DNA of 64,000 bases from positions 62,001-126,000 of the forward strand of contig JASJCI010000024.1 in the NCBI GenBank assembly GCA_030066085.1. The letters run 5' to 3'. Within the stretch, counting starts at the first letter, position 1. Every line of letters begins with the position of its first letter. This stretch comes from Gammaproteobacteria bacterium (GTDB lineage: Bacteria > Pseudomonadota > Gammaproteobacteria > GCA-001735895). Positions 1-64,000 of the stretch are shown in pieces. Below the pieces are notes generated by a model. That model was not told the DNA's origin and did no database searches. It saw only the letters and a program-made list of their open reading frames with translations. The translations under genes and the position numbers were made by a program.

Positions 1-669
1 TGGTACGAGGAAGTTTTCTTCGGCCTCGAATCGGCCAAGTTCAAGGACGCGGCCTGGAATTCCTTCACGATCGCGATTTCGGCCGCGGTCGTGTCGACCT
101 GTTTCGCGACCTCGGCGGCGCTCGGCATGCTGCGCGCGGGCGAGTTTCGCGGGCGCCCGGTCAGTTTCGCGTTGATCAACCTGCCGCTGATGGTGCCCGA
201 AATCGTGACCGCCGTGGCCACGCTGATCTTTTTCAACTGGATCAACTTCGAGCGCGGCATCGGCACCATCCTGGTGGCCCATATCGTGTTTTGCATCCCC
301 TTTGCCTACCTGCCGATCGCGGCCCGGCTCGAGGGAATCTCCGGAATCTACGAACAGGCGGCGCTCGACCTGTACGCGACCCGCTGGGAAGCCTTCCGGC
401 TGGTGCTGTTGCCGCTGATGGCGCCCGGCGTGCTGTCGGGCTTCCTGCTCGCGTTCATCATTTCGCTCGACGACTTCATCATCACCAATTTCGTCAAGGG
501 CGCCGGGGTCGAGACGCTGCCGACGGCAATCTTCGGCGCCGTGAAACAGGGCATCAAACCGAATATCATGGCGATATCGACCCTGTTGCTGGTACTGTCG
601 TTTATCTTCGTTACCCTGTCGTGGCTGATCGGCCGCATGGGAACGGACAGCGGCAGGGCCGCGGATTGA
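1..669 (+). CDS. PotC-like ABC transporter permease (5' partial)
   Basis: Inner-membrane permease of a spermidine/putrescine-type ABC importer. The frame is open from base 1 and stops at TGA 667-669, so the start codon lies outside the window. The translation is a run of hydrophobic segments. At about bases 352-420 it has the cytoplasmic EAA loop that contacts the ATPase ([12 protein letters not shown] followed by [10 protein letters not shown]), and the last membrane helices end in a short basic tail. The PotD-like binding protein follows 63 bp downstream, so the two very probably belong to one pot-type operon whose ATPase and first permease are upstream of the window. The family call is firm. 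The substrate (polyamine or a related cation) is inferred from family and neighbour only. Confidence 0.88.
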
Positions 670-732
670 ATCGCGGCCGTTACGACGGGTGAAAACATAA
701 ACCTGGACTCAACCAAAAGAGGAGAAGTACCC

Positions 733-1761
733 ATGAAAAACCTGATGATGGCGATCGCGGCCCTGCTGGCCTTCGCCGTATCCCCGGCGCAGGCAGCGGG
801 CAAGCTGTCGATTTACCACTGGTTCGAATACATACCGCAGGAGTTGCTCGACAAGTTTTCCAGGGAATTCGACGTCGAGGTGACGATGGACACCTACGAC
901 TCGAACGAGTCGCTGCTGGCCGCGCTCAAGGCGGGTGCGCTCGGTGACTACGACGTCGCGGTTCCCGGCGACTACATGGTCAAGATCCTGAACCAGGAAG
1001 GCATGCTCGACACGATCGGGCAGAATGAGCTGAGCAACCGTGGCAACATCCTGCCGCAGTGGGTCGATGTCGATTTCGACCCCGGCCGCAAGCACTCGAT
1101 TCCTTACCAGTGGGGATCGACCGGTTTCTCGGTCAACCGCAATATCTACCAGGGTGATATCAACACCACCGCGATGATCTTCGATCCGCCGGCCGAGCTG
1201 AAGGGCAAGATCAACGTGCTGGATACTTCCGGCGAGACCCTGACCCTGGCCTCCATCCATCTCGGCATCCCGCAATGCACGCAGGATCGCGACCAGCTGA
1301 AGAAACTCGACGCGCTGGTGCAGGGCGCCAAGCAACACTGGGCATCGTTCAACTCGGACGGCGCCAAGGACGTGCTCGTTTCCGGCGACGCGGCCGTGGG
1401 CATGATCTGGAACGGTTTCGGCGCCAAGGCCCGCGAGGAAGGTGCCCCGATCGAGTATGCCTTTCCGAAGGAGGGTTACATCGTCTGGATGGACAACGTC
1501 GTGCTGTTGAAAGATGCCCCGAACCGCGCTAACGCGATCAAGTTCATGGACTTCCTGCTGCGTCCCGAGAATGCTGCCGCGGTCACCAACTACGCCCGTT
1601 ACACCGCGGGTGTCAAGGGTGTCGAGGCGCATCTCGACCCGGCGCTGGCGAAGTCGCCGGAGCAGAATCCGCCAGCGGGCCAGAAGGGCTTTTTCGTCGA
1701 GGCCTGCGATGCCGAAACGCAACCCCTCTACGACAGGATCTGGACGCGCCTGAAGCAGTAA
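733..1761 (+). CDS. PotD/PotF-like periplasmic substrate-binding protein
   Basis: Periplasmic binding protein feeding the PotC-like permease upstream. It is 342 residues long, the usual length for PotD/PotF. The N-terminus is a Sec signal peptide: KN, a hydrophobic stretch, then a likely signal peptidase I site after SPAQA at residue 21. The mature protein opens with KLSIYHWFEYIP, the typical first strand of this family, and contains IPYQWGSTGFSVN, the usual ligand-cleft region. A strong purine-rich ribosome binding site (AGAGGAGAAG) lies just before the ATG. The polyamine class is clear. The exact ligand cannot be read from sequence. Because a dioxygenase and a methyltransferase-like gene follow on the same strand, a methylated amine or other cation is also possible. 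Confidence 0.9.
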   Translation: MKNLMMAIAALLAFAVSPAQAAGKLSIYHWFEYIPQELLDKFSREFDVEVTMDTYDSNESLLAALKAGALGDYDVAVPGDYMVKILNQEGMLDTIGQNELSNRGNILPQWVDVDFDPGRKHSIPYQWGSTGFSVNRNIYQGDINTTAMIFDPPAELKGKINVLDTSGETLTLASIHLGIPQCTQDRDQLKKLDALVQGAKQHWASFNSDGAKDVLVSGDAAVGMIWNGFGAKAREEGAPIEYAFPKEGYIVWMDNVVLLKDAPNRANAIKFMDFLLRPENAAAVTNYARYTAGVKGVEAHLDPALAKSPEQNPPAGQKGFFVEACDAETQPLYDRIWTRLKQ

Positions 1762-1826
1762 CGCGGACGGCCTTGCCGATACGGTGCCGGGGAAGCCGCG
1801 ACTTCCCCGGCGCCGCTATTGCGATC

Positions 1827-2201
1827 ATGTCGATTGACCCGACAGCCGGGATATCTGCCCAGATCAGCTGGGTATACACGCACGATCTCGAATCCACGGC
1901 CGGCTTTTATGCGCAGGCCCTCGGCCTCGAGTGTGTGCGCGCCGAGGGCAGGGCGCGGGTGTTTCGCGTCACTGGCGGCGCCCATATCGGTATCTGCGAA
2001 GCCTTCGCCGATCGCGTGGTCGAAGCGAAAGGCGGCATGATTTCGCTGGTCGTGGAGAACGTGGATGCCTGCTACGATAACCTGCTGGCACGTGGCGTCG
2101 AGATCGAGAGCCCCCCGCATCACCTCCAACAGTTCGGCATCCGCACGTTTTTCCTGCGTGATCCCAACGGCTACGTCATCGAGTTCCAGCAGTTCGAGTG
2201 A
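1827..2201 (+). CDS. VOC-family (glyoxalase/bleomycin-resistance fold) protein
   Basis: Small metalloenzyme-fold protein of 124 residues. It opens with the characteristic VOC beta strand and helix (WVYTHDLESTAGFYAQALGL) and closes with FFLRDPNGYVIEFQQFE, where the E of IEFQQ is the usual metal ligand position. The ATG at 1827 is preferred over a TTG at 1773 because the extra 18 residues are arginine-rich and unlike the family. No strong ribosome binding site is visible for either start. It lies between the binding protein and the dioxygenase on the same strand. VOC proteins include glyoxalases, dioxygenases and resistance proteins, and the sequence does not say which this is. Confidence 0.8.
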   Translation: MSIDPTAGISAQISWVYTHDLESTAGFYAQALGLECVRAEGRARVFRVTGGAHIGICEAFADRVVEAKGGMISLVVENVDACYDNLLARGVEIESPPHHLQQFGIRTFFLRDPNGYVIEFQQFE

Positions 2202-2282
2202 GTCGTATTCGATTGGGTCGCCCCGTAGCGGCGACTGTGATAAAACGCGGATTGTGAACGGCCATTGGATCGTCCAGTCCCC

Positions 2283-3068
2283 GTGAAACTCGATTTTATC
2301 TCCCCGGTGCTCGGCGTTTACGTCGACGACTTCGACCTCGCCGCGAAGACGTGCGGCCATGCCGCTACGGAAATTCGCGGATTACTCGACCAGCACCTGG
2401 TGGTGGTCGTGCGCGGTCAGGAGTTGTTGCCGACACAGCAGCGCGAACTGGTGCGCGAATTCGGGCCGCTGTTTCTGCACCACGCTGACGACGGCGTGAT
2501 CTTCGCCGACGGTTTGCCCGAGGTGCTCGAAATGCGCAAGGAAGCGGACGGCGCGCGCCTGTTCGGCGGCAGCGACTGGCATGCCGACGTGACCTTTCGC
2601 AAACCTGCGGCCTATGTCTCCGCACTACACGCGAAAATCCTGCCGCCGCTCGGCGGCGACACCGGTTTCGCCAGCACGATCGCGGCCTGGGAAGCGCTGA
2701 GCACTGGCCTGCAGACCACGCTCGCGCCGCTGGCGGTGGTGCACAGTTACGACGGGCCCGATGCGCCCGATCATCCGACCGAGACCGCGATCCATCCACT
2801 GGTACGCACGCATCCGGTGACGGGCAAACAGGGGCTATATATCAACCGCATGTTCGCCCGGCGTTTCGAAGGCATGAGCGAAGCCGAGAGCCGGCCGTTG
2901 ATCGAATTCCTCGATCGCCACATGTCCCGCATCGAGTTCACTTTCCGTCATCGCTGGCAGGACGGCGATCTCGTCTTCTGGGACAATCGCTTTACGCTGC
3001 ACTACCCGATCAACGATTTCAGCGGTCACCGCCGCCTGCTGCTGCGCTGCACCGCGCTGGAATCCTGA
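2283..3068 (+). CDS. TauD/TfdA-family 2-oxoglutarate-dependent dioxygenase
   Basis: Non-haem Fe(II)/2-oxoglutarate oxygenase of about 261 residues. The facial triad is visible: HAD in GGSDWHADVTF, and the distal His in DNRFTLHYPINDF, followed by the 2-oxoglutarate-binding Arg region (GHRRLLLRCT). The N-terminal half has the family strand LVVVVRGQ. The GTG at 2283 gives a normal N-terminus; a TTG at 2265 would add six residues. The family oxidises taurine, phenoxyacetates, quaternary amines, phosphonates and others, so the substrate is open. Its place behind a polyamine-type transporter and before a homocysteine-methyltransferase-like gene suggests catabolism of an imported sulfur or nitrogen compound, which is inference. 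Confidence 0.87.
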   Translation: MKLDFISPVLGVYVDDFDLAAKTCGHAATEIRGLLDQHLVVVVRGQELLPTQQRELVREFGPLFLHHADDGVIFADGLPEVLEMRKEADGARLFGGSDWHADVTFRKPAAYVSALHAKILPPLGGDTGFASTIAAWEALSTGLQTTLAPLAVVHSYDGPDAPDHPTETAIHPLVRTHPVTGKQGLYINRMFARRFEGMSEAESRPLIEFLDRHMSRIEFTFRHRWQDGDLVFWDNRFTLHYPINDFSGHRRLLLRCTALES

Positions 3069-3117
3069 GCGGCCGGCAGCATTCGCCAGGCCGGCAGAAA
3101 TGATCGGGCAGGAGATA

Positions 3118-4008
3118 ATGAATCGTTACGACAAACTGATGCAGCGTATCCACGCTGGTGAGCGCATCCTGATCGACGGTGCTACCGGCACCGAGATCGA
3201 GCGCCGCGGTGTACCGCAACTGGAACATGCCTGGAACGGCGGCGGGGCGCTGAGCCATCCTGACGTGCTGCGCGCGGTACACGAAGACTATCTCCGGCTC
3301 GGTGCCGAGGTCGTCATCTCCAACAATTTTGCCACGCACTACCATGCGTTGAAGGACGCCGGCGAGGCTGATCGGTTCGAGGCCTATAACCGCCGCGGGG
3401 TCGAACTGGCAATCGAGGCGCGCGATCGAACGGCTAAATCCGACGCGCTCGTCGGCGCCGGTATATCCTGCTGGTCATGGAGCGGTAAGCATCCTGCGCT
3501 GGCTGACCTGAAGAGCGCGGCCGAACGCCAGGTGCAGGTACTCGCCGCGGCCGGTGCCGATTTGATCCTGCTCGAGATGATGATCGATATCGACAAGATG
3601 CTGGTGCTGCTCGACGCGGCGCTGGCAACCGGCTTGCCGGTCTGGGTTGGATTTACCTGCGAAGCGGACGCCGCGGGCCGTATCTGCCTGCGCAACGGTG
3701 AACCGCTCGACCAGGCCATCGCCGCCTTCGATGACCGCCGTGTCGATCTCGTCAATATCATGCACACCGAGATCGAGTATATCGACGCCTGCCTCGAAGT
3801 CTTGCAATCTTGCTGGACGGGTCCGGTTGGCGTCTACGCGCACTCCGGAGAGTTCCGCGGTGACAGGCTGGTGTTCAGCAGTACTATTTCACCCGGCGAC
3901 TACTGCACCGCCGCAAAAGGCTGGATCGAACGTGGTGCGCAGGTAATCGGCGGTTGCTGCGGTATCGAGCCGCGCCATATCGAACAGCTGGCGCGGGTCG
4001 TCGAATAA
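3118..4008 (+). CDS. Homocysteine S-methyltransferase family protein (divergent zinc site)
   Basis: TIM-barrel methyltransferase of 296 residues in the HMT/BHMT family, which moves a methyl group from S-methylmethionine or a betaine-type donor to homocysteine using zinc. It starts with the family motif ILIDGATGTE and ends with VIGGCCGIEPRHI, which supplies two zinc cysteines. The third zinc ligand normally sits in a GxNC motif in the barrel; here the equivalent stretch reads DLVNIMHTE, with no cysteine. This is therefore a divergent member and may use His or have another role. ATG 3118 fits family N-termini; an in-frame ATG at 3100 is possible. The AGGAG at 3110-3114 is only three bases from 3118, so the start is not settled. 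Confidence 0.83.
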   Translation: MNRYDKLMQRIHAGERILIDGATGTEIERRGVPQLEHAWNGGGALSHPDVLRAVHEDYLRLGAEVVISNNFATHYHALKDAGEADRFEAYNRRGVELAIEARDRTAKSDALVGAGISCWSWSGKHPALADLKSAAERQVQVLAAAGADLILLEMMIDIDKMLVLLDAALATGLPVWVGFTCEADAAGRICLRNGEPLDQAIAAFDDRRVDLVNIMHTEIEYIDACLEVLQSCWTGPVGVYAHSGEFRGDRLVFSSTISPGDYCTAAKGWIERGAQVIGGCCGIEPRHIEQLARVVE

Positions 4009-4009
4009 C

Positions 4010-4032
4010 AACAGGCCCGGTACGACCCGGTT
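4010..4032. terminator. Possible terminator between convergent genes
   Basis: Between the methyltransferase stop (4008) and the cysC stop (4036) lies an imperfect inverted repeat, AACAACAGGCCCGG then CCCGGTTGTT. It could act as a shared terminator for the converging transcripts. There is no long T run, so the call is weak. Confidence 0.35.
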
Positions 4033-4035
4033 GTT

Positions 4036-4713
4036 CTAGATGTATTCCCAGCGTTTGAGGTGATTCATGACCTGGTCGGCGAGTCGGGCCGGGTCCTGCG
4101 CCGCCGAATCAAGCACGATGTCCGCGCGTTCGGGAATCTCGTAGTCCGAGTCGATGCCGGTGAAGTTCCTGATCTTGCCGGCACGCGCCAGCTTGTAGAT
4201 ACCTTTCGGGTCGCGCGCTTCGCACAGCGCCAGCGGCGCGTCGACGTAAACCTCGATGAACACTTCGGCGCCGAGCAGTTCGCGCGCCATGCGGCGTTCG
4301 GAGCGAAACGGCGAGATGAAAGATACCAGCGTGATCAGGCCGGCGTCGGCCATCAGGTTGGCGACCTCGCTGACGCGGCGAATGTTTTCGACCCGGTGAT
4401 CGTCGCTGAAGCCGAGATCCTTGTTGAGCCCGTGGCGCACGTTGTCGCCGTCGAGCAGGTAGGTGTGGCGACCGTGTTCGAACAGGCGCTGCTCTACCAG
4501 GTTGGCGACGGTCGACTTGCCCGCGCCGGACAGGCCGGTGAACCAGAGCACGCAGGGGCGCTGCAGTTTTTGTTCGGCACGCTGCAGCCGGTGCAGTTTC
4601 ATTTCGTGCCAGGTCAGGTTATTGCGCTCGGCCGGGTCCCTGTGCTCGCTTGCCAGCCTGGCTGCGCCAACCTGCGGCTGGCGGTCTTCTTCGATGTAAG
4701 CTTCGGTTTCCAT
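4036..4713 (-). CDS. cysC: Adenylylsulfate (APS) kinase
   Basis: Cytoplasmic kinase that phosphorylates APS to PAPS, the sulfuryl donor for sulfotransferases. It is 225 residues long. A P-loop GLSGAGKST lies at residues 60-68, preceded by the usual CVLWFT strand. It is followed by the APS-kinase signatures DGDNVRHGLNKDLGFS, ENIRRVSEVA and SFISPFRSERR, and ends with the typical FTGIDSDYEIPE region. The first ~30 residues are a charged extension. It is the last gene of an operon whose other members are three sulfotransferases and a racemase-like enzyme, 20 bp after a sulfotransferase stop. This suggests a dedicated PAPS supply rather than assimilatory sulfate reduction; no cysD/N/H is nearby. 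Confidence 0.95.
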   Translation of the reverse strand: METEAYIEEDRQPQVGAARLASEHRDPAERNNLTWHEMKLHRLQRAEQKLQRPCVLWFTGLSGAGKSTVANLVEQRLFEHGRHTYLLDGDNVRHGLNKDLGFSDDHRVENIRRVSEVANLMADAGLITLVSFISPFRSERRMARELLGAEVFIEVYVDAPLALCEARDPKGIYKLARAGKIRNFTGIDSDYEIPERADIVLDSAAQDPARLADQVMNHLKRWEYI

Positions 4714-4733
4714 AACAACTCCCCGTTATCGAT

Positions 4734-5474
4734 TCAAACCGCGCCGAGGCGGTGAGCGTAAAGGTGTTCGTAGTGCGGCAGCACGGTCTCGTAAATGGAC
4801 TTGATCTTGTCCGGTGCAGCGGAAATGTCGATGTACCGGCGCGGCTGGGGCTTGAGGCCGTCCGAATCTCGCAGGTTCGCGTGCCAGGAACCGCCGTCGT
4901 ACCAGCTGACCTCGTCGCGGTCGCCGGGCTCCCACGACAGGGCTTCCTCGATGTAGGCGATGCCGACCGCGTTGCAGTAGGCCTCGACCATGCCGAACGG
5001 GTCCTCGAGCAGGTCGTCGCTGTCGATCACCGGCGGCGCATCGCCGAGCCGGTCACAGAGGCGGTCGAACAGCTCGCGCTGTTCGACGAAAGCGACTTCC
5101 TTCAGTTCGAAATCGGGCCAGTGCTTGTACATCGACGTCGTCACCTTGGCCGGATCCCGAATCAGGAAGCTGTGCTTGAAGTGATCGAGAAACTCGTCGC
5201 TCCACAGGTGCTCGATGTAGTGCGGGAAGTCCTTGGAAAACACCGGGCCCTGTGCTGCCGCGGTCAGCAGTTCGTCCCACACGCTGGCGAAGCTCAGGCC
5301 AGTGATGCGTTCGCTGTCGGGACGAATGCGCGGCCAGCGCGCGTCCTCGCCCTTGTACCAGGCTTCGCCGAAAGGTTCGTGGAAACAGGCCAGGTCGCCG
5401 CGCATGCGCATCATCCACTCGAACGCGGTCGAGGTGGAGCGCGGCGTGGCCCACAGAACGAGTATCTTATGCAT
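4734..5474 (-). CDS. Sulfotransferase-family protein (paralogue A)
   Basis: Predicted PAPS-dependent sulfotransferase, 246 residues. It has a 5'-phosphosulfate-loop-like motif at the extreme N-terminus (WATPRSTSTAFEW) and a 3'-phosphate-binding-like motif (SFLIRDPAKVTTS) near residue 100. The start overlaps the end of paralogue B by 8 bp. It is nearly identical to paralogue B over the first 45 residues and clearly related to paralogue C, so the three arose by duplication. The next gene encodes APS kinase, which makes the co-substrate. The acceptor is unknown; proteins of this short soluble type act on small molecules. There is no signal peptide or membrane segment. Confidence 0.85.
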   Translation of the reverse strand: MHKILVLWATPRSTSTAFEWMMRMRGDLACFHEPFGEAWYKGEDARWPRIRPDSERITGLSFASVWDELLTAAAQGPVFSKDFPHYIEHLWSDEFLDHFKHSFLIRDPAKVTTSMYKHWPDFELKEVAFVEQRELFDRLCDRLGDAPPVIDSDDLLEDPFGMVEAYCNAVGIAYIEEALSWEPGDRDEVSWYDGGSWHANLRDSDGLKPQPRRYIDISAAPDKIKSIYETVLPHYEHLYAHRLGAV

Positions 5475-6252
5475 GGGCGGCTGCCTCGGTTGCGGGCTGC
5501 AGGCGATGGGCGTGCAGATGGCGGTAATGCTCGATGAAATCCTGGTACAGGTCCTGCAGGCGCGGCGGCAGCTGGTCGATCGCGACCGGCTTGCGCGGCT
5601 GCGGTTTCAGGCCGTCGGAGTTTTTCAGGGTTTCGTGCCAGATGCTGTCGTCGCCGTCGTACCACAGGACCTCGGCGCGGCTGCCGGGCTCCCAGCTGAG
5701 CGCCTCCGCGATGAACGGAATGCCGACCGCCTCGCAATAGGCCGCCACCATCGTCTGCGGGTCTTCCAGCAGGTCGTCGCTGTCGATGACTACCGGCGCT
5801 GTTCCTGTTTTTTCCCACAGCCGATCGAACAGCGCGCGCTGTTCGTCGAAACCGATTTCGTTGCGCGTGAATCCGACCGTGTCGCCTTTCTTGTCCCAGC
5901 TGCGCTTTAATGATGCCAGCACCTTGGCCGGATCGCGGACCAGGAAACTGTGGCGAAAGCGGTCGAGGAAAGCGTCGCTCCAGAGATGATCGGTAAACTG
6001 CGGCATGTCTTTCGAGAACACGGGTCGCTTCAGCGCGGTATCCTGCAGGCGCTGCAGTACCGAGGCGAAGCTGAGCCCCGGTTTGCGCGGGCTGTCGTCG
6101 TCGAGCCGGGGCGCGCGTGCGTCCTCGCCCTGGTACCAGGCTTCGCCGAAGGGCTCGTGGAAGCAGGCGAGATCGCCACGCATGCGCATCATCCACTCGA
6201 ACGCGGTCGACGTCGAACGCGGCGTGGCCCAGAGTACGATAATGTCGTGCAT
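5467..6252 (-). CDS. Sulfotransferase-family protein (paralogue B)
   Basis: Second of three sulfotransferase paralogues, 261 residues. It has the same N-terminal loop (WATPRSTSTAFEW) and the matching SFLVRDPAKVLAS segment. Compared with paralogue A it has a short insertion around the KKGDTVGF stretch and a longer C-terminal tail. It starts 11 bp after the racemase-like gene stops and overlaps paralogue A by 8 bp, so translation is probably coupled. Retention of three complete copies in one operon argues for different acceptors or for heteromers, which is inference. No residue expected for PAPS binding is obviously lost. Confidence 0.85.
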   Translation of the reverse strand: MHDIIVLWATPRSTSTAFEWMMRMRGDLACFHEPFGEAWYQGEDARAPRLDDDSPRKPGLSFASVLQRLQDTALKRPVFSKDMPQFTDHLWSDAFLDRFRHSFLVRDPAKVLASLKRSWDKKGDTVGFTRNEIGFDEQRALFDRLWEKTGTAPVVIDSDDLLEDPQTMVAAYCEAVGIPFIAEALSWEPGSRAEVLWYDGDDSIWHETLKNSDGLKPQPRKPVAIDQLPPRLQDLYQDFIEHYRHLHAHRLQPATEAAAHA

Positions 6253-6263
6253 CGACGCGATCC

Positions 6264-7082
6264 CTACTGCAACGAGGCCAGCAGCCGGCCCTGTTCGCCA
6301 ACCGGTGCGCTGCCCAGCGTTTTGAAAATACGCCAGTACAGCGCGGTATCGGAGGCGACGATCGGCTTGTCGATCGCGGCCTCGAGCTCGCGCGACAGCG
6401 ATACGAAACGTTGCGGCAGGCCGTCGGCGCGACGGAAATTACACATGCCGTTGGCGACGATGGCATCGACGTCCGGCGCCTGCTCGGCGACGTAGGCCAT
6501 CGATTTCTGCGCCAGATCGCCGTCGAAAATCCAGATACAGTCGTTGCATTCCTGCTGGGTGGCGAAAAAACCCTGGTCGACGAAGTTGCCGGCGTAGACC
6601 AGGTCGAAACCGGCTTCGCGCAGGAAGCGCGCGTAGCCGTCGCGCCAGTCCGGCCAGTAATACACCGAGTTCAGCGCGATGCGTTTGGCGCCCATTTCGC
6701 GCAGCGCCTCGACCACGCAGTAGCCCGCCATGTGAAACGGCGTTTCGTAGCGGTCGCCGATCCGCTTGCAGATATCGTCGATCTCATCGGGGGTCGTACC
6801 CTGGCAATGAACCCAGTTGGTGCCGACCTGGCCGCAGACGTCGGCGCCGTTGTTCGACATGCAGTGCACGAATTCGTCCAGCAGGTGAAAGTTATCGACC
6901 CGCTGCGACAGTTCGTGCGCGTAGTCCGGTACATGCAGCATACGTCCGTGGGCACCGACGTTGTCGGCACTGATGCGCAAAAAGTCGCTCGGCGCGGCGT
7001 CGAAGTCATGCGGCGGCGAGGTAAAGCCCACCTGGTAGGTGAACAGCTTGTTCTTCTGGATTTTCCAGCGTTCCGGTTTCAT
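6264..7082 (-). CDS. Asp/Glu racemase superfamily enzyme (maleate isomerase/arylmalonate decarboxylase-like)
   Basis: Enzyme of 272 residues with the two-cysteine layout of the cofactor-independent racemase/isomerase/decarboxylase superfamily. One cysteine lies in NWVHCQG (about residue 93) and the other in IVANGMCNFR (about residue 214). Between them is the usual ETPFHMAGYCVVEALREMGA segment with the strand KRIALNSVYYW. The C-terminal PIVASDTALYWRIFKTLG matches the maleate isomerase-like ending. It overlaps the upstream sulfotransferase by 4 bp (ATGA), so it belongs to the sulfotransferase operon. It probably acts on a 2-substituted carboxylic acid, perhaps the acceptor or product of sulfotransfer. 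That role is inference; isomerase, racemase and decarboxylase activities cannot be told apart here. Confidence 0.75.
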   Translation of the reverse strand: MKPERWKIQKNKLFTYQVGFTSPPHDFDAAPSDFLRISADNVGAHGRMLHVPDYAHELSQRVDNFHLLDEFVHCMSNNGADVCGQVGTNWVHCQGTTPDEIDDICKRIGDRYETPFHMAGYCVVEALREMGAKRIALNSVYYWPDWRDGYARFLREAGFDLVYAGNFVDQGFFATQQECNDCIWIFDGDLAQKSMAYVAEQAPDVDAIVANGMCNFRRADGLPQRFVSLSRELEAAIDKPIVASDTALYWRIFKTLGSAPVGEQGRLLASLQ

Positions 7083-7828
7083 GCCTGGCCTCCGTCGGCA
7101 ATATCGAGTTTGTATCCTAGCAGGTGCTCGTAGTGTGGCAGCGCTCGCTGGTACAGGTCCACCAGGCGCGGATCGTCTTCCAGCGGCGGGTAGTTGGACT
7201 TTTGCGGCTTGATGCCGGTGCTCTGGCGCAGCGAGTCATGCCAGGGGCCGGTGCCTTCGCCGTACCAGCTGACTTCGTTGCGTTCGCCGGCATCCCATTC
7301 GAGTGCCTCGGGCATGAACTCGATACCGACCGCGTCGCAATAGGCGCGGATGGTTGCGGCCGGGTCAGTCAGCAGGTCGTCGGAGGCCATCACCGGCGGC
7401 GCCTGGCCGCAGCGATCGGCAATGCGATCGAACAGCCGTGCGAGCGATTCGAGCCCGACTTCGTCGAAACTGCAGTCCGGCCAGTGATTGGCCAGGCCCT
7501 GGATCACCTTGTAGGGGTCGCGGATCAGGAAGCTGTGTTGCATCCGGTTGAGCATGTCGTCATCGACGAAATGCTCGATCGAATAGGCAAAGTCCTTGAG
7601 GAACAGGTTGTGTGCGGTGGATTGCGCGACCAGGTCCTGCCACACCGCGGCATAGGTATGCCCGGGCCTGGCGGCAACCTCGGCGTCGCGCTGCGAGCGC
7701 CGGTCCTCGCCGTAGTAAAAGAGTTCGTTGAACGGCTCGTGAAAACAGCGGAAGTCGCCGCGCTGGCGCATCATCCATTCGAACGCGGTCGAGGTCGAAC
7801 GCGGCGTGGCCCACAGGGTCAGGAGCAT
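7079..7828 (-). CDS. Sulfotransferase-family protein (paralogue C, first gene of operon)
   Basis: Most divergent of the three sulfotransferase paralogues, 249 residues, and the promoter-proximal gene. It keeps the loop WATPRSTSTAFEW and the segment SFLIRDPYKVIQG, but differs from A and B in the acceptor half. It starts 186 bp from the divergent LysR gene, so the shared intergenic region should hold the operon promoter. Its stop overlaps the racemase-like gene start (ATGA at 7079-7082). A soluble cytoplasmic enzyme is expected. The acceptor is not identifiable from sequence. Confidence 0.84.
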   Translation of the reverse strand: MLLTLWATPRSTSTAFEWMMRQRGDFRCFHEPFNELFYYGEDRRSQRDAEVAARPGHTYAAVWQDLVAQSTAHNLFLKDFAYSIEHFVDDDMLNRMQHSFLIRDPYKVIQGLANHWPDCSFDEVGLESLARLFDRIADRCGQAPPVMASDDLLTDPAATIRAYCDAVGIEFMPEALEWDAGERNEVSWYGEGTGPWHDSLRQSTGIKPQKSNYPPLEDDPRLVDLYQRALPHYEHLLGYKLDIADGGQA

Positions 7829-8000
7829 CGCGCAGTCTCCAGCTGGCCAGGCCAGCCTCGCGCGCGGAGCGAGCGGTTTTGCTCTCGATCGAGTTTGTTA
7901 TTCCGAATGCACATGTCGGGGTCACTCGAAGAATGATTCTTAAATGTCTATTTGATGCGATCAGGGGGACTCTGTAAACTGCCGATTGAGCACAGAATTG

Positions 8001-8016
8001 ATATCAATATTGATAT
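8001..8016. promoter_or_regulatory. 16-bp perfect palindrome over the LysR start (candidate operator)
   Basis: ATATCAATATTGATAT reads the same on both strands, and its right end covers the first two bases of the LysR ATG at 8015. It lies in the 186-bp region between LysR and the sulfotransferase operon. An AT-rich palindrome here, in otherwise GC-rich DNA, is a good candidate for regulator self-binding. The binding protein is inferred. Confidence 0.55.
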
Positions 8017-8929
8017 GTCAGATCGGCGTTATCGCATCCCGTCGACGAGTGCGCTGCAGGCCTTCGAGGCGGCTGCGCGCCAACTGAATTTCAGCCGCGC
8101 CGCGGAAGAGTTGCACACCTCGCAATCGGCGATCAGTCGCCATGTCGCGGCCCTGGAGGCGCGCCTGAATACGAGCCTGTTCGACCGCCGTCGGCGCAAG
8201 CGGCTGGCGTTGACGCAGCAGGGTGAACAGTTCTACCGCGCGGTGGTTGCGGGGCTCGACGGAATCCAGCAGACCATCGAAGCGATTGCCGGCACGCGCG
8301 AGGACGACCAGGTTACTATCGCCTGCACGCACGAGAATTCACACCTGATCCTGCTGCCTCGTTTCGACAGGCTGCAGCAGGCACTCGGCGCCGACAAGAC
8401 CATCCGGGTCATGACCTACGAGTACGACTCGATGCGGCGTGCACTCGATCCACGTGTCGACATCACTATCCAGTACGACGTGGGGCGCACCGATCCCGTC
8501 GATCGCGTGCAGATCGTGCGCGAGGCGATTCGTCCGCTGGTCTCGCCGGCCTTCCTTGCCGCCAATGAAAGCCTGCTGGCGGCGGAGCCATCGGCCTGGC
8601 TCGGGCTGCCGTTTCTCGAGCTGTCGAAGTACAACTTTGGCTGGGCGACCTGGGACGACTGGTTCGAGTCACAGCAACTCGGACCTGCGCGGCCCGAGTA
8701 CCAGTATTTCAACAACTATGTCTACCTGCTCGAAGCCGCGGCCGCCGGCAAGGGTATAGCGCTGGGCTGGCGCGGGTTGATCGAGCGTCACCTGGAAGCG
8801 GGTGTGCTGCGTGAAATCGGGCCGCCTTACGTCGAGTTCGAACGCGCCATCCACGCGGTGCTGACCGACCACGGACGCGGCAAACCGCTCGCGCGACGCT
8901 GCCTCGACTGTCTCGCGCGGCTCGACTAG
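8015..8929 (+). CDS. LysR-family transcriptional regulator (divergent to sulfotransferase operon)
   Basis: DNA-binding regulator of 304 residues. The N-terminal winged helix is clear: LQAFEAAARQLNFSRAAEELHTSQSAISRHVAALEA, read in pieces from residue 12 on, followed by LFDRRRRKRLALTQQG. The rest is a two-lobed effector-binding domain. The ATG at 8015 is used because the upstream in-frame TTG would add residues outside the normal LysR start. It is transcribed away from the sulfotransferase/APS kinase operon, the usual arrangement for a LysR regulator and its target. The effector is unknown; the N-terminal style (PSTSALQAFEAAARQL) resembles the GcvA/AmpR branch. Confidence 0.9.
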   Translation: MSDRRYRIPSTSALQAFEAAARQLNFSRAAEELHTSQSAISRHVAALEARLNTSLFDRRRRKRLALTQQGEQFYRAVVAGLDGIQQTIEAIAGTREDDQVTIACTHENSHLILLPRFDRLQQALGADKTIRVMTYEYDSMRRALDPRVDITIQYDVGRTDPVDRVQIVREAIRPLVSPAFLAANESLLAAEPSAWLGLPFLELSKYNFGWATWDDWFESQQLGPARPEYQYFNNYVYLLEAAAAGKGIALGWRGLIERHLEAGVLREIGPPYVEFERAIHAVLTDHGRGKPLARRCLDCLARLD

Positions 8930-8931
8930 GC

Positions 8932-8958
8932 AAAAAAAAGCCAGGCGCTGGCCTGGCT
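8932..8958 (-). terminator. Intrinsic terminator of the cold-shock gene
   Basis: A perfect 8-bp stem (AGCCAGGC / GCCTGGCT) with a GCTG loop is followed on the minus strand by eight T residues (A run at 8932-8939). It lies between the LysR stop (8929) and the csp stop (8995), and may also stop LysR transcription from the other side. Confidence 0.85.
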
Positions 8959-8994
8959 GCAAATACTGGCTACCGGGGAAATCCCCGGCCCCCG

Positions 8995-9204
8995 TCAGAC
9001 GACTACGATGTTTTCGGCCTGCGGGCCTTTCTGGCCCTGGGTGACGGTGAATTCGACCGTCTGGCCCTCGCTGAGGGTTTTGAATCCGGTGCCCTGGATT
9101 GCGCTGAAATGGGCAAATACGTCGCCGCCCGATTCGCGCTCGATGAAGCCATAGCCCTTGGCTTCGTTGAACCACTTTACCTTTCCGGTAACTTTTTCTG
9201 ACAT
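8995..9204 (-). CDS. CspA-family cold-shock protein
   Basis: Single-domain RNA-binding protein of 69 residues. It has the RNP1-like motif KGYGFIER, the RNP2-like motif DVFAHFSAI and the opening [15 protein letters not shown]. The ATG at 9204 gives the exact family length; an in-frame start upstream would add a non-family leader. The gene is monocistronic, with a sigma-70-like promoter about 120 bp upstream and a strong terminator after it. The long untranslated leader between promoter and start is typical of cspA-type RNA-thermoregulated genes. It acts as an RNA chaperone in the cytoplasm. Confidence 0.96.
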
Positions 9205-9321
9205 GATTTGTACCTGTATCTTGTTAAACCAACCCACGCGGGGCTTTACGCCGGAAACCTGGCCATGACTTATCAACTGCAGAACGAAGCATTACGGGGA
9301 ACGTCGAGGAGAGGCGAATAA

Positions 9322-9350
9322 ACTATAGACGGGCATTCAAGCGTCCGCAA
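9322..9350 (-). promoter_or_regulatory. Sigma-70-like promoter for csp with long 5' leader
   Basis: On the minus strand TTGCGG (9345-9350) is followed after exactly 17 bases by TATAGT (9322-9327). Transcription starting near 9314 would give a leader of roughly 110 nucleotides before the csp ATG at 9204, which is the usual form of cold-shock gene leaders. A second weaker match, TTGACA with a 16-base spacer to TACAGT, lies just upstream at about 9351-9378. Confidence 0.6.
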
Positions 9351-9379
9351 GACTGTAGCGCCATTGACGCCGATGTCAA

Positions 9380-9709
9380 TCATTTATCGCGTGTATTACC
9401 GTAGTCGCGCTCGACCAGCGCTATTCGGGTGCAGTAATTGCGGTACCAGCGGCCCTTGCCCTGGCGCTTTGCCTCGCGGTGTTCGGCATGCGATTTCCAG
9501 CGTTTTATCGATTCGAGATCGCGCCAGTAGGACACCGTGATACCGAGCTCCCTGCGCGCCGATTCGACCCCGAGATAGCCGGGTTGCCCGGCGGCGAGTT
9601 CGAGCATGCGTTCGGCGGTTGCGGCATAACCGTCGAGATCGTCGGAGTGCAGCGAGGTGAAAATGACCGCGTAGTACGGCGGATCGGGCGTTTGCGCAAT
9701 TTTGCTCAT
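9380..9709 (-). CDS. Antibiotic biosynthesis monooxygenase (ABM) domain protein
   Basis: Protein of 109 residues with a dimeric alpha/beta-barrel ABM fold: YYAVIFTSLHSDDLDGYAA, then a helix, GYLGVESARRELGITVSYWRD and LESIKRWKSHAEHREAK. These are the family landmarks, including the SYWRDLESIKRW helix. The ATG at 9709 lies 8 bp after the HAD gene stop, so it is the last gene of the operon that also encodes the DMSP-lyase-like cupin. ABM proteins include quinol oxygenases, haem-degrading enzymes and many of unknown role. Confidence 0.82.
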   Translation of the reverse strand: MSKIAQTPDPPYYAVIFTSLHSDDLDGYAATAERMLELAAGQPGYLGVESARRELGITVSYWRDLESIKRWKSHAEHREAKRQGKGRWYRNYCTRIALVERDYGNTRDK

Positions 9710-9717
9710 GGTCGCGC

Positions 9718-10422
9718 TTAGCAGCCGAGCTGTTCGGCGAGGTGGATAATGCTGGTATTGTGCAGCGAATTCGCGTCCCACGGCGCGGTGTTTTTCGCTT
9801 CATCACGGCCGTATTCCCAGGGTCGTTCGATATAGGCGGTTTCGAGCCCGCAGTTGCGTGCCGCCTCGAGGTCACCGTGATGCGCGGCGGCCAGCATGAC
9901 TTCGCCCGGGTCCACTTCGAAGGTACGCGCCACGCCGCGGTAGGTATCCGGGTGCGGCTTGTACTTGTTGAAGGTTTCCGCGCACAGGATTACGTCCCAG
10001 GGCAGGCCGGCGTGCTTGGCCATATCGGCCAGCAGACCGATGTTGCCGTTCGACAGGGAACTGATCATGAACTTCGATTTCAACCGCGTCAGCCCCTCGA
10101 CGCTGTCGGGCCAGGGGTCGAGCCGGTGCCAGGCGCGATTCAGGTGGTGACGTGTTGCCTCGTCCATGTCATCGAGGCCGAAGTCGGCCAGCACGCGGTC
10201 GAGAATCCGCCGGTGCAGCACGTCGAGAATGACCCATTCGCCGCGTTGCATGACCTCGGCCATGGCCGGCTGGTAACCCGCGCGCCAGGCCAGCGCAAAC
10301 TCGCCACCGTCGACCCCGAGGTTCATGGCCTCGACTTCGCGTTTGACCGATCCGTGCCAGTCGACCACGGTACCGAAGACGTCGAAGGCGATGACCTTGA
10401 CGCGCTCGCGTAATTCCGTCAT
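9718..10422 (-). CDS. HAD-family (S)-2-haloacid dehalogenase-like hydrolase
   Basis: HAD hydrolase of 234 residues in the haloacid dehalogenase type II group. Motif I has the nucleophile Asp in AFDVFGTVVDWHG. Motif II Ser is in ISSLSNGN. The Lys of motif III is in KYKPHPDTYRG, and motif IV is AAHHGDLEAARNCG. The AAHHGD form and the DVFGTVVDW opening favour dehalogenases over phosphatases. It overlaps the FKBP gene by one base and belongs to the DMSP-lyase operon. Whether the substrate is a halogenated acid or another 2-substituted acid cannot be read. Confidence 0.85.
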   Translation of the reverse strand: MTELRERVKVIAFDVFGTVVDWHGSVKREVEAMNLGVDGGEFALAWRAGYQPAMAEVMQRGEWVILDVLHRRILDRVLADFGLDDMDEATRHHLNRAWHRLDPWPDSVEGLTRLKSKFMISSLSNGNIGLLADMAKHAGLPWDVILCAETFNKYKPHPDTYRGVARTFEVDPGEVMLAAAHHGDLEAARNCGLETAYIERPWEYGRDEAKNTAPWDANSLHNTSIIHLAEQLGC

Positions 10423-10814
10423 CAGTGTTCCTCCTCCAGCAGGATGCGTTCCTCGATAAACTCGATGTCGGCGACGATGACCGCGTCGCGCGGTATCCCG
10501 GGCGGCAATCCCGTTTCGCCGTAAGCGAGATGTGGCGATATCTTCAGCTTGCGTCGGCCGCCGATGCGCATGCCCTCGATGCCCTGGTAAAGTCCCGCGA
10601 ACAGGCTTTCGCGGTCGATACGCAGGTCGGTGATCAGCGTGGCGCCGTCATCTTCCAGGCGGGCCCGGTCGATGAAGCCGCAGGGTTGATCCCAGCGCAG
10701 CGGGTCGCCGTTGTTGAGCCACAGCTTCAGTCGCAGGCGATAGATGCGGCCGCGTTCGACGATCTCGCCCGCGCCGACCTCTTCCTCGATCAGTTTTACT
10801 CCGGGTCGTTTCAT
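10422..10814 (-). CDS. FKBP-type peptidyl-prolyl isomerase-like protein
   Basis: Soluble protein of 130 residues with a divergent FKBP domain. The core landmarks are in the second half: GLYQGIEGMRIGGRRKLKISPHLAYGETGLP followed by GIPRDAVIVADIEFIE, matching the flap and final strands of FKBPs. The first half is less typical and lacks the usual aromatic GWE motif. It overlaps the cupin gene by 4 bp and the dehalogenase gene by 1 bp, so it is translated within the same operon. A folding role for an operon partner or a non-catalytic role are both possible. Confidence 0.82.
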   Translation of the reverse strand: MKRPGVKLIEEEVGAGEIVERGRIYRLRLKLWLNNGDPLRWDQPCGFIDRARLEDDGATLITDLRIDRESLFAGLYQGIEGMRIGGRRKLKISPHLAYGETGLPPGIPRDAVIVADIEFIEERILLEEEH

Positions 10815-11410
10815 GCAAAAGTCGAGGTTTGGCGCAGGTCACCGGCCTGCCAGAGATAGAAAATTACCATGATGTCGTCAGTCGTGCTGAATCCATGCGG
10901 TTGCCCCGGTGCGATATATACCACATCGCCGCTGACGCGGCGCGTGGCGGATTCGTCGCCGACGCGAAAGTCGGCGCCACCGGCCAGCACCGCGTATATT
11001 TCCTCGGCCTGGTGACGATGGCGCGGATACTCGATCCCCGGACCGATGATGCTGATACCGGCGCGAATGCGCTCGCTGACGAATGGCCCCAGCTTGCCGA
11101 CCACCTCGGTAAAGCCATAGCCATCGAGCATGGCCTCCGGCACCAGGCGCTGCGCGCGGGTGTAGCTCTGCTCCCAGCGCAAGTTGCGGTAATGCCTTGC
11201 GAATGGCACCAGCATCGGCGCGCAGTCGGCGCGCTGCACCACCTGGTCGAGGCGCTCGGCCGCCGGCAGGTGCTCGGCTTTTACGTCGATCCAGTCGTTG
11301 CCCCAGTCGCGCATCGCCGGCTTGAACCGTTCGATCTCGGGCGCGGGGTGCGACAGGGTGAAAGCGCGCACCGCGTCGAGCAGCTCCAGGTCGTGCAGGC
11401 GAACGCTCAC
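10811..11410 (-). CDS. Cupin DMSP-lyase (dimethylpropiothetin dethiomethylase) family protein
   Basis: Predicted enzyme cleaving dimethylsulfoniopropionate to dimethyl sulfide and acrylate, 199 residues. The C-terminal cupin has the family metal motif YPRHRHQAEEIY (His131, His133, Glu137, with Tyr139) and the later ligand in PGQPHGF (His172), ending in the strand FYLWQAGD. The N-terminal helical half and the RAGISIIGPGIEYP approach also fit the DddQ/DddL/DddW group. GTG at 11410 is used: it overlaps the exporter stop (GTGA) and removes a long arginine-rich artefact extension. It sits in an operon with exporter, FKBP, HAD and ABM genes. Activity is not certain, since the family includes members with other substrates. 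Confidence 0.78.
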   Translation of the reverse strand: MSVRLHDLELLDAVRAFTLSHPAPEIERFKPAMRDWGNDWIDVKAEHLPAAERLDQVVQRADCAPMLVPFARHYRNLRWEQSYTRAQRLVPEAMLDGYGFTEVVGKLGPFVSERIRAGISIIGPGIEYPRHRHQAEEIYAVLAGGADFRVGDESATRRVSGDVVYIAPGQPHGFSTTDDIMVIFYLWQAGDLRQTSTFA

Positions 11411-12045
11411 AGCACCCCCCGCGCCTTGAATATCAGCGCCATGCCGACCGCGAACATGATCGACGCGGCGAGCAGGTTGATGCCGCGGATCGCGGTCGTG
11501 TTCTGCAATAGAATGCTCGCGCGACCCGCCAGCCAGGCATAGACGAGCTTGGCGCCGCCGACCCCGATTGCGGCGATCACGACGATGGTCAGCGTATCGG
11601 CCGGCGTCATTTGCGCGAGATCGATGAAGGCCGGGAAAAACCCGAGGTAAAACAGGATCGCCTTCTGGTCGGCCAGCGTGATCAGCAGGCCGGCGAGAAA
11701 ACTCGACGACCAGGTCGATTCGCGCACCCGCTCGGTTTTCCCGGCGCGTGCCTCGGCGCGCCACAGCGTCACCCCGAGCCAGATCAGGTAAACCCCGCCG
11801 ATATACTGAATCCAGGTAAACTGCTCGCCCATCATCCCGGCGATGACCGCCAGCCCGTAAACCGCGATCAGGATGAAGATGATGTCGCCGACCACGATCC
11901 CCAGCGAGGCGAAAAAACCGTGGCTGAAGCCGAAGGCGGCGGCGCGCGCGGTCACCGTCAGCACGCTGACGCCGGGGATGATCGCCAGTACGATCATCGT
12001 GCCCAGCAGCGCGACGATGCTGGCGAGGGTTAAGGTGGATTCCAG
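11407..12045 (-). CDS. LysE/RhtB-family exporter (probable CTG start)
   Basis: Inner-membrane exporter with about six membrane segments; the family exports amino acids and related small molecules. The family hallmark (AIIPGVSVLTVTARAAAFGF, then GDIIFILIAV) is present. The only ATG (11997) lies inside the first membrane helix and has no ribosome binding site. Sixteen codons upstream, in frame, a CTG (12045) is preceded by GGAGG nine bases away, and starting there gives a complete first helix, so I chose it. The stop overlaps the DMSP-lyase-like gene by 4 bp. Export of a product of that operon is a reasonable inference. Confidence 0.8.
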   Translation of the reverse strand: MESTLTLASIVALLGTMIVLAIIPGVSVLTVTARAAAFGFSHGFFASLGIVVGDIIFILIAVYGLAVIAGMMGEQFTWIQYIGGVYLIWLGVTLWRAEARAGKTERVRESTWSSSFLAGLLITLADQKAILFYLGFFPAFIDLAQMTPADTLTIVVIAAIGVGGAKLVYAWLAGRASILLQNTTAIRGINLLAASIMFAVGMALIFKARGVL

Positions 12046-12067
12046 GCGTTTTTTCCTCCGGCTTGAG

Positions 12068-12262
12068 TCAGTCCGTGCGGTGCATATCCCGGCCGCAGCA
12101 TATCGGTGACGTGATCCTGCCGTGGCTGCCCGGGTATTGTGCCAGGGCTACTTCGCGACCGTCATCAGGGGTGACAATACCCTGCACGATCCCCTTGCTG
12201 CCGCTGCCGCGGGTCATCGGGCCGAGGTTCATGCCACGGACCTTGCAGCGATATACCGCCAT
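12068..12262 (-). CDS. Small Cys-containing protein of unknown function
   Basis: Short gene of 64 codons supported mainly by a strong ribosome binding site (GGGGGAGGAACC) six to seven bases before the ATG at 12262. The product starts MAVYRCKVRGMN and ends SPICCGRDMHRTD, with three cysteines near the two ends, which could bind a metal. I do not recognise a family. It lies between the nitronate monooxygenase gene and the exporter operon on the same strand, 22 bp before the exporter's CTG start, so it could be the first gene of that operon. Confidence 0.55.
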   Translation of the reverse strand: MAVYRCKVRGMNLGPMTRGSGSKGIVQGIVTPDDGREVALAQYPGSHGRITSPICCGRDMHRTD

Positions 12263-12326
12263 GATGGTTCCTCCCCCGGGACCAGCGCGGATTTTACCAG
12301 CTCGCCGTCCCGAATGCTGCCCCGGA

Positions 12327-13370
12327 TTACAGTTGTGCCGCCAGCGAACGCAACAACTCGGCCGCCGGGATCGCTCGACAGCCGCTTGCATTCTGACCGC
12401 ACCACAGCGAAGTGAAATCGCTGCTGCCCCGCGCTTCGGCGGCGCTGCGCAGCGGTGCCAGCGCCCTGGAAGCCAGCGGAAACGGCACCACGTCGTCGCT
12501 GATCGGTCCAAGGTCGCGCATGATGCGATTGACGATGCCGCGCGCCGGCCGGCCGGAGAAAAGGTTGGTCAGCGCCGTGTGGGCGGCGCCGGGCGATGTC
12601 AGCGCCTCGCGGTGCAGCGGAGCGGTGGTCGCTTCGTCGCACAGCAGGAAAGCGGTGCCGACCTGTACCGCGCTGGCGCCAAGGTCGAGCGCGGCCCCGA
12701 CGCCGGCCGCGTCAGAGATGCCGCCGGCGGCGATAACGGGCAGGTCGACCGCGGCGACGATCTGCGGCAGCAGCGCAAGGGTACCGACCTGGGTGGTAAT
12801 GTCTTCACCCAGGAACATGCCGCGGTGACCGCCGGCCTCGAGGCCCTGGGCAATGATCGCATCGACTCCGCGCGCTTCGAGCCAGCGCGCTTCCGCGACC
12901 GTGGTGGCGCTGCAGAGAATCCTGGCGCCCGTGGCCCTGACGCCCTGCAGCAGGTCATCGGCCGGTAAGCCGAAGTGAAAGCTGACCACGGGCGGTTCGA
13001 ATTCCCGCAGAATTTCGAGCGCCTCTTCACCGAACGGTGCGCGGTCCTCGGCCTCCGGGACCTCGCCCGGATCGAGCCCGAATTCGGTGTAGTAGGGCGC
13101 CAGTGCATTTTGCCAGGCGGCGTTCCGCGCGGCGTCTTCGACCGGCGGTCGGTGGCAGAAGAAATTGATGTTGTAAGGCCTGTCGGTAGCCGACGTGATG
13201 AGCGCGAGCTGGTCGCGAATTTCCTGCATGCCGAGCATGGCGCAGGGCAGCGAACCGAGACCGCCGGCAGCGGACACCGCGATGGCGAGCGCGCTTGTTT
13301 GCACGCCGGCCATCGGTGCCTGGATGATCGGCAGCTCGATATCGATCAGGGTCTGTAATTCACTGGACAC
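12327..13370 (-). CDS. Nitronate monooxygenase (2-nitropropane dioxygenase family)
   Basis: FMN-dependent TIM-barrel enzyme of 347 residues. Landmarks are LPIIQAPMAGVQTSALAIAVSAAGGLG at the start, QGLEAGGHRGMF with the catalytic His, and the FMN phosphate-binding LPVIAAGGISDAAGV and GASAVQVGTAFLLCDE. The family oxidises propionate 3-nitronate and other alkyl nitronates, protecting against them or using them as nitrogen sources. It is followed 64 bp downstream by the small Cys protein gene. The family assignment is strong and length is normal. Confidence 0.92.
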   Translation of the reverse strand: MSSELQTLIDIELPIIQAPMAGVQTSALAIAVSAAGGLGSLPCAMLGMQEIRDQLALITSATDRPYNINFFCHRPPVEDAARNAAWQNALAPYYTEFGLDPGEVPEAEDRAPFGEEALEILREFEPPVVSFHFGLPADDLLQGVRATGARILCSATTVAEARWLEARGVDAIIAQGLEAGGHRGMFLGEDITTQVGTLALLPQIVAAVDLPVIAAGGISDAAGVGAALDLGASAVQVGTAFLLCDEATTAPLHREALTSPGAAHTALTNLFSGRPARGIVNRIMRDLGPISDDVVPFPLASRALAPLRSAAEARGSSDFTSLWCGQNASGCRAIPAAELLRSLAAQL

Positions 13371-13589
13371 GATTCAGTTCTCCCGCCGGGCTTGCCGGCC
13401 GAGTTCGATTTGCTGTTGTTCGTTGCAGGGCTTGATGTTACGCGTCATGTCCCGCACCTGGAAGCCGCCCCACGCGGAAACCCGAACATCAACCGCATGG
13501 CCAGCAGGAGTGCAGGCGGACGTATCAGCGCCTTGCTGCCGCGCCGGTGGCGGGTGCGGCGCAATGATCAGCCGGTGGCGCGCGACCCG

Positions 13590-14006
13590 TCAGGGTGTCA
13601 GTCCGTGGTTGCGGAACAGTGCCTCGACCATGGTGTTTACCTGTTCGCGGCGTACGGGCGGATCGAATTCACGGCGGTATTCCCAGGCCGCGCGAATCGC
13701 GTTTTCGACCGTGGCGATGGTGTCGTCGCGCAGCCCCGGATATGGCTCGGCCGGGTCGAAGATGACCAGCGTATCTTCGATGCCGTCCTCGAGGCGGGCG
13801 ACAGCGGCGTCGATGTCGCCGGCGCGCAGTTCCCGCAGCGCGCTCAGCTGGCGCTGGATCTCGAGGCCGTCCTTGCTCAGCGTCGAATTCAGAATGACAC
13901 CCATGCCGAACTGGCTGCCGCTGTAGCCGCCAACCAGGAAACCGATCGAGCTGCCGCCGAGCGCAAACAGGAAATAGGCAAGTAAACGATGTGATTTCGC
14001 GCTCAT
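13590..14006 (-). CDS. Small membrane-anchored protein of unknown function
   Basis: Protein of 138 residues with one N-terminal hydrophobic, glycine-rich segment (LLAYFLFALGGSSIGFLVGG) followed by a soluble helical domain. The start is supported by GGAGGT five bases before the ATG at 14006; the in-frame extension upstream is rejected. The soluble part reads LRELRAGDIDAAVARLEDGIEDTLV and later NAIRAAWEYRREF, likely two helical hairpins. I do not recognise a family. It stands alone between the pirin gene and nitronate monooxygenase, both on the same strand. Confidence 0.75.
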   Translation of the reverse strand: MSAKSHRLLAYFLFALGGSSIGFLVGGYSGSQFGMGVILNSTLSKDGLEIQRQLSALRELRAGDIDAAVARLEDGIEDTLVIFDPAEPYPGLRDDTIATVENAIRAAWEYRREFDPPVRREQVNTMVEALFRNHGLTP

Positions 14007-14083
14007 GAATACCTCCTCGACGGCGACGGCAGCGGATGGTCTCGCGACCACCCGCTGCCGGACTGCGGTTATTTGGCGACGGC

Positions 14084-14773
14084 TTATGGTAAATCAAAAA
14101 CCAGTGCTTCGCCCGCCTCGCGACCGACGAACAGGATCGCATCCTGTTCGGTCAGCGTTGCGCCGTCACCTTCGCGCAGGATTTCACCGTTGACCGAGAT
14201 CTCGCCGGCGACGACGTGCACGTAAACGCTGCGACCGCTGGCAGGTGCGTGCGTCGCGGTTTCCTCGGCGCCGAGCAGCAGCTGGTAAAGGCTCGCATCC
14301 TGGTGAATCCTGAGCGAGTCGTCGCGGCCGTCGGGCGAGATGACCAGCTGCAGCCCGGACTCGCGCGGGAAGCGCTTCTGCTGGTAACCGGGCTCGATGC
14401 CGAGCTCGTTCGGCTGAATCCAGATCTGCAGGAACTCGAGCGGCTCGCTCGACGACGGGTTGTACTCGCTGTGAGTAACGCCGGTGCCTGCGCTCATAAG
14501 CTGGAATTCACCGGCCGGCAGTTCCTCGGTGTTACCCATGCTGTCCTTGTGCGCAATGGTGCCGCGCTTGACGTAGCTGATGATTTCCATGTCCTGGTGC
14601 GAGTGGGTCGCGAAGCCGGCGCCCGGTACGACCTTGTCGTCATTGATCACGCGCAGCGCGGAGACACCCATGTAGCGGGGATCGTAATAGCCGGCAAACG
14701 AAAAGGTGTGTCGGCTCTGCAGCCAGCCGTGATCAGCCGGGCCGCGGGTTTCGGAAGGACGTACTTCGATCAT
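14084..14773 (-). CDS. Pirin-family protein (quercetin 2,3-dioxygenase-like bicupin)
   Basis: Bicupin of 229 residues. The iron-binding residues of pirins are visible: His57 and His59 in FATHSHQDMEIISYV, and His101 and Glu103 in AGTGVTHSEYNP. The conserved N-terminal RHTFSFAGYYDPRYMG is also present. Pirins of this length (YhhW-like) show quercetinase activity in some bacteria. The adjacent LysR gene is divergent and separated by 103 bp containing a good promoter, so it probably controls pirin. The combination LysR-pirin is a common pairing. Confidence 0.93.
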   Translation of the reverse strand: MIEVRPSETRGPADHGWLQSRHTFSFAGYYDPRYMGVSALRVINDDKVVPGAGFATHSHQDMEIISYVKRGTIAHKDSMGNTEELPAGEFQLMSAGTGVTHSEYNPSSSEPLEFLQIWIQPNELGIEPGYQQKRFPRESGLQLVISPDGRDDSLRIHQDASLYQLLLGAEETATHAPASGRSVYVHVVAGEISVNGEILREGDGATLTEQDAILFVGREAGEALVFDLP

Positions 14774-14816
14774 GATGTTTTCCTCGGTTCGTGTTTCGAT
14801 GGCGTAAAGATATAGG

Positions 14817-14849
14817 TTGACAATAAATGAATAAACAGGCTATTTATTG
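14817..14849 (+). promoter_or_regulatory. Sigma-70-like promoter overlapped by an inverted repeat, upstream of LysR
   Basis: TTGACA at 14817-14822 is followed after 18 bases by TATTTA at 14841-14846, giving a promoter reading toward the LysR ATG at 14877. The same bases carry an inverted repeat, CAATAAAT (14821-14828) and ATTTATTG (14842-14849), spanning the two promoter boxes. A repressor bound here would block the promoter, consistent with LysR autoregulation. Confidence 0.6.
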
Positions 14850-14876
14850 AAATATTATTAACTATTAGTAGACAAA

Positions 14877-15785
14877 ATGGACCGTCTCAATGCCATGGGG
14901 ACCTTCGTCCAGGTGGTCGACGGCGGCAGTTTCAGCGCCGCCGCCGACCGGCTCGGGCTATCCCGCGCGCAGGTCAGCAAATCCGTCATGCAGCTCGAGG
15001 CACACCTCGATACCCGCCTGCTGAACCGCACCACGCGCCGTATCAGCCTGACCGACAGCGGGCGCCTGTATTACGCGCGTTGTCTCGATATCCTCGACGA
15101 CATTGCCGAGGCCGAGGAATGTGCGCGCGAGGACACCACCGCCGCACGCGGGGTTCTGACGGTGGGTGCGCCGACGAGTTTCGGCCTGCTGCACCTGCAG
15201 CCGCTGATACCGGCCTTCCTTGCCGTCAATCCCGGGGTGCAGATATCGCTCAGTCTCGCCGACCGCTTTCTCGACGTGGTTGCCGAGGGCTTCGATGTTG
15301 CCGTGCGTATCGCCGAGCTGGAGGATTCGAGCCTGGTTGCGCGCCGACTCGCGCCGTGCCGGCGGGTGCTGTGCGCATCGCCGGCTTATCTCGAGAAAAA
15401 CGGGACGCCGCGCGTGCCGCAGGACCTCGCGATTCACGCCTGCCTGGTGTATTCCAACGAATTGCGGCCCGATACCTGGACCCTGCACGGACCGGCCGGC
15501 AGCGAGCGTGTAACCGTGAACGGCCCGGTTTGCGCCGATAATGGCGACGTGCTGTGTGCCGCCGCCGAAGCCGGTCTCGGTGTAACCCTGCTGCCGACTT
15601 TTATTGTCGGCGATGGCCTGCGCGCGGGTCGACTGGTCAGCGTGCTCGACGACTACTGCCCGCCCGATCTGACGATCAACGCGGTTTACCCGTCGCGCCG
15701 ATACCTCGCGGCGAAGGTGCGCAGCTTCGTCGATTATCTCGCCGTGGCTTTTGCCGGTGAACCCTCCTGGGACCGGGCGCCCTGA
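14877..15785 (+). CDS. LysR-family transcriptional regulator (divergent to pirin)
   Basis: Regulator of 302 residues. The winged helix spans the first 60 residues (FVQVVDGGSFSAAADRLGLS, then QVSKSVMQLEAHLDTRLLNRTTRRISLT), typical of the DhcR/PA2758 type that often sits next to pirin or quinone-response genes. The effector domain follows (RGVLTVGAPTSFG onward). The gene starts 103 bp from the divergent pirin gene. Its stop is 4 bp from the stop of the converging MmgE/PrpD gene. The target is inferred to be pirin and itself. Confidence 0.92.
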   Translation: MDRLNAMGTFVQVVDGGSFSAAADRLGLSRAQVSKSVMQLEAHLDTRLLNRTTRRISLTDSGRLYYARCLDILDDIAEAEECAREDTTAARGVLTVGAPTSFGLLHLQPLIPAFLAVNPGVQISLSLADRFLDVVAEGFDVAVRIAELEDSSLVARRLAPCRRVLCASPAYLEKNGTPRVPQDLAIHACLVYSNELRPDTWTLHGPAGSERVTVNGPVCADNGDVLCAAAEAGLGVTLLPTFIVGDGLRAGRLVSVLDDYCPPDLTINAVYPSRRYLAAKVRSFVDYLAVAFAGEPSWDRAP

Positions 15786-15789
15786 GCGG

Positions 15790-17208
15790 TCAGTTGCGCC
15801 TGGCGTCCGGGTCCTGGCCCGCGAAGCTGGAAAACAGCCCGGTGAGATCGGGTCTCGTTCGCAGTGTCAATGCCGCGTCGATCATCGCGTCGGCTTCGCC
15901 CGTATTCCGGTCACTGGTATCGCGAAAATGCCGATAACAGTCGCCAAACTTGGCGATGTAGCGCTCACGATCGAGATCGCGTCCCGGAGCGCCGGTATAG
16001 ACGGGCACCGCGGCGCGCGCGCTGCGGCCGTCGGCCAGGCGAAGCTCGACAACGTCGGGGTCTTCCGGATCGAAGTTGAGCTCGGGCCGTCGCGTGACCC
16101 GGCCGTCGACGCGGATGAAGCCGGCCAGCTCTCGAATTTCTTCGCGCCGCACCGCCTCATCGGAAAAGTCCTCGATACGATTGCCACCGGTTGCGAGCGC
16201 GGTGGCAATACAGAAGGGTGCGCTGAACAGCGCTTCGGTGCGATCTCGCGGTACACCGTAGGGCAGTACCGCGAGATGAAAGTCCGGCAGCGAAGCGGTT
16301 ACGCTCTCGATCTGGCTAATGTCTTGCAGGCCGAGTTCGGCGCGCACCGCCAGCGCGGCGTCGACCACGCGGTGTGCATAGCCGCAGGAAGGATAGACCT
16401 TGGCGCCGAGGCCGTGTTCCTCGATGCCCCAGGGAGCTCCCAGTTTTGCCGTGGCCCCGCTGAAGTCCGCCTCACCCTCGGGCACCAGCAGGGACGCGAA
16501 GCTGACCGGGCCATCGAGCGCGGCGACCTGTCCCGTCGCACCGGCGGCGCCGAGGCTTGCGGCCAGCAGGCCCGCCTTGGCCGCGAAGCCCGCGTGCAGC
16601 GGCTTGCCCGAGGTACCGAACTGGCTGACGTAGCCCGAGCCGAGCGAAGTGGTCAGCGATAGGGCTGCGGCGGTCTGTGCCGTATCCAGCCGGCGCAGGC
16701 GGCAGACAGCCGCGCTTGCGCCGAGGCTGTCGAGAGTGCTCGTGGTATGCCAGCCAAGCTTGTAATGGCCCATGTTGACGGCTTCACCGAGGCGGAAGAT
16801 GACTTCGAGCCCGACCAGGTAAGCGTCGAGCAGATCCATGCCGCTGAGCTCCCGCTCGTGTCCGCAGCAGGCGGCCAGCAGCGCCGGCAGCATGACCGCA
16901 CTCGGGTGGTCGTTGGCGATGAAGGTGAAGTCGTCGAGGTCGAGTGCGTGCGCGGCGGCGCCATTGGCCATCGCCGCCCACGGCGGCGGCAGGCATTGGC
17001 CGCTGCCGAACACCGGTGCGCTGCCGTCACCCCAGCCGTCGGCCGCGCGGCGCGCGACACGGGCAACTTCAGACTCGGCCCCGAGCAGGGTGCAGCCGAG
17101 CGTATCGAGTACGGCAAATTCGGCACGCTCGAGCGCGGACGCGGGATGCCGTTCGCGTGCTGTCGTGCAGACGAAGTCGGCAAACTGCTGCACTGCGGTC
17201 CCGGTCAT
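15790..17208 (-). CDS. MmgE/PrpD-family protein
   Basis: Protein of 472 residues in the 2-methylcitrate dehydratase/cis-aconitate decarboxylase superfamily. Landmarks are AMANGAAAHALDLDDF with the following NDHPSAVMLPALLA, and GWHTTSTLDSLGASAAVCRL, KPLHAGFAAKAGLLAA and the C-terminal lid. It is the last gene of the MttB operon, only 4 bp after the OYE-like gene stops. Members act on carboxylic acids by dehydration, decarboxylation or isomerisation; several operon homologues have no known substrate. Here it probably handles a carbon skeleton left after demethylation, which is inference. Confidence 0.88.
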   Translation of the reverse strand: MTGTAVQQFADFVCTTARERHPASALERAEFAVLDTLGCTLLGAESEVARVARRAADGWGDGSAPVFGSGQCLPPPWAAMANGAAAHALDLDDFTFIANDHPSAVMLPALLAACCGHERELSGMDLLDAYLVGLEVIFRLGEAVNMGHYKLGWHTTSTLDSLGASAAVCRLRRLDTAQTAAALSLTTSLGSGYVSQFGTSGKPLHAGFAAKAGLLAASLGAAGATGQVAALDGPVSFASLLVPEGEADFSGATAKLGAPWGIEEHGLGAKVYPSCGYAHRVVDAALAVRAELGLQDISQIESVTASLPDFHLAVLPYGVPRDRTEALFSAPFCIATALATGGNRIEDFSDEAVRREEIRELAGFIRVDGRVTRRPELNFDPEDPDVVELRLADGRSARAAVPVYTGAPGRDLDRERYIAKFGDCYRHFRDTSDRNTGEADAMIDAALTLRTRPDLTGLFSSFAGQDPDARRN

Positions 17209-17212
17209 GGCT

Positions 17213-19252
17213 TCAGATCACCCGGCACAGGCGATTGGCGTCGAGGATGGCGGCGTGGATGTCGCGCGCGGACAGCGCGTCGCCGATGCGAAACAGCTGG
17301 AATCGGCCGTCGGGATTGGCGTCCCGTGGCTGCGGCTGCAGCGCGACCAGCGCCTCGTGGTTGTACTCGCCGAAGTTGGTGGATGCATCGACGAGATCAT
17401 GAAACAGGTCGTCCAGCGATTCGGTGCCGAGATCGGTGATGACGACATCGGCGGTCACGTCCTCCTGGCTGCGCGCAAACGCGTGTCGCAGGCGGGCCGA
17501 CAGCCGTCCCTGTTCGCTGCGCAAACCGGTTAACGCGCGGTCCGTCAGGATGGTCCCGCCCTGGTTGTGCAGGTTGCGCAGGTAAACCGGGTAGTTTTGT
17601 CCGCCGAGCCCGCGACCGGCCTGGCGATCGGGGGTCACCAGGGTAACGGCGCCACCGGCCGCGGACAGGCGGTCGGCCAGCGACAGCGCGCAGTGCGCGC
17701 CGACCGCATCGTAGACCAGGATATCGCCTGCGGGCAGCTCATCACCGGCGAGCGCGTCCCAGGCATTCAACGCGAGTTCGCCGCCGCCGTCCGGCAGCTG
17801 CTCGCGCGGCAGGCCGCCGGTGGCGACGATGATCACGTCGGCATCGAATTCCGCCAGGTCGCCGGCCTCGATGTAACGATTCAGGTGCACCCGCACGTCG
17901 AGGCGTTCGACCTCGGCCACCAGCCAGTCGGCGACGCCGACGATGTCCTTGCGCCAGCCGCCCATCGCCGCGATCCGGATTTGGCCGCCGAGCTGCGGCG
18001 TGGCTTCGCACAGGTCGACCTGGTGGCCGCGCAGTGCAAGCACGCGCGCGGCCTCGAGGCCGGCCGGGCCGCCGCCGACGACGACACAGCGCAGGCCTTG
18101 TTCCGCGGCTTCGATCGCGTGCGGCAGCTGTGTCTCCCGGCCGGTGGAAACATTGTGCTGGCACAGGGTATCGCGACCGGCGTAAATCCGGTCGAGGCAG
18201 TAACCGGCGCCGACGCAGGGGCGGATACGATCCTCGTCGCCGCGCTCGATCTTGATTACCAGCTCGGGATCGGCGATCAGCGGCCGCGTCATGCCGGCCA
18301 TGTCGACGCAGCCGTTGGCGATCGCCCAGTCGGCGGTGGCCGGGTCCGACAGCCGTGCCGATTGAAACACGGGCAGGCCGGTCGCTTCTCGCACCCGGCG
18401 CGCGAGCTCGACATAGGGTGCACTCGGAAACGCCATGCCGGGCATGTACTCGCTGACGCCCATGTCGGTGCCGCTGTAGGCGCCGTTGACGTTGATGATG
18501 TCGACGCAGCCCTGGCGCGCGACCAGCTCGGCGATGGCGACGCCCTCGTCGGCGTCGATACCGCTCTCGTTGCTCTCGTCGCCGTTGTAGCGCAGGCTGA
18601 TAATGAACTCGTCGCCGACGCGCTCACGGCAGGCCTCGAGCGTCTCGAGCAGGAAACGCGCGCGGTTTTCTAGTGGACCGCCGTAAGTATCGTCGCGGAA
18701 ATTCGACAGCGGCGACAGGAACTGGCCGAGGATGTGCGAACTGGCGATGATTTCGACGCCGTCGAGCCCGCCTTCGCGGCAGCGCCACGCGGCATCGGCG
18801 AAGTCGCTGGTGATGCGTGCGATTTCCCGCGTCGAGATGGCATACGGCGACGAGTGGTGCGCCGGGTCGCGCACCGCCGACGGCCCCTTGGTCGGCAGCC
18901 AGTCGCCGGCATCGGCCACCGTGCGCCGGCCCATGTGCGTGATCTGGCACATCAACCCGGTATCGAGCGCGTGCATACGTTCGGCAAACTCGCGGAACAC
19001 CGGCACGACGCGGTCGTCGCCGACGTAGATCTGGCCGTAGATCGAACCCGAGTCGCGGCTGATATTCGACGAGCCGCCGAACATCGTGAGTCCTACGCCG
19101 CCGCGCGCCTTGGCTTCGTGGTATGCCTGGTAGCGTTCGCCCGGCAGGCCGGCTTCGGCGTAACCGGGCGCGTGCGCAGCGGAGAACACGCGGTTGCGGA
19201 AGGTTTTGCCCTTGATCGTTATCGGCGACATCAGGTGGCGGTAAGCGCTCAT
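17213..19252 (-). CDS. OYE-like NADH:flavin oxidoreductase with Fe-S and FAD domains (N-methyl amine demethylase type)
   Basis: Multidomain flavoenzyme of 679 residues. Residues 1-335 form an FMN-binding OYE barrel. A cysteine cluster follows (Cys346, Cys352, Cys364 in CVGAGYC and TLCQHN). From about residue 387 a dinucleotide domain starts with CVVVGGGPAGLEAA. This is the layout of trimethylamine dehydrogenase, dienoyl-CoA reductase and N-methylproline demethylase. Dienoyl-CoA reductase-type clusters have four cysteines; only three are seen. The ATG at 19252 overlaps the HD gene stop (ATGA), and the longer arginine-rich extension is rejected. Neighbours suggest oxidative demethylation of an N-methyl amine, with electrons passed through the Fe-S centre. 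Confidence 0.88.
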   Translation of the reverse strand: MSAYRHLMSPITIKGKTFRNRVFSAAHAPGYAEAGLPGERYQAYHEAKARGGVGLTMFGGSSNISRDSGSIYGQIYVGDDRVVPVFREFAERMHALDTGLMCQITHMGRRTVADAGDWLPTKGPSAVRDPAHHSSPYAISTREIARITSDFADAAWRCREGGLDGVEIIASSHILGQFLSPLSNFRDDTYGGPLENRARFLLETLEACRERVGDEFIISLRYNGDESNESGIDADEGVAIAELVARQGCVDIINVNGAYSGTDMGVSEYMPGMAFPSAPYVELARRVREATGLPVFQSARLSDPATADWAIANGCVDMAGMTRPLIADPELVIKIERGDEDRIRPCVGAGYCLDRIYAGRDTLCQHNVSTGRETQLPHAIEAAEQGLRCVVVGGGPAGLEAARVLALRGHQVDLCEATPQLGGQIRIAAMGGWRKDIVGVADWLVAEVERLDVRVHLNRYIEAGDLAEFDADVIIVATGGLPREQLPDGGGELALNAWDALAGDELPAGDILVYDAVGAHCALSLADRLSAAGGAVTLVTPDRQAGRGLGGQNYPVYLRNLHNQGGTILTDRALTGLRSEQGRLSARLRHAFARSQEDVTADVVITDLGTESLDDLFHDLVDASTNFGEYNHEALVALQPQPRDANPDGRFQLFRIGDALSARDIHAAILDANRLCRVI

Positions 19253-19872
19253 GCGGCGGCTCGCTGCCGCGCCAGCGCGGGGTTTTGCAGTGGTTCGCGT
19301 GCGCCGGCGCGCACGACCGCTGCGTGGTTCGGTTTGCGCGCGAACACCTCGCGCAGCAGCGGTTCGAAAAACTCGAGCGATTCGTCGGCGTAATCCGGAT
19401 CGAAGCTGCACTGGTCCCAGCGTTCGCAAAACGCCGCGCAATCGTCGAAGTAGGGATGATCGCGCCACTGGTCACGCGCGTTACGGTCGGCGCCGACCAG
19501 GTGACCGTAAAAGTAGAGCTGAAAGGTCGTGTGGTACGCCACGCTCCAGCTGCATTGCTCGCGCACGAAGGGTTTGAGAATGGCAGCCGGCAGCAGGCCG
19601 TCGCTGAACGGCGCGAGGTGATCGCCGAGATCGTGCAGCAGCGCCGCGATCACCCAGTCGGTATCGGCACCGTCGCGCCAGGCGCGCGTGGCCGCCTGCA
19701 GCGAATGCCGGCGGCGGTCCACCTGGTAGCCGGTTTCGAAACGTTCGAGCTCGTCGAACATCGCCAGGATCCGGTCGGCGAGCGTGGCAGCATTGCGCTG
19801 GTGCAGTTTCACCAGTAGCGCGTAATCTTCGGCGGTTCCGTGTTGCATCTCGGTAAAGCTGACGACCTGCAT
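19249..19872 (-). CDS. HD-domain protein (possible diiron oxygenase or phosphohydrolase)
   Basis: Soluble protein of 207 residues with an HD motif: His56 in RRRHSLQAA, His80-Asp81 in ALLHDLGDHLAP, then His114, His124 and acidic residues near SFDPDYAD. The 24-residue spacing from the first His to the HD pair matches that known for the HD diiron oxygenase PhnZ, but later spacings differ. It opens with VSFTEMQHGTAEDYALL and carries RDHPYFDDCAAFCERWDQ, both apparently characteristic of its own subfamily. It sits between FAD and FMN amine-type oxidoreductase genes. I call the fold with confidence and the activity not at all. Confidence 0.75.
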   Translation of the reverse strand: MQVVSFTEMQHGTAEDYALLVKLHQRNAATLADRILAMFDELERFETGYQVDRRRHSLQAATRAWRDGADTDWVIAALLHDLGDHLAPFSDGLLPAAILKPFVREQCSWSVAYHTTFQLYFYGHLVGADRNARDQWRDHPYFDDCAAFCERWDQCSFDPDYADESLEFFEPLLREVFARKPNHAAVVRAGAREPLQNPALARQRAAA

Positions 19873-19899
19873 GCTGTGAATCCTCCAGTCCTTTCCCGG

Positions 19900-21195
19900 T
19901 TAGCCCGTAACCCGCCTCGAATTGTTCCACGCATCACGCAGGCGAAACGTGACATCGGCGAACGGCAGGAACCAGGGCCGGCCGCGGTGCCACCAGCGCA
20001 AGGGAAAGTCGGTGCGCGAGAACGCGGTTTCACCCTCGGGGTCGCCGAGGATCTGCAGCGCGGCCTTGTGCCCGAGCCAGGGCGCCATGGCATTGCCGCT
20101 GCCGGAATAACCCATCGCGTGCCAGATGCCCTCGATCTTGCCGACGTTGGGCAAAAAATCGAAGCTGAAACCGGTAAAACCGCGCCAGCTGTGACTGAAG
20201 TCGATTTCTCCGAGTTGCGGAAACACCTGCCGCAGCAGGCCACGCATCTGCCGCAGCACGAGGCTTTCGGGCGCGTCGAACATCGCCGCGCGCGCGCCGA
20301 ACACGATACGCTCGCCGTCGGGTGACGGGCGGTAATAACAGTGCCGATCGCGGCTTTCGACGATCATGCGCCCGTGCGGAAACAGTTGCCGGACCAGGTC
20401 GTTGCCGAGCGGTTCGGTGGTTACGATGAAGCTCGGAATGGGCACGATACGGCGTTTCAACGAGGCCAGTTGCGCCGGCGTATAGCCGTTGGTCGCGGCA
20501 AGTACGGCGCCCGCGCGCAGCATACCGCGCGGGGTGTCGACCCGAAACGCGCTGGCGTCGCGTTCGACCGCGGTCACCGGCGTATTGCCCTGGACCAGCG
20601 CGCCCGCGGCGAGCGCGCGCTGCAGGATCCCGCCGACCCACTTGGCCGGGTTGAGTCCGCCGTGGCGGAAAAACACCGTGCCGCCGCGGTACAGTTCGCT
20701 CGCGATTTCCTCGTGCTGGCGCGCGCGCGGCAGCATCTCCGCCTCCAGCGGTATCAGTTGCTGCAGGCGCTCGAGATCGCGCGCGGCGCGTGCATACTCG
20801 TCATCGCGCCACAGGCCGCGGAAACGCCCGCTTTCGCGGTAGTCGCAGTCGATGTTTTCGGCGTCGATCAGCGACTTGACGAAGGTCCCGCTGTCGAGGT
20901 GCGCCTCGCGCAGCAGCCCGAGGGCGGTATCATGGCCGAAACGCGCGCGCATGGTCTCGAACGCGAGCCGGTGGCCGCCGCCGATCATGCCGCCGTTGCG
21001 CGAACTCGCGCCTTCGCCGGGCTGCATGGCATCGAGCGCGAGCACTGCCTTGCCGGCGCGCGCGAGCGTGCGCGCCGCGGTCAGGCCGGTCAGGCCGGCG
21101 CCGACGATCAGCACGTCGACTTCGCTCGGCAGGTCCTCCGCGGACGGCCCGTCCGGGCGGCCCGCGTCTTCCCACCAGAACGGATCAGATTTCAC
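19900..21195 (-). CDS. FAD-dependent amine/amino-acid oxidoreductase (DAO family)
   Basis: Flavoprotein of 431 residues. The N-terminal ADP-binding fold is VLIVGAGLTGLTAARTLARAG, followed by GEGASSRNGGMIGGGH, which in this family lies near the flavin. The C-terminal part has GFSFDFLPNVGKIEGIWHAMGYSGSGNAMAP, the usual second FAD contact. The start is GTG at 21195, overlapping the MttB gene stop by 11 bp. Relatives are gamma-glutamylputrescine oxidase, sarcosine and dimethylglycine oxidases. With MttB next to it, N-demethylation of a methylated amino acid or betaine product is likely, but this is inference. Confidence 0.88.
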   Translation of the reverse strand: MKSDPFWWEDAGRPDGPSAEDLPSEVDVLIVGAGLTGLTAARTLARAGKAVLALDAMQPGEGASSRNGGMIGGGHRLAFETMRARFGHDTALGLLREAHLDSGTFVKSLIDAENIDCDYRESGRFRGLWRDDEYARAARDLERLQQLIPLEAEMLPRARQHEEIASELYRGGTVFFRHGGLNPAKWVGGILQRALAAGALVQGNTPVTAVERDASAFRVDTPRGMLRAGAVLAATNGYTPAQLASLKRRIVPIPSFIVTTEPLGNDLVRQLFPHGRMIVESRDRHCYYRPSPDGERIVFGARAAMFDAPESLVLRQMRGLLRQVFPQLGEIDFSHSWRGFTGFSFDFLPNVGKIEGIWHAMGYSGSGNAMAPWLGHKAALQILGDPEGETAFSRTDFPLRWWHRGRPWFLPFADVTFRLRDAWNNSRRVTG

Positions 21196-22726
21196 TGTCG
21201 CCGATCTCCGCGCTGCGCCGCGTCACGTACTCGTCGAGCGCTTCGCCGATGCCGGGGTCCAGCGGCGGCGGCCGGTATTGTTCGAGCAATTCCTTCCAGC
21301 GCGCGTTCGCGCGCTGCGCCGTGTCGGGCGAACCTGCCGCCTGCCAGAATTCGTACGGGCGCCAGTCGGACAGGGTCGGCATATGGAATGCATCCTGGTA
21401 GCGGCTCATCGTGTGCGCGCAACCGAGAAAATGACCGCCGGCGCCGACCTCGTCGATCGCGGCCAGCGCCTCTTCGGCGTCGCCGAGGTCGATGCGACCG
21501 CGCAGCGCGCCCATCATGCCGATCATCTCGCTGTCGATGACGGTTTTTTCGAAACCCGTGGTCAGGCCGCCCTCCATCCAGCCATGCGCGTGGTAAATCA
21601 TGTGGGCGCCGCTGAGCTGCGCGGCCCACAGCGAAAACATGGTTTCGTAGGCCGACTGAGCGTCGGGCGCGACCGAGGTCGAGCCGAGCATCAGCCGCTG
21701 CGGCAGCCGGTAACGGCGTGCGAGCTGGCCGTTGGCGAGGGTGCCGGTTACCGTTTCGGGCACGCCCATCGCCGGTGCGCCGGATTTCATGTCGATCGGC
21801 GTGGTCAGTACGCCGTAAAAACACTTCGCGCCGGGCTGGACCATCTGCAGGAACGCGATCGTACCGATGGCCTCGGCGTTGCACTGTATGATCGAACCGG
21901 ACAGCGTAATCGGCGACATCGCGCCGGCAAAGGCAACCGGCGATACCACCACCGCCTGGCCGCCCTGGACCAGTTCCATCGCCGCTTCTATCAGCGGCGC
22001 GTCGACCACCAGCGGCGAGTTGACGTTGATGCTCGCGTGCAGGTATGCCTTTTGCCTGAAGGTGTCGAGGTCGACACCGTTGGCGATCGCGGTCATTGCT
22101 ATCGAGTCGCGCGCGCGGGTGCGGCCGATCGCGTACACGCGCACGACCTTGTCCGATAGCGTATGCCAGCTGCGCGCGCTGGTCAGGTGGCGCGTATTGG
22201 CCGGGGTATCGATCGGCTCGACCGGGTGACCGCTGTGAAAAGCGCAGGTATCGAGTGCCTGGTTGAGCCGGACCAGGTCCTCGAAATCGGCCTGGGTGCC
22301 GGGCCGGCGGCCGCGGTCGAGGTCGATTACGTTCGGCGCCGACGAGGCCGAGCCGTAATGGATCTGGTTACCGCCGAAATGCAGGTTGTTGTCGGGATTG
22401 CGCGCATGCAGGGTAAATTCCGCGGGTGCCAGCGCGAGGTAATGCTCGACTACCTCGGCTGGAAACCTGACGATCCCGCTGTCTCGATCGACCCGACAAC
22501 CTGCCTGTTGCAGGATCGGCCAGGTTGCGGGCGACAGGAACTTGAGCCCGGTGCGCTCGAGCAGGCGTAACGAATAGTCGTGAACCAGGGTCTCCTCGTC
22601 CGCCGACAGCACGTCGATCGGCGCGTAAGCGCGCTCGAACTTGATCGTCGATGGCGCCGGCCTGGCTGCCTCGGCGAGCGGGCGGCGCCGGCCGCGACGG
22701 GATTTACGCGCTGCGTTAGAGGACAT
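21185..22726 (-). CDS. MttB-family methyltransferase without pyrrolysine
   Basis: Large methyltransferase-like protein of 513 residues, related to trimethylamine methyltransferase MttB. The reading frame is continuous with no in-frame TAG, so it belongs to the non-pyrrolysine branch that includes glycine betaine and proline betaine methyltransferases. Conserved stretches are LRLLERTGLKFLSP, FTLHARNPDNNLHFGG, SPVAFAGAMSPITLSGS, and HAHGWMEGGLTTGFEKTVIDSEM. The first 25 residues are basic and variable. No corrinoid-binding protein (MttC-type) is visible in the window, though the family normally needs one. It is the first gene of a five-gene operon, 95 bp from a divergent LysR gene. Confidence 0.88.
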   Translation of the reverse strand: MSSNAARKSRRGRRRPLAEAARPAPSTIKFERAYAPIDVLSADEETLVHDYSLRLLERTGLKFLSPATWPILQQAGCRVDRDSGIVRFPAEVVEHYLALAPAEFTLHARNPDNNLHFGGNQIHYGSASSAPNVIDLDRGRRPGTQADFEDLVRLNQALDTCAFHSGHPVEPIDTPANTRHLTSARSWHTLSDKVVRVYAIGRTRARDSIAMTAIANGVDLDTFRQKAYLHASINVNSPLVVDAPLIEAAMELVQGGQAVVVSPVAFAGAMSPITLSGSIIQCNAEAIGTIAFLQMVQPGAKCFYGVLTTPIDMKSGAPAMGVPETVTGTLANGQLARRYRLPQRLMLGSTSVAPDAQSAYETMFSLWAAQLSGAHMIYHAHGWMEGGLTTGFEKTVIDSEMIGMMGALRGRIDLGDAEEALAAIDEVGAGGHFLGCAHTMSRYQDAFHMPTLSDWRPYEFWQAAGSPDTAQRANARWKELLEQYRPPPLDPGIGEALDEYVTRRSAEIGDSEI

Positions 22727-22821
22727 CGCAAGCCTGCCTGGAGACGGCCGAAGACAATAACATTTTGCCGGATTTCCCGGTACTGATAAGATATTATTTC
22801 AGATATAACAAATCATAATGT

Positions 22822-23742
22822 ATGCGCCTCAGCGAACTGCAGCACTTCATCGACGTTGCCGAGTACGGCAGCCTGACGCACGCCGCCGAGGTGCGTGGCA
22901 TGTCGCAGCCCGGCATGAGTCGCATCGTGCGCGAGCTGGAAAAGCAGGTTGGTTCGGCCCTGCTGCGGCGCACGGGCCGCGGTATCGAATTGACCGCGGC
23001 GGGCGATCTTTTCCTGGATTTCGCGCGCAATACGGTAACCGCTTACGCACAGGCACGCCACGATATCGCCGCGCTGTCGCTGCAACGCCCCGCGCACCTG
23101 CGAATTGCGATCCCGATCGGTACCGGCGGACTGCTGGCGCCCGACCTGCAGCGACGTTTTGCCCTGCAGTTGCCGCAAATTGCCATCGACGTATTCGAGG
23201 AACGTACCGCGCGCGCCACCGACGCGATGCTGATGCGACGTTACGATGCGGTACTGACCTATGGCTACGACGAGATGCCGCCGACCAACGGCGAAGATCT
23301 GTACCAGGAGGATTTATACCTGGTCGGTGTCGGCGACCTGGCGGGAACGGACGGTGAACAGGTTCTGCTGGAGGAAGCCGCGCTGAGGCCGTTGCTGCTG
23401 CCGCCCGCTGGCCGCTATCGCGCCCTGATCGACCAGAGTTTCGCCGGGGCGGGACTCAGGCCGGAAGTAGCGCGTGAATTCGAGACCTCGGAGGCGATGC
23501 TGGCCTATGTCATGGAGCGGGAAGGGGTCGCGATTCTGCCTTTTTCGGACGTGGTTGCAAGCCACGATCAATCACGCCTCGGTACCCGTGCGATCGTCGA
23601 ACCCGGCATCACTCGCCGGGTTCGCCTGTTGTTCGACCCGGCACAGCGCAGCGCAACCTACCAGTCGATGCTGCAGGTTGTTCGCGCAACGCTCGCGGAT
23701 ATCGCAGCGCGCGTGCGCTGGCGACCTTTAGCCCCGCGCTAA
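22822..23742 (+). CDS. LysR-family transcriptional regulator (divergent to MttB operon)
   Basis: Regulator of 306 residues. The helix-turn-helix region reads LQHFIDVAEYGSLTHAAEVRGMSQPGMSRIVRELEKQ followed by LLRRTGRGIELTAAG, an IlvY/CynR-like form. The effector domain follows from about residue 90. The ATG lies 95 bp from the divergent MttB gene start, and the short AT-rich stretch between them (about 22780-22820) should hold both promoters. It is the obvious candidate regulator of the amine-catabolism operon; the inducer is unknown. Confidence 0.9.
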   Translation: MRLSELQHFIDVAEYGSLTHAAEVRGMSQPGMSRIVRELEKQVGSALLRRTGRGIELTAAGDLFLDFARNTVTAYAQARHDIAALSLQRPAHLRIAIPIGTGGLLAPDLQRRFALQLPQIAIDVFEERTARATDAMLMRRYDAVLTYGYDEMPPTNGEDLYQEDLYLVGVGDLAGTDGEQVLLEEAALRPLLLPPAGRYRALIDQSFAGAGLRPEVAREFETSEAMLAYVMEREGVAILPFSDVVASHDQSRLGTRAIVEPGITRRVRLLFDPAQRSATYQSMLQVVRATLADIAARVRWRPLAPR

Positions 23743-23887
23743 CGCGCGGACTGGTGGTTTGACGACGGGGGAGACAGTCATGCATACGTTGGCCGTGGTG
23801 GCCAGCGCGACGGGTTGTACAGCCGCAGGTTGCGGCCGTTGCAGGTCAGGAGAATTGCCGGCAAATCGCGCGAAATTTGCGCTCGGG

Positions 23888-24085
23888 CTAGCGGATCAGC
23901 GTATTGTCGCGAACTTCCTCGAGCTTGGATTCGAGCTTCTCGATTTCCCGGCGGAAGAAATCGGCGCGCTCCGATAACGGATCTTCGATCTCGAGTTTTT
24001 CGAGGCCGTCGATCAGGTCATCGATCGTACGTACGAGCCTGATTTCCTCGACGGTGAGGCTGAAGTTTCGCAGGTTGTCGCTCAT
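23888..24085 (-). CDS. Small coiled-coil protein of unknown function
   Basis: Protein of 65 residues, highly charged and predicted helical: it opens MSDNLRNFSLTVEEIRLV and carries DLIDGLEKLEIEDPLSERA, then FFRREIEKLESKLEEVRDN, which has a heptad-like pattern. The ATG at 24085 is taken because the in-frame sequence upstream looks non-coding and arginine-rich. The ribosome binding site is weak. It is isolated between the LysR gene and a broken GFA gene. No family is recognised. Confidence 0.6.
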   Translation of the reverse strand: MSDNLRNFSLTVEEIRLVRTIDDLIDGLEKLEIEDPLSERADFFRREIEKLESKLEEVRDNTLIR

Positions 24086-24288
24086 GACGTGTCTGCCTGT
24101 ATTAACGACTATCGGTTGTATCGGTTCAGGGCGGAATTTTTTGAGTTTGGACCCTCGCTCGGGCCGGGCGAATATCCCGCTCTGACCTAGTGAAAATAGT
24201 CGAAAAGCGGTGAATTGCCAGTAAAAACGGGTACTTGTCTGCAAGCGGGCCCGGGCCGGCGCTGTCCGCGGCAAGCGTCAGTCGGCGC

Positions 24289-24631
24289 CTAGTCTGCGAA
24301 AGCCTCCCCGTCGCGTCCCTCGGCGTACTTCGGCAGGGCGTCGTTGGGCCGGGCCCAGTCGGCGCCGTGGACGAGATAGATATGCGCGTCGGGCCTGATC
24401 GGCACCGGGTCATCGAAGCAGGCCAGCGCGATCTCGACCACCGAGTCGTCGGCACCAGCGGCCGCGGGTCCAGCGGAACCGGTCGCGCGCCACCTCGGCG
24501 AAGGTCGAGTAGGCCGCGCCGTGAAACTTGCGACACATGCGGCAGTGGCAATTGCCGTTACGCGGACGGAAGCCGTCGGCTTCGAAGCGGATCTCGCCGC
24601 ACAGGCAGCTGCCGCGGTAAGGTTGGTTCAT
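24289..24631 (-). pseudogene. Broken GFA-family (glutathione-dependent formaldehyde-activating-like) gene
   Basis: The first half starts MNQPYRGSCLCGEIRFEAD and continues with NCHCRMCRKFHGAAYSTFAEV, the zinc-binding start of GFA proteins. After FRWTRG the frame loses sense and stops. The typical C-terminal half (VVEIALACFDDPVPIRPDAH, then YLVHGADWARPNDALPKYAEG) continues in another frame to a TAG at 24289-24291. The roughly 30-residue middle that normally holds the second Cys-x-x-Cys pair is missing. An internal deletion that also shifted the frame explains both. The gene is very probably non-functional unless the deletion is an assembly error. Confidence 0.75.
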
Positions 24632-24657
24632 AGCTGGTTCCTCCAGGCAGCCATGGC

Positions 24658-25431
24658 TCACTCGAGCACGTAGCGTGGATAGGTCTGCTTGCTCGCGCGC
24701 GCGAACTCGATATCGATATCGCGGGTTACGCAGGGTTCATGCTCGCTGGTGGTGGCGAGCACGTCACCCTCGGGTGAAATAATCCAGCCGAGGCCGCCGC
24801 AGTCGGCGCGGCTGCCGGGCGGGTTCCACAGGTTCGAGGACAGGCACCAGGCGCCGGCGCAGACCGCCGCGGCCTGGCCGCCGGCAAGCCACTTGCCTGT
24901 CGATGCGTGCGGTGTTGCCCGCGGGATACACAACAGGTCGACACCGTCGCGCGCGAACTTGCGCGCCCATTCGAAAAACCACATCTCGGTGCAGATCTGC
25001 ACCCCGATGCGCACCCCGTGGGCCGCGCAGGCTTCGAATTCGACCGGTCCACGCCGGTACCAGCTGGCTTCCCAGTACCCGGCTTCGTCGGGCAGGTAAG
25101 TCTTGGCGTGCACGTCCTGCAGGTCTTCGCCCGTGCGCCACAACCAGGCCCGGTTCTGGCGGGTCTCGGCTGTCTCGCCCACCGGCCGCGTGCCGATGAT
25201 TACCGGGACACCGAGATGGCACAGCCCCTCGAGGTGGCGCAGGTGGTCGTCTACCGCGCTGCGCCAGCGCGCCTGGTCGGGCTCGGGATCGGCAGCGAGC
25301 CATTCGGCAAAACACATCTCGGGCAACAGCAGTAAATCGCTGCCGGCTTGCGCGACGTGTTCAGCGAGCGCTGACAGGCCCGCAGCGAGCATTGCGGCGC
25401 GATTATCGAGCTGGCAGACCGTGACCTTCAC
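24658..25431 (-). CDS. Nitrilase-superfamily carbon-nitrogen hydrolase
   Basis: Cytoplasmic amidase-like enzyme of 257 residues. The catalytic triad is complete: Glu38 in LLLPEMCFAEW, Lys110 in VHAKTYLPDE and Cys147 in IGVQICTEMWFFEWAR. The GTG at 25431 overlaps the methyltransferase stop (GTGA), and the family N-terminus VKVTVCQLDNR follows directly; the longer in-frame arginine-rich leader is rejected. Relatives hydrolyse N-carbamoyl compounds, omega-amides or nitriles. It is the third gene of a coupled set with a methyltransferase and a small helical protein. Confidence 0.88.
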   Translation of the reverse strand: MKVTVCQLDNRAAMLAAGLSALAEHVAQAGSDLLLLPEMCFAEWLAADPEPDQARWRSAVDDHLRHLEGLCHLGVPVIIGTRPVGETAETRQNRAWLWRTGEDLQDVHAKTYLPDEAGYWEASWYRRGPVEFEACAAHGVRIGVQICTEMWFFEWARKFARDGVDLLCIPRATPHASTGKWLAGGQAAAVCAGAWCLSSNLWNPPGSRADCGGLGWIISPEGDVLATTSEHEPCVTRDIDIEFARASKQTYPRYVLE

Positions 25432-26207
25432 GCGCGCGGCCGGCCCAGGTAAAGGCGGGTCTGGTAGCTGAAGCGCAGTTTGCCGTCGATCGCGTAGCGC
25501 ACAAACAGCGCCTCGAGCGCCGCATGCAGCGCGCTGTACGCCGCGCTGTTCTCGGCCGGGCAGTAGGACGCCGAACGCAGGCGGCCGAGCAGGCCGTCGA
25601 AATCGAGCTGCTGCACATTGTCGAAGCGTTCGATCGACAGCGAGGCGGGGGCAAAAAAGGGTTCCAGCCCCGCGTCCTCGATATTCATGTGGTTGACCCG
25701 GCCGTATTCGGGCGCGTATTCGCGCAACAGGCCGTCGTACTCGCGCTGCAGGGGTTCCTCGACCTGGCGGCGATTCCACACCAGCGCCATGTTGCCGCGC
25801 GGCCGCAGGATCCGTCGAAATTCGGCCACCGCGGCATCGTTGGCGAACCAGTGAAAGGCCTGCGCGGCCGTTACCAGGTCGACCGAGGCGCTGGCAAGCC
25901 CGCTATCTTCCGCGCCCCCGTCGACGCTGCGAAAGCGCGGATTGTTCCCCAGCAGGCGGTCCGCCGCGTTGCGCATGCCGGTGTTGGGCTCGACCGCGAT
26001 CACGTCGAAGCCGGCGTCCAGCAGCATTCCGGTAAAAATACCCGTGCCGGCGCCAATGTCGGCCACCCGCGCACCCGCGCCGAGGCCGGTCCTCGCGAGC
26101 AGCGCGTCGAGCAACGCCTGCGGATAACCCGGGCGATAGCGGCGGTAGTCGTCGACGCGGTCGGAGAAGCGCTCACGTGAATCGGTGACAGGATTTTGCG
26201 GCTTCAT
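25428..26207 (-). CDS. Class I SAM-dependent methyltransferase
   Basis: Methyltransferase of 259 residues. Motif I is VADIGAGTGIFTGML, motif II VIAVEPNTGM, and the later SVDLVTAAQAFHWF segment matches the Methyltransf_11/UbiE-like branch with the HWF signature. The start of the domain (RFSDRVDDYRRYRPGYPQALLD) is typical of small-molecule methyltransferases in this group. It overlaps the genes on both sides by 4 bp. The substrate is unknown. Confidence 0.9.
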   Translation of the reverse strand: MKPQNPVTDSRERFSDRVDDYRRYRPGYPQALLDALLARTGLGAGARVADIGAGTGIFTGMLLDAGFDVIAVEPNTGMRNAADRLLGNNPRFRSVDGGAEDSGLASASVDLVTAAQAFHWFANDAAVAEFRRILRPRGNMALVWNRRQVEEPLQREYDGLLREYAPEYGRVNHMNIEDAGLEPFFAPASLSIERFDNVQQLDFDGLLGRLRSASYCPAENSAAYSALHAALEALFVRYAIDGKLRFSYQTRLYLGRPRA

Positions 26208-26605
26208 GTCTCGAGCTCCGCCAACAGTCCGCGCGCCAGCTGTTCCATGCGTTCGAGGCTGACGTCGGCCCGTGCCAGGAACGCGGGATCCAGCTGCGCG
26301 GGATCGGCCCATTCGCGGCCCTTGATGTCGCAGCGTTTGGCCAGGCTGCCGAGGCCGATATCCTGCAGGCGAAAACCGAGAGTGGTCCAGAGCTCGGCCA
26401 GGTCGGCTTCGATCGCGGGATCGGCCGTGCGCTGTCGTTCGAGGTTGCGCACGTAGGCGCGGGTGCGGCGCGCGGCCATGATTACCGCCCGCAGCGCCGC
26501 GCGCGATTCGAGCCTTCGCTTGCGACCTGCCCGTCGCAGGTTGGCGAGCCAGCGACCGGCGTGGCGCAGCAGCGCCCACAGGCCGGCTTCGGTCAGGATC
26601 GGCAT
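26204..26605 (-). CDS. Helical protein of unknown function
   Basis: Protein of 133 residues, rich in Arg and Leu and predicted all-helical (WALLRHAGRWLANLRRAGRK, then AALRAVIMAARRTRAYVRN). A second part contains WTTLGFRLQDIGLGSLAKRC. It overlaps the methyltransferase start by 4 bp (ATGA), which supports it as a real gene in that unit. The ATG at 26605 is the last plausible start before the conserved-looking region. No family is recognised. Confidence 0.68.
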   Translation of the reverse strand: MPILTEAGLWALLRHAGRWLANLRRAGRKRRLESRAALRAVIMAARRTRAYVRNLERQRTADPAIEADLAELWTTLGFRLQDIGLGSLAKRCDIKGREWADPAQLDPAFLARADVSLERMEQLARGLLAELET

Positions 26606-26776
26606 GTTACTGCCGCGCGGCTTGCCGCCGGCGTGGATTGGGTAACGTGCGCAAGCATGTATCTCCGTTTCACGGGCGCGCCGCGCAAGGTCACGACGCC
26701 GGCCCACGAGTATAACCATCCCGTAACCCGCTGTAACGCCGGCCGCCGGCGCGCTGCGCTGGCAGCAGGCGGGCGT

Positions 26777-27469
26777 TTACTCTTCGTTGTCGAAACAGCT
26801 CGCGGTCAGGCCGGCAAGGTCTTCGCCGGCGCGCAGCAAACGGTTGTCGAGCGTTTGCAGCAGCGTGCCTTGCCGCTGCCAGACTTCGCTCCAGGTTTCG
26901 CCGGGACCGATAAGCTGCGCCGCCTCGCTCAGTACCTCGGCACTGCGAATCGCACCGATCAACTGCAGGTGTTCGATGGTGGTGTCGAGAAAGACGCCGT
27001 CGGTGTTGACGAGGTACTGGCCGATACCGCCGTTCATGAGCTCGGCCTCGAACAGGGCGACGAGGTAAACCGCGCGCGCGGCCGGATCCAGCCGTTTGAT
27101 CACCGCGGGGTCGGTCATCGATTGCAACGCTTCCCAGGTTTCGTAGAACCAGGCCTGTGCGGGGTCGAACCTTGCCGCGGCAACCTGCGTGTCTTCGACA
27201 TCGACGCTGATCGAGGTCAGGTCCGCCGTTTCGAAAATACTGACCACGATCACCCGGCCCGCGCGGTCCGATACCAGCCGCACCAGCGCGGTCGGATCGT
27301 CGTCGCGCTGGGGCATGAATTCGAATCCCGGCAGATGGCGCAGGCGTTCGATCAGTGCGTCGCTGCCGTCGGTGATCAGCGCGTCGAACAGGTATTGCTC
27401 CAGTTCGGCGCGGCCGCCGGGCGTCATGCGGCCGTCGAACAGCCGGGCAAAGGCATTGGCAAGATCCAT
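26777..27469 (-). CDS. DUF4375-like (DMP19-type) protein
   Basis: Protein of 230 residues. The middle contains LFEAELMNGGIGQYLVNTDG, the signature of the DUF4375 family, followed by an amphipathic helix region (TTIEHLQLIGAIRSAEVLSEA). The N-terminal ~110 residues form a separate alpha/beta part. In this family the ELxNGGxxQ motif is conserved but its function is not known. It is 25 bp after the cupin gene on the same strand. Confidence 0.75.
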   Translation of the reverse strand: MDLANAFARLFDGRMTPGGRAELEQYLFDALITDGSDALIERLRHLPGFEFMPQRDDDPTALVRLVSDRAGRVIVVSIFETADLTSISVDVEDTQVAAARFDPAQAWFYETWEALQSMTDPAVIKRLDPAARAVYLVALFEAELMNGGIGQYLVNTDGVFLDTTIEHLQLIGAIRSAEVLSEAAQLIGPGETWSEVWQRQGTLLQTLDNRLLRAGEDLAGLTASCFDNEE

Positions 27470-27494
27470 TTCGCGTGTCTCGAGAGATTGCGGG

Positions 27495-27860
27495 TTAAAT
27501 CCATACGTCGTTGGGCGCCGTCAGTTCACCGCCGCTGTCGCCGGTGTTGACCACTCCGCGCGGTTCGACCAGCAGCGCGTGTACCTCGCCGTCGGCGCAG
27601 GGTTTGTGTTCGACTCCACGGGGCACGACGTACATTTCACCGGGGCCGAGTTCGACGACACCGTCACGAAACTCGATTCGCAGGCGGCCTTCGAGGACGA
27701 TGAAGGTTTCGTCCGTATCGGGGTGATCGTGCCAGACGAAGTCGCCGTGCAGCTTGACCAGCTTGAACTGGTAGTCGTTCATTTCGGCCACCACGCGCGG
27801 GTGCCAGTGTTCGGCGATCAGGTCGAGCTTGCCCGCCAGGTTGATTGCTTGGTAGGTCAT
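27495..27860 (-). CDS. Single-domain cupin protein
   Basis: Small cupin of 121 residues. Metal-binding motif 1 is [16 protein letters not shown] (two His, one Glu) and motif 2 is [15 protein letters not shown] (His). The start [21 protein letters not shown] is typical of mannose-6-phosphate-isomerase-like small cupins. It lies 11 bp after the amidase gene. The function is not identifiable; such proteins can be oxygenases, isomerases or sensors. Confidence 0.85.
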
Positions 27861-27871
27861 GATATCTCACC

Positions 27872-29299
27872 TCAGAGCTGGGGCCGGTGCGCGCCGTCCC
27901 GGTACCACTGGCCGGTCGCCGCCTCCAGTGCCAGTGCGGCCTGGAAAACGTCGCGATCGCGGTAGCTGGCGCCGACCAGCTGCACCCCGGTAGGGACGCC
28001 GGCGTCATTGCGTCCCGACGGTATCGAGATCACCGGGCAACGGCTCATCATGTTGAACGGCACGGTCATGAACCAGCCGAGCACCGGGTCGACCGGTTGG
28101 CCGTTGATCGCCAGCGAATCGCGGGACTGGTCGAAATCGGCCGGCACCGCCGCGATCGCGTTGGTCGGGCAGACGAACAGGCGGAAGCGTTCGAACAGGG
28201 GACCGAAATGGTTGTACATGTCGCCGGCCACGAGCAGGCTGCGGTAGAAGTCGGCGCCGCGCGTCGCCTGCGCCTGCCGTGCCCAGTCGCAGGCATAGTC
28301 GGTCAGCTGTGAGGCATCCTCGCGGTAGGGACCGTCGATGTAAGTGCCGAAGATGGTATTGAGGTGTGCGCGGGCCGCCTCCAGCATGTCGGCCGGCAGG
28401 CGGATGTCGACTTCCTCGACCTCGGCACCGAGATCGCGCAGTTGCTCGAGCAGCGCCAGCGTGTTGCGCCGCACCTGGTCATCGACTTCGTAGAAACCGA
28501 GGTCCATCGACCAGCCGATCTTCCAGCCCTTGATCGGGGGATAGGTCGTCGGCAGTACGAGTTTCGGCTTCAGCGACGCGATATCCTGCGGGTGCGGTCC
28601 GGCGACCACGTTTTGCAGCAGGATCAGATCCTCGACATTACGCGCCAGCGGCCCGGTGTGGCAATAGGTGTCGAGGTTGAACGGCGGTTCGCTGGCATTG
28701 CGCCCGTAGGGCGGCTTGTAGCCGAGCACGCCGCTGGCGGAAGCGGGAATGCGGATCGAGCCGGCGATGTCCGAGCCCGGCGCCAGCGGCGTAGTGCCGG
28801 CGGCCAGCGCGGCGGCGGCGCCACCCGACGACCCGCCCGGCGTGAACGCCGGATTCCAGGGATTGCGGGTAACGCCGTGCAGGCGCGAGTGGGTATAACC
28901 CGCGCAGGAAAACTCGGGTGTAGCGGTGCGCGCATGCACGATGCCGCCAGCGCGCAGAATACGTTGTGCGTCGATCGAGGTCGTGTCGGCGATGTAGTCG
29001 CGCTGCAGCAGCGAGCCACTGGTGCAGGGCATACCCTTGATCAGGGTTTCGTCCTTGACCGCTACCGGCACACCTTCGAGCCGGCGCGTGCGTTGGCCGC
29101 GCGCATACTTGCGCTCCGCCGCGCGTGCCTGCGTCAATGCCGCCTGGTCGAAGCGATGGGTAAACGCGTTGATCGTCGGCTCGACCGCATCGGCCCGCGC
29201 GAGACAGGCCTCGAGGACCTCGACCGGCGACAGGCTGCCAGCCTTGTAGCGACGAATCAATTCCGTCGCCGGCAGGTAGAAAATTTGTTCATCGGACAC
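27872..29299 (-). CDS. Amidase-signature family hydrolase
   Basis: Amidase of 475 residues with the Ser-cisSer-Lys triad: Lys82 in VAVKDETLIKG, the glycine-serine loop FTPGGSSGGAAAALAAG (cis-Ser about 157-158) and the nucleophile Ser181 in SDIAGSIRIPAS. The frame is intact and of normal length. The closest general type is the GatA-like amidase group acting on small amides or carbamoyl acids. It is 11 bp from a cupin and 69 bp from a ComB-like gene on the same strand. Confidence 0.92.
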   Translation of the reverse strand: MSDEQIFYLPATELIRRYKAGSLSPVEVLEACLARADAVEPTINAFTHRFDQAALTQARAAERKYARGQRTRRLEGVPVAVKDETLIKGMPCTSGSLLQRDYIADTTSIDAQRILRAGGIVHARTATPEFSCAGYTHSRLHGVTRNPWNPAFTPGGSSGGAAAALAAGTTPLAPGSDIAGSIRIPASASGVLGYKPPYGRNASEPPFNLDTYCHTGPLARNVEDLILLQNVVAGPHPQDIASLKPKLVLPTTYPPIKGWKIGWSMDLGFYEVDDQVRRNTLALLEQLRDLGAEVEEVDIRLPADMLEAARAHLNTIFGTYIDGPYREDASQLTDYACDWARQAQATRGADFYRSLLVAGDMYNHFGPLFERFRLFVCPTNAIAAVPADFDQSRDSLAINGQPVDPVLGWFMTVPFNMMSRCPVISIPSGRNDAGVPTGVQLVGASYRDRDVFQAALALEAATGQWYRDGAHRPQL

Positions 29300-29368
29300 G
29301 GCTGTTATCTCGAATGATTCGACCGGCAGGTTTGCGGCGGTCGCGTCGGGTCGAATGCTACACCAGTT

Positions 29369-30094
29369 TCACACCCGTGGCGTAGTCGGACATCGCGCCG
29401 GGGTTCGGCAAAGTACGGGGCGGGCGCCGTGGCGTTCGATGCGCATCGCGAAGTCGAAACGATCGAATTCGAGCGCTGCCTCGAGATCGGCAGCGGGAAA
29501 ATCGCTGGCGGGGCCCTGGCGAAACTTTGCCGCTGCGCGTGACGCCAGGATCCGGCGCCGAATCAGCGTTTCGTCCGTCGTACCCCCGGTTATCCGGGCA
29601 GCAATATGCTCGGCACAGGCAATGTCTTCTTCGCCGCCGCCCGCGGCGCGCACCCCGGTGGCGATGAAATCCACCTGCCGCGGAGACAATGCGGCGACCG
29701 CGCTCGCGGTGGCGGCGGCGTTGGTCATCGCGGCGACGAAAGCCGGTAACCCGGCGGGTAATCTGACCGCCCCCCGGGTGCCGGCGGTGGTGCGCATGGC
29801 GAGTTTGCGTCCGCCCAGATCCAGCGGCTCGATCGTGGCCGGCGAGTTGGGCAGGTCGAAGCCGTCTATCGGCAGGCCGTCGACTTCACCCATGAGCAGC
29901 AGGTCGGGATCCTGATCACGCAGCCGGAAAGCCTCGTCTACGTCGGCAACCAGCGTGATCGATTCGGCACCTCCGGCGAAGGCGAAAGCCGCGGTAGTAA
30001 ATGCGCGCAGCACATCGATGACGATCGCGACGCCGCCGGCGGCGTGACATTGCGCCAGGGTCAGTATCCGCGTATCCGGTTCGCCGCCGTGCAC
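29369..30094 (-). CDS. ComB-family protein (2-phosphosulfolactate phosphatase-like)
   Basis: Protein of 241 residues with the ComB hallmarks: VIDVLRAFTTAAFAFAGGA near the start, then LLMGEVDGLPIDGFDLPNSP and AMRTTAGTRGAVRL. In methanogens ComB removes phosphate from 2-phosphosulfolactate on the way to coenzyme M. In bacteria homologues are common without that pathway and their role is mostly unproven. No comA or comC is seen here. The start is GTG at 30094, 4 bp after the dipeptidase gene, so the two are probably cotranscribed. Confidence 0.82.
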   Translation of the reverse strand: MHGGEPDTRILTLAQCHAAGGVAIVIDVLRAFTTAAFAFAGGAESITLVADVDEAFRLRDQDPDLLLMGEVDGLPIDGFDLPNSPATIEPLDLGGRKLAMRTTAGTRGAVRLPAGLPAFVAAMTNAAATASAVAALSPRQVDFIATGVRAAGGGEEDIACAEHIAARITGGTTDETLIRRRILASRAAAKFRQGPASDFPAADLEAALEFDRFDFAMRIERHGARPVLCRTPARCPTTPRV

Positions 30095-30098
30095 CGGG

Positions 30099-31277
30099 TC
30101 AACTCGGCAGGTTGGCCGCCAGCACGCGTCTTACGTTGCCGCCGAGGATCGCCCGTACCTCGTCTTCGGTGTAACCCGTGCGCAACAGCGCCTCGGTCAG
30201 GCGCGGCAGGCCGCGGGTATCGAAAGGCGTCGACACGTAACCGTCGAAATCGGACCCGAGGCCGACGTGGTTGATGCCGGCAACATCGATGACGTGGCGA
30301 ATCGCCCGCAGGATGGCATCGATATTACGACCGCAGATTGCCCCGGGCCAGTAGCCGATACCGACCACGCCGCCGTTGTCTGCAATCGCGCGCAGCTGTG
30401 CATCGTCGAGGTTGCGCGGACCCGGACAGGTTGCGGCCACACCGCCGTGTGACACCACTACCGGCCGGGTTGCAAGCGCCAGCGTGTCGCGGATTGCGGC
30501 CGGCGATGCGTGCGCGAGATCGACGGTGATGCCGAGCGACTCGAGCCGTGGTATCAGCCGCCGGCCGATCGGGGTCAGGCCGTATTTTTCGACGCCGTGG
30601 GCGGAACCGGCGAAGGCATTGTCGAAAAAATGCGCCAGTCCGAACATGCGAAAGCCGGCGTTGACGAATTCCTCGACGGTATCGGCGGTGTCACCCAGTG
30701 CATGCATACCTTCGAGCGCCAGCAGGCCCTTGATACCGTCGACATCGAGATCGCCGCGGGTAGTAACCAGCGTGAGCGGTGTTGCCGCTGCCAGTGCGCG
30801 CAGTTCCGCCGCCTGCGCCAGTGCCCGCCGGCGCGCGTCGAACCAGGTCGACGGTGCCCGCAGGCTGGCGATGAACAGCAGCGGCAGGCTGTCGCTGTCG
30901 CCGCGATTGCGGAGATAGTTCAGGCCGCGGGGCACTTGCGAGACGACGCTGAACACCTGCAGGTCTACACCGCCCTCTACGAGTCGCGGCAGGTCGACCT
31001 GGCCGTAGTCGTTGCGCCGCCGCAGATCGCGTCCCCACAGCAGGGCATCCGCGTGCAGGTCGGCCACGAAGGCATTCCTGTGCAGCCGGGCACTGGCAGT
31101 GTCGACCGGGTAGGGCCCGGGGTCGAGCACCGCGTTGGCCTTGCGATCGAACCAGGGCAGCACGCCGAAGTGCAGCAGTGCGACGATGGCCAGGGTCGCT
31201 AGCGGGAGGGTTAGCGCAAGTCGCCGCGGCCAGCGACGCTTGCGGGTGACGGTGGCTCCGGGCACTGCGGTCGTCAT
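30099..31277 (-). CDS. M19-family (renal) dipeptidase, membrane-anchored
   Basis: Zinc dipeptidase of 392 residues. The metal site is visible: VADLHADALLW (His-x-Asp), LLALEGMHALG (bridging Glu), TVDLAHASPAAI and VVVSHGGVAA (His), and GLGSDFDGY (Asp). A basic stretch RKRRWPRR and a single hydrophobic segment (about residues 19-40) anchor it to the inner membrane with the enzyme outside. The family cleaves dipeptides, some D-amino-acid amides and beta-lactams. It is followed 4 bp later by the ComB-like gene. Confidence 0.92.
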   Translation of the reverse strand: MTTAVPGATVTRKRRWPRRLALTLPLATLAIVALLHFGVLPWFDRKANAVLDPGPYPVDTASARLHRNAFVADLHADALLWGRDLRRRNDYGQVDLPRLVEGGVDLQVFSVVSQVPRGLNYLRNRGDSDSLPLLFIASLRAPSTWFDARRRALAQAAELRALAAATPLTLVTTRGDLDVDGIKGLLALEGMHALGDTADTVEEFVNAGFRMFGLAHFFDNAFAGSAHGVEKYGLTPIGRRLIPRLESLGITVDLAHASPAAIRDTLALATRPVVVSHGGVAATCPGPRNLDDAQLRAIADNGGVVGIGYWPGAICGRNIDAILRAIRHVIDVAGINHVGLGSDFDGYVSTPFDTRGLPRLTEALLRTGYTEDEVRAILGGNVRRVLAANLPS

Positions 31278-31288
31278 GAATCCTGGTT

Positions 31289-31846
31289 TCAGCGCCGCAC
31301 GGCCAGGAACGCGCCCGCGGTCATCAGCACCAGGCCCGCGATGCGCTGCAACCTGATCGGGAACTGCGCTGCACCAAACCAGCCGAGACGATCGATCAGC
31401 GTGGTCGAAATCAGCTGCCCCGGTGACACGAGGGCGACCACGTTGCCGACACCGCAGCGCGGTGCTGCCCGGGCCATGCCGGGAATGTAAGTCGCGACGA
31501 AAACGCCGCCGAAGTAAAACCAGACCGGCATGGAAGCGTCGAACTGCAGGCGCGGCACAGCTTCGGTCAGGATCCAGCTGGTCACGACGACCGCAATCGC
31601 GGCCAGCAGCGCGCAGACCGCCGCCAGCATCGGGTTTTGCAGGCGCGCTGCGAGTCCGCCGTTGAGTGCCGCGAACATCGGCATACCGGTATCCACGACC
31701 AGCATCACGAGTGCAAATAAATTGTCTGATTCACCGTGTTCATACCTGGAATTCGACTGATGCGGACCAGCGCCTGCCCCGACAGTTATTGCCGGCCGCA
31801 GGCCGCTCGAGCTTAACACATTCCGGCTGCCCTGCACGGTGATCAA
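31289..31846 (-). CDS. YdcZ/DUF606-type small DMT transporter
   Basis: Membrane protein with four or more hydrophobic segments in the C-terminal 140 residues. The pattern LFALVMLVVDTGMPMFAALNGGLAARL, then WFYFGGVFVATYIPGM and VALVSPGQLISTTLIDRLGWFG, fits the DUF606 family of drug/metabolite-superfamily transporters. The first ~40 residues of the longest reading do not look like membrane protein, so the true start may be the GTG/ATG at 31708/31705. Neither start has a clear ribosome binding site. It is 11 bp upstream of the dipeptidase gene. The substrate is unknown. Confidence 0.7.
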   Translation of the reverse strand: MITVQGSRNVLSSSGLRPAITVGAGAGPHQSNSRYEHGESDNLFALVMLVVDTGMPMFAALNGGLAARLQNPMLAAVCALLAAIAVVVTSWILTEAVPRLQFDASMPVWFYFGGVFVATYIPGMARAAPRCGVGNVVALVSPGQLISTTLIDRLGWFGAAQFPIRLQRIAGLVLMTAGAFLAVRR

Positions 31847-31892
31847 AAGGGGCGGCAGGTTACGGAATATCGGGTGCGAGCCGCGGTTCGGT

Positions 31893-32153
31893 TCAGTCCT
31901 CGTGCGAACCGAACCAGCGATCCCACAGCCACGCCAGCAACAGGTATACGAACAGGATTGCGAGTGGCCACAACCAGGTCTCGAGCTCGGTCAGTGTCGC
32001 GAGCAGCGGTTCATCGTCGAGTTCGATCTCGACCAGGATTTCGAGCCCGGCGGCGCGCAGCAGTATCAGCGCGACCAGTACCGCCGCGCATATCTTTAAC
32101 CAGCTGGTAAGCCATTGGCGCTGTTTGCCGGGAGATTTGTCACTGCGCGGCAT
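31893..32153 (-). CDS. Small two-helix membrane protein of unknown function
   Basis: Protein of 86 residues. A basic N-terminus (PRSDKSPGKQRQWL) precedes one membrane segment (ICAAVLVALILLRAAGL), an acidic loop (EIELDDEPLLATLTELE) and a second segment (LWPLAILFVYLLLAWLWDRW). ATG 32153 is used; a GTG one codon earlier is also possible. The layout is consistent with a small inner-membrane protein. No family is recognised. Confidence 0.65.
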   Translation of the reverse strand: MPRSDKSPGKQRQWLTSWLKICAAVLVALILLRAAGLEILVEIELDDEPLLATLTELETWLWPLAILFVYLLLAWLWDRWFGSHED

Positions 32154-32197
32154 CACGCGACCGAATCAACCGATTCCAGGTCGGCGACGGCCGGATT

Positions 32198-32647
32198 TCA
32201 AATCGGGTCGCCGAAGATTGGCACCGGCTTACCCGCCTCGAAATCGATCGGCATCGACGCGTGTTCGTGTTCCACGCGCCAGGCGCCGTCGACCTTGCGG
32301 TAACCGACCGTGACCCGGATCCAGGGCGTGTCCGCCGGCGCCGGCGAGCGTTCGCCGCCGACGCGGGTAAAGCCGTGGAGAAAGGCGAACTCCGTACCGG
32401 CGTAGAGCTGCATGCCGCGGCGCTCGATCCAGGCTTCATTACCGAACCAGGGCAGGCAGGCCCGCCATTGTTCGCCGTAGGCGGCGCTATCCTGCAGCTG
32501 CGCGCCAATGTCGAACACTCGCACGTCGTCGGCGTACACGGCGGTCAAACCCGCCGGATCGCGCTCGCGCAGCGCCTGGTCCCAGGATTCGATCAGGGCC
32601 GTTATTTCGGCAGCGGCGACGGCGTCGCCGTGGATTTCGATTTGCAT
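32198..32647 (-). CDS. SnoaL-like/NTF2-fold protein
   Basis: Protein of 149 residues with a cone-shaped NTF2-like fold: AAEITALIESWDQALRERDPAGLTAVYADDVRVFD is the usual opening helix pair and strand, and WIRVTVGYRKVDGAWRVEHEHASMPID is the final pair of strands. The HEHAS ending matches the DUF3225/SnoaL_3 group. Such proteins may be small isomerases, cyclases or binding domains. It is 16 bp downstream of a LysE-type exporter gene. Confidence 0.85.
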   Translation of the reverse strand: MQIEIHGDAVAAAEITALIESWDQALRERDPAGLTAVYADDVRVFDIGAQLQDSAAYGEQWRACLPWFGNEAWIERRGMQLYAGTEFAFLHGFTRVGGERSPAPADTPWIRVTVGYRKVDGAWRVEHEHASMPIDFEAGKPVPIFGDPI

Positions 32648-32663
32648 CTTGCCTCCGGAGTTG

Positions 32664-33308
32664 TCATTGCGGCGCCGCGCGGGCCTCTTCGGCCAGGATC
32701 CAGCCGCCGATAGCGATCAGCATCGTGCCACACAGGCGCGACTGCCAGCGCTGCGCGCCGGCGTGGCTTGCCAGCCAGCGGCTGAGTCGACTGGCGCCGA
32801 CCGCGACCAGCAGGTCGCAGGGCAGCGCCGACAACGCGACGATCAGGCCGAGCACCAGCAGTTGCATTGCCACCGGACCGGCATCGGCCACGACGAATTG
32901 TGGCAGCAGCGCGATAAAAAACAGCGCGGTTTTCGGATTGGTAACTTCGACCAGCACGCTTTCGCGAAATATGCGCCCCAGCGGTTTGCCGCTGGTTGGC
33001 GATGTGACTTCGGCGATCGCCGCCGGCGCGCGCCAGTAACCGATGCCGAGGTAGATCAGGTAGACGGCGCCGGCCAGTTTGATCAGCGAGTAGAGCATCG
33101 GCGAATGCGCAAACACCGCCGACAGCCCGAGCACCGCGGCGAGCACGTGCAGCAATACCCCGCTGGCGAGGCCGAGCGCGGCGACCGCTCCACCCTCGAC
33201 TCCCTGCGCGATCGAGCGTGCCATCACGTAAAAATTAGATGGTCCGGGGGACAGGTTCATCACCACCGCGGCGGCGGTAAACGCTAGCAGAACTTCGATC
33301 GGCGGCAC
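32664..33308 (-). CDS. LysE/RhtB-family exporter
   Basis: Inner-membrane exporter of 214 residues with six hydrophobic segments. The family signature LSPGPSNFYVMARSIAQGVEGGAVAALGLASG is near the N-terminus, and FRESVLVEVTNPKTALFFIALLPQFV is the conserved middle. GTG 33308 starts directly at the family N-terminus (PPIEVLLAFTAAAV); an ATG at 33353 would add 15 residues that look unrelated. It exports amino acids or similar compounds. It is the second LysE-type gene of the window and not closely similar to the one at 11407. Confidence 0.87.
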   Translation of the reverse strand: MPPIEVLLAFTAAAVVMNLSPGPSNFYVMARSIAQGVEGGAVAALGLASGVLLHVLAAVLGLSAVFAHSPMLYSLIKLAGAVYLIYLGIGYWRAPAAIAEVTSPTSGKPLGRIFRESVLVEVTNPKTALFFIALLPQFVVADAGPVAMQLLVLGLIVALSALPCDLLVAVGASRLSRWLASHAGAQRWQSRLCGTMLIAIGGWILAEEARAAPQ

Positions 33309-33369
33309 GTCGTCGCTCGCGGGTTGATGGAGACCAGGCGGCCTGGCTGCCATTGTCCGGGGTCGGTTT

Positions 33370-33831
33370 TCACGGATCCCGGCTCAGTGTCAGCGTTCCC
33401 TCGCGCCGCAGTTCAACCGTCGGATAGAGGCGGCCGATATCGATCTCGGCTTCGAAGGCATAGCTGACGGGTTCGGCGGGTGCGGACAGCAGTTCGTTCA
33501 ACAGACCGAACCCGCCCAGCAGATCCGCGCTGGCGTCGAGCACGACTTCCGCCTCGCCGTAGGCCGGAATGGCGGGGACGTCGTTGGCGACGCCGCTGAT
33601 GATGTCGTATCCCTGCAGCGCCAGCCGGTAGCGCACGCCCTCGACGTCGAGCGCAATGCGGTTCGGGTTGTTCACCAGCACGCGTATCTCGAAAGCCGGC
33701 AGGACGCCACCGGACGCGCGTGGCGTGATCGACTGCAGCTGTATGCCCGGTTGGCGGAAATCGTCCGGAATCGAAACGCAGGCGGTGAGCAGCACCACCA
33801 CGATAACGAGCGATAAAACGGGTTTATGCAA
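33370..33831 (-). CDS. LEA type 2-like lipoprotein (TTG start)
   Basis: Periplasm-facing lipoprotein of 153 residues. The N-terminus is a lipoprotein signal: KPVLSLVIVVVLLTAC with lipobox LLTAC. The rest is a water-stress/LEA-2 type beta domain (LPAFEIRVLVNNPNRIALDVEGVRYRLALQGYDI). The start is TTG at 33831, preceded by GGAGAG about seven bases away; an ATG further upstream would bury the signal peptide and is rejected. Proteins of this class are thought to bind lipids or protect the envelope; the role here is unknown. Confidence 0.82.
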   Translation of the reverse strand: MHKPVLSLVIVVVLLTACVSIPDDFRQPGIQLQSITPRASGGVLPAFEIRVLVNNPNRIALDVEGVRYRLALQGYDIISGVANDVPAIPAYGEAEVVLDASADLLGGFGLLNELLSAPAEPVSYAFEAEIDIGRLYPTVELRREGTLTLSRDP

Positions 33832-34003
33832 GTTGCGCTCTCCAGCCGGTATCGGACGAGTATAACCCCGCTGCCTGCGCCGCCAAAACCGACTGCAGGT
33901 GAGTTGTATCGGTCCGGTCGTAATCCGGATTGCCGGGGGTATTCGATTAGTAGTATTCGGCGTCCGGCTCCATGCTTGCCCGCATGGCATTCGGTCTGCC
34001 CGT

Positions 34004-34405
34004 TCAGGACCCGACCGGTTTTGCCGCCGGCTGGTCGAGGGAACGCGTCAGGCGACCGGACTCGATCAACAGGGTCCGGACCTTCGGCAGCGTGCCGTCG
34101 GCGATTTCGTTGGCCGAAGGCTCGACCACCAGCGGACCGGTGAACCAGTCGGCGGCCACTTCACGCCGGTTGTCGAACAGCGCCGCGACACCGGTGTAGC
34201 GACCATCGCGCCAGGCATGGATGCCGGTCAGGTAGAGCTGGCGTTCACGCAGTTGCCAGGTGCCGACATAGCCGCGCTCGCAGTTCGGCGCACGTCGATC
34301 GAATTCGGGCACTGGTTGCTGTTGTTCCAGCCAGGGCAGCAGCGGCGTCGTGTAGAGCACGTGCAGTACACCGTCGATGTGAATGATTTCGGGAAGTTGA
34401 TCCAT
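34004..34405 (-). CDS. Hypothetical protein
   Basis: Protein of 133 residues. It starts MDQLPEIIHIDGVLHVLYTT and has a beta-rich pattern (ERGYVGTWQLRERQLYLTGIHAW, GRYTGVAALFD, VAADWFTGPLVVEPS). ATG 34405 removes a short basic leader. The text resembles small immunity-type or DUF proteins in bacteria, but I cannot name the family. It lies 60 bp downstream of a cupin gene on the same strand. Confidence 0.65.
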   Translation of the reverse strand: MDQLPEIIHIDGVLHVLYTTPLLPWLEQQQPVPEFDRRAPNCERGYVGTWQLRERQLYLTGIHAWRDGRYTGVAALFDNRREVAADWFTGPLVVEPSANEIADGTLPKVRTLLIESGRLTRSLDQPAAKPVGS

Positions 34406-34465
34406 GTGGGCCCGTCGCCTGCAGGGTAGCAGCATAAACCAGTGGCCCGGGGCTGAAAAGACTGC

Positions 34466-34843
34466 TCAGGCCGGGCTGTCGTCGATATCCTGGTAAGCCG
34501 AAGGGTCGAATCGCGGCGAGCAGATGGCGAGAAACACGAGATCCTCCGGGCCCGGGTTGTGAATGCGCTGGCGACACAGCGGCGGTATCAGCACGACATC
34601 TCCGGGGTAAACGGTCTGTGAGTCGAGATCGCCGATTTCGACCCTGCCACTGCCCGCGAGGATGACGTACCGCTCGACAGTATCCGCCAGCCGATGCCAG
34701 CGGGTGGTGCGGCCGGCTTCGAGCCGGGCGCGCGCGATCGACAGCGACGGGTCCGCGGCCGAATTGGAAAGCTCGGTAATGAAGCAGCCTTCGCTGAAAA
34801 AATACTCCCGGCTCAGGTCCTGGGGTTTGATCGAGGGGCGCAT
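34466..34843 (-). CDS. Cupin-domain protein
   Basis: Small cupin of 125 residues. Motif 1 is partly degenerate (RWHRLADTVERYVILAG, with His and Glu), and motif 2 is PGDVVLIPPLCRQRIHNPG with the His ligand shifted. ATG 34843 is supported by AGGAA nine bases upstream; ATG 34873 is also in frame. The protein begins RPSIKPQDLSREYFFSEGC, a form seen in small mannose-isomerase-like cupins. Its role is unknown. Confidence 0.82.
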   Translation of the reverse strand: MRPSIKPQDLSREYFFSEGCFITELSNSAADPSLSIARARLEAGRTTRWHRLADTVERYVILAGSGRVEIGDLDSQTVYPGDVVLIPPLCRQRIHNPGPEDLVFLAICSPRFDPSAYQDIDDSPA

Positions 34844-34914
34844 CGCTTGATTCCTGGCGTCGATTCGCCGCATGATGCCGCTGCGCCGTGACCAATTCCA
34901 GCCGTTTCGCAGGC

Positions 34915-34946
34915 AAAAAAAAGCGGTTCACCTGCCGGTGAACCGC
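34915..34946 (-). terminator. Intrinsic terminator of katG
   Basis: A perfect 10-bp stem, GCGGTTCACC and GGTGAACCGC, with a TGCC loop, is followed on the minus strand by eight T residues (A run 34915-34922). It lies 22 bp after the katG stop codon. Confidence 0.9.
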
Positions 34947-34967
34947 CGTTGGGTGTGATCCGAAGGA

Positions 34968-37187
<2,220 letters not shown>

Positions 37188-37392
37188 TTATTTAAAAATA
37201 AATAAAATCAAATATAAATATCAAAACAATTGTAAATATCTATATTGCTTCGGGGCGATACGCGTTCCCTGAAGCCGGCGGCAATGATCCGCCCGCTATG
37301 GTCCGTTAAACACTGCCGCCAGCCCGTTTACCGCGCCGCGGCCGAGGATTATTATCGCGCTAACTTGTTACGGTTTTGCGATAGGCAGGCGT

Positions 37393-38571
37393 ATGTCGGT
37401 AAAACAAAGCACGACCTCGCGGGATCTCGCCCTTCAACTGGCGGAGATCTCCGGCGATGCCGACGTATCGCCCGGCATTCCGCCGGCCTGTTACGCCGAC
37501 GATGGCCTCGTCCCGGTCGAACGCGGGGCAATCTTCCGTGATGGCTGGATCGGCCTGGGACTGGCTGACCGGTGGCGCGCCGCCGGCGATTACAGCGCTT
37601 TCGATCTTGCTGGCGTGCCCGTCATCGTCGTGCGCGACAGGGCCGGTGAGCTGCGCGCCTACGCCAACAGCTGCCGCCACCGCGGCAGCGCGCTGCTCGC
37701 GGGTAACGGCAACTGCAAGCGTATCAAGTGCCCGTTTCACTGGTGGACCTACGACCTCGACGGGCGGCTCAAGATATACCCGCGCATGGAAAACGCGCGC
37801 AATTTCGATCCGGCCGACTATGGCCTGGTGGAATTCCCGCTTGCCTGCCGGCATGGCCTCGCTTTCGTATCGCTGGCGCCGCAAACGCCGTCGATCGACG
37901 ACTGGCTGGGTGATTTCGATCGCTGGCACGCACCCTGGCGGCTCGACGACCTGGTGGCCACGCGCGTGCGCGAGTTCACCGTCGACTGTAACTGGAAAAC
38001 CTTCCTCGAGGTTTTCAACGAGTACTACCATCTGCCAGCGGTGCATCCCGATTCGATCAGCTGGATGTACCCGGAACCCGACCCGATCGACGACAGCTCC
38101 GGTGCCTTCGCCACCCAGTTTGGTGAGACTACCGCCGCGTCGGCGCTGCTCGAGGATTCGCAGGCGGCAGCCTTGCCGGTCGCCGCCGGTCTCGACGGGC
38201 GCCTGCGCCTGGGGACGCGTTACACGTGGATTTTCCCGAACCTGACCTTTGCCGCGTCGCAGGATTCGCTGTGGATGTACTCGGCGCTGCCGCTGGCGGC
38301 CGATCGCTGCAGCGTTACCCAGACCGTCGCGTTCCCGGCCGCTTCGCTCGAACTCGACGATTTCGATGTGCGCACGGAGCATTATTACCAGCGTATCGAC
38401 GCCGCGCTGGCGGAGGATCTGCCGTTTTTACTCGAGCAGCAGCGCGGGCTCGATTCACCGTTCGCGCAACCCGGGCGTTTCGGCCGGCTCGAGCCCTCGG
38501 TGGCGCGCTTCGCCGCCTGGTATGCGCCGCGCCTGCTGGCCGGGCTCGACACGGCGGCGCGGCAAGCCTGA
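37393..38571 (+). CDS. Rieske non-haem iron oxygenase, alpha subunit (choline/carnitine monooxygenase-like)
   Basis: Oxygenase subunit of 392 residues. The Rieske [2Fe-2S] ligands are Cys94, His96, Cys113 and His116 (CRHRGS and CPFHWWTYDLDG). The catalytic domain contains FLEVFNEYYHLPAVHPDSI with two iron-binding His (about 213 and 218). The compact C-terminal form is like the choline, carnitine and glycine betaine monooxygenase group. No reductase gene is adjacent, so electrons must come from elsewhere. It stands alone between katG (divergent) and the HDOD gene (convergent). Given the MttB operon nearby, a quaternary-ammonium substrate is plausible but not shown. Confidence 0.88.
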   Translation: MSVKQSTTSRDLALQLAEISGDADVSPGIPPACYADDGLVPVERGAIFRDGWIGLGLADRWRAAGDYSAFDLAGVPVIVVRDRAGELRAYANSCRHRGSALLAGNGNCKRIKCPFHWWTYDLDGRLKIYPRMENARNFDPADYGLVEFPLACRHGLAFVSLAPQTPSIDDWLGDFDRWHAPWRLDDLVATRVREFTVDCNWKTFLEVFNEYYHLPAVHPDSISWMYPEPDPIDDSSGAFATQFGETTAASALLEDSQAAALPVAAGLDGRLRLGTRYTWIFPNLTFAASQDSLWMYSALPLAADRCSVTQTVAFPAASLELDDFDVRTEHYYQRIDAALAEDLPFLLEQQRGLDSPFAQPGRFGRLEPSVARFAAWYAPRLLAGLDTAARQA

Positions 38572-38693
38572 GCCTGCCCGCGGAGGCCCCGGGATCGGTC
38601 ACGGTCTGACCGCCGCGCACAGCGGGGTGAAATTTGAAGAGTTAACGGATAAAGATCGGGCGCGAGACTATTTCACGCTTCGCGGTAACGATT

Positions 38694-39521
38694 TCAGTTC
38701 AGGATGACCTTACCCATTTCGCCGCTGACCGTGCGCGCCATGTCGGAGTACTCGCACAGCTGTTCCGGGTTCATCGGGATCATTGCCCGCACCTCGGGAT
38801 CGACGACGTGTTCGACGTCGGCCGTGCGTGTCACCGTGGTGCAGGCGTGCGCGAGGTGCAGCAGGGCGGTTTCGAGCCCGAGGCCGTTGGCCGCCAGCGG
38901 GGTCGGCTGAAAGCGCACCAGGGTCTGCAATTCCTGCGGCATGTTCCAGTTCGCCAGCAGGCGGGCACCAATATCGCCGTAGTGGCAATCGAGCATTTCG
39001 TGCTGGATTTCGTGTGTCGGCCGACCGACCTGCACCGCGAGCTTGGTCGCCTCGCGCGCATGCTCGGGAAAGCGCGCGCAGAGCACCAGGCTGCCGATGT
39101 TGTGCAGCAGGCCGGCGATAAACAGGCGGTCAGCGGATTTGAGCTCGAGATGATCGGCCAGCATGCTGGTCAGCACGCCGGTATACAGGCTCGAGTACCA
39201 GAAGGGTTTGAGCGGCAGGATTTCGTTCGGCAGGTCGAGACTCGATATCGCCGATACACCGAGCACCATGTTGTGCAGCTGTTGCAGGCCGATCATGTTG
39301 AGCGCGCGCGGAATACTGTCGACCGGTTGCTCGAGACCGAAGTAGGCACTGTTGACCACGCGCAGCACACGCGCCGACAGGTTGGGATCGATGGTAATCA
39401 CCTCGGCGAAGTCGTCGATGCCGGAATGTTCGTCGTCCATCAGCGCGCGCACCTTGTTGTAAACCTCGGGCAGCGAGATCAGGTCAGTGATTTGCTGCAG
39501 TTCCTGTTCGATATCGGGCAT
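38694..39521 (-). CDS. HDOD-domain protein
   Basis: Protein of 275 residues with an HDOD domain, a modified HD fold used in signalling and stress regulation. Key segments are ISLPEVYNKVRALMDDE, FAEVITIDPNLSARVLRVVNSAYFG, IPRALNMIGLQQLHNMVLGVSAI and RLFIAGLLHNIGSLVLC; the last has LLHN in place of the catalytic HD. It is therefore likely non-catalytic. ATG 39521 gives a normal start; the long in-frame extension is rejected. No partner receiver or GGDEF domain is fused. Confidence 0.9.
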   Translation of the reverse strand: MPDIEQELQQITDLISLPEVYNKVRALMDDEHSGIDDFAEVITIDPNLSARVLRVVNSAYFGLEQPVDSIPRALNMIGLQQLHNMVLGVSAISSLDLPNEILPLKPFWYSSLYTGVLTSMLADHLELKSADRLFIAGLLHNIGSLVLCARFPEHAREATKLAVQVGRPTHEIQHEMLDCHYGDIGARLLANWNMPQELQTLVRFQPTPLAANGLGLETALLHLAHACTTVTRTADVEHVVDPEVRAMIPMNPEQLCEYSDMARTVSGEMGKVILN

Positions 39522-39690
39522 GGCGGCGGCTTTCCCCTGGTTGCATGCGTTGGTTGGCGAATGTGCCCGACGGTCACCACTAACCGTTGCGCCGGTCACG
39601 CTCCATCCGGCGTTGTATCGGCCGAAGCGCGCGTGGCTTGAGTAATTTGAACCGCCGATACAGCCGCGAAGGGTTGGCTGACGACCAAAG

Positions 39691-39716
39691 AAAAACCCTG
39701 CCTGGGCAGGGTTTTT
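39691..39716. terminator. Intrinsic terminator (bidirectional form) after phoX
   Basis: AAAAACCCTGCC and GGCAGGGTTTTT form a near-perfect hairpin with A and T tracts on both sides, so it can work on both strands. It lies 29 bp after the phoX stop codon (39745) and clearly serves phoX on the minus strand. Confidence 0.85.
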
Positions 39717-39744
39717 CGGCTTGGCGGAATTGCCGGATCCGGGA

Positions 39745-41643
39745 TCAGGAGCCGATGATACCGCCGTTTTTGCGCCGGATGACGAAGGTGCAGTCGCGCG
39801 GTCTTGTTGCACCGTCGGTAGGCGCCGGGAAATTGGTCAGCGCCGGATCGCCGTTACCCGGGTGCTGCGTGTTGATGAACAGCGTGCGCCGGTCCGGCGT
39901 CATCGTCACACCGGTGATCTCGTCACCGGTCACGCCGGTAAACAGTCGCCGGATCTCCTTCGTTTTGGTGTCAGCGATAACCAGCTGGTTGTTGAGGCCG
40001 TCCTTTTGTCCACCATCGGTCTGGATGAACAGCCGACCGTCGGGATCAGCATAGAGACCATCAGGATCGCTGAAGGATTCCTCGGTGCTGTGGGTATCCT
40101 TGGCGAGAATGAAGATATCCCACTCGAAGGTGGTGCCGGTAAAACGCTTGCTGTCCTTCCAGCGAACGATGTGACCGTCGGCGTTCGGTGCCAGCGGATT
40201 GGCGGCATCGGCTACGGTGCGGAGGCTGTTGTTGGTCAGCGTGCAGTAGACCGAGCCGTCGGGCGCAACCGTGGTCCACTCGGGGCGGTCCATCGGCGTG
40301 GCGCCGACCGTGTCCGCGGCGAGGCGCGCGTAGGTCAGGATATTGGCGTCGCTACCGAAAAAGGCCAGGGCGGGATTGTTCATGCTCAGCTCGAGCCATT
40401 CGCCGGTGCCGTCGGCGTCGAAGCGGGCGACGTACAGCGTACCCTCGTCGAGCGGGCTTTTACCCTGGCGGCGCATGCGCTTCCAGTTGCCTGCCGAGAC
40501 GAACTTGTAGATGTAGTCGAAGCGCTGGTCGTCACCCATGTAGGCGACGACACGCTTGCCGCGGCCGACGGCCAGAGCAACGCCCTCGTGCTTGAAGCGG
40601 CCCATCGCGGTGCGCTTGACCGGGGTCTGGTCGGGATTCATCGGGTCGATTTCGACCACCCAGCCGAAGCGGTTTTCCTCGTTCATATAACTTGCGTTCG
40701 ACAGGTCGAAGCGGTCGTCAAATGTTTGCCAGCCATAACCGAAACCGCCGGCAGAAAAGCCATAGCGATCCTGTTCCGGGGTCGGGGCCCAGCTGGGATC
40801 GTTGGCGCCGAAATAACCGTTGAAGTTTTCCTCGCAGGTCAGGTAAGTGCCCCACGGGGTGTGGCCGTTGGAACAGTTGTTGACGGTACCGAGCGGTGCG
40901 TTGCCTGCCGGGGTTTGCAGCAGGGGGTTGCCGGCAACAGGACCGCTGAAGGTGACCGGCGTGTTGACGTGAATACGCCGCGCTCGCTGGCTTTCGACGG
41001 TTTGCCACTTACCGCGGATCTTTTTGATCTCGACCACCGAGACACCGTGGGCGTGCTGCGACGCACGCACATCTTCCAGGGATAGCGGCTGGTTGTCAGC
41101 GCCGTTGCGTGCGACGCCGCGGTCGAGGATCGTCGAGTTGCGGCCGAATTCGTGGTTGATCGCGAGCATGCCGTGGCGGTTGCTGCCGCGGCGTCGACCG
41201 TCCTCGTCGTCATCATCGTCGTCGCCGCGGCGAGACATCGGGAAATAGGTCATGCCGTCGTGGCCGATGCCGATCTGGTATTTCTGATCCTCGGCGCTCG
41301 GCGGATAGCTGTAGGCCGGGCCACTGGGCACGATCGGATCTCCCCAGGGAATCAGCACCTGGTATTCATAGTCCTCGGAAATAACCGGTACGGCACCGTT
41401 GCCGTCGGCGACCTTGACTGGTTCGAAGTTCATCAGTCGGCTGCGTCGGCGGCGGCCCACACCTTCGTCATCATCATCGTCGTCATCGTCGTCCGCAAAC
41501 GCGAGGCCCGAAAATCCGGACATCGACGCGACCGCGGTGGCGAGACCGCCTTTCAGCACGGTGCGCCGCTCGACATACTGGCGCAGTATGTCCTCGAACG
41601 GACGGTTCTCGGAGCGGTTGGAGATTTCTTCGTCGTGGCTCAT
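39745..41643 (-). CDS. PhoX-family alkaline phosphatase, Tat-exported, with Asp-rich tracts
   Basis: Secreted Ca/Fe phosphatase of 632 residues. A twin-arginine motif (RRTVLK at residues 26-31) precedes a hydrophobic stretch, so export is by Tat. The PhoX body is clear: SYPPSAEDQKYQIGIGHDGM, LAINHEFGRN, NCSNGHTPWGTYLTCEENFNGYF, VEIDPMNPDQTPVKRTAMGRF, KHEGVALAVGRGKRVVAYMGDD. Two runs of aspartate break the sequence, nine Asp at residues 51-59 just after the signal and six at 141-146, both next to arginine runs. Start ATG 41643 is chosen; the frame upstream stays open but runs into the repeat region. PhoX releases phosphate from organic esters under phosphate limitation. Confidence 0.92.
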   Translation of the reverse strand: MSHDEEISNRSENRPFEDILRQYVERRTVLKGGLATAVASMSGFSGLAFADDDDDDDDDEGVGRRRRSRLMNFEPVKVADGNGAVPVISEDYEYQVLIPWGDPIVPSGPAYSYPPSAEDQKYQIGIGHDGMTYFPMSRRGDDDDDDEDGRRRGSNRHGMLAINHEFGRNSTILDRGVARNGADNQPLSLEDVRASQHAHGVSVVEIKKIRGKWQTVESQRARRIHVNTPVTFSGPVAGNPLLQTPAGNAPLGTVNNCSNGHTPWGTYLTCEENFNGYFGANDPSWAPTPEQDRYGFSAGGFGYGWQTFDDRFDLSNASYMNEENRFGWVVEIDPMNPDQTPVKRTAMGRFKHEGVALAVGRGKRVVAYMGDDQRFDYIYKFVSAGNWKRMRRQGKSPLDEGTLYVARFDADGTGEWLELSMNNPALAFFGSDANILTYARLAADTVGATPMDRPEWTTVAPDGSVYCTLTNNSLRTVADAANPLAPNADGHIVRWKDSKRFTGTTFEWDIFILAKDTHSTEESFSDPDGLYADPDGRLFIQTDGGQKDGLNNQLVIADTKTKEIRRLFTGVTGDEITGVTMTPDRRTLFINTQHPGNGDPALTNFPAPTDGATRPRDCTFVIRRKNGGIIGS

Positions 41644-41786
41644 GGGGTGCCCTCTATGGCTATTGGTCGAGCGCGAGAACGTAACGAAGCCACGTTGCAG
41701 TCCGGTAAAGATCTGGTGACGGTTCGATAAAGATTGGGTTACGGATTCGTTAATTGGTATTGATTTGGTTTGGAGCGAATTCGATA

Positions 41787-41985
41787 AACGGGGACATGAA
41801 AAACGGGGACGTACCCCGGTTTTTCCCTGCAGGTAGAGCAGCGCCTGGCCAAAGGACGGGCTGAGGAAACTCATCTGTGAAACAGGGGACAGTCCCGGTT
41901 TTTCGCTTAACAGCAATGGAAAAAATGGGGTACGTCCCCGATAGTTTTCGTAAAAATCGGGGTACGTCCCCGATTCATAATGGAG
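41787..41985. repeat. REP-like palindromic repeat cluster
   Basis: About five copies of a short inverted-repeat unit, CGGGG-(5 bases)-CCCCG with flanking A and T runs, lie here: 41787-41796 (half copy), 41799-41824, 41881-41903 (variant), about 41920-41945, and 41952-41976. The clearest reads AAAAATCGGGGTACGTCCCCG. This form is typical of REP/BIME elements spread by RAYT transposases; no transposase gene is in the window. It fills the 346-bp gene-free stretch 41644-41989 between phoX and dctM and may end or stabilise transcripts. Confidence 0.75.
41831..41877 (-). pseudogene. Displaced 47-bp copy of an internal dctM segment
   Basis: These 47 bases match 42135-42181 inside dctM at 42 positions. 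On the minus strand they translate to QMSFLSPSFGQALLYL, against QMSFLSPPFGYALFYL in DctM, so the reading frame is kept. REP-like repeat copies flank the segment on both sides. It cannot make a protein alone and looks like a remnant of a local duplication. Confidence 0.75.
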
Positions 41986-41989
41986 GGGA

Positions 41990-43354
41990 TTAGCCGTAGA
42001 CCAGGCGCGGCAGCCAGAGGACGGTTTCGGGGAAGATGATGCAGATCGACAGGCCGACGATCTGCAGGCAAAGGAACGGCAGCGACGAACGGTAGATCTG
42101 CGCCATGGTCACGCCGGGCGGCGCGACCGACTTGAGGTAAAACAGCGCATAGCCAAAGGGCGGGCTGAGGAAACTCATCTGCATGTTGACCATGTAGACC
42201 ACGCCGAACCACAGTGCCAGCTCGGTTGGATCGACCCCGGGCAGGCCGAATACGCCGTCGAAGGACATCGATTTCATGATCGGTACGAAGATCGGCACCG
42301 CCAGCAGCAGGATACCGACCCAGTCGAGGAACATGCCGAGCACGACCAGGATTACCATCATCAGGATCAGGATGCCGTAGGGCCCGAGGCCGGTACTGAG
42401 CAGCACGTCGTTGACGAAAGCCTGGCCGCCGTTGACCACGTAGAAGCCGACGAACAGCGTGGCGCCGAAAATGATCCACAGGACCATGCCGGTGACGCGC
42501 AGCGTGGTCATGGTCGCGGCGCGCAGGTTTTCCCACGACAGCCGGCGGTGCATCGCGGCCACCACCACCGCGCCGAAGGTACCGACGCCGGCGGCCTCCA
42601 CCGGCGTGGCGATACCGGCGAAGATGATGCCGAGCACCAGCGTAACCAGCGCCAGCGGCGCGAACATGTTGCCCAGCAGGCGAAATTTCTCGCGCGTGCT
42701 GACGCGCTCCTCGGGCGGCAGCGCGGGTCCGGCTTCCGGCTTGACCGTGGTGTAGCCGATGACGAACAGGATATACAGGCTCGACAGGATCAGGCCCGGG
42801 ATGACCGCGCCGATGAACAGTTCGCCGACCGATTGCTGCGCCACCACCGCGAACAGGATCGCCAGAATCGACGGCGGGATCAGGATGCCAAGGGTACCGC
42901 CGGCGAGAATCGAGCCGCAGGCGATGGTCGGATGGTAGTTCTTTTTCATCATCGCCGGCAGCGCGATCAGGCCCATCGTGACCTCGGTGGCGCCGATGAC
43001 GCCGCACATCGCCGCCAGCACGGTGGACGCAATGATGGTCGAGATCGCCAGCCCGCCGCGCAGGCCGCCGAGCAGCTTGTAGACCATGTCGAACAGTTCC
43101 TCGATGATGCCGGCGCGCTCAAGCATCGAGGCCATGAAGATGAACAGCGGGATCGCCGACAGCTGGTAGTCGGTCATCAGCGGGAAGATGCGGCTCGGGA
43201 TGATGTTGAGCATCTGCGCGTCGCCGAACAGGAACAGGAATACGCAGGCGAGGCCGCCGGTGACGAAGGCCAGCGGCAGGCCCGCGAGCAGCAGGATCGC
43301 GAGCGAGCCGAACATCAGGATGGTCAGCCAGAAGATATCGATCTCAAGCCCCAT
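41990..43354 (-). CDS. TRAP transporter large permease (DctM family)
   Basis: Twelve-helix inner-membrane permease of 454 residues that uses the sodium or proton gradient with a DctP-type binding protein. Landmarks are LLLAGLPLAFVTGGLACVFLF near the start, ALPAMMKKNYHPTIACGSILAGGTLGILIPPS, VYMVNMQMSFLSPPFGYALFYL and the C-terminal ETVLWLPRLVYG. The length is normal. Its start overlaps the dctQ gene by 11 bp. A short segment of it is duplicated downstream among REP-like repeats. The substrate class (organic acid) is inferred from the binding protein. Confidence 0.94.
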   Translation of the reverse strand: MGLEIDIFWLTILMFGSLAILLLAGLPLAFVTGGLACVFLFLFGDAQMLNIIPSRIFPLMTDYQLSAIPLFIFMASMLERAGIIEELFDMVYKLLGGLRGGLAISTIIASTVLAAMCGVIGATEVTMGLIALPAMMKKNYHPTIACGSILAGGTLGILIPPSILAILFAVVAQQSVGELFIGAVIPGLILSSLYILFVIGYTTVKPEAGPALPPEERVSTREKFRLLGNMFAPLALVTLVLGIIFAGIATPVEAAGVGTFGAVVVAAMHRRLSWENLRAATMTTLRVTGMVLWIIFGATLFVGFYVVNGGQAFVNDVLLSTGLGPYGILILMMVILVVLGMFLDWVGILLLAVPIFVPIMKSMSFDGVFGLPGVDPTELALWFGVVYMVNMQMSFLSPPFGYALFYLKSVAPPGVTMAQIYRSSLPFLCLQIVGLSICIIFPETVLWLPRLVYG

Positions 43355-44540
43355 GGTGGACCTCCGGCTCGGGCTCGGGCACCGCGTCGTCCGGATGCAG
43401 CACGCGATCGATATCGTTGAGCAGTTGCGCGACGCCCTGCAGGATCAGCAGCGCGGCGCCGAGCGGCAGGGCGAACTTCACGGGATAGTACTGGATGTGC
43501 CACTCGGTAAAGGAAACTTCGCGCTGGCCGAAGGAATCGCTGAAAAATATCCAGCCGGTGACCAGCAGCGAAACCGTGAAGATAAAAAAGAACACCGACG
43601 TAACCAGGTCGAGCATCGCCCTGGTACGCAGCGACAGGTTGGTGTAGAGCACGTCGACGCGCACGTGACCGCCCTCGCGCAGGACGAAGCCACCGGCGAT
43701 CAGGTACTGCATGCCGAACATCAGGAACATGGCCTCGTGCGCCCAGTTGGTCGGCGAGTTGAACACGTAGCGCGACACGACCTCGTAGTAGTAGACGAAG
43801 ACCGCGATTGCGGACCAGTAGGCGACAAATTCGCCGCAGAAGCCGTTGAGCCGGGCGACCAGACGGTTGAAGGCAAACTTTTCGCGCGTGACGTCGAATT
43901 CGGCGTCTTCCACCGGGCAGACGAATACCTCGGGCAACTCGGCGCTTTCGATTTCATTACGACGACGCACCAGTCGCGGAATCTGCGTCGCGTCGGCCAG
44001 GATCATGAGCAATAGTACGAGGCCGAGAATCGAGCCGTAGCCCTGCCAGTCCTGGTAACGCTGCTGCGCGATTTCGTTGCGTTCCTCGGCGCCGGGCAAC
44101 CGGCCCCTGGCGTCTTCGAGCTTTTGCAGCTGTTCCTCGACGCGTCGCTGGTTGCGTTCGTTGTCGCGGCGCTCGAGCCGGTCCTGGGCTTTCTTGAGGT
44201 TGCGTTCGGCGCGCTTGATGCGCGATTCGACCATGGTCACTTCGTTGCGCGCCTCGGAGGCGAGCTCGCGCTCGATTCTGATGTCGGCGTTGACGAACAG
44301 GATGGCGACGAAGATTGCGACAAACGGCAGCGCCAGCATGCTCTTGAGATACATGCGATGGCAACCGATGAAGCCACCTGCCACCAGGAACAGGTAGGCC
44401 AGCGCATTGCTGACCGGCGGCCGCGGTTGATCGGACTTGCGTTTGGCGGTCTGGCGAAAGATGAAATAGGCCATCAGCGGGAAGCCGATCAGCCCCAGCC
44501 AGTACAGCCAGTGCGGCAACACGAAAGTAAGTTCAGGCAT
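43344..44540 (-). CDS. TRAP small permease (DctQ) with a large N-terminal membrane/coiled-coil extension
   Basis: Protein of 398 residues, about twice the usual DctQ length. Residues 225-390 are an ordinary DctQ domain (AHEAMFLMFGMQYLIAGGFV, EGGHVRVDVLYTNLSLRTRA). The first ~200 residues are extra: a membrane helix (11-28), a TM2-like pair (about 45-85, with GGFIGCHRMYLKSMLALPF), a long charged coiled coil (about 88-165), and another membrane helix (168-185). The frame is continuous, so this is a true fusion or added domain rather than a sequencing join. It lies between dctP and dctM in the usual order. The extension may mediate complex assembly or sensing, which is inference. Confidence 0.88.
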   Translation of the reverse strand: MPELTFVLPHWLYWLGLIGFPLMAYFIFRQTAKRKSDQPRPPVSNALAYLFLVAGGFIGCHRMYLKSMLALPFVAIFVAILFVNADIRIERELASEARNEVTMVESRIKRAERNLKKAQDRLERRDNERNQRRVEEQLQKLEDARGRLPGAEERNEIAQQRYQDWQGYGSILGLVLLLMILADATQIPRLVRRRNEIESAELPEVFVCPVEDAEFDVTREKFAFNRLVARLNGFCGEFVAYWSAIAVFVYYYEVVSRYVFNSPTNWAHEAMFLMFGMQYLIAGGFVLREGGHVRVDVLYTNLSLRTRAMLDLVTSVFFFIFTVSLLVTGWIFFSDSFGQREVSFTEWHIQYYPVKFALPLGAALLILQGVAQLLNDIDRVLHPDDAVPEPEPEVHHGA

Positions 44541-44594
44541 GGCGAAAACAGGCGTGGCGGGCGACGCTCGACGCCGCCCGCCTTGCCTCGTCGA

Positions 44595-45722
44595 TTACAG
44601 GGACTGGCCCTCGATCATTTCCGGCGTAACGTAACCCAGCGAACCCGACATCATGTAGTCGAGCTGGATCTTGAACGCACGCGTCGCCAGCGGATCTTTC
44701 TTCGCCCACGCGAACCAGCGCGGCACCGCCAGCTCGGTGAAGGCTTCGACGTCGTCCTGCGACAGGCGCGTAACCTGGGTGCCGGCTTCCTCGAATTTCT
44801 TCCACGCCTCCTGGTCGGCTTTCTGAATCGCCGCGTGGTGCAGGTCCGAGTAGACGTGCACTTCCATTTCGAGGAAAGTTTTCATCGAATCGGACAGCTT
44901 GTTCCACGAATTCATACCGACAGTCAGGTCCATCAGGTCGACCGGCTGGTAAAGCGACATGAAGCCCGGTGGTCCCATAGAGATGTAGTCGGTGACCTGG
45001 TGGAAACCGAGCGCGTAGTTGATCGCGGGGCCGACATAGTCGGCGACGTCGATGGTGCCTTTTTCCAGCGCCGGGAAAATCTCCGAGCCGGGCAGCAGGG
45101 TGGTCTTCGCGCCCGCGGCCTGGAATACCTCGGCGACCATGCCGCCGGGCAGGCGCATCTTGCGGCCACGGAAATCGTCGATCGAGCGGATCGGCGTCTT
45201 GGAGTGAATGATGTTGGGGCCGTGATGGATCGGGCCGACGTAATGCAGGCCTTCCTTCTTGAAAGCTTCGCGCGCGAGTTCGAGACCGCCGAGCGAATAG
45301 TAGAACACGTCCCATTCGTGCGGGTTGCGCAGACCGAGCGGGTAAGAGCTCAGGAACACCGCCACCGGCATGCGGCCGGCCCAGTACAGCGTGAACGGGT
45401 TCATCGCGTCGAGTACGCCGTTCTTGACCGCGTCCAGCAGCTGGAAGTCGCCGACGACGTCCTTCGCACCGAAGGGCTGGAACGCCAGTTCGCCGCCGGT
45501 TTTCTCGACGATGCCGTTACACCAGTCCTTGAAAATCTCCAGGCCGATACCGCCGGGCCAGGAAGTCTGGATTTTCCAGGTCGTGGTGGCGGCTGCCTCG
45601 GCGTTGCGGATGTGCGGAAAGCCCAGGGTTGCGGCAGCGCCCGCCGCGGCGGTGGCCTTGAGAAACTTGCGCCGGTTGGCCGGTGGGGTCGTCTCGACCG
45701 CTTTTGCGTTCTTGTCTTTCAT
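44595..45722 (-). CDS. TRAP transporter substrate-binding protein (DctP family, TakP-like)
   Basis: Periplasmic binding protein of 375 residues. It carries a Tat-type signal (NRRKFLKATAAAGAAATLGF) and the mature start TTWKIQTSWPGGIGLEIFKDW. The ligand region includes RKMRLPGGMVAEVFQAAGA with the conserved Arg of TRAP carboxylate binding, and LEKGTIDVADYVGPAINYALG. This type usually binds 2-oxo acids or related monocarboxylates. It is the first gene of the three-gene TRAP operon. The exact ligand is not readable. Confidence 0.93.
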   Translation of the reverse strand: MKDKNAKAVETTPPANRRKFLKATAAAGAAATLGFPHIRNAEAAATTTWKIQTSWPGGIGLEIFKDWCNGIVEKTGGELAFQPFGAKDVVGDFQLLDAVKNGVLDAMNPFTLYWAGRMPVAVFLSSYPLGLRNPHEWDVFYYSLGGLELAREAFKKEGLHYVGPIHHGPNIIHSKTPIRSIDDFRGRKMRLPGGMVAEVFQAAGAKTTLLPGSEIFPALEKGTIDVADYVGPAINYALGFHQVTDYISMGPPGFMSLYQPVDLMDLTVGMNSWNKLSDSMKTFLEMEVHVYSDLHHAAIQKADQEAWKKFEEAGTQVTRLSQDDVEAFTELAVPRWFAWAKKDPLATRAFKIQLDYMMSGSLGYVTPEMIEGQSL

Positions 45723-45949
45723 GTCACTCCTCGTTTGTATTCGTTATCGCTATTCGAGCGGAGCGGTACTGTATCATTTATAAACGGGGCCAGCGAATCA
45801 GAATGCATTGAAATAATTTATCGAGCGATGAGTGCACCCGGTCGGCTGCCTGTTTCTTACCGCGCGCGAAATTGATCCTGCGCATGGGGAAAAGCCCGGT
45901 CTGGGCTATAATCCGCGTGCAGTCAGCCCGGTAAATAACCACGATAAAG

Positions 45950-47377
45950 ATGGACGAAGAAGCAAGAAGCAAAGCCGTCAGCACCCGCACGACGGTCGAA
46001 AAGGCGCTCAGGATAAACCTCGACGAAAAAAAATACGGCACGATCGTCGAGATCGGCGCCGGCCAGGAAGTTGCGCGCCAGTTTTTCAAGGCCGGTGCCG
46101 CGGCGGGCTCCATCGCCAAGACCATGTCGGCCTACGACATGAAGTTTTCCGACGCCATCTACGGTGTGCAGGAAGACCGGCGTTACGTCAGCCGCGATCG
46201 GGTCATGGCCATGCTGGAAAAGGAGTTCGGCCTGATCATCGATCGGGTCGGCACCACGCGCTCGGTCGCCTCGCGCTACTTCGCCTACGGTGCCACCGTC
46301 GCCGCCAAGGCCTACGGCATCGACAACGAGTGCCACGCCTGGGTCGGCGTACGCCTGCAGATGTACCCGCGCGCCGAACCTTCCGACATCATCGTGCACC
46401 TGCGCCTGCGAGATTACAGCGCCGAGCGTCAGCAGCAGGCGCTCGGAATCTTCGGCGTCAACCTGATATACGCCGGCTACTACTACTTCGAAAACGCGAA
46501 GACGATCATCGATTCACTGACCGACAATCTCGACCAGGAAAGGATCGAGATCGACTCGATCGAATTCTACGGCCCCTATTTCGAAGAGGTCGACAACCGC
46601 GCGATCAACCTGCACCTGATTCGCAGCTGGAAGACGCGCGCGATCATGTTCAAGCCCGACGGCTCGGTGGTGATCCCGGCCGACATGCTGTACAAGAAGA
46701 ACGTCCTGACGATCCGCGGTACCTTCAAACCGGTGACGCGGCTCAACGTCGACATGATCGAACAGGGCATGCAGACCTTCACGTCGATGAAAGGCGTCAA
46801 GGCCGGCAACAGTGTCTGCCTGGCCGAGATCTCGCTCAACGACCAGCGCGGTAACGACCTGATGGAATCGGAGAGCGATATCATTTCGCGGGTGCGGTTG
46901 CTCAACAAGCTCGGCTACAGCGTGCTGATTTCGGACTACACGCGCTACTTTTCCCTGCGCGCCTATTTCCGCCAGTTCACCAAGCTGCAGATCGGTATCG
47001 TCGTCGGCATCATGAACCTGCGCCAGATCTTCGACCAGAGCAGTTACCGTGGCGTCGAGGGCGGTATCCTCGAAGGGTTCGGCAAGCTGTTTCCGGATAA
47101 CACCCACCTGCTGGTCTACCCCGAAATCGATGCCAACGGCGAGTACACCGACTACACCAACGTCAAGCTGGCGGACAACCTGAAGTACCTTTACCAGCAC
47201 CTGCTGGCCAATAACTTCCTGTTCGGCATCGAGTGCAGCGACCATGAACTGTTCGGCATCTTTTCGCGCGAGGTGCTCAAGCAGTTGCCCAACGGGCGCG
47301 GCGACTGGGAACAGAAGCTGCCGCCGGGTATCGCCGAGGAGATCGTCGACAACCGCCTGTTCGGTTACCGCGACTGA
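45950..47377 (+). CDS. Conserved protein of unknown function (about 475 residues)
   Basis: Soluble protein of 475 residues with no signal peptide or membrane segment. It opens TRTTVEKALRINLDEKKYGT, then IVEIGAGQEVARQFFKAGAAAGSIAKTMSAYDMKFSDA and RVGTTRSVASRYFAYGATVAAKAYG. Later parts are well structured (SVCLAEISLNDQRGNDLMES, FTKLQIGIVVGIMNLRQIFD). I remember homologues in several bacterial groups carrying misleading names such as TonB-dependent receptor, but nothing here supports an outer-membrane barrel. It is divergent from dctP by 227 bp and followed by a small gene on the opposite strand. I assign no function. Confidence 0.85.
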   Translation: MDEEARSKAVSTRTTVEKALRINLDEKKYGTIVEIGAGQEVARQFFKAGAAAGSIAKTMSAYDMKFSDAIYGVQEDRRYVSRDRVMAMLEKEFGLIIDRVGTTRSVASRYFAYGATVAAKAYGIDNECHAWVGVRLQMYPRAEPSDIIVHLRLRDYSAERQQQALGIFGVNLIYAGYYYFENAKTIIDSLTDNLDQERIEIDSIEFYGPYFEEVDNRAINLHLIRSWKTRAIMFKPDGSVVIPADMLYKKNVLTIRGTFKPVTRLNVDMIEQGMQTFTSMKGVKAGNSVCLAEISLNDQRGNDLMESESDIISRVRLLNKLGYSVLISDYTRYFSLRAYFRQFTKLQIGIVVGIMNLRQIFDQSSYRGVEGGILEGFGKLFPDNTHLLVYPEIDANGEYTDYTNVKLADNLKYLYQHLLANNFLFGIECSDHELFGIFSREVLKQLPNGRGDWEQKLPPGIAEEIVDNRLFGYRD

Positions 47378-47383
47378 CAAAGC

Positions 47384-47596
47384 CTAGGGTGGCAGCAGGA
47401 TGCGGTCGGCCCTGGCAACCAGGAATGGTTTGCACGCCGAGTTGATGATTTCGGCTTCGTCACTAAACAGCAATACCTGCATTGCCTCGAGTTCTTTTTC
47501 GTCGAGTGTATCGAGCTGAATAGCGGCACCGCCGCGCACGCGTTTTCGCAGCAGATCGACCGTGGAGCCAGGGCTCTTGCGCCGGGTGTCCGTCAT
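47384..47596 (-). CDS. Small protein of unknown function
   Basis: Protein of 70 residues, starting MTDTRRKSPGSTVDLLRKRV and ending CKPFLVARADRILLPP. ATG 47596 is supported by GGGAGAAC about seven bases upstream. It is acidic in the middle (TLDEKELEAMQVLLFSDEAE) and basic at the start. The stop is 6 bp from the stop of the converging 475-residue protein gene. No family is recognised. Confidence 0.6.
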   Translation of the reverse strand: MTDTRRKSPGSTVDLLRKRVRGGAAIQLDTLDEKELEAMQVLLFSDEAEIINSACKPFLVARADRILLPP

Positions 47597-47662
47597 TTTG
47601 TTCTCCCGATCCGATTCGGCGATCATTGTACCCCGATGCGTCCGTCCCGGCAGAATCGCCGA

Positions 47663-49003
47663 TCAGGTGTCGGGCGAGTTCATTTCGCGGTAAAGCCTCA
47701 AGGCCATGCGCCCGGTCAGCAGCGCGGCGCCGATCAGCAGGGCCCACAGCAGCCATTTCTGCCACGGTAACGTCATGCGCGGCTGCAGCCGCTCGCTACC
47801 GCCTGCTTCGTCGACCGGCCCGAGCCGCACCAGCGCGCTGCGTTCGCGCGCCGCCCGCAGGTCGCCTTCGAAAAACTCGCCAAGACCGGCGCCGACCGGC
47901 TGAAAAGCGTGATTACCCCACGCCAGGGTATAGGGTGCGCGACCGTCGCCGAGAAAAATCACCTCGTACAGCGGGTACTCGAGTTCGACCGTGGGTGTCG
48001 CGGCGAGTGTCTGCCGGCTCTCGATCCAGTAGTCGGGAAAATACTGGCGCAGCAGCTTCAATGGCTGGTTCGGCTTGATGCCGTCGTTGCTGTAGTTGTG
48101 CTGGCGAAAGCCGTAGTGAATCCGCCGGGCCTGGTCGAAATCGTTGTCGCCGCCCCAGAGATCGCCGCTGATCGAGCCATGCTCTTCACCGGGCAGGATA
48201 CGCAGCGCCGCCGGCTGCACCCGCGAGGGTAGCGAAAACCGGTAAAGGCTGCGGCCATCTATTTCCGTGGTCACGGGCTCGAGCCGATGCCGCAGCACCG
48301 GCGCCGGCCGCGTCTCGCGGTAGACGCCGCTGACCTCGAGCAGCTCGAAGTGTTCGGTACCGGCGGACGGTGTCAGGCGCAGGTACCTGTGCTGCCGGGG
48401 CACGCGGTCGAGACTGCGCCAGCCGATGTCGTCTGAACCTCGATTGGTCAGGCTTTTGCGGGCCTGGATCACCCGCAGGTTGTCGAGAGCGTTACCGGCC
48501 TCGACCCGCAGCTCCAGAATCTGCTCGGCCGGCTCGTGTTTCCACGCGAGCTCGATACGATCGAAATGCGGTGTGTCGCTGTCGGGCCGCAGTTCGACCA
48601 GGTAGTCTGCGCGGCGTGCTTCGACCGTGACCGTTTGCGTGGTCTCGATCTCCGACAGGGCGCCGTCCGTGCTGCTTTGCTCGCGCGTGGTCACCGTTTT
48701 CGACTGCTCGGCCTGGAACCGGCTGAACTCGTGAAAAGGCAGGCCGCGCCGCTGCTCGCTGCGTTCGGCGGGCGTCCGCGCCACCGTCAACGGCAGGGAC
48801 TTGCCGTCGGCGTTGAACACGGCCAGGTCGCGCAGGTCGCCGCGGGTCAAAACCAGCAGGACTTCGAGCGGCAGTTCGATTCGCTGCAGGTCGCGCGCAC
48901 TGCCTTCGAGTCGGGCCTGGAAGGCGAAGTCGTTGGGGGTGATGCTGGCCTGCAGCGGGAAGCTCAGCAGCAGGCCGAGCACGATGCTGCAATACCTAGG
49001 CAT
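47663..49003 (-). CDS. DUF3999-family envelope protein
   Basis: Protein of 446 residues with a Sec signal peptide (YCSIVLGLLLSFPLQA) and one C-terminal membrane anchor (WQKWLLWALLIGAALLTGRMAL). The middle is beta-rich (DFAFQARLEGSARDLQRIELP, VTVEARRADYLVELRPD) as in DUF3999. It overlaps the DUF2339 gene by 8 bp. ATG 49003 is supported by GAGGAGAC eight bases upstream. DUF3999 and DUF2339 genes are often neighbours, which suggests a shared, still unknown, envelope role. Confidence 0.87.
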   Translation of the reverse strand: MPRYCSIVLGLLLSFPLQASITPNDFAFQARLEGSARDLQRIELPLEVLLVLTRGDLRDLAVFNADGKSLPLTVARTPAERSEQRRGLPFHEFSRFQAEQSKTVTTREQSSTDGALSEIETTQTVTVEARRADYLVELRPDSDTPHFDRIELAWKHEPAEQILELRVEAGNALDNLRVIQARKSLTNRGSDDIGWRSLDRVPRQHRYLRLTPSAGTEHFELLEVSGVYRETRPAPVLRHRLEPVTTEIDGRSLYRFSLPSRVQPAALRILPGEEHGSISGDLWGGDNDFDQARRIHYGFRQHNYSNDGIKPNQPLKLLRQYFPDYWIESRQTLAATPTVELEYPLYEVIFLGDGRAPYTLAWGNHAFQPVGAGLGEFFEGDLRAARERSALVRLGPVDEAGGSERLQPRMTLPWQKWLLWALLIGAALLTGRMALRLYREMNSPDT

Positions 49004-51761
49004 GTGAAGTCTCCTCGCGTTGACGGCTCGGAATCGGTGAAAAATAGCCCGTGGCGACCAGCAGGCTGCCAACCACGAGAAAGGATACGATGCGCTCGAC
49101 CGTGCCGCTGGCGCCGAGGTCGACGAAGAACATCTTGAACAGCACCACGCCGACCAGCCCGGCCGCGACGATCCACAACGAGCGGATCGCGCGCCGCGAA
49201 GCGAACAACATGCCGGCCATGCCGATCAGTGTCCACAGGATCGAGATCGCGGTTTGTACCCGGGTATCGCCGAGCAGGATCGACAGGTCGAAACGAATGT
49301 CGAGGTAATGATGCATGCTGCGCATCAGCAGCGCGGTCAGCCACGCGAAGACGAGCGCGCCGAGCAGGATCAGCAGGTGCTCGCGCTGTACCCGCGGACC
49401 GTCCGGCCAGGCCTGCAGGCTGACGGCGGCGAGCACAAAAAAGGCGAGGTGCGCGAGATCGACCGGGTTGAGCAGCGGCAGGTAGGGCAGCGGCGCGGGA
49501 TCGCCGCTATTGGCCAGGTTGACCAGCAGGCTCCAGAGTACGACCACCAGCGAGAGGGATCCGAGCAGGGCCAGTTCGAGCGGGCGGCCGAGGCGCGCCA
49601 GCGCCGGCAAGCGGCCCAGCTGGGTCGCGCGCATCGCCAGCAGGGGACCGAGCGCCAGCACCGCGACGTAACCCTGGCCGAGTTGCGGCACCTGCTCCTG
49701 CAACAGCCACAGCAATTCTGCGGACAGCAGCAGCGCGACGAAGACCACGTAGGCAGTGTGCAGCGTAACGGCAACCCAGGGCGGCCAGGTGACTGTTTCC
49801 AGCCGGCCAATCGTCCAGTAACACAGCGCCAGTGCGGCGACCCATGCGGCCAGGTCGGGGGTGACGAATACGTGCCCGTACAGGTCGGTGGCGTACAGCG
49901 CGACCAGCACCAGCACCGGCAGCAATAGCGCCGAGCTGACCGAGGCGGGCCGCCAGTCCCAGCCGCGGATGCGATCGACACAAACCAGTGCCAGCGCGGT
50001 GGCGGAAAACAGCGCGAGCAGCGGCACGACGTCTTCACCAAAGCCGAAGTACTCGTCGATCTGGACCAGCGCGCTAACCAGCCACCAGCCCAGGCCCCAG
50101 GCAAAAAACGGGATGTGCAGCAGTCGCAGGCGATTGGCGGCATCCTGCAGGCAGAGCAGGCGCGCCGACACGAGGGCGCCGAGCGCGATGAAAACGCCGC
50201 CGAGGAAAGCCGGGTTGATGAACAGGGTCGTGCCGACGTCGTCGATGTTGCGCCAGAAGAACAGCACGCCGGCACCAACCTGCAGCAGGATCGCGAAACA
50301 CTGGGCGTAGAAGCGCTCTTGCCGCAGCGCCACCCACAGAATCCCGGCGGCCTCGAGCGCCCAGGCGGCACTGCTCCAGTGACCGTCGAGCGCGTACGGT
50401 ATCGCGAGCGTGCCGAATACCACGCCGATCGCGAGCAGCGCCTCGGCCAGCAGGCGGAACTCGGCGCCGACATTACGCCAGCAGTAGCGCGCGAGCAGCA
50501 GATAGTAGAGTCCCATCGCGGCGCAGGTGCCGGCGATGCCGTACTCGTAGTCGTACAGGATCGCCATCAGCAGGCCGGACACGATGACCGGCGTACCGAA
50601 CACCAGCGTACCGTCGACCAGTCCAACCAGCTGTTCCGGCTGACGCCTGGCGTAGAGCACGCCGATCAGGCTGTACATCAGGAAAAACAGCAGCAGGAAA
50701 CCGCAGGCAGGGTACAGGTCCTCGTTAGCGTAATCGAACGCGACCCACAGCACGTAAACGCCGAAAGTGAAAGCAAAGCCGAGCAGGTTCAGCAGGCGCC
50801 AGGCACGGAACCACGCGACGCCGAACACCGCGGCGTTGAGCACCGCGTAGTAGCTGAACAGACCGATGTAGTTGCCGCTGCCGGTCGAGGCCAGGAACGG
50901 CGCGAGAAAACCGCCGATCAGCGCGAATACCGCCAGTGCACGTGAATCCTGCAGGATCGCGAGCGCCACCGTGACTGCGGAAAAACACACCAGCAGGGCG
51001 AACGTCAGCCCTGGCGGCAGCAGGTCGGCAAGTCGAAACGCGGCGAAGATCGTGATGTAGGTAACGCCGATACCGCCGCCCTGCAGCAGCAGCGCGTACA
51101 CCGGTTTGCCGAGTCGCAGTTGCCAGCCGGTCGCGAGCAGCGCCAGGCCGCCCAGGGCCGCGCCCATGAAGCGGACCTCGAGCGGAATCGCCGAGTTCTC
51201 GGCGGCGTACTTGAGCAGGAAGGCGACACCGAAGAACAAGACCAGCAGGCCGATACGCACGAACAGGTTGCCGTCGGTGAAATAAGAGGTGATCGCCTGG
51301 CTGATGCTGCGGAGGCCGTTTTCGAGTCGATCGACCGGGTTCGGCTCGCGTGGCGGCGGTGGGGGTGACGTTACGCTTGCCGTTGCGGGCGGCATCGATG
51401 CCACGGCCGGCACCGGTTGCGGCTCGCTGGCGGCAGCGGTTGTTTCCCCGGCAGTAATACTGCTGTCGATTTCGTCGACGCTTGCGGCGGGCGGTGCAAT
51501 TTCTTCGATTTCCGGCCCTGGCGCGGATTCGCGTTCGGGTTCGGGCTCCGCTGCCGCCGGTGTGGCTTCCGCTGCCGGCGGAGCCTCGCGCAGTCGGTTC
51601 AGCTCGGCCTGCAGTTCGGATAAGCGGCTGCGCAGCGTTTCGACCTGTTGCTGCAACTCGAACCCGCGGTTGCGCAGGACTACGTAAATAATAATCAGGG
51701 CTATTGGCAGGAACAGGTAAACCAGCCCCAGCAGCACACCAAGAAAGATGATTCCGTCCAT
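48996..51761 (-). CDS. DUF2339-family polytopic membrane protein
   Basis: Large inner-membrane protein of 921 residues. A membrane helix at the N-terminus (IIFLGVLLGLVYLFLPIALIIIYVVL) leads into a short coiled coil (GFELQQQVETLRSRLSELQAELNRLREA), a Pro/Glu-rich linker (about residues 60-140) and then more than twenty hydrophobic segments. The first of these is preceded by ITSYFTDGNLFVRIGLLVLFFGVAFLLKYA, the DUF2339 hallmark. It is cotranscribed with the DUF3999 gene. The family is common in proteobacteria but without a known function. Confidence 0.9.
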   Translation of the reverse strand: MDGIIFLGVLLGLVYLFLPIALIIIYVVLRNRGFELQQQVETLRSRLSELQAELNRLREAPPAAEATPAAAEPEPERESAPGPEIEEIAPPAASVDEIDSSITAGETTAAASEPQPVPAVASMPPATASVTSPPPPPREPNPVDRLENGLRSISQAITSYFTDGNLFVRIGLLVLFFGVAFLLKYAAENSAIPLEVRFMGAALGGLALLATGWQLRLGKPVYALLLQGGGIGVTYITIFAAFRLADLLPPGLTFALLVCFSAVTVALAILQDSRALAVFALIGGFLAPFLASTGSGNYIGLFSYYAVLNAAVFGVAWFRAWRLLNLLGFAFTFGVYVLWVAFDYANEDLYPACGFLLLFFLMYSLIGVLYARRQPEQLVGLVDGTLVFGTPVIVSGLLMAILYDYEYGIAGTCAAMGLYYLLLARYCWRNVGAEFRLLAEALLAIGVVFGTLAIPYALDGHWSSAAWALEAAGILWVALRQERFYAQCFAILLQVGAGVLFFWRNIDDVGTTLFINPAFLGGVFIALGALVSARLLCLQDAANRLRLLHIPFFAWGLGWWLVSALVQIDEYFGFGEDVVPLLALFSATALALVCVDRIRGWDWRPASVSSALLLPVLVLVALYATDLYGHVFVTPDLAAWVAALALCYWTIGRLETVTWPPWVAVTLHTAYVVFVALLLSAELLWLLQEQVPQLGQGYVAVLALGPLLAMRATQLGRLPALARLGRPLELALLGSLSLVVVLWSLLVNLANSGDPAPLPYLPLLNPVDLAHLAFFVLAAVSLQAWPDGPRVQREHLLILLGALVFAWLTALLMRSMHHYLDIRFDLSILLGDTRVQTAISILWTLIGMAGMLFASRRAIRSLWIVAAGLVGVVLFKMFFVDLGASGTVERIVSFLVVGSLLVATGYFSPIPSRQREETSHA

Positions 51762-51996
51762 ACCGACTGACTATAGCAACCTGCCACTCGATTGCCGTGT
51801 TGTACGGCGCCGGGCTCGGGTCGAATCTGATGCCAGGAGGAGGGCCATAGGCGCGTTTCCGTGTCCGAATAGACTAGCGGAGTTTAGAAGACAGGGTATG
51901 CCAAGCAATACTTGATGGGAAAAGTATGGTTTTACTGACCAAAAGGTTCCGTTATATGGTCCTGCGTGGCAGCAAGTGCCAGTGGCGCGCGGTTTC

Positions 51997-52893
51997 TCAG
52001 CCTGCCTGGGCCAGGATCCACTCGCGAAACCCGGCCAGCCTGGGTGACAGTTCAGGATCGACGGGGTAGACCAGGTAATAACCGTACTCGTGGCGCACAC
52101 TGGTGGTCGCGGCGGTGACCAGGTTGCCGTCCTGCAAGTCGCGGTCGATCAGTTCGAGGTAGCCGATCGCTAGGCCAAGGCCGTCGGCAGCCGCCTGCAT
52201 CGCCAGCGCCGGATCGTGAAATGACAGGCCGGGCAGGTCCGCCGGACAATCGACACCGTTGTCGCCAAGCCATGCACGCCATTCCTGGCCCTGCCCATGA
52301 TCGCCGATGTCAGCGTGAATCAGGTCATGTCGCAGAACGTCGGCCGGCTTTTCGATCGATTCGTGTTGTTCCGCGTAGGCCGGGCTGCAGACCGGAACGA
52401 GATGGATTGGCATGAGCAGATCATGCTGGAGATCGTCCCAGGGTGGCACGCCGCAGCGAATGGCGAAGTCGAAGCCGTCGCCACGCAGATCGACGAAATC
52501 GAGACTCGGCTGCAGGCTGATGCGTGCTGCGCTGGCGTCCACGTACCAGTCGCGCAGTCGCGGTACCAGCCATTTGGCGGCGAAGGTTGGCGTGCTGCTA
52601 ATCCGGATCGAGCTTGCGGGATCGGAGCGGCGTAGCTGGTCGAGTGCCGATCCGATTCGGTCGAAACCGTCAGCCAGCACCGGTGCCAGCGCCTCTCCTT
52701 CGGCGGTCAGGCGCAAACCGCGGTTGTTGCGCTCGAACAGGCGCAAGCCCAGGTCGTCCTCGAGCAGCCTGATCTGATGGCTGACCGCGCTATGGGTTAC
52801 CGACAGCTCGCGTGCGGCACCAGAGACGCTCAGATGGCGCGCCGCTGCTTCGAAGGCGCGCAGCGAATTGAATGGCAGCTTGCGTCGGTGCAT
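51997..52893 (-). CDS. LysR-family transcriptional regulator (GcvA-like, divergent to Rieske operon)
   Basis: Regulator of 298 residues. The N-terminus RRKLPFNSLRAFEAAARHLSVSGAARELSVTHSAVSHQIRLLEDDLG with LFERNNRGLRLTAEG is the GcvA-type helix-turn-helix. The effector domain follows (RISSTPTFAAKWLVPRLRDW). It is divergent from the Rieske/dehydrogenase/cysteine dioxygenase operon by 104 bp. In that gap lie a palindrome (52911-52922) and AT-rich DNA. It is the expected regulator of the operon; the effector is unknown. Confidence 0.91.
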   Translation of the reverse strand: MHRRKLPFNSLRAFEAAARHLSVSGAARELSVTHSAVSHQIRLLEDDLGLRLFERNNRGLRLTAEGEALAPVLADGFDRIGSALDQLRRSDPASSIRISSTPTFAAKWLVPRLRDWYVDASAARISLQPSLDFVDLRGDGFDFAIRCGVPPWDDLQHDLLMPIHLVPVCSPAYAEQHESIEKPADVLRHDLIHADIGDHGQGQEWRAWLGDNGVDCPADLPGLSFHDPALAMQAAADGLGLAIGYLELIDRDLQDGNLVTAATTSVRHEYGYYLVYPVDPELSPRLAGFREWILAQAG

Positions 52894-52910
52894 GGTTAGA
52901 TGTAAATTTT

Positions 52911-52922
52911 ATTGACATCAAT
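52911..52922. promoter_or_regulatory. Palindrome in the LysR/Rieske intergenic region (candidate operator)
   Basis: ATTGACATCAAT is a 12-base inverted repeat (ATTGA and TCAAT with a two-base centre). It lies 18 bp upstream of the LysR start and in the shared promoter region with the Rieske operon, and contains TTGACA, which could also serve as a -35 box toward the operon. Its ATCAAT half resembles the palindrome at 8001-8016. Confidence 0.45.
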
Positions 52923-52997
52923 ATGAAATAAAAGTCGTTAGGATTCAAGATCGCGTTTTGCCAGAATTCGGCTGATCCAGCCACCAGAGAGAAAACC

Positions 52998-54350
52998 ATG
53001 TCACTGTCCGAGACCGGCCCGCACGGCGATTACCGGGGATACCGACAGCCGCACCGCGGCGCCAGCGACGAGTTGCTGGTGCGTACCGGCCGCGCGACAC
53101 CCTGTGGCGAGTACCTTCGTCGCTACTGGCAGCCGGTTGCGCTGACCAGCGAAGTCGAGGATGTGCCGCGCCTGGTCCGCGTGCTCGGCGAGGACCTGGT
53201 CCTGTTTCGTGATCGCTCGGGTCGCTACGGCCTGGTTCATCGGCAGTGCCCGCACCGACGTGCGTCGATGGAGTTCGGGGTATGCGAGGAGCGCGGTATT
53301 CGCTGCTGTTACCACGGCTGGCTGTTCGACGTGGACGGCAGCGTGCTGGAAATTCCCGGTCAGCCCGCAACCATGGACGCCGCGCTGGTGCGGGAAAAGT
53401 CCCGCCTCGGCGCTTACCCGGTGCGCGAGTATCGCGGGCTGATATTTGCCTATCTCGGCCCGATCGAGCAGGTGCCCGATTTTCCGATCTACGATACGCT
53501 GGAGCTCGACGGCCAGGAACTGGTGCCTTATCGTGCCGATTACGCCTGCAACTGGCTGCAGGTGCTCGACGCGATCCTCGACCCGATTCATACCAGTTTC
53601 CTGCACTCGCGGGTCAGCCGCGCGCAGTTCTCCGAGGGCATGGGTGAACTGGGTGAACTGCTGTTCCACGAGCGCGGGCAGAGTTTCCTCGGCACCAACG
53701 TGCGCCGGGTCGGTGACAACGTCTGGTTCCGCGTCAACGAGCTGGTGCTGCCGAACTATACCCAGGCAGGCGCCGCGTTTTCCGCCGACGGTACCCGGCC
53801 GATCTACTATGGTCGAACCGCCTTTTCGCGCTGGGTGGTGCCGCTCGACGACGAGAATACCACCGCGTTTGCCTGGGCGATCTTCGGCGAGCGCGCCGAT
53901 CCGCCCGAGTACAACACGCCCGAGGGGCCGGAACTGATCGAACAGGGCGAGCTCATGGACCGGCCCTACAGCGAGCGCCAGCGCTTCCCGGGCGATGCCG
54001 AGGCGGTCGAGGGTATGGGGCGTATCGCCGATCAGAAAATGGAACACCTGGTGCCGAGCGATAGCGGCATCATCCAGTACCGCAAGCGCCTGCGCAAACT
54101 GTGTCGGCAGCTCGAGCAGGGCATCGAGCCCACCCACGTTACCGCGGCCGGAATTGCACCGGTCCCGACCTGTGGCGGCGACACGGTGCTTTGCCTGCCG
54201 CGGATCGATGATGACGAGCGCACCAGGCTGCGCGAACTGGGTGAGCGTTTCATGCAGATCCAGTTCGATGCCGAGGATTTAGCGGAGGATGAGCGGGTAC
54301 GGCACGTAGTCCGGGCCCTGCGTGCGCTCGAGACCGAGGTGGCGGCATGA
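52998..54350 (+). CDS. Rieske non-haem iron oxygenase (phthalate/vanillate-type)
   Basis: Aromatic-ring-type oxygenase of 450 residues. The Rieske motif has the spacing C-x-H-x16-C-x2-H (CPHRRASMEF then CCYHGWLFDVDGSVLE). The catalytic domain shows NWLQVLDAILDPIHTSFLHS with two iron-binding His and an Asp. This is the single-component-oxygenase branch (phthalate dioxygenase, vanillate and carbazole types) that uses a separate reductase; none is adjacent. It is the first gene of an operon with a 2-hydroxyacid dehydrogenase and cysteine dioxygenase. The substrate is unknown. Confidence 0.88.
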   Translation: MSLSETGPHGDYRGYRQPHRGASDELLVRTGRATPCGEYLRRYWQPVALTSEVEDVPRLVRVLGEDLVLFRDRSGRYGLVHRQCPHRRASMEFGVCEERGIRCCYHGWLFDVDGSVLEIPGQPATMDAALVREKSRLGAYPVREYRGLIFAYLGPIEQVPDFPIYDTLELDGQELVPYRADYACNWLQVLDAILDPIHTSFLHSRVSRAQFSEGMGELGELLFHERGQSFLGTNVRRVGDNVWFRVNELVLPNYTQAGAAFSADGTRPIYYGRTAFSRWVVPLDDENTTAFAWAIFGERADPPEYNTPEGPELIEQGELMDRPYSERQRFPGDAEAVEGMGRIADQKMEHLVPSDSGIIQYRKRLRKLCRQLEQGIEPTHVTAAGIAPVPTCGGDTVLCLPRIDDDERTRLRELGERFMQIQFDAEDLAEDERVRHVVRALRALETEVAA

Positions 54351-55363
54351 CGATCCGGCTGCACGTCAAGAACAACCACGCGGGCCCGCACACTTTTCCA
54401 TCGACGCCCGAGAGCGAACCGGTATTCACCATCACGCGCGAAAAGTTCGCTTTGGCCGCGCGCGACTTCCCCGAACTCGCGTCGCGGCTCGAGGTATTCG
54501 TCGACTGGGATACCGACCACTGGGCCGAGTCGATGGCCGACGCCGAGATCCTGCTGACCTGGGATCTGCCCACCGAACGGCTGGCCGAGGTTGCGCCCGG
54601 GCTGAAGTGGATTCACTGCATCGGCGCCGGGGTCGAGCATCTTTGCCCGATGGACTGGGTGCCGGAAGGCGTCACGATTACGAATAACAAGGGCGCGCAT
54701 GCCGACAAGGCCGGCGAATACGCGCTGATGGCGGTCCTGATGCTGCACAACAAGATGCCGCAGATTCTGACCAACCAGCGCGCAGCGAACTGGAACTCGC
54801 TGTTTTCGACCCCGATCGCGGGCAAGACCGTGGGCCTGGTCGGCGTCGGCAGTATCGGCGGCGGGGCCGCGCGGCAGCTGGCTAAGATGCCGGTTCGGAT
54901 CCTCGGCGTCAGCCGACACGGACGGCCACACCCGGACGTCGACGAAATGTACGCGATGGATGCACTCGACGAGGTGCTGCCGCAACTGGACTATGTTTTC
55001 GTTTCCCTGCCGTCGACGCCGGAAACCATCGGCCTGTTCGACCGCGCGCGGCTCGAACGTCTCAAGCGGGGCGCGGGCATCATCAACGTCGGCCGCGGCG
55101 CGACCTTCGACTACGGCGCGCTGTCGGCGCTGCTCGCCGACGGTCACCTGTCCGGTGCGGTGCTCGACGTGTTCGAGCAGGAGCCCCTGCCGCCCGACTC
55201 ACCGCTGTGGCGGGCGCCGAACCTGGTGGTAACGCCGCACGTTTCGGCCGACGACGGCGACAGTTACGTGCCGATCACGCTGCAACTGTTCTTCGACAAC
55301 CTGCGGCGTTACGTCGCCGGCGAGCAACTGCGCAACGTGGTGCGCCCCGAACTGGGGTATTGA
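54347..55363 (+). CDS. D-isomer-specific 2-hydroxyacid dehydrogenase family protein
   Basis: NAD(P)-dependent enzyme of 338 residues. The dinucleotide motif is VGLVGVGSIGGGAARQLAKM. The catalytic residues are in place: Arg in NVGRGATFDY, Glu in LDVFEQEPLP, His in VVTPHVSADD. The domain opens after an N-terminal part containing WIHCIGAGVEHL. The gene overlaps the Rieske gene by 4 bp (ATGA), so coupled expression is likely. It probably interconverts a 2-oxo and a 2-hydroxy acid in the same pathway; which one is open. Confidence 0.9.
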   Translation: MTIRLHVKNNHAGPHTFPSTPESEPVFTITREKFALAARDFPELASRLEVFVDWDTDHWAESMADAEILLTWDLPTERLAEVAPGLKWIHCIGAGVEHLCPMDWVPEGVTITNNKGAHADKAGEYALMAVLMLHNKMPQILTNQRAANWNSLFSTPIAGKTVGLVGVGSIGGGAARQLAKMPVRILGVSRHGRPHPDVDEMYAMDALDEVLPQLDYVFVSLPSTPETIGLFDRARLERLKRGAGIINVGRGATFDYGALSALLADGHLSGAVLDVFEQEPLPPDSPLWRAPNLVVTPHVSADDGDSYVPITLQLFFDNLRRYVAGEQLRNVVRPELGY

Positions 55364-55398
55364 AGCAGCGAGCCCCTGCAACTACCGGAGGACAGATC

Positions 55399-55914
55399 TT
55401 GAACAGCGTGGATTCACTGGTCAGCTGGCTCGAACAGCACGACTCGCGCATCGACCTGCGTGAACTGCAGTTACGTCTCGACGACGAGGGGCTCGACCTC
55501 GACGCTTTTGCCGGTCACGTGCATTTCGACGAGCAGCGTTACGCGCGCAACCTGGTTGCACACGGCCCGCAGTTTTACGCGCTGTTGTTATGCTGGCTGC
55601 CGGGGCAGGCGAGTCCGATCCACGATCATCGCGGCGCCTCCTGCGGAGTACGCGTCATCCAGGGGACGGCGACCGAGACCAGCTTTCGCTGGCAGGGCGA
55701 GCGCCTGGTCGAGGACTCCGTCACGACGATGCTGGCGGGTGAAGTGTGCGGCTCGTTCGATGACGATATCCACGAAATTCGCAACGACGCTGCCGACAAC
55801 CTCGTCACCCTGCACGTTTATTCGCCGTATCTCGACAATATAAACCTGTACGAGCGGGAGAGCGGCAGGGTCCGGGTTTTTTCCGATCCGTTGATTGCCG
55901 AACTGAGCGCCTGA
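55399..55914 (+). CDS. Cysteine dioxygenase (type I, Arg-type, TTG start)
   Basis: Thiol dioxygenase of 171 residues that converts cysteine to cysteine sulfinate. The iron ligands are the two His of SPIHDHRG and the later His of DDIHEIRN. Five residues after the second His is a Cys (HRGASC), and the Tyr of LHVYSP is present, so the Cys-Tyr cofactor of animal CDO could form. The substrate-carboxylate Arg is in RYARNLVAH, which separates cysteine dioxygenase from the Gln-type mercaptopropionate dioxygenases. The start is TTG 55399 with GGAGGAC about seven bases upstream. It is the third gene of the Rieske operon, 35 bp after the dehydrogenase. Confidence 0.88.
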   Translation: MNSVDSLVSWLEQHDSRIDLRELQLRLDDEGLDLDAFAGHVHFDEQRYARNLVAHGPQFYALLLCWLPGQASPIHDHRGASCGVRVIQGTATETSFRWQGERLVEDSVTTMLAGEVCGSFDDDIHEIRNDAADNLVTLHVYSPYLDNINLYERESGRVRVFSDPLIAELSA

Positions 55915-56102
55915 TCGGCCGCCGGCAGACGAGCTTGCCTGGTTTGCCAGGATCGCACCGCCGGTCGCGGCATCGGTTACGGTGCGCGTATCGCGCAAGC
56001 TCATGTGCAGGTGGCAGGATAAGCATGCCAGGTAGCGATGCCTGACCCTTCGTGGTTGATTTTGGCTATATATAAGGGATGGCATTCCCTCCAAACGGAC
56101 TA

Positions 56103-57233
56103 ATGGTTATGAGTTTCCGTCCCGTGTTGCTGCTGGCGCTGTTGCTGGTCGCTCCCGTGTATGCGGTCGAATTCGATCAACGCGAACGTGCGACGATCGC
56201 GTCACACGGACCCTGGCCGCCACCACCGGTACTTGATGACAGCAACCGGGTATCGGGCAACAAGGCGGCTATTCGCTTCGGCGAAATGCTGTTTTTCGAT
56301 CACGCGCTCGGTGGCGATTCGCGCATGAGCTGTGCCAGTTGCCATGATCCGGGGCGCGCTTTTACCGATGGCCGCACCACCGGTTTCGGTCGGACGCGAC
56401 TGGCGCGTAACACCACTTCGCTGTTGAACCTGGCTGGTAACCGCTGGTTCGGCTGGGGCGGGGAAAACGATTCGCTGTGGGCGCAGAGCATACGACCCAT
56501 TCTCGCGCTCGAAGAAATGGCGAGCACTCCCTTGCTGGTGAAAAAGATCGTGCTCGGTCGCGATCGTTACCGCGAGTATTACCGCGACGCATTCAGCGTC
56601 GCGGCCGCGGACGAGGACAGCGAAATCCTGCTGGTCAACGTCGGCAAGGCGCTCGCCGCCTACCAGGAAACGCTGGTAAGCCCGAGGTCACCGTTCGACG
56701 ATTTTCGCGATGCGCTGCTCGCGGGCGACGAGGCTGCGATGGCGCAATACCCGCGAAGCGCACAGCGTGGACTCAAGCTGTTCATCGGCGAGGGGCGCTG
56801 TTCGGTCTGTCACCTCGGGCCTCGTTTCAGCAATGGCGAGTTCGAAAATGTCGGGATCCCGTTCCAGGTACCGGGCGGAGTCGATCCCGGTCGCTACCAG
56901 GGTATCCAGAAGTTGCTTGCGAACCCGTATAACCGGCTCGGGCCGTTCAACGACGGCAACGCGCAGGACAATGCCGTCGCCACGCGCTCGCTTCGCCCGG
57001 ACGACCGGAACCGTGGCCGGTTCAGGGTTCCCGGTCTGCGGGACCTGGTCGAGACCGCTCCCTACATGCATGACGGCAGCCTGGGCACGCTGGACGACGT
57101 CGTGCGACATTACTCCGAACTCGACGACGAGCTTGCGGGGGCTGGCGCCGACAGATTCCTGCGACCGCTGCGCCTGGACGACCGCCAGGTCGAAGACCTG
57201 ACGGCGTTCCTGCGCTCGCTGAGTGCCTACTGA
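56103..57233 (+). CDS. MauG/cytochrome-c-peroxidase-family dihaem protein
   Basis: Periplasmic dihaem cytochrome of 376 residues, with a Sec signal (FRPVLLLALLLVAPVYA). There are two c-type haem sites: CASCH in RMSCASCHDPGRAF, and CSVCH in GRCSVCHLGPRF. Other landmarks are RRTPTLLN-like ARNTTSLLNLAGNRWFGWGG and the C-terminal RVPGLRDLVETAPYMHDGSLGTLDDVV. The family reduces peroxides or oxidises protein side chains. The start is uncertain among ATGs at 56079, 56103 and 56109; 56103 gives a normal signal peptide. A strong terminator follows. Confidence 0.9.
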   Translation: MVMSFRPVLLLALLLVAPVYAVEFDQRERATIASHGPWPPPPVLDDSNRVSGNKAAIRFGEMLFFDHALGGDSRMSCASCHDPGRAFTDGRTTGFGRTRLARNTTSLLNLAGNRWFGWGGENDSLWAQSIRPILALEEMASTPLLVKKIVLGRDRYREYYRDAFSVAAADEDSEILLVNVGKALAAYQETLVSPRSPFDDFRDALLAGDEAAMAQYPRSAQRGLKLFIGEGRCSVCHLGPRFSNGEFENVGIPFQVPGGVDPGRYQGIQKLLANPYNRLGPFNDGNAQDNAVATRSLRPDDRNRGRFRVPGLRDLVETAPYMHDGSLGTLDDVVRHYSELDDELAGAGADRFLRPLRLDDRQVEDLTAFLRSLSAY

Positions 57234-57241
57234 GCCGCTGT

Positions 57242-57268
57242 GCCCGCTCGCGGCGGGCTTTTCTTTTT
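57242..57268 (+). terminator. Intrinsic terminator after the dihaem peroxidase gene
   Basis: GCCCGC and GCGGGC form a six-bp stem with a TCGCG loop, followed by TTTTCTTTTT. It starts 9 bp after the stop codon at 57233 and lies 47 bp before the MlrC-type gene start. Confidence 0.88.
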
Positions 57269-57314
57269 CGCCGATTGAATTACCCTGTAGCGGTTTTCCG
57301 CTGGGGGATCTTTT

Positions 57315-58829
57315 ATGCCTGCTTCCAGGACTATCGCGGTTGGCGGTTTCCAGCACGAGACCAATACCTTTGCGCCGCATCCAGCTGATTTCCATGCTTT
57401 CGAACGTCCTGACGGCTGGCCCGCGCTAACCCGTGGTGACGCGCTGTTCGAGGTCATGCACGGTCTCAATATCCCGCTCAGCGGTTACCTGGCAAGGGCG
57501 CAGGCCGCGGGTCATGACCTGCGGCCGCTGTGCTGGTGTTCGGCCGAGCCCAGTGGCTACGTCACGCGCGACGCTTTCGAGCGCATCGCCGATATGATTT
57601 GCGGCGGGATCGAGGATGCCGGGCAACTCGACGGCGTCTACCTCGACCTGCACGGCGCCATGGTCTGCGAACACCACGAGGACGGCGAGGGGGAGCTGCT
57701 GCGGCGGGTACGCGCGATCGTGGGCCCCGACGTGCCGATCGTGATCAGCCTCGACCTGCACGTCAACCTGACCCGGGCGATGCTCGAATACAGCGACGCG
57801 ATGACGATTTATCGCACCTACCCGCATCTCGACATGGCGGAGACCGGCGCGCGCGCTTTCGACCTGCTGGAGATGCTGATGGCCGGTACGAAACTGCACA
57901 AGGTGCTGCGCAAGATTCCGTTCCTGGTGCCACTGACGTCGCAATGCACGGACTTCGAACCCTGTCGGTCGATCTACCGCGAGGCCGCCGAACTGAGCGC
58001 ACGGGGCGGCGTTGTCAACGTCGAGTTCGGTGCCGGCTTTCCGCCGTCCGATATCGCCGAATGTGGTCCGGGCGTGGTCGCTTACGGTACCGACCGTGCC
58101 GCGACCGAGGCCGCTGCCGAGACCCTGTACCGGCTGGTCGTCGATGCCGAACCCGAGTTCGAATTCGAGTTGCTCAATGCTGACGCGGCGGTTATGCGCG
58201 CGATGGAAATTCATGCCCGACTGCCGGTCGTCATCGCCGATGCGCAGGACAACCCGGGCGCGGGCGGCACCGCGGACACAACCGGCCTGCTCGCGTCCCT
58301 GCTGCGCCAGGGCGCGCAGCGCGCGGTGCTGGCGATGCTCTACGACCCGGAGGTCACCCTGCGCGCGCATGAGCTCGATATCGGCGCCGAATTCGATGCC
58401 GAACTCGGTGCAACGAGCGGCTTTGCCGGTGTCGATCCGCTGCCATGCCGGCTGCGGGTCGAGGCGCTCGGTGACGGCGAATTCGTCTTCACCGGCGAAA
58501 TGCAGCTGAATTCGCGCGCGCAGCTCGGGCCGATGGCGCTGCTGCGCATTGTCGACGAGGTCGCCGACCTGCGCGTCATCGTTGGCAGTTCGCGCTTCCA
58601 GTGCCTCGACCAGGCGATCCTGCGGCACGTCGGTATCGAGCCGTCAGAGCAGGGTATCGTCGCGGTCAAGAGCACGGTGCACTTTCGCGCCGACTTCGAT
58701 CCGATCGCGGAGCAGACGCTGGTCGCGATCGCGCCGGGCGCCAACTACTGCCGGTTGACGGAGATCGGGTATCGCAACCTGCGCGCTGGCGTGCGTCTCG
58801 AACCGGGCGGGCCCGCGCACATCGGCTGA
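57315..58829 (+). CDS. M81-family metallopeptidase (MlrC-like)
   Basis: Zinc-dependent enzyme of 504 residues in the MlrC family, named for the third step of microcystin breakdown but found widely. Metal ligands are visible in GGFQHETNTF, VYLDLHGAMVCE and ISLDLHVNLT. The C-terminal domain carries VIADAQDNPGAGGTADTTGLL and a final NYCRLTEIGYRNLR. The length is normal. In most bacteria members are expected to cleave small peptides or amides; microcystin is unlikely to be the real substrate. Confidence 0.91.
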   Translation: MPASRTIAVGGFQHETNTFAPHPADFHAFERPDGWPALTRGDALFEVMHGLNIPLSGYLARAQAAGHDLRPLCWCSAEPSGYVTRDAFERIADMICGGIEDAGQLDGVYLDLHGAMVCEHHEDGEGELLRRVRAIVGPDVPIVISLDLHVNLTRAMLEYSDAMTIYRTYPHLDMAETGARAFDLLEMLMAGTKLHKVLRKIPFLVPLTSQCTDFEPCRSIYREAAELSARGGVVNVEFGAGFPPSDIAECGPGVVAYGTDRAATEAAAETLYRLVVDAEPEFEFELLNADAAVMRAMEIHARLPVVIADAQDNPGAGGTADTTGLLASLLRQGAQRAVLAMLYDPEVTLRAHELDIGAEFDAELGATSGFAGVDPLPCRLRVEALGDGEFVFTGEMQLNSRAQLGPMALLRIVDEVADLRVIVGSSRFQCLDQAILRHVGIEPSEQGIVAVKSTVHFRADFDPIAEQTLVAIAPGANYCRLTEIGYRNLRAGVRLEPGGPAHIG

Positions 58830-59016
58830 TTCCCCTATTCTCCAGCCCCGTAACTTTGGTCGGAGTAAAGACTCGAATATTGACGCTTACGAAAAATTCT
58901 TTTGCGTGCCGGTCGAGCCTGTGGATCAGGCCGGGTTGAACCGGCGGAGATTCTATATCGCAGCCCTGCAATTCGAAATGCGGCAGCGCGATGGACAGCA
59001 GTACGGCGGGATCTCG

Positions 59017-62000
59017 TTACAGGTCATCGCCCAGGCCGGCGCGCAGCAGCAATTCGAAGAATGCCTCGAAATCGTCGTCGGATTCGTAGCCGGCCACATA
59101 GGACCAGCAATCCCGCCAGACCTCTACAGAGTCGGGAAAACGCGGCATCTGCCTGCGCGCGAGGGCCAGGTACTGTGCCATTTCTTCCCGTGCCTCGTCC
59201 ATGGCGCCAAGGCCGACCAGTGCCGCGGCGAGTTCCGCGCGTACGCTGGGGGGCGGGTAGGGCAGCAAGCGGAAGGTGTCCACGGATCGGCGGAAATCGC
59301 CGGCATTGCGGAAAACGATGCCCGCGTTCCAGGCCATGTAAAAATGGTAGGGGTCACTGCGCAGGCTGAACTCGGCCAGTTTGCAGGCCTCGTCGTGCTC
59401 GCCGATAGCACTGAGCACCCAGGCTTTCTGGTTGTATCCGTCGGGCAGCGCCGGGTTATGTTCGATCGCCTTGTCGGCATGCATCATCGCCCGGGTGAAA
59501 TTGCGCAAAAACACCTGGTGTTCCGCCATGAAGGCGTGTGCCAGTGCGTCGGTGCCATCGAGGTCCAGCGCTTTGCGCAGGTGCTCGCCGGCTTCGGCGC
59601 TGATGGCATCGCGTTCGGTGGTCCAGTTTTCGGTCAGCAGCACGTTCAGCGTTGCACCCAGGATGGCGTGCGCGTTGACGTTTTTCGGGTCGATCGCAAG
59701 GCATTGTTTCATGCCGTCGATGGCGGTGGCGTAGTCCTCGGGATTGAAACGCTCGGCGTGGTACCAGCCGCGCATCAGGTAATCGTAACTCTGCAGATTC
59801 CTGGCCGGCTTTTGCGCGGAGATCAACCTGATACGACGATCGATGCGCGCGCTGATCGTGCCGGCGATGGTTTGTACCAGCTCTTCCTCGAGTTCGATCA
59901 ACTCCTCCGGCGCGATGTCGTAGCGTTTACCCCACAGCTGATCGCCGCCGGCGGTTTCGGCCAGCTGTACCGTGATCCCGATGCGCTCGCCACGCTTGCG
60001 GATACTGCCCTCGACGATGTACTGCGCACCGAGCTCGTCGGCGATTTCGGCGATACTGCGGGAGCTGTCCTTGAAGGCGAAACTCGCGTGGCGGGATTTC
60101 ACGCCGAGTTCCGGGAAAGATCCCAGGCTCAATATCACGCTCTCGGTAAAACCATCGCTGAAATACTCCTGTTCGGGATCGCCGGACAGATTGGTGAAAG
60201 GCAGCACCACGATAGATGGCTGTTCGACTTGATCCTGCTGCAGGTCGTCGCACAGCCCTGCCTGTAACAACTGGTCGAAGTATTCGTCGAAGGCTTGCTC
60301 GGTCGGAAACGTCGAAATGTAGTGAAAGTAGTCGCGCCAGGCTTCTTCCGAGGCCGGCACCCGGGGCATATATTCGCGCGCTTTTTGCAGGTACTCGGCC
60401 ATTTCTGCGCGTGCCTTGTCCGGTAGATCCTGCGCGACCAGGCAGGCGGCAATCTGGGCGTGCACGTTCGGTGTCAACACGGGCATGGTACGAAAAGCCT
60501 CGATTGCTCGCTGGTACATGCCGGCGCAGCGATAGACTTCCCCCGCTGGCCAGCCCGCTTCATTCTGGTACTCGTCGAGCTGCATGCTGACGTCGGCCAG
60601 TTTTACCGCATCTTCCAGGTTACCTTCGGACGCGAGGCAGTCGGCCTTGCAGGCGTGAGCGTAAGACCAGGTCGGGTCCAGTTCGAGCGCGCGGTCCGCG
60701 TGATACCGTTCTTTCTCGCGGTCGCGTTGCAGACCGGCGAGGTCGGATGCAATCGCGTGTGCCAGGGCACTGTTCGGATCCAGGGCCAGTGCCCTTGACA
60801 GGTGCGATTCGATCTCGGCAACGGTTTCATCACGATCATCGCACCAGTTTTCGAATATCAAATCCTCGGAAACTGCGGCGATCAATGCGCAGGCCATGAC
60901 ATTTTGCGGATCGATCTCGAGCGCCTTCTTGTGAAAGTCGATAGCCTTTGCCAGCGCCACTGGCGTATGTTGTTCATAGACGTACCAGCCGCGCATCAGG
61001 TAGTCGAAACTCTTCATGTCGGCGGCTGGTTTTTTCGAAGCCAGTATTCTTACTTCGCGTCCGATCCGGCCGCTGATCGCGCTGGCCAGCGAGCGCACCA
61101 GTTCTTCTTCCAGTTCGAATAGCTCGTCGAGGGGCCTGTCGTATCGTTTCCCCCAGATCTGGTTGCCGCTCTCGACCTCGGTCAGCTGTACCGAGATACG
61201 GACCTGGTTGGCGTTCTTGCGGATGCTGCCCTCGACGATGTAGTCGACGCCGAGTTCGGCGCCGAGATCTCTAACCGACCGTGTGCTGTTGCGATGCGCG
61301 AAGCTGGTATGGCGCGATTTTACCGCCAGGCCGCGCGATGCACTCAATGCGCTGATCAGGCTTTCGGTAATGCCGTCGCTAAAATAATCCTGCTCGGGGT
61401 CGCCGCTCATGTTTTCCAGCGGCAGCACCAGCACCGATGGCTCACCGCCATCGGCTTCTTTCGCAGCTGGTGGAGTGAGCGTATCCTCGAGTCCGGCCGC
61501 GACCAGGCAGTCGATGATTTGCTGGTTATAAGACTGATCGGCGAAGGGCGCGTTGTCGATGGTGTATGCCATCCACTCATCGAGGGTACGGGGCATGGCC
61601 AGCATGCCTGCACGGCAGTTTTCAAGGAAAACCTGCAGGGTCTTGCGAGCCTGGTCGAGGCGACCGAGCATGACGTTAGCGGCGATGTTATAGAGCCGGA
61701 TAAAACTGGGAGCGTTTTTCGACTCCGCGATGATTTCCAGTGCTTTTTCAAACTCGCCGCAACAAAAATGGGATTCCGCCAGGATCCAGTCGGCCCAGGG
61801 ATGATAGGGGTCGAGTTGCCAGGCAAGTTTGGCGACCTCGCGTGCCGCTTCGAATTTGCCCTGCATTTCCAGGTTCATGGCTTTTGTCGTCAGCGCGTCG
61901 GTGTCGTTCGGGTTGATCGTTAAAGCTTTTTCCACGTGCCTGGCGGCCGCCTCGTAGTCACGACAAAAGATCTGGTACTCGGCATATGCCGTGTGAGCCT

Positions 62001-63468
62001 CTCCGTGCTCGTTGCCCAGTTCGACGGCTTTTTCCGCGTGATCGGCGGCGCGCTGGTAAGCGGGCTCGTAATCCTCGATCCAGCGTTCCGCCCAACTCAT
62101 GATATGGCAGAAGTAAAGCCCGGCATGTGCGCGCACGTTGCCAGGATCCAGTTCAAGGCAACGATCGAGACAGTCAATCGCCTTCACCATGTCCCGGCCG
62201 TTGAACTTATTCATATGATACTCGCCGGCGAGCAGCAGATCGTAAGCCTGTTGATCAGAAGCCCCCTTGGCGAGCGCTACACGTTCGAGATCGGAGCCGA
62301 TTTGGCCGGTGACCGTGGTGGCAATCGTCCGGCTCAATTCCTCCTCGAGCTCGAACAGGTTGTCGATTCCAGCGTCGTAGCGTTTGCCCCAGATTTGATT
62401 GCTGCTGCCGGCATCGATCAGCTGCACCGTGATGCGAATGCGATCTCCCGACTTGCGAATGCTGCCTTCGACCAGGTAGTTGACTTCGAGCGCTTCCGAT
62501 ATTTCACCCGGGCTCTTGATCTGTTGTTTGAAGGCGAAGCTGGAGTTACGCGACTTGACCTTGAGAGTCGGAAACAGGGACAGGTTCAAAATGATGCTGT
62601 CGGTGATGCCATCGCTGAAATACTCCTGCTCGGGGTCGCCGGACAGGTTGTCGAAAGGCAGCACCGCGATGCTGTGCTCGGATTGTTTGCCGGTTGGTTG
62701 CGGGCGTACTTCCGCTGCCGGTTCGGGCTTGGCGCGGACTTTACCGCCGGCAATCGCGGCCCGCAGTGCAGTCGTCTCCGCTTCCGGTTCGACCCCCAGT
62801 TCGTCACGCAGGATCTGTTCACAACGTTTGAAAGCTTGCAGGGCACGATTGCGTTCCCCGCTGTCGGCGCAGGCCTGCATCAGCAGTCGCCAGCCGGATT
62901 CGTGCAGCGGGTCCTGCTTGACCAGGCGCTCGGCCGACTGGATCGCGTGGCTATAGTCATGGGTGACGAGCTGGGTCTCGGCAAGGTTTTTCAGGATATC
63001 GATATACTGCCGTTTGAACCGGGCGCGTTCGCTGTCGAGCCATTCCTCGCAGGCCGGGTCGCGGATCTGAATACCTTCCAGGAACTCGCCCTGGTAGAGA
63101 TCGGCGGCGGTGGACAGGGACTCGTAATCACCCTCGAGGCCGAGGCGCTCGAATTCGTGCGCGTCGACCTCGATCAATTCGGACTTCAGGCTGACGGTGT
63201 TGCGATCGACCTGCAGAATCAGGTCGGCGCTGTCGCCGAGCGCCTTTTTCATCGCCGATAGCGCCTGGCGCAGGGAGTTGCGCGCCTGTTCCTCACCGCG
63301 ATCGCTCCACAGCAGGTTGACCAGGCGTTCGCGCGGGTGGCGCAGCCCGGGCGCGAGCGCGAGAAAGGCCAGCAAGACCTCGGCTTTGCGCGTCGATAGC
63401 GGGATTCGATCGTCACCTGACAGCGAACATTCGAACTGTCCGAGTAATTTAAGCTGCAGAGCCCGCAC
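59017..63468 (-). CDS. BTAD-type regulator with three tandem TolB-like/TPR modules
   Basis: Soluble protein of about 1483 residues. Residues 1-95 form a winged helix (LKLLGQFECSLSG, STRKAEVLLAFLALAPG) and about 100-240 a bacterial transcriptional activation domain (BTAD), as in SARP regulators. Three ~400-residue modules follow, at about 265-664, 677-1075 and 1082-1483. Each starts with a TolB-like segment (LPFDNLSGDPEQEYFSDG in module 1; near-identical versions in 2 and 3), continues with VEGSIRK and WGKRYD, then a TPR block, and ends in AGL-x-D-x-L. No membrane helix separates the DNA-binding head, unlike CadC. GTG 63468 is chosen for its AGGGG ribosome binding site; a TTG at 63486 is also in frame. 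Confidence 0.88.
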   Translation of the reverse strand: MRALQLKLLGQFECSLSGDDRIPLSTRKAEVLLAFLALAPGLRHPRERLVNLLWSDRGEEQARNSLRQALSAMKKALGDSADLILQVDRNTVSLKSELIEVDAHEFERLGLEGDYESLSTAADLYQGEFLEGIQIRDPACEEWLDSERARFKRQYIDILKNLAETQLVTHDYSHAIQSAERLVKQDPLHESGWRLLMQACADSGERNRALQAFKRCEQILRDELGVEPEAETTALRAAIAGGKVRAKPEPAAEVRPQPTGKQSEHSIAVLPFDNLSGDPEQEYFSDGITDSIILNLSLFPTLKVKSRNSSFAFKQQIKSPGEISEALEVNYLVEGSIRKSGDRIRITVQLIDAGSSNQIWGKRYDAGIDNLFELEEELSRTIATTVTGQIGSDLERVALAKGASDQQAYDLLLAGEYHMNKFNGRDMVKAIDCLDRCLELDPGNVRAHAGLYFCHIMSWAERWIEDYEPAYQRAADHAEKAVELGNEHGEAHTAYAEYQIFCRDYEAAARHVEKALTINPNDTDALTTKAMNLEMQGKFEAAREVAKLAWQLDPYHPWADWILAESHFCCGEFEKALEIIAESKNAPSFIRLYNIAANVMLGRLDQARKTLQVFLENCRAGMLAMPRTLDEWMAYTIDNAPFADQSYNQQIIDCLVAAGLEDTLTPPAAKEADGGEPSVLVLPLENMSGDPEQDYFSDGITESLISALSASRGLAVKSRHTSFAHRNSTRSVRDLGAELGVDYIVEGSIRKNANQVRISVQLTEVESGNQIWGKRYDRPLDELFELEEELVRSLASAISGRIGREVRILASKKPAADMKSFDYLMRGWYVYEQHTPVALAKAIDFHKKALEIDPQNVMACALIAAVSEDLIFENWCDDRDETVAEIESHLSRALALDPNSALAHAIASDLAGLQRDREKERYHADRALELDPTWSYAHACKADCLASEGNLEDAVKLADVSMQLDEYQNEAGWPAGEVYRCAGMYQRAIEAFRTMPVLTPNVHAQIAACLVAQDLPDKARAEMAEYLQKAREYMPRVPASEEAWRDYFHYISTFPTEQAFDEYFDQLLQAGLCDDLQQDQVEQPSIVVLPFTNLSGDPEQEYFSDGFTESVILSLGSFPELGVKSRHASFAFKDSSRSIAEIADELGAQYIVEGSIRKRGERIGITVQLAETAGGDQLWGKRYDIAPEELIELEEELVQTIAGTISARIDRRIRLISAQKPARNLQSYDYLMRGWYHAERFNPEDYATAIDGMKQCLAIDPKNVNAHAILGATLNVLLTENWTTERDAISAEAGEHLRKALDLDGTDALAHAFMAEHQVFLRNFTRAMMHADKAIEHNPALPDGYNQKAWVLSAIGEHDEACKLAEFSLRSDPYHFYMAWNAGIVFRNAGDFRRSVDTFRLLPYPPPSVRAELAAALVGLGAMDEAREEMAQYLALARRQMPRFPDSVEVWRDCWSYVAGYESDDDFEAFFELLLRAGLGDDL

Positions 63469-63613
63469 AAAACCCCTAAATATCAATCAGTTACAATATT
63501 TAATGATTTTTTAACGATCATTTTGGGCGATTTAACGCGATTCGGCAAGGGATTTAACGACGGCTGTCGACAATGGCACCAACTCAACCGAAACCCGCTA
63601 CGAGGAACCTGCC

Positions 63614-63820
63614 ATGAGAAAAATCAGAAACAACGTCATCGATACCGCGAATCCTTCACTGCTGTTTGCCCGCGGCGTAGAAAGCATCATCCGTGATCCG
63701 ATGATCTCACCGTCCAGCCACGACGCCGACGAAGCCCGTGAAATGATCCACCGCGCCAGTAAGGAATCGACCCGGGGCAATCTGTTCAACTCGCTGTTGC
63801 GCCAGTTCGCCAACCTGTAA
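63614..63820 (+). CDS. Small protein of unknown function
   Basis: Protein of 68 residues, MRKIRNNVIDTANPSLLFAR at the start and GNLFNSLLRQFANL at the end, with a helical middle (SSHDADEAREMIHRASKEST). AGGAACC about seven bases before the ATG and a clear terminator 30 bp after the stop support a real, separately transcribed gene. It is divergent from the large regulator gene by 145 bp, so it may be a target. No family is recognised. Confidence 0.65.
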   Translation: MRKIRNNVIDTANPSLLFARGVESIIRDPMISPSSHDADEAREMIHRASKESTRGNLFNSLLRQFANL

Positions 63821-63849
63821 GCGCAGGGTGATGGCTCGCCGGATTGGCG

Positions 63850-63902
63850 GGAGCAGGTAAGTGCCGGTTGCGGGATTTCCCGGACACTGCCTGCTCCTTT
63901 TT
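63850..63902 (+). terminator. Intrinsic terminator after the small protein gene
   Basis: GGAGCAGG (63850-63857) pairs with CCTGCTCC (63890-63897) at the base of a long hairpin with further pairing inside (CCGG with CCGG), followed by TTTTT. It ends the transcript of the small gene upstream. Confidence 0.8.
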
Positions 63903-63978
63903 CCCGAGGAGTCCGATTTGCTTGACCTGCCCGAGTCGGAGTAATCTTGCGCGATCGATAAAACCACCGGAGGAGATC

Positions 63979-64000
63979 GTGGGCGTCCTGGAAGAATTCG
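63979..64000 (+). CDS. Start of an unidentified gene (3' partial)
   Basis: GTG at 63979 is preceded by GGAGGAG a few bases upstream and opens a frame reading MGVLEEF to the window end. Only seven codons are visible. Such a start is seen in short-chain dehydrogenases, but that is a guess and no function is claimed. Confidence 0.4.

Follow-up and report, generated by a model that had tools for sequence, protein, structure and literature searches.

The cupin gene at 10811-11410 of the window, the 64,000-nucleotide stretch of gammaproteobacterial DNA analysed here, encodes a member of the DMSP-lyase/lyase-like (DLL) family which is neither DddQ nor DddL and forms a clade of its own beside DddQ, an alternative placement being also compatible with the data. 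Its informative neighbours are an arylmalonate-decarboxylase-like (AMDase-like) gene and a sulfotransferase gene (ST) in the region 4734-7828, beyond the span of the preceding sequence-only reading, and the same pair accompanies DddQ-type cupins in some Rhodobacteraceae. We tentatively, and with somewhat less than even confidence, regard the cupin as a metal-dependent β-eliminating lyase in a pathway of onium carboxylates, i.e. of DMSP or betaine-like compounds.

Table 1. Genes of the cupin run, of its conserved neighbourhood and of the Rieske protein in the window.
Feature	Position	Strand	Remarks
Adenylylsulfate (APS) kinase	4036..4713	(-)	
Sulfotransferase-family protein ST1, conserved partner of 6264-7082	4734..5474	(-)	PF19798
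Sulfotransferase-family paralogue ST2	5467..6252	(-)	
AMDase-like protein, Asp/Glu racemase superfamily fold	6264..7082	(-)	
Sulfotransferase-family paralogue ST3	7079..7828	(-)	
LysR regulator, divergent from ST3-AMDase-ST2-ST1	8015..8929	(+)	
ABM (antibiotic biosynthesis monooxygenase-fold) protein	9380..9709	(-)	Pfam 34.2 bits, cut-off 23.1
Type II haloacid-dehalogenase-like hydrolase (HAD)	9718..10422	(-)	Pfam 51.8 bits, cut-off 26.4
Divergent FKBP-like protein	10422..10814	(-)	FKBP_C 44.9 bits, cut-off 21.1
DMSP-lyase/lyase-like cupin, own clade beside DddQ	11410..10811	(-)	GTG start, 199 aa; PF16867; residue set Y128, H131, H133, E137, Y139, H172, W187
LysE/RhtB-type exporter (predicted)	11407..12045	(-)	Pfam LysE 106.7 bits, cut-off 25.6
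64-aa protein, probable upstream run member	12068..12262	(-)	weak desulfoferrodoxin-N match below cut-off
Nitronate monooxygenase (NMO)/FabK-like flavoprotein, probable first gene of run	12327..13370	(-)	
Glycine-betaine-monooxygenase-like Rieske protein	37393..38571	(+)	

The LysE-cupin-FKBP-HAD-ABM run described in the sequence-only reading was confirmed. All five genes lie where they had been placed and match their Pfam families above the curated cut-offs; the first four are locked by overlaps of 4 bp (LysE-cupin), 4 bp (cupin-FKBP) and 1 bp (FKBP-HAD), and ABM follows HAD after a gap of 8 bp. The genes for NMO and the 64-aa protein probably form the upstream beginning of this co-directional run. 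LysE starts at 12045 with a CTG codon preceded by GGAGG, the first ATG being at 11997, and the match of FKBP to FKBP_C covers only profile positions 37-93 of 94, i.e. the C-terminal part. HAD also exceeds the cut-off of the NCBIfam type II family TIGR01428 (168.7 versus 125.4 bits), and its nearest solved structures are 3umg/3umc followed by cis-epoxysuccinate hydrolase. We mapped onto HAD the nucleophilic Asp, the halide-site Arg, the Lys and the Asn which we take to characterize classical type II (L-2-)haloacid dehalogenases. Residues D14, T18, R47, N125 and K155 are invariant in the 12 aligned rows, and the second Asn position, presumably Asn in the classical L-2-haloacid dehalogenases, is occupied by H181, as it is by His in the aligned 3umg and 8wmt.

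Sixteen genomes of the genus, counting that of the window, have this gene order, which is therefore more than chance. The operon is a genus-level one: among 274 genomes of the class, the window's genome counted, relatives of the cupin at E ≤ 1e-20 were found in two and FKBP in one, no other genus of the sample containing FKBP, and on these counts the idea of a widespread operon was rejected. Two operon copies that can otherwise be recognised (G276 and G679) lack the cupin, as does the G846 cluster, so that it is accessory. HAD, LysE, FKBP and ABM consequently do not qualify as a general set of cupin partners.

The assignment of the cupin to the DMSP-lyase/lyase-like family holds, as it scores 75.5 bits against the Pfam family PF16867 (cut-off 27) and shares the DddQ fold and active-site residues. 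Its best PDB sequence matches are DddQ structures, which supports these as its nearest proven relatives. The structural model (mean pLDDT 74) superimposes with DddQ 4la2 over 182 residues at 2.3 Å (VIA Z 21.9), corresponding to the whole-chain DddQ fold, while the other fold matches reach Z 14.5 (DddY) and about 11 (DddK). The essential DddQ residues Y120, H123, H125, E129, Y131 and H163, as given in PMC4437653, align with Y128, H131, H133, E137, Y139 and H172, respectively, and all seven checked DddQ positions are invariant across the 21 of 21 members of the window-cupin clade. The metal and tyrosine residues of the DddQ/DddL group, on which the sequence-only reading had relied, are accordingly present; they are, however, no mark of DMSP lyases in particular, being equally invariant in the Mesorhizobium-type and the other DLL groups aligned. 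Being family-wide, they cannot predict DMSP cleavage and were rejected as proof of it. A search for a clade-specific substrate-pocket signature revealed differences, but no residue that separates the proven lyases from the rest. In the same genome the gene of a second DLL cupin and an FAD+GcvT gene are separated by about 60 bp, an arrangement which we count for the onium-carboxylate reading.

In the phylogenetic analysis (tree 2, 74 rows) the window-cupin clade is separate with a support of 100/100 and is joined at 96/80 by the DddQ clade (28 rows, 100/99), which contains the proven DddQ enzymes and leaves the window cupin outside. The DddL rows form a distant clade (100/99), again with the window cupin outside. 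The remoteness from every proven lyase which would have spoken against the sequence-only reading was thus not observed. An alternative in which the clade groups with the Mesorhizobium DLLs rather than with DddQ was not rejected by an AU test (p 0.365). The best 80 of 266 collected relatives were used. Of the 80 contig loci, 14 went into the trees in addition to the A1 rows, and tree 2 omits, as distant or long-branched, 13 rows (L113-L117, L124, L126 and L136-L141) of the 62 in tree 1.

The conserved neighbourhood extends beyond the originally reported span, down to 4734. The AMDase-like protein matches 4ix1 and then 2vlb, 3dtv and 2xed in Foldseek, and stays below the NCBIfam equivalog cut-off (27.4 of 225). 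Arylmalonate decarboxylase presumably requires a conserved catalytic cysteine, whose site we take to be C214; this position is occupied by C, P or S in 16 orthologues (NGM[C/P/S]N), and C105 is the sole invariant cysteine in the alignment, which was made without L255 and L256 as their genes were called short. Arylmalonate decarboxylase was therefore rejected as its function. For the sulfotransferase no PDB relative was found by sequence at E ≤ 1, and the APS kinase would act as PAPS supplier. In locus L253 a 40% relative of the LysR regulator is encoded divergently from the AMDase-ST pair, and an orthologue of the Rieske protein is encoded 5.6-10.3 kb from HAD in nine genus relatives. The distance between cupin and AMDase-like gene is 2.7-4.4 kb in 10 of the 16 cupin-bearing loci of the genus. 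The pair was not seen nearby in the remaining six, where four contigs end first and two genomes (G277, G295) carry other genes; a genome-wide search of these six detected an AMDase-like gene only in G284, on a different contig. Co-occurrence of cupin and AMDase-like gene within the genus is weak (9/4/2/9, p=0.019; 24 genomes searched in full for the cupin, which excludes the seven genus genomes G679-G685, and uncorrected for phylogeny or MAG gaps).

In all 10 Rhodobacteraceae loci read, the AMDase-like gene and ST are direct neighbours on the same strand. A DddQ-type cupin is present in 9 of 12 AMDase-positive genomes compared with 26 of 186 others (p=9.7e-6), the 12 including G708 (33%, one stop) and G839 (a fragment), whose surroundings were left out. 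In four genomes the AMDase-ST pair and the DddQ-type cupin share one cluster, 3-9 kb apart, which also carries FAD+GcvT, GbcA-like Rieske, BADH-like and enolase-superfamily genes, the product of the latter being nearest to cis-3-hydroxyproline dehydratase. These clusters look betaine-catabolic. A literature search on DLL neighbourhoods, dddQ operons and AMDase-sulfotransferase clusters, in which subscription journals were little covered, gave no report of the AMDase-ST-DddQ linkage.

In analogy to DddQ, the onium-carboxylate reading would imply that a divalent metal, coordinated by H133, E137 and H172 (and Y139), binds the substrate carboxylate and that a tyrosine, Y139 or Y128, abstracts the α proton. 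The β-onium group, i.e. dimethyl sulfide or the amine of a betaine, would then depart and leave an unsaturated acid. The cupin might be part of a larger catabolic set for onium carboxylates or betaine-type compounds together with the AMDase-like/sulfotransferase pair and the GbcA-like Rieske demethylase, in which case the gene set of the window would parallel the dddQ clusters of Rhodobacteraceae. LysE may export products of the set which HAD and ABM process; these roles, as well as any role of FKBP, we infer together with the reaction and the substrate class of the cupin. Against this reading, no counterparts of HAD, FKBP or ABM were found in the dddQ clusters read, the Rieske proteins of window and clusters are only 25-32% identical, and three of seven clade loci outside the genus have adjoining aromatic or acyl-CoA genes. 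A bolder version, to which we give only a minor chance, would unite DddQ-type cupins, AMDase-like protein and ST in one undescribed onium/betaine-osmolyte pathway of two proteobacterial classes, with a pathway intermediate as main substrate, DMSP cleavage by DddQ as a by-activity and the window as the version of Gammaproteobacteria, equipped with an exporter and a HAD of its own.

Alternatively, the cupin might be a true DMSP lyase which physiologically converts DMSP to DMS and acrylate, the latter being handled by an unlinked AcuI. The sequence-only reading had set the locus apart from known ddd loci by their acrylate-handling genes. This distinction fails for DddQ, the nearest relative: PMC3338564 states that none of the bacteria known at the time had an acuI-like gene close to dddQ or dddW, and a close AcuI within 1.5 kb occurs at 0 of 25 DddQ-clade loci (with one weak 27% MDR-type match) and at 3 of 9 DddL-clade loci. 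No acuR-acuI is present in the run of the window, the AcuI of the genome being encoded on another contig (C1); such a lack is normal for dddQ and was rejected as a peculiarity of the locus. Judged from sequence, DMSP is a possible substrate, and DddQ enzymes as nearest proven relatives, two BCCT transporters in genome G000 and the 97% drop of DMS upon loss of DddQ in R. pomeroyi (PMC5395565) argue for a physiological DMSP lyase. Of the 31 genus genomes, 26 (among them G000) have an AcuI-family gene above the cut-off, but this gene is just as frequent where the cupin is absent and was hence discarded as support for DMSP use. Moreover, the cupin belongs to a separate clade, its neighbours are not known DMSP genes, and the DLL family reportedly includes members of unknown function, a statement attributed to Lei et al. 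in 2018. We consider a physiological DMSP lyase possible but doubtful.

It appears unlikely that the cupin takes part in the catabolism of aromatic or acyl-CoA acids, where it would act as an isomerase, hydrolase or lyase on a product of ring cleavage or of a CoA pathway. Such a function would account for L029, a Chromatiales MAG locus with the cupin behind an acyl-CoA dehydrogenase, a benzoate-CoA-ligase-family gene (382.6 bits, cut-off 375.25) and RidA, for an extradiol-dioxygenase-like gene after the cupin in L046 and an HMG-CoA-lyase-like gene in L049, and for a more distant Gemmobacter cupin inside a CoA-ligase/enoyl-CoA hydratase operon; NMO, ABM and HAD would fit as well. However, such genes are lacking in the other out-of-genus loci (L047, L048, L050 and L051) and adjoin no cupin in the window's genus. 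Gene calls in relatives' loci were made with a simple codon-usage script and are approximate, AT-rich loci such as L047, L174, L177 and L229 being poorly called. It is very improbable that the run detoxifies small reactive halo-, nitro- or epoxy-acids by HAD hydrolysis, cupin elimination, NMO oxidation of nitronates and LysE export. HAD exceeds the type II threshold next to haloacid dehalogenases and cis-epoxysuccinate hydrolases, and NMO is located upstream, but nothing directly links the locus to such acids, H181 stands where the classical L-2-haloacid dehalogenases presumably have asparagine, and the AMDase-ST linkage would be left unexplained.

DddQ makes the marine gas dimethyl sulfide. 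The presence of a close cousin of this enzyme beside two genes which are also found with DddQ in some Rhodobacteraceae points to a common pathway as yet without a name. A gene pair that goes along with DddQ-type cupins in this family, and with the adjacent clade in a genus of Gammaproteobacteria, suggests concrete substrates and knock-outs. DddQ has a high Km for DMSP (22 mM; table in PMC5395565). If DMSP is not the main substrate, counts of DMS producers in metagenomes based on dddQ-like genes need care.

Compared with DddQ of Ruegeria lacuscaerulensis (4la2), R. pomeroyi (5cu1) and Roseovarius nubinhibens (4b29), the window cupin agrees in the full-chain fold and in all metal, tyrosine and tryptophan positions checked, has DddQ as nearest tree neighbour and shares the AMDase-ST neighbourhood common to some Rhodobacteraceae DddQ loci. 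It differs in its separate clade, in a sequence identity of 21-24% (structural alignment), in its operon partners and in the conserved exchanges Y185 for V, Q188 for R, M94 for F and G118 for Y/F. With DddL, known from acuR-acuI-dddL operons, it shares family and residues, whereas DddL is phylogenetically distant and the window locus contains neither acuR nor acuI. The AMDase-like protein resembles the arylmalonate decarboxylase/maleate isomerase group in fold, but not in a conserved cysteine region. Within the DLL cupin family PF16867 the window cupin conforms in profile score and invariant active-site set, yet belongs to a clade of which we found no description in the accessible literature.

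The cupin of the window scores 75.5 bits against the Pfam DMSP_lyase model (cut-off 27) of the DMSP lyase/lyase-like family (DLL, PF16867), and DddQ chains are its top solved relatives by sequence. Its AlphaFold model (mean pLDDT 74) matches DddQ along the whole chain with Z 21.9 over 182 residues, the values for other lyases being well below (14.5 for DddY, about 11 for DddK). In a tree of 74 rows, with which a 62-row tree is concordant, the cupin falls within a 21-row clade (support 100/100), in which the window and its genus account for 14 rows and other Gammaproteobacteria, Filomicrobium, Kiloniellaceae and Hyphomicrobiales for the remaining seven. The neighbouring clade is that of DddQ (28 rows, 100/99, with three solved DddQ inside), joined at 96/80, which places the cupin close to proven lyases; the DddL rows are distant. 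An alternative topology with the window clade beside the Mesorhizobium cupins stands unrejected (AU p 0.365). Because of its own clade and this alternative, the cupin is regarded as DddQ-like but not DddQ, with the DddQ clade as its probable sister group. Within the DLL family, itself already known, it represents a new clade adjoining DddQ.

The sequence-only reading had pointed to the metal and tyrosine residues of the DddQ/DddL group, which are indeed all found (Tyr128, His131, His133, Glu137, Tyr139 and His172), and Trp187 is the counterpart of Trp178 in DddQ; the residues essential in DddQ are established in PMC4437653. However, these seven positions are also invariant in the aligned DddL clade, 11 Mesorhizobium-type cupins, a Gemmobacter cupin and a second family member of the same genome. 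They therefore mark the family and are ruled out as a sign of DMSP cleavage. The second member (99.4 bits) lies about 60 bp from an 801-residue FAD+GcvT gene, and close by the opposite strand carries a sulfatase and a Sulfotransfer_5 gene.

The five genes from LysE to ABM are real at the coordinates first assigned to them and are locked by overlaps of 4, 4 and 1 bp, followed by a gap of 8 bp between HAD and ABM. The run probably starts upstream of LysE with two further genes, both kept in several relatives and separated from LysE and from each other by gaps of 22 and 64 bp, respectively. About 2–9 kb from the run, genes for an MttB-family methyltransferase and FAD amino-acid oxidase-like and OYE-type proteins suggest methylamine- or betaine-type catabolism. 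A 125-residue product, possibly a single-domain cupin, has counterparts in L168 and L169 which weakly match the cupin (31–32%, E 2e-5 to 8e-5); in relatives, its gene is kept about 4–5 kb from the run.

Coordinates of the features discussed (window positions unless a genome or locus is named)
Feature	Coordinates	Strand
Nitronate-monooxygenase/FabK-like gene	13370-12327	minus
64-aa gene	12262-12068	minus
LysE-type exporter	12045-11407	minus
Cupin	11410-10811	minus
FKBP-like protein	10814-10422	minus
Type II haloacid-dehalogenase-like hydrolase (HAD)	10422-9718	minus
ABM protein	9709-9380	minus
Second run: sulfotransferase ST3, AMDase-like gene, ST2, ST1, APS kinase	4036-7828	
MttB-family, FAD amino-acid oxidase-like and OYE-type genes	15790-22726	
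472-aa gene, MmgE/PrpD-like by eye	15790-17208	
125-aa gene	34466-34843	
Second DMSP_lyase-family cupin, same genome	G000:C46:115068-115499 / L001 1453-2811	
Family cupin, Gemmobacter fulvus plasmid	L112 5803-6486	

A search of 39 relatives detected the cupin in 13, each of which belongs to the 24 genus genomes, and a search of the class sample detected it in 2/274 genomes, the window's own counted; FKBP turned up in no genus of that sample except the window's (1/274, the window's own). HAD occurs in 24 of 31 genus genomes. It is adjoined by the cupin in 16 of these 24, accompanied by LysE and FKBP without cupin in two (G276 and G679) and broken off at a contig edge in two; the remaining four carry a diverged HAD (62–66%) with no cupin within the stretch fetched. 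These counts indicate a genus-level assembly with an accessory cupin. At the genus loci L169 and L170, HAD is present and LysE and FKBP stand without a cupin between them, so that these are natural cupin-less copies for comparison.

A rival explanation, an aromatic or acyl-CoA role of the cupin, is kept alive by three of the seven distinct clade loci read outside the genus. There, the cupin stands behind an acyl-CoA dehydrogenase, a benzoate-CoA-ligase-family gene and RidA (L029, also listed as L045) or is followed by an extradiol-dioxygenase-like (L046) or an HMG-CoA-lyase-like gene (L049); the loci read at the other four (L047, L048, L050, L051) hold no such aromatic or acyl-CoA genes. Among other family members, Mesorhizobium cupins (L053–L110) adjoin an acyl-CoA dehydrogenase, whose best NCBIfam model, below cut-off, is acryloyl-CoA reductase, as well as a cobyric-acid-synthase-like gene, and in some cases FAD+GcvT and MttB genes lie no more than 10 kb away; the Gemmobacter cupin sits in an operon with genes for a nitronate monooxygenase, an ABC transporter, a CoA-transferase, a CoA-ligase and an enoyl-CoA hydratase.

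Beyond ABM come a cold-shock gene, a LysR gene in divergent orientation and then a second run. In this run, one arylmalonate-decarboxylase-like (AMDase-like) gene is surrounded by three paralogues of the sulfotransferase family and an APS kinase, which comes after ST1; most genus relatives read have only one sulfotransferase at the corresponding spot. The sulfotransferases exceed the Pfam Sulfotransfer_5 cut-off, and a sequence search for a solved relative of ST1 returned none. In 10 of 16 genus cupin loci the AMDase-like gene lies 2.7–4.4 kb from the cupin, and where both adjoin, its product is 83–91% identical within the genus, the cupin 51–61%. Four of the other six contigs end first and two (G277, G295) show different genes next; genome-wide, only one of the six (G284, on another contig) has the AMDase-like gene. 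Among 24 genus genomes searched for both, nine have both, four the cupin only, two the AMDase-like gene only and nine neither (p 0.019). A GbcA-like Rieske gene lies 5.6–10.3 kb from HAD in nine genus loci, its orthologue 28 kb away in the window. The predicted AMDase-like structure (pLDDT 88) best matches 4ix1, an uncharacterised Rhodococcus protein, then arylmalonate decarboxylase and maleate isomerase, but the cysteine region is not conserved (Cys, Pro or Ser at 214), so that neither of these chemistries can be taken for granted. According to PMC5395565 and PMC10686828, the aspartate racemase superfamily also includes Alma1, an algal DMSP lyase.

Known ddd loci had been said to carry acrylate-handling genes, a contrast which fails. 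According to PMC3338564, no bacterium known at the time had acuI close to dddQ or dddW, and the MDR gene linked to dddQ was another one. A close AcuI within 1.5 kb was found at 0/25 DddQ-clade loci (one weak 27% match) and at 3/9 DddL-clade loci; AcuI-family genes above cut-off occur in 26/31 genus genomes with or without cupin, including the window's, where they are unlinked. The initial interpretation holds in part: the DLL-family cupin adjoining DddQ is retained, and the residues as a DMSP marker and the acrylate-gene contrast are dropped.

Of 12 DddQ-type loci from Rhodobacteraceae whose surroundings were read, seven (L224, L225, L227, L228, L230, L231 and the short contig L235) show a recurrent cluster that comprises, in whole or in part, an RpiR regulator, a Rieske oxygenase, an FAD+GcvT protein, an MDR dehydrogenase, the cupin, a class III aminotransferase and several genes of the enolase superfamily; one of these clusters has at its edge a gene orthologous to the AMDase-like gene of the window. 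In two AMDase-bearing clusters, from which the family names are taken (the NCBIfam ones under equivalog cut-offs), the Rieske protein is GbcA-like, the FAD protein matches DAO plus GCV_T, the enolases are nearest to cis-3-hydroxyproline dehydratase and an aldehyde dehydrogenase is BADH-like. Among 198 genomes, one per genus and presumed to be Rhodobacteraceae from their DddQ and DddL contents, 12 have an AMDase-like orthologue (ten at 57–67% identity); a DddQ-type cupin is present in 9/12 of these versus 26/186 others (Fisher p 9.7e-6, without phylogenetic correction). At all ten loci read, an ST1 relative (56–62%) follows the AMDase-like gene on the same strand, and at L253 a LysR gene 40% identical to that of the window diverges from the pair, which mirrors the window's arrangement. 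In G871, G805, G754 and G867 a single cluster holds both the pair and the cupin, 3–9 kb apart, and in G871 they form part of a single co-directional run; in G778 the cluster is present but the contig stops at the expected cupin position, and in G846 the cluster has no cupin within the stretch read. This common AMDase-like/sulfotransferase neighbourhood is the most useful new fact. The cupin itself is DddQ-like yet outside the DddQ clade, and the linkage points to a possible onium-carboxylate or betaine pathway that the window clade would share with some dddQ clusters.

Follow-up and report, generated by a model that had tools for sequence, protein, structure and literature searches.

The window, that is, the whole stretch of 64,000 nucleotides that was analyzed, carries the gene of a giant SARP-type regulator, in which one DNA-binding head is followed by three TolB_N/TPR modules. 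This protein is probably, at about 0.72, a cytoplasmic SARP activator of the divergent small gene small68, and it would be gated by its stacked CadC-like modules. The architecture itself is real and uncommon, and it represents a variant of SARP regulators that was not known before.

Architecture of the giant regulator

The regulator and its parts were located as follows, with the basis of each assignment in brackets.

59017–63468, minus strand: giant SARP-type regulator, head-A-B-B, 1483 aa (open frame, Pfam, same-locus orthologues)
62683–63468, minus strand: SARP head, OmpR-type winged helix plus BTAD, residues 1–262 (Pfam BTAD, AlphaFold model)
61474–62682, minus strand: module m1, class A, residues 263–665 (profile, tree, CadC-like fold)
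60235–61446, minus strand: module m2, class B, fast-evolving, residues 675–1078 (profile, tree, CadC-like fold)
59020–60234, minus strand: module m3, class B, the last one here, residues 1079–1483 (profile, tree, CadC-like fold)

The frame of the regulator is uninterrupted by stops and begins with GTG, with TTG at 63486 as an alternative start. Pfam matches were obtained for BTAD (E 2.8e-26), TolB_N (5e-9), FlgO (1.5e-7), and numerous TPRs. Short motifs recur along the protein, namely SGDPEQ (residues 276, 688, and 1095), VEGSIRK (333, 745, and 1152), WGKRYD (360, 772, and 1179), and AGL at the module ends (658, 1070, and 1477), and they repeat with a step of 407–412 residues over three rounds. 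A module profile built from these same three modules scored each of them above 730 bits. The frame, the Pfam matches, the profile, and the recurring motifs bear out the initial annotation, which had described a BTAD head with three TolB-like/TPR modules. A transmembrane helix, whose absence had also been claimed, was not found in the regulator, the highest 19-residue Kyte-Doolittle mean being 1.25. Thus, the protein is presumably cytoplasmic.

The three modules, each of approximately 405 residues, share pairwise amino acid identities of 36, 39, and 47%, while their nucleotide identity is 67–71% over partial stretches only; the branch of m2 in the module tree has a length of 0.9. Collapse or expansion of repeats by the assembler, which the initial annotation had named as a possible source of the layout, was excluded because of this low identity between modules and because the gene lies mid-contig, well within a contig of 179 kb. 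The contigs of several relatives do end inside the array, as an assembly artefact might produce, but the same architecture occurs in independent assemblies, and an artefact is hardly credible as the origin of the array.

According to the predicted models, the modules are structurally similar to the sensor of CadC. The m1 model was superposed on the CadC sensor domain 3ly8 with Z 22 over 304 residues, and the module models generally matched the periplasmic domain of CadC with Z 22 over approximately 300 residues and an rmsd of 4.2–4.4, ranking above generic TPR structures. The model for contacts between modules reached a pTM of 0.49, at which the inter-module geometry is uncertain. Modules of the TolB/TPR type were found at no fewer than 11 further places in the genome of the window, and thus this type of regulator is expanded there.

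The SARP head

A SARP is defined by a winged helix followed by a BTA domain, and this order was found in the head, with the BTAD match given above, a weak Trans_reg_C match, and the folds of AfsR and EmbR. The AlphaFold model of the head (pLDDT 86) matched the SARP part of AfsR (8k60) with Z 20.4 and an rmsd of 3.0 Å over 237 residues. The fold is likewise similar to that of EmbR of Mycobacterium tuberculosis (2fez/2ff4; Z 20), a protein that ends in an FHA domain.

In AfsR, the DNA backbone is contacted by W74, Q81, R87, S91, and K95, and sigma region 4 by L243, E246, L247, and V249, while T88 and R92 read bases (PMC10936776). On alignment with AfsR, the backbone-contacting residues were identical in the head (W54, Q61, R67, S71, and K75), and so were the sigma-contacting residues (L220, E223, L224, and V226). 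Both base-reading positions were changed, T88 and R92 being replaced by Q68 and A72. Judged from the sequence, such changes are as expected if the head reads an operator other than that of AfsR. Since the base-reading residues differ, the operator described below was assigned to the head by its position, form, and co-occurrence. Between the head and the first module lies a low-confidence linker of approximately 20 residues (245–263), which would occupy the place of the membrane helix of CadC. A viral origin of the head was considered and rejected, as viral contigs contained no relative of it.

The putative operator between the regulator and small68

The gap between the divergent genes contains the following elements.

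63499–63505, plus strand: operator repeat 1, TTTAATG (conserved in 15/15 aligned orthologous gaps)
63510–63516, plus strand: operator repeat 2, TTTAACG, 11 bp from repeat 1 (sequence, shuffle test)
63531–63537, plus strand: operator repeat 3, TTTAACG, 21 bp from repeat 2 (sequence, alignment, shuffle test)
63553–63559, plus strand: operator repeat 4, TTTAACG, 22 bp from repeat 3 (sequence, alignment, shuffle test)
63569–63574, plus strand: weak -10-like hexamer GACAAT, 9 bp after repeat 4, predicted promoter (sequence, alignment)

The four direct copies follow the heptamer consensus (T/A)TTAA(C/T)G, and a chain of four such repeats was produced by none of 5000 dinucleotide shuffles. Of 15 orthologous gaps, 12 contained all four repeats with the spacing of 11, 21, and 22 bp, and the other 3 contained three repeats; the hexamer reads GAGAAT in most relatives. 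Repeat columns were 96% conserved, compared with 84% at surrounding positions, and as the gap is conserved overall, part of the repeat conservation reflects shared descent. When the genomes were scanned with the first three repeats as the pattern, a single occurrence per genome was found in 19 genomes of the genus, always beside small68, approximately 77–79 bp before it (56 bp in G003). G014 gave one extra weak match, apparently a chance hit. A control scan of the genus genomes with the reversed pattern gave zero matches, and no second operator was found in the genome of the window at up to 2 mismatches.

Published SARP operators consist of heptamers with 4-bp spacers (PMC5930380), in which the repeats are spaced by 11 or 22 bp and the last one lies 8 bp from the -10 element (PMC10936776). 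With 11, 21, and 22 bp between repeats and 9 bp to a weak hexamer, the element found here has the form of a SARP operator, and its binding by this head is putative. The agreement is close but imperfect, given the one interval of 21 bp and the distance of 9 rather than 8 bp to the hexamer. The earlier suggestion that the small gene is the divergent target was strongly backed by this conserved SARP-like putative operator at 63499–63559.

Because the operator lies between divergent genes, with repeats 1 and 2 near the start of the regulator itself, the head might bind the repeats but mainly repress or autoregulate, leaving small68 as a bystander or a co-controlled gene. This is rather unlikely: the last repeat and the -10-like hexamer of small68 are a constant distance apart, even in G003, where a 22-bp deletion removed one operator unit. 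Moreover, the sigma-contacting residues of AfsR are retained in the head, and small68 persists despite changes in the gene content downstream of it. DNA binding by the head, with activation rather than repression, is the inferred mode of action.

small68 and its relatives

The genes flanking the regulator were as follows.

63614–63820, plus strand: small68, 68 aa, likely target (conserved beside the regulator)
63849–63902, plus strand: terminator-like hairpin with a T run after small68 (sequence, fold; suggestive only)
57315–58829, plus strand: MlrC / M81 metallopeptidase gene, convergent, the other syntenic neighbour (Pfam, synteny)

The small gene is real: its relatives were found in 20 of 31 genomes of the genus. 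The protein begins with the conserved sequence MR(K/R)(V/I)(R/K)N and has an LLRQF-like motif at its C terminus. Zero Pfam matches were obtained for it. It co-occurs with the modular regulator wherever contigs allow and is absent with two heads that lack modules. The genes downstream of small68 vary between species. The folding energy of the hairpin at 63849–63902 was no better than that of shuffles. Beyond this hairpin, an aldehyde dehydrogenase gene (63979–64000; L059) follows, as it does in many, not all, sister species.

Paralogues of small68 were also located divergent from three OmpR-type winged-helix TolB/TPR regulators (G016:C116, G007:C153, and G025:C248; L172, L173, and L174). As its relatives adjoin these regulators, small68 is likely a target or partner of the TolB/TPR regulator class generally, and it represents a new family of small proteins accompanying such regulators. 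TTTAACG repeats were absent at the paralogues beside OmpR-type regulators. Inspection of these gaps by eye revealed other repeats, CTTCAT, spaced by approximately 11 bp.

The association with a different head type, together with the full co-occurrence with modular regulators and the absence beside bare heads, also fits an alternative in which small68 modulates the regulator through the TPR grooves of the modules, forming a feedback loop whose valency is set by module number. However, adjacency and the shared operator are accounted for equally well by small68 being a target gene, and the modulator role is considered unlikely. Of smaller probability still, and doubtful, is the broader proposal that the regulator and small68 are a receptor-partner pair with paralogous copies in one genus, in which the modules read small68 or the state of its product and the module number (0 to 7) is tuned while the operator is fixed. 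If true, evolution could change the sensor valency of such a SARP system.

Module number across sister species

The genus sample comprised 31 genomes, and the fragmentary state of metagenome assemblies limits what can be read from it. At the orthologous loci, small68 is divergent on one side, and the MlrC gene is convergent on the other side in most; in the window, a gene for a MauG-like di-haem peroxidase (56079–57233) adjoins the MlrC gene. Complete frames contained 2 modules in G020 and G005, 3 in G002, G023, and the window, 4 in G012, and 5 in G025. When contig ends were joined, G022 had 5 modules (near-overlap with one mismatch) and G017 had 7 (exact overlap of 94 bases), and the head contig of G017 carries a frame break near residue 12. 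A head without modules was found in G029 (L053) and G013 (L052), with 247 and 257 aa, respectively, and neither the operator nor small68 was present in these two genomes. Accordingly, the count of three is not fixed: species differ in how many modules they carry at this locus, and three is one of its states. The G003 orthologue (L051, 7044–8648) has lost an internal part of the head, a premature stop falls in its first module, and it is likely decaying.

The module tree resolved three classes in a fixed order, with A beside the head, B in the middle, and C terminal. Class C terminates every other complete array, while the protein of the window is head-A-B-B without C. The 187-bp gap at 58830–59016, toward the MlrC gene, contained nothing above shuffles that would represent a remnant of class C. 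With outgroups included, A and B were grouped (100/100), and C fell outside both with weak placement. Thus, A and B are products of duplication in this lineage.

Such wide variation in number among species, the loss of the terminal cap in the species of the window, and the two bare heads might be explained by near-neutral drift, in which unequal recombination of tandem repeats changes module number without functional effect. This is improbable, though it carries some weight, because the long frames are all open across 3 to 9 kb, the A-B-C order is preserved, and the classes remain distinct at 36–66% identity. The loci form a natural series in which one regulator carries 0, 2, 3, 4, 5, or 7 sensor copies at the same locus. 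If the modules sense, this series makes the effect of repeat number on a transcription switch directly testable, and its occurrence at modular loci with the small68 operator lifts the case above a mere oddity.

Proposed mechanism and comparison with known systems

In the preferred reading, activation of small68 by a gated SARP, the head would bind the four heptamer repeats, arranged on a lattice of approximately 11 bp between the regulator and small68. It would then contact RNA polymerase at the promoter in the manner of AfsR and switch on small68, and perhaps also its own gene. The three CadC-sensor-like modules would form a cytoplasmic input arm, in which binding of a ligand or partner protein gates the head, and this arm would lengthen or shorten between species through gain and loss of modules. 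Sensing is thereby attributed to the modules and placed in the cytoplasm, both as inferred properties.

The regulator resembles AfsR and other SARP activators (PMC10936776) in its head fold, its motif residues, and a large C-terminal sensor part with TPRs, and its putative operator resembles theirs in having direct repeats at 11/22 bp near a weak -10 element. Unlike AfsR, it lacks the NOD ATPase domain, and its C-terminal part consists of stacked TolB_N/TPR modules. The heptamer TTTAACG, the gammaproteobacterial host, and the neighbour small68, which has no known relation to AfsS, also differ from the AfsR system. AfsR-like activation with 11/22-bp operators would appear to extend to Gammaproteobacteria.

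In the models, each module has the two-part sensor fold of CadC, a ToxR-like transmembrane activator (3ly7–3lya). Unlike CadC, the regulator has no membrane helix or periplasmic sensor, carries three modules rather than one, and has a SARP head rather than a lone OmpR winged helix. Here, AfsR-like activation may be combined with the sensor fold of CadC in a protein that has no membrane anchor. The TolB/TPR part gave a partial match to the HilA/EilA family (NCBIfam NF009037; E 3e-27), and membership was rejected at 95.2 bits against a cut-off of 589.

Distribution outside the genus

Heads of this family were confined to a single genus in the order-level search, and small68 was not seen outside the genus in the same search. 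The wider sample covered another set of approximately 750 genomes from the class and the phylum, with the two best candidates scored per genome, so rarer multi-module cases may be missed. Nearly all matches had a single module, and a two-module protein was present in one genome only (G253). The view that a single module is usual and three in tandem are not was thus upheld in this sample. A frame of 1254 in G512 was rejected as a two-module protein, as it comprises two separate genes, which encode 588 and 587 aa. Open-access literature contained nothing specific on BTAD/TolB/TPR architectures. The G253 protein (L202, 1424–4726), without small68 nearby, consists of a head and two modules and belongs to another family of Gammaproteobacteria. 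BTAD-TolB_N-TPR proteins of Rhizobiales (~670 aa) share the order of head and then module, with heads 31–39% identical to the one described here, but unlike the regulator, these have a single module.
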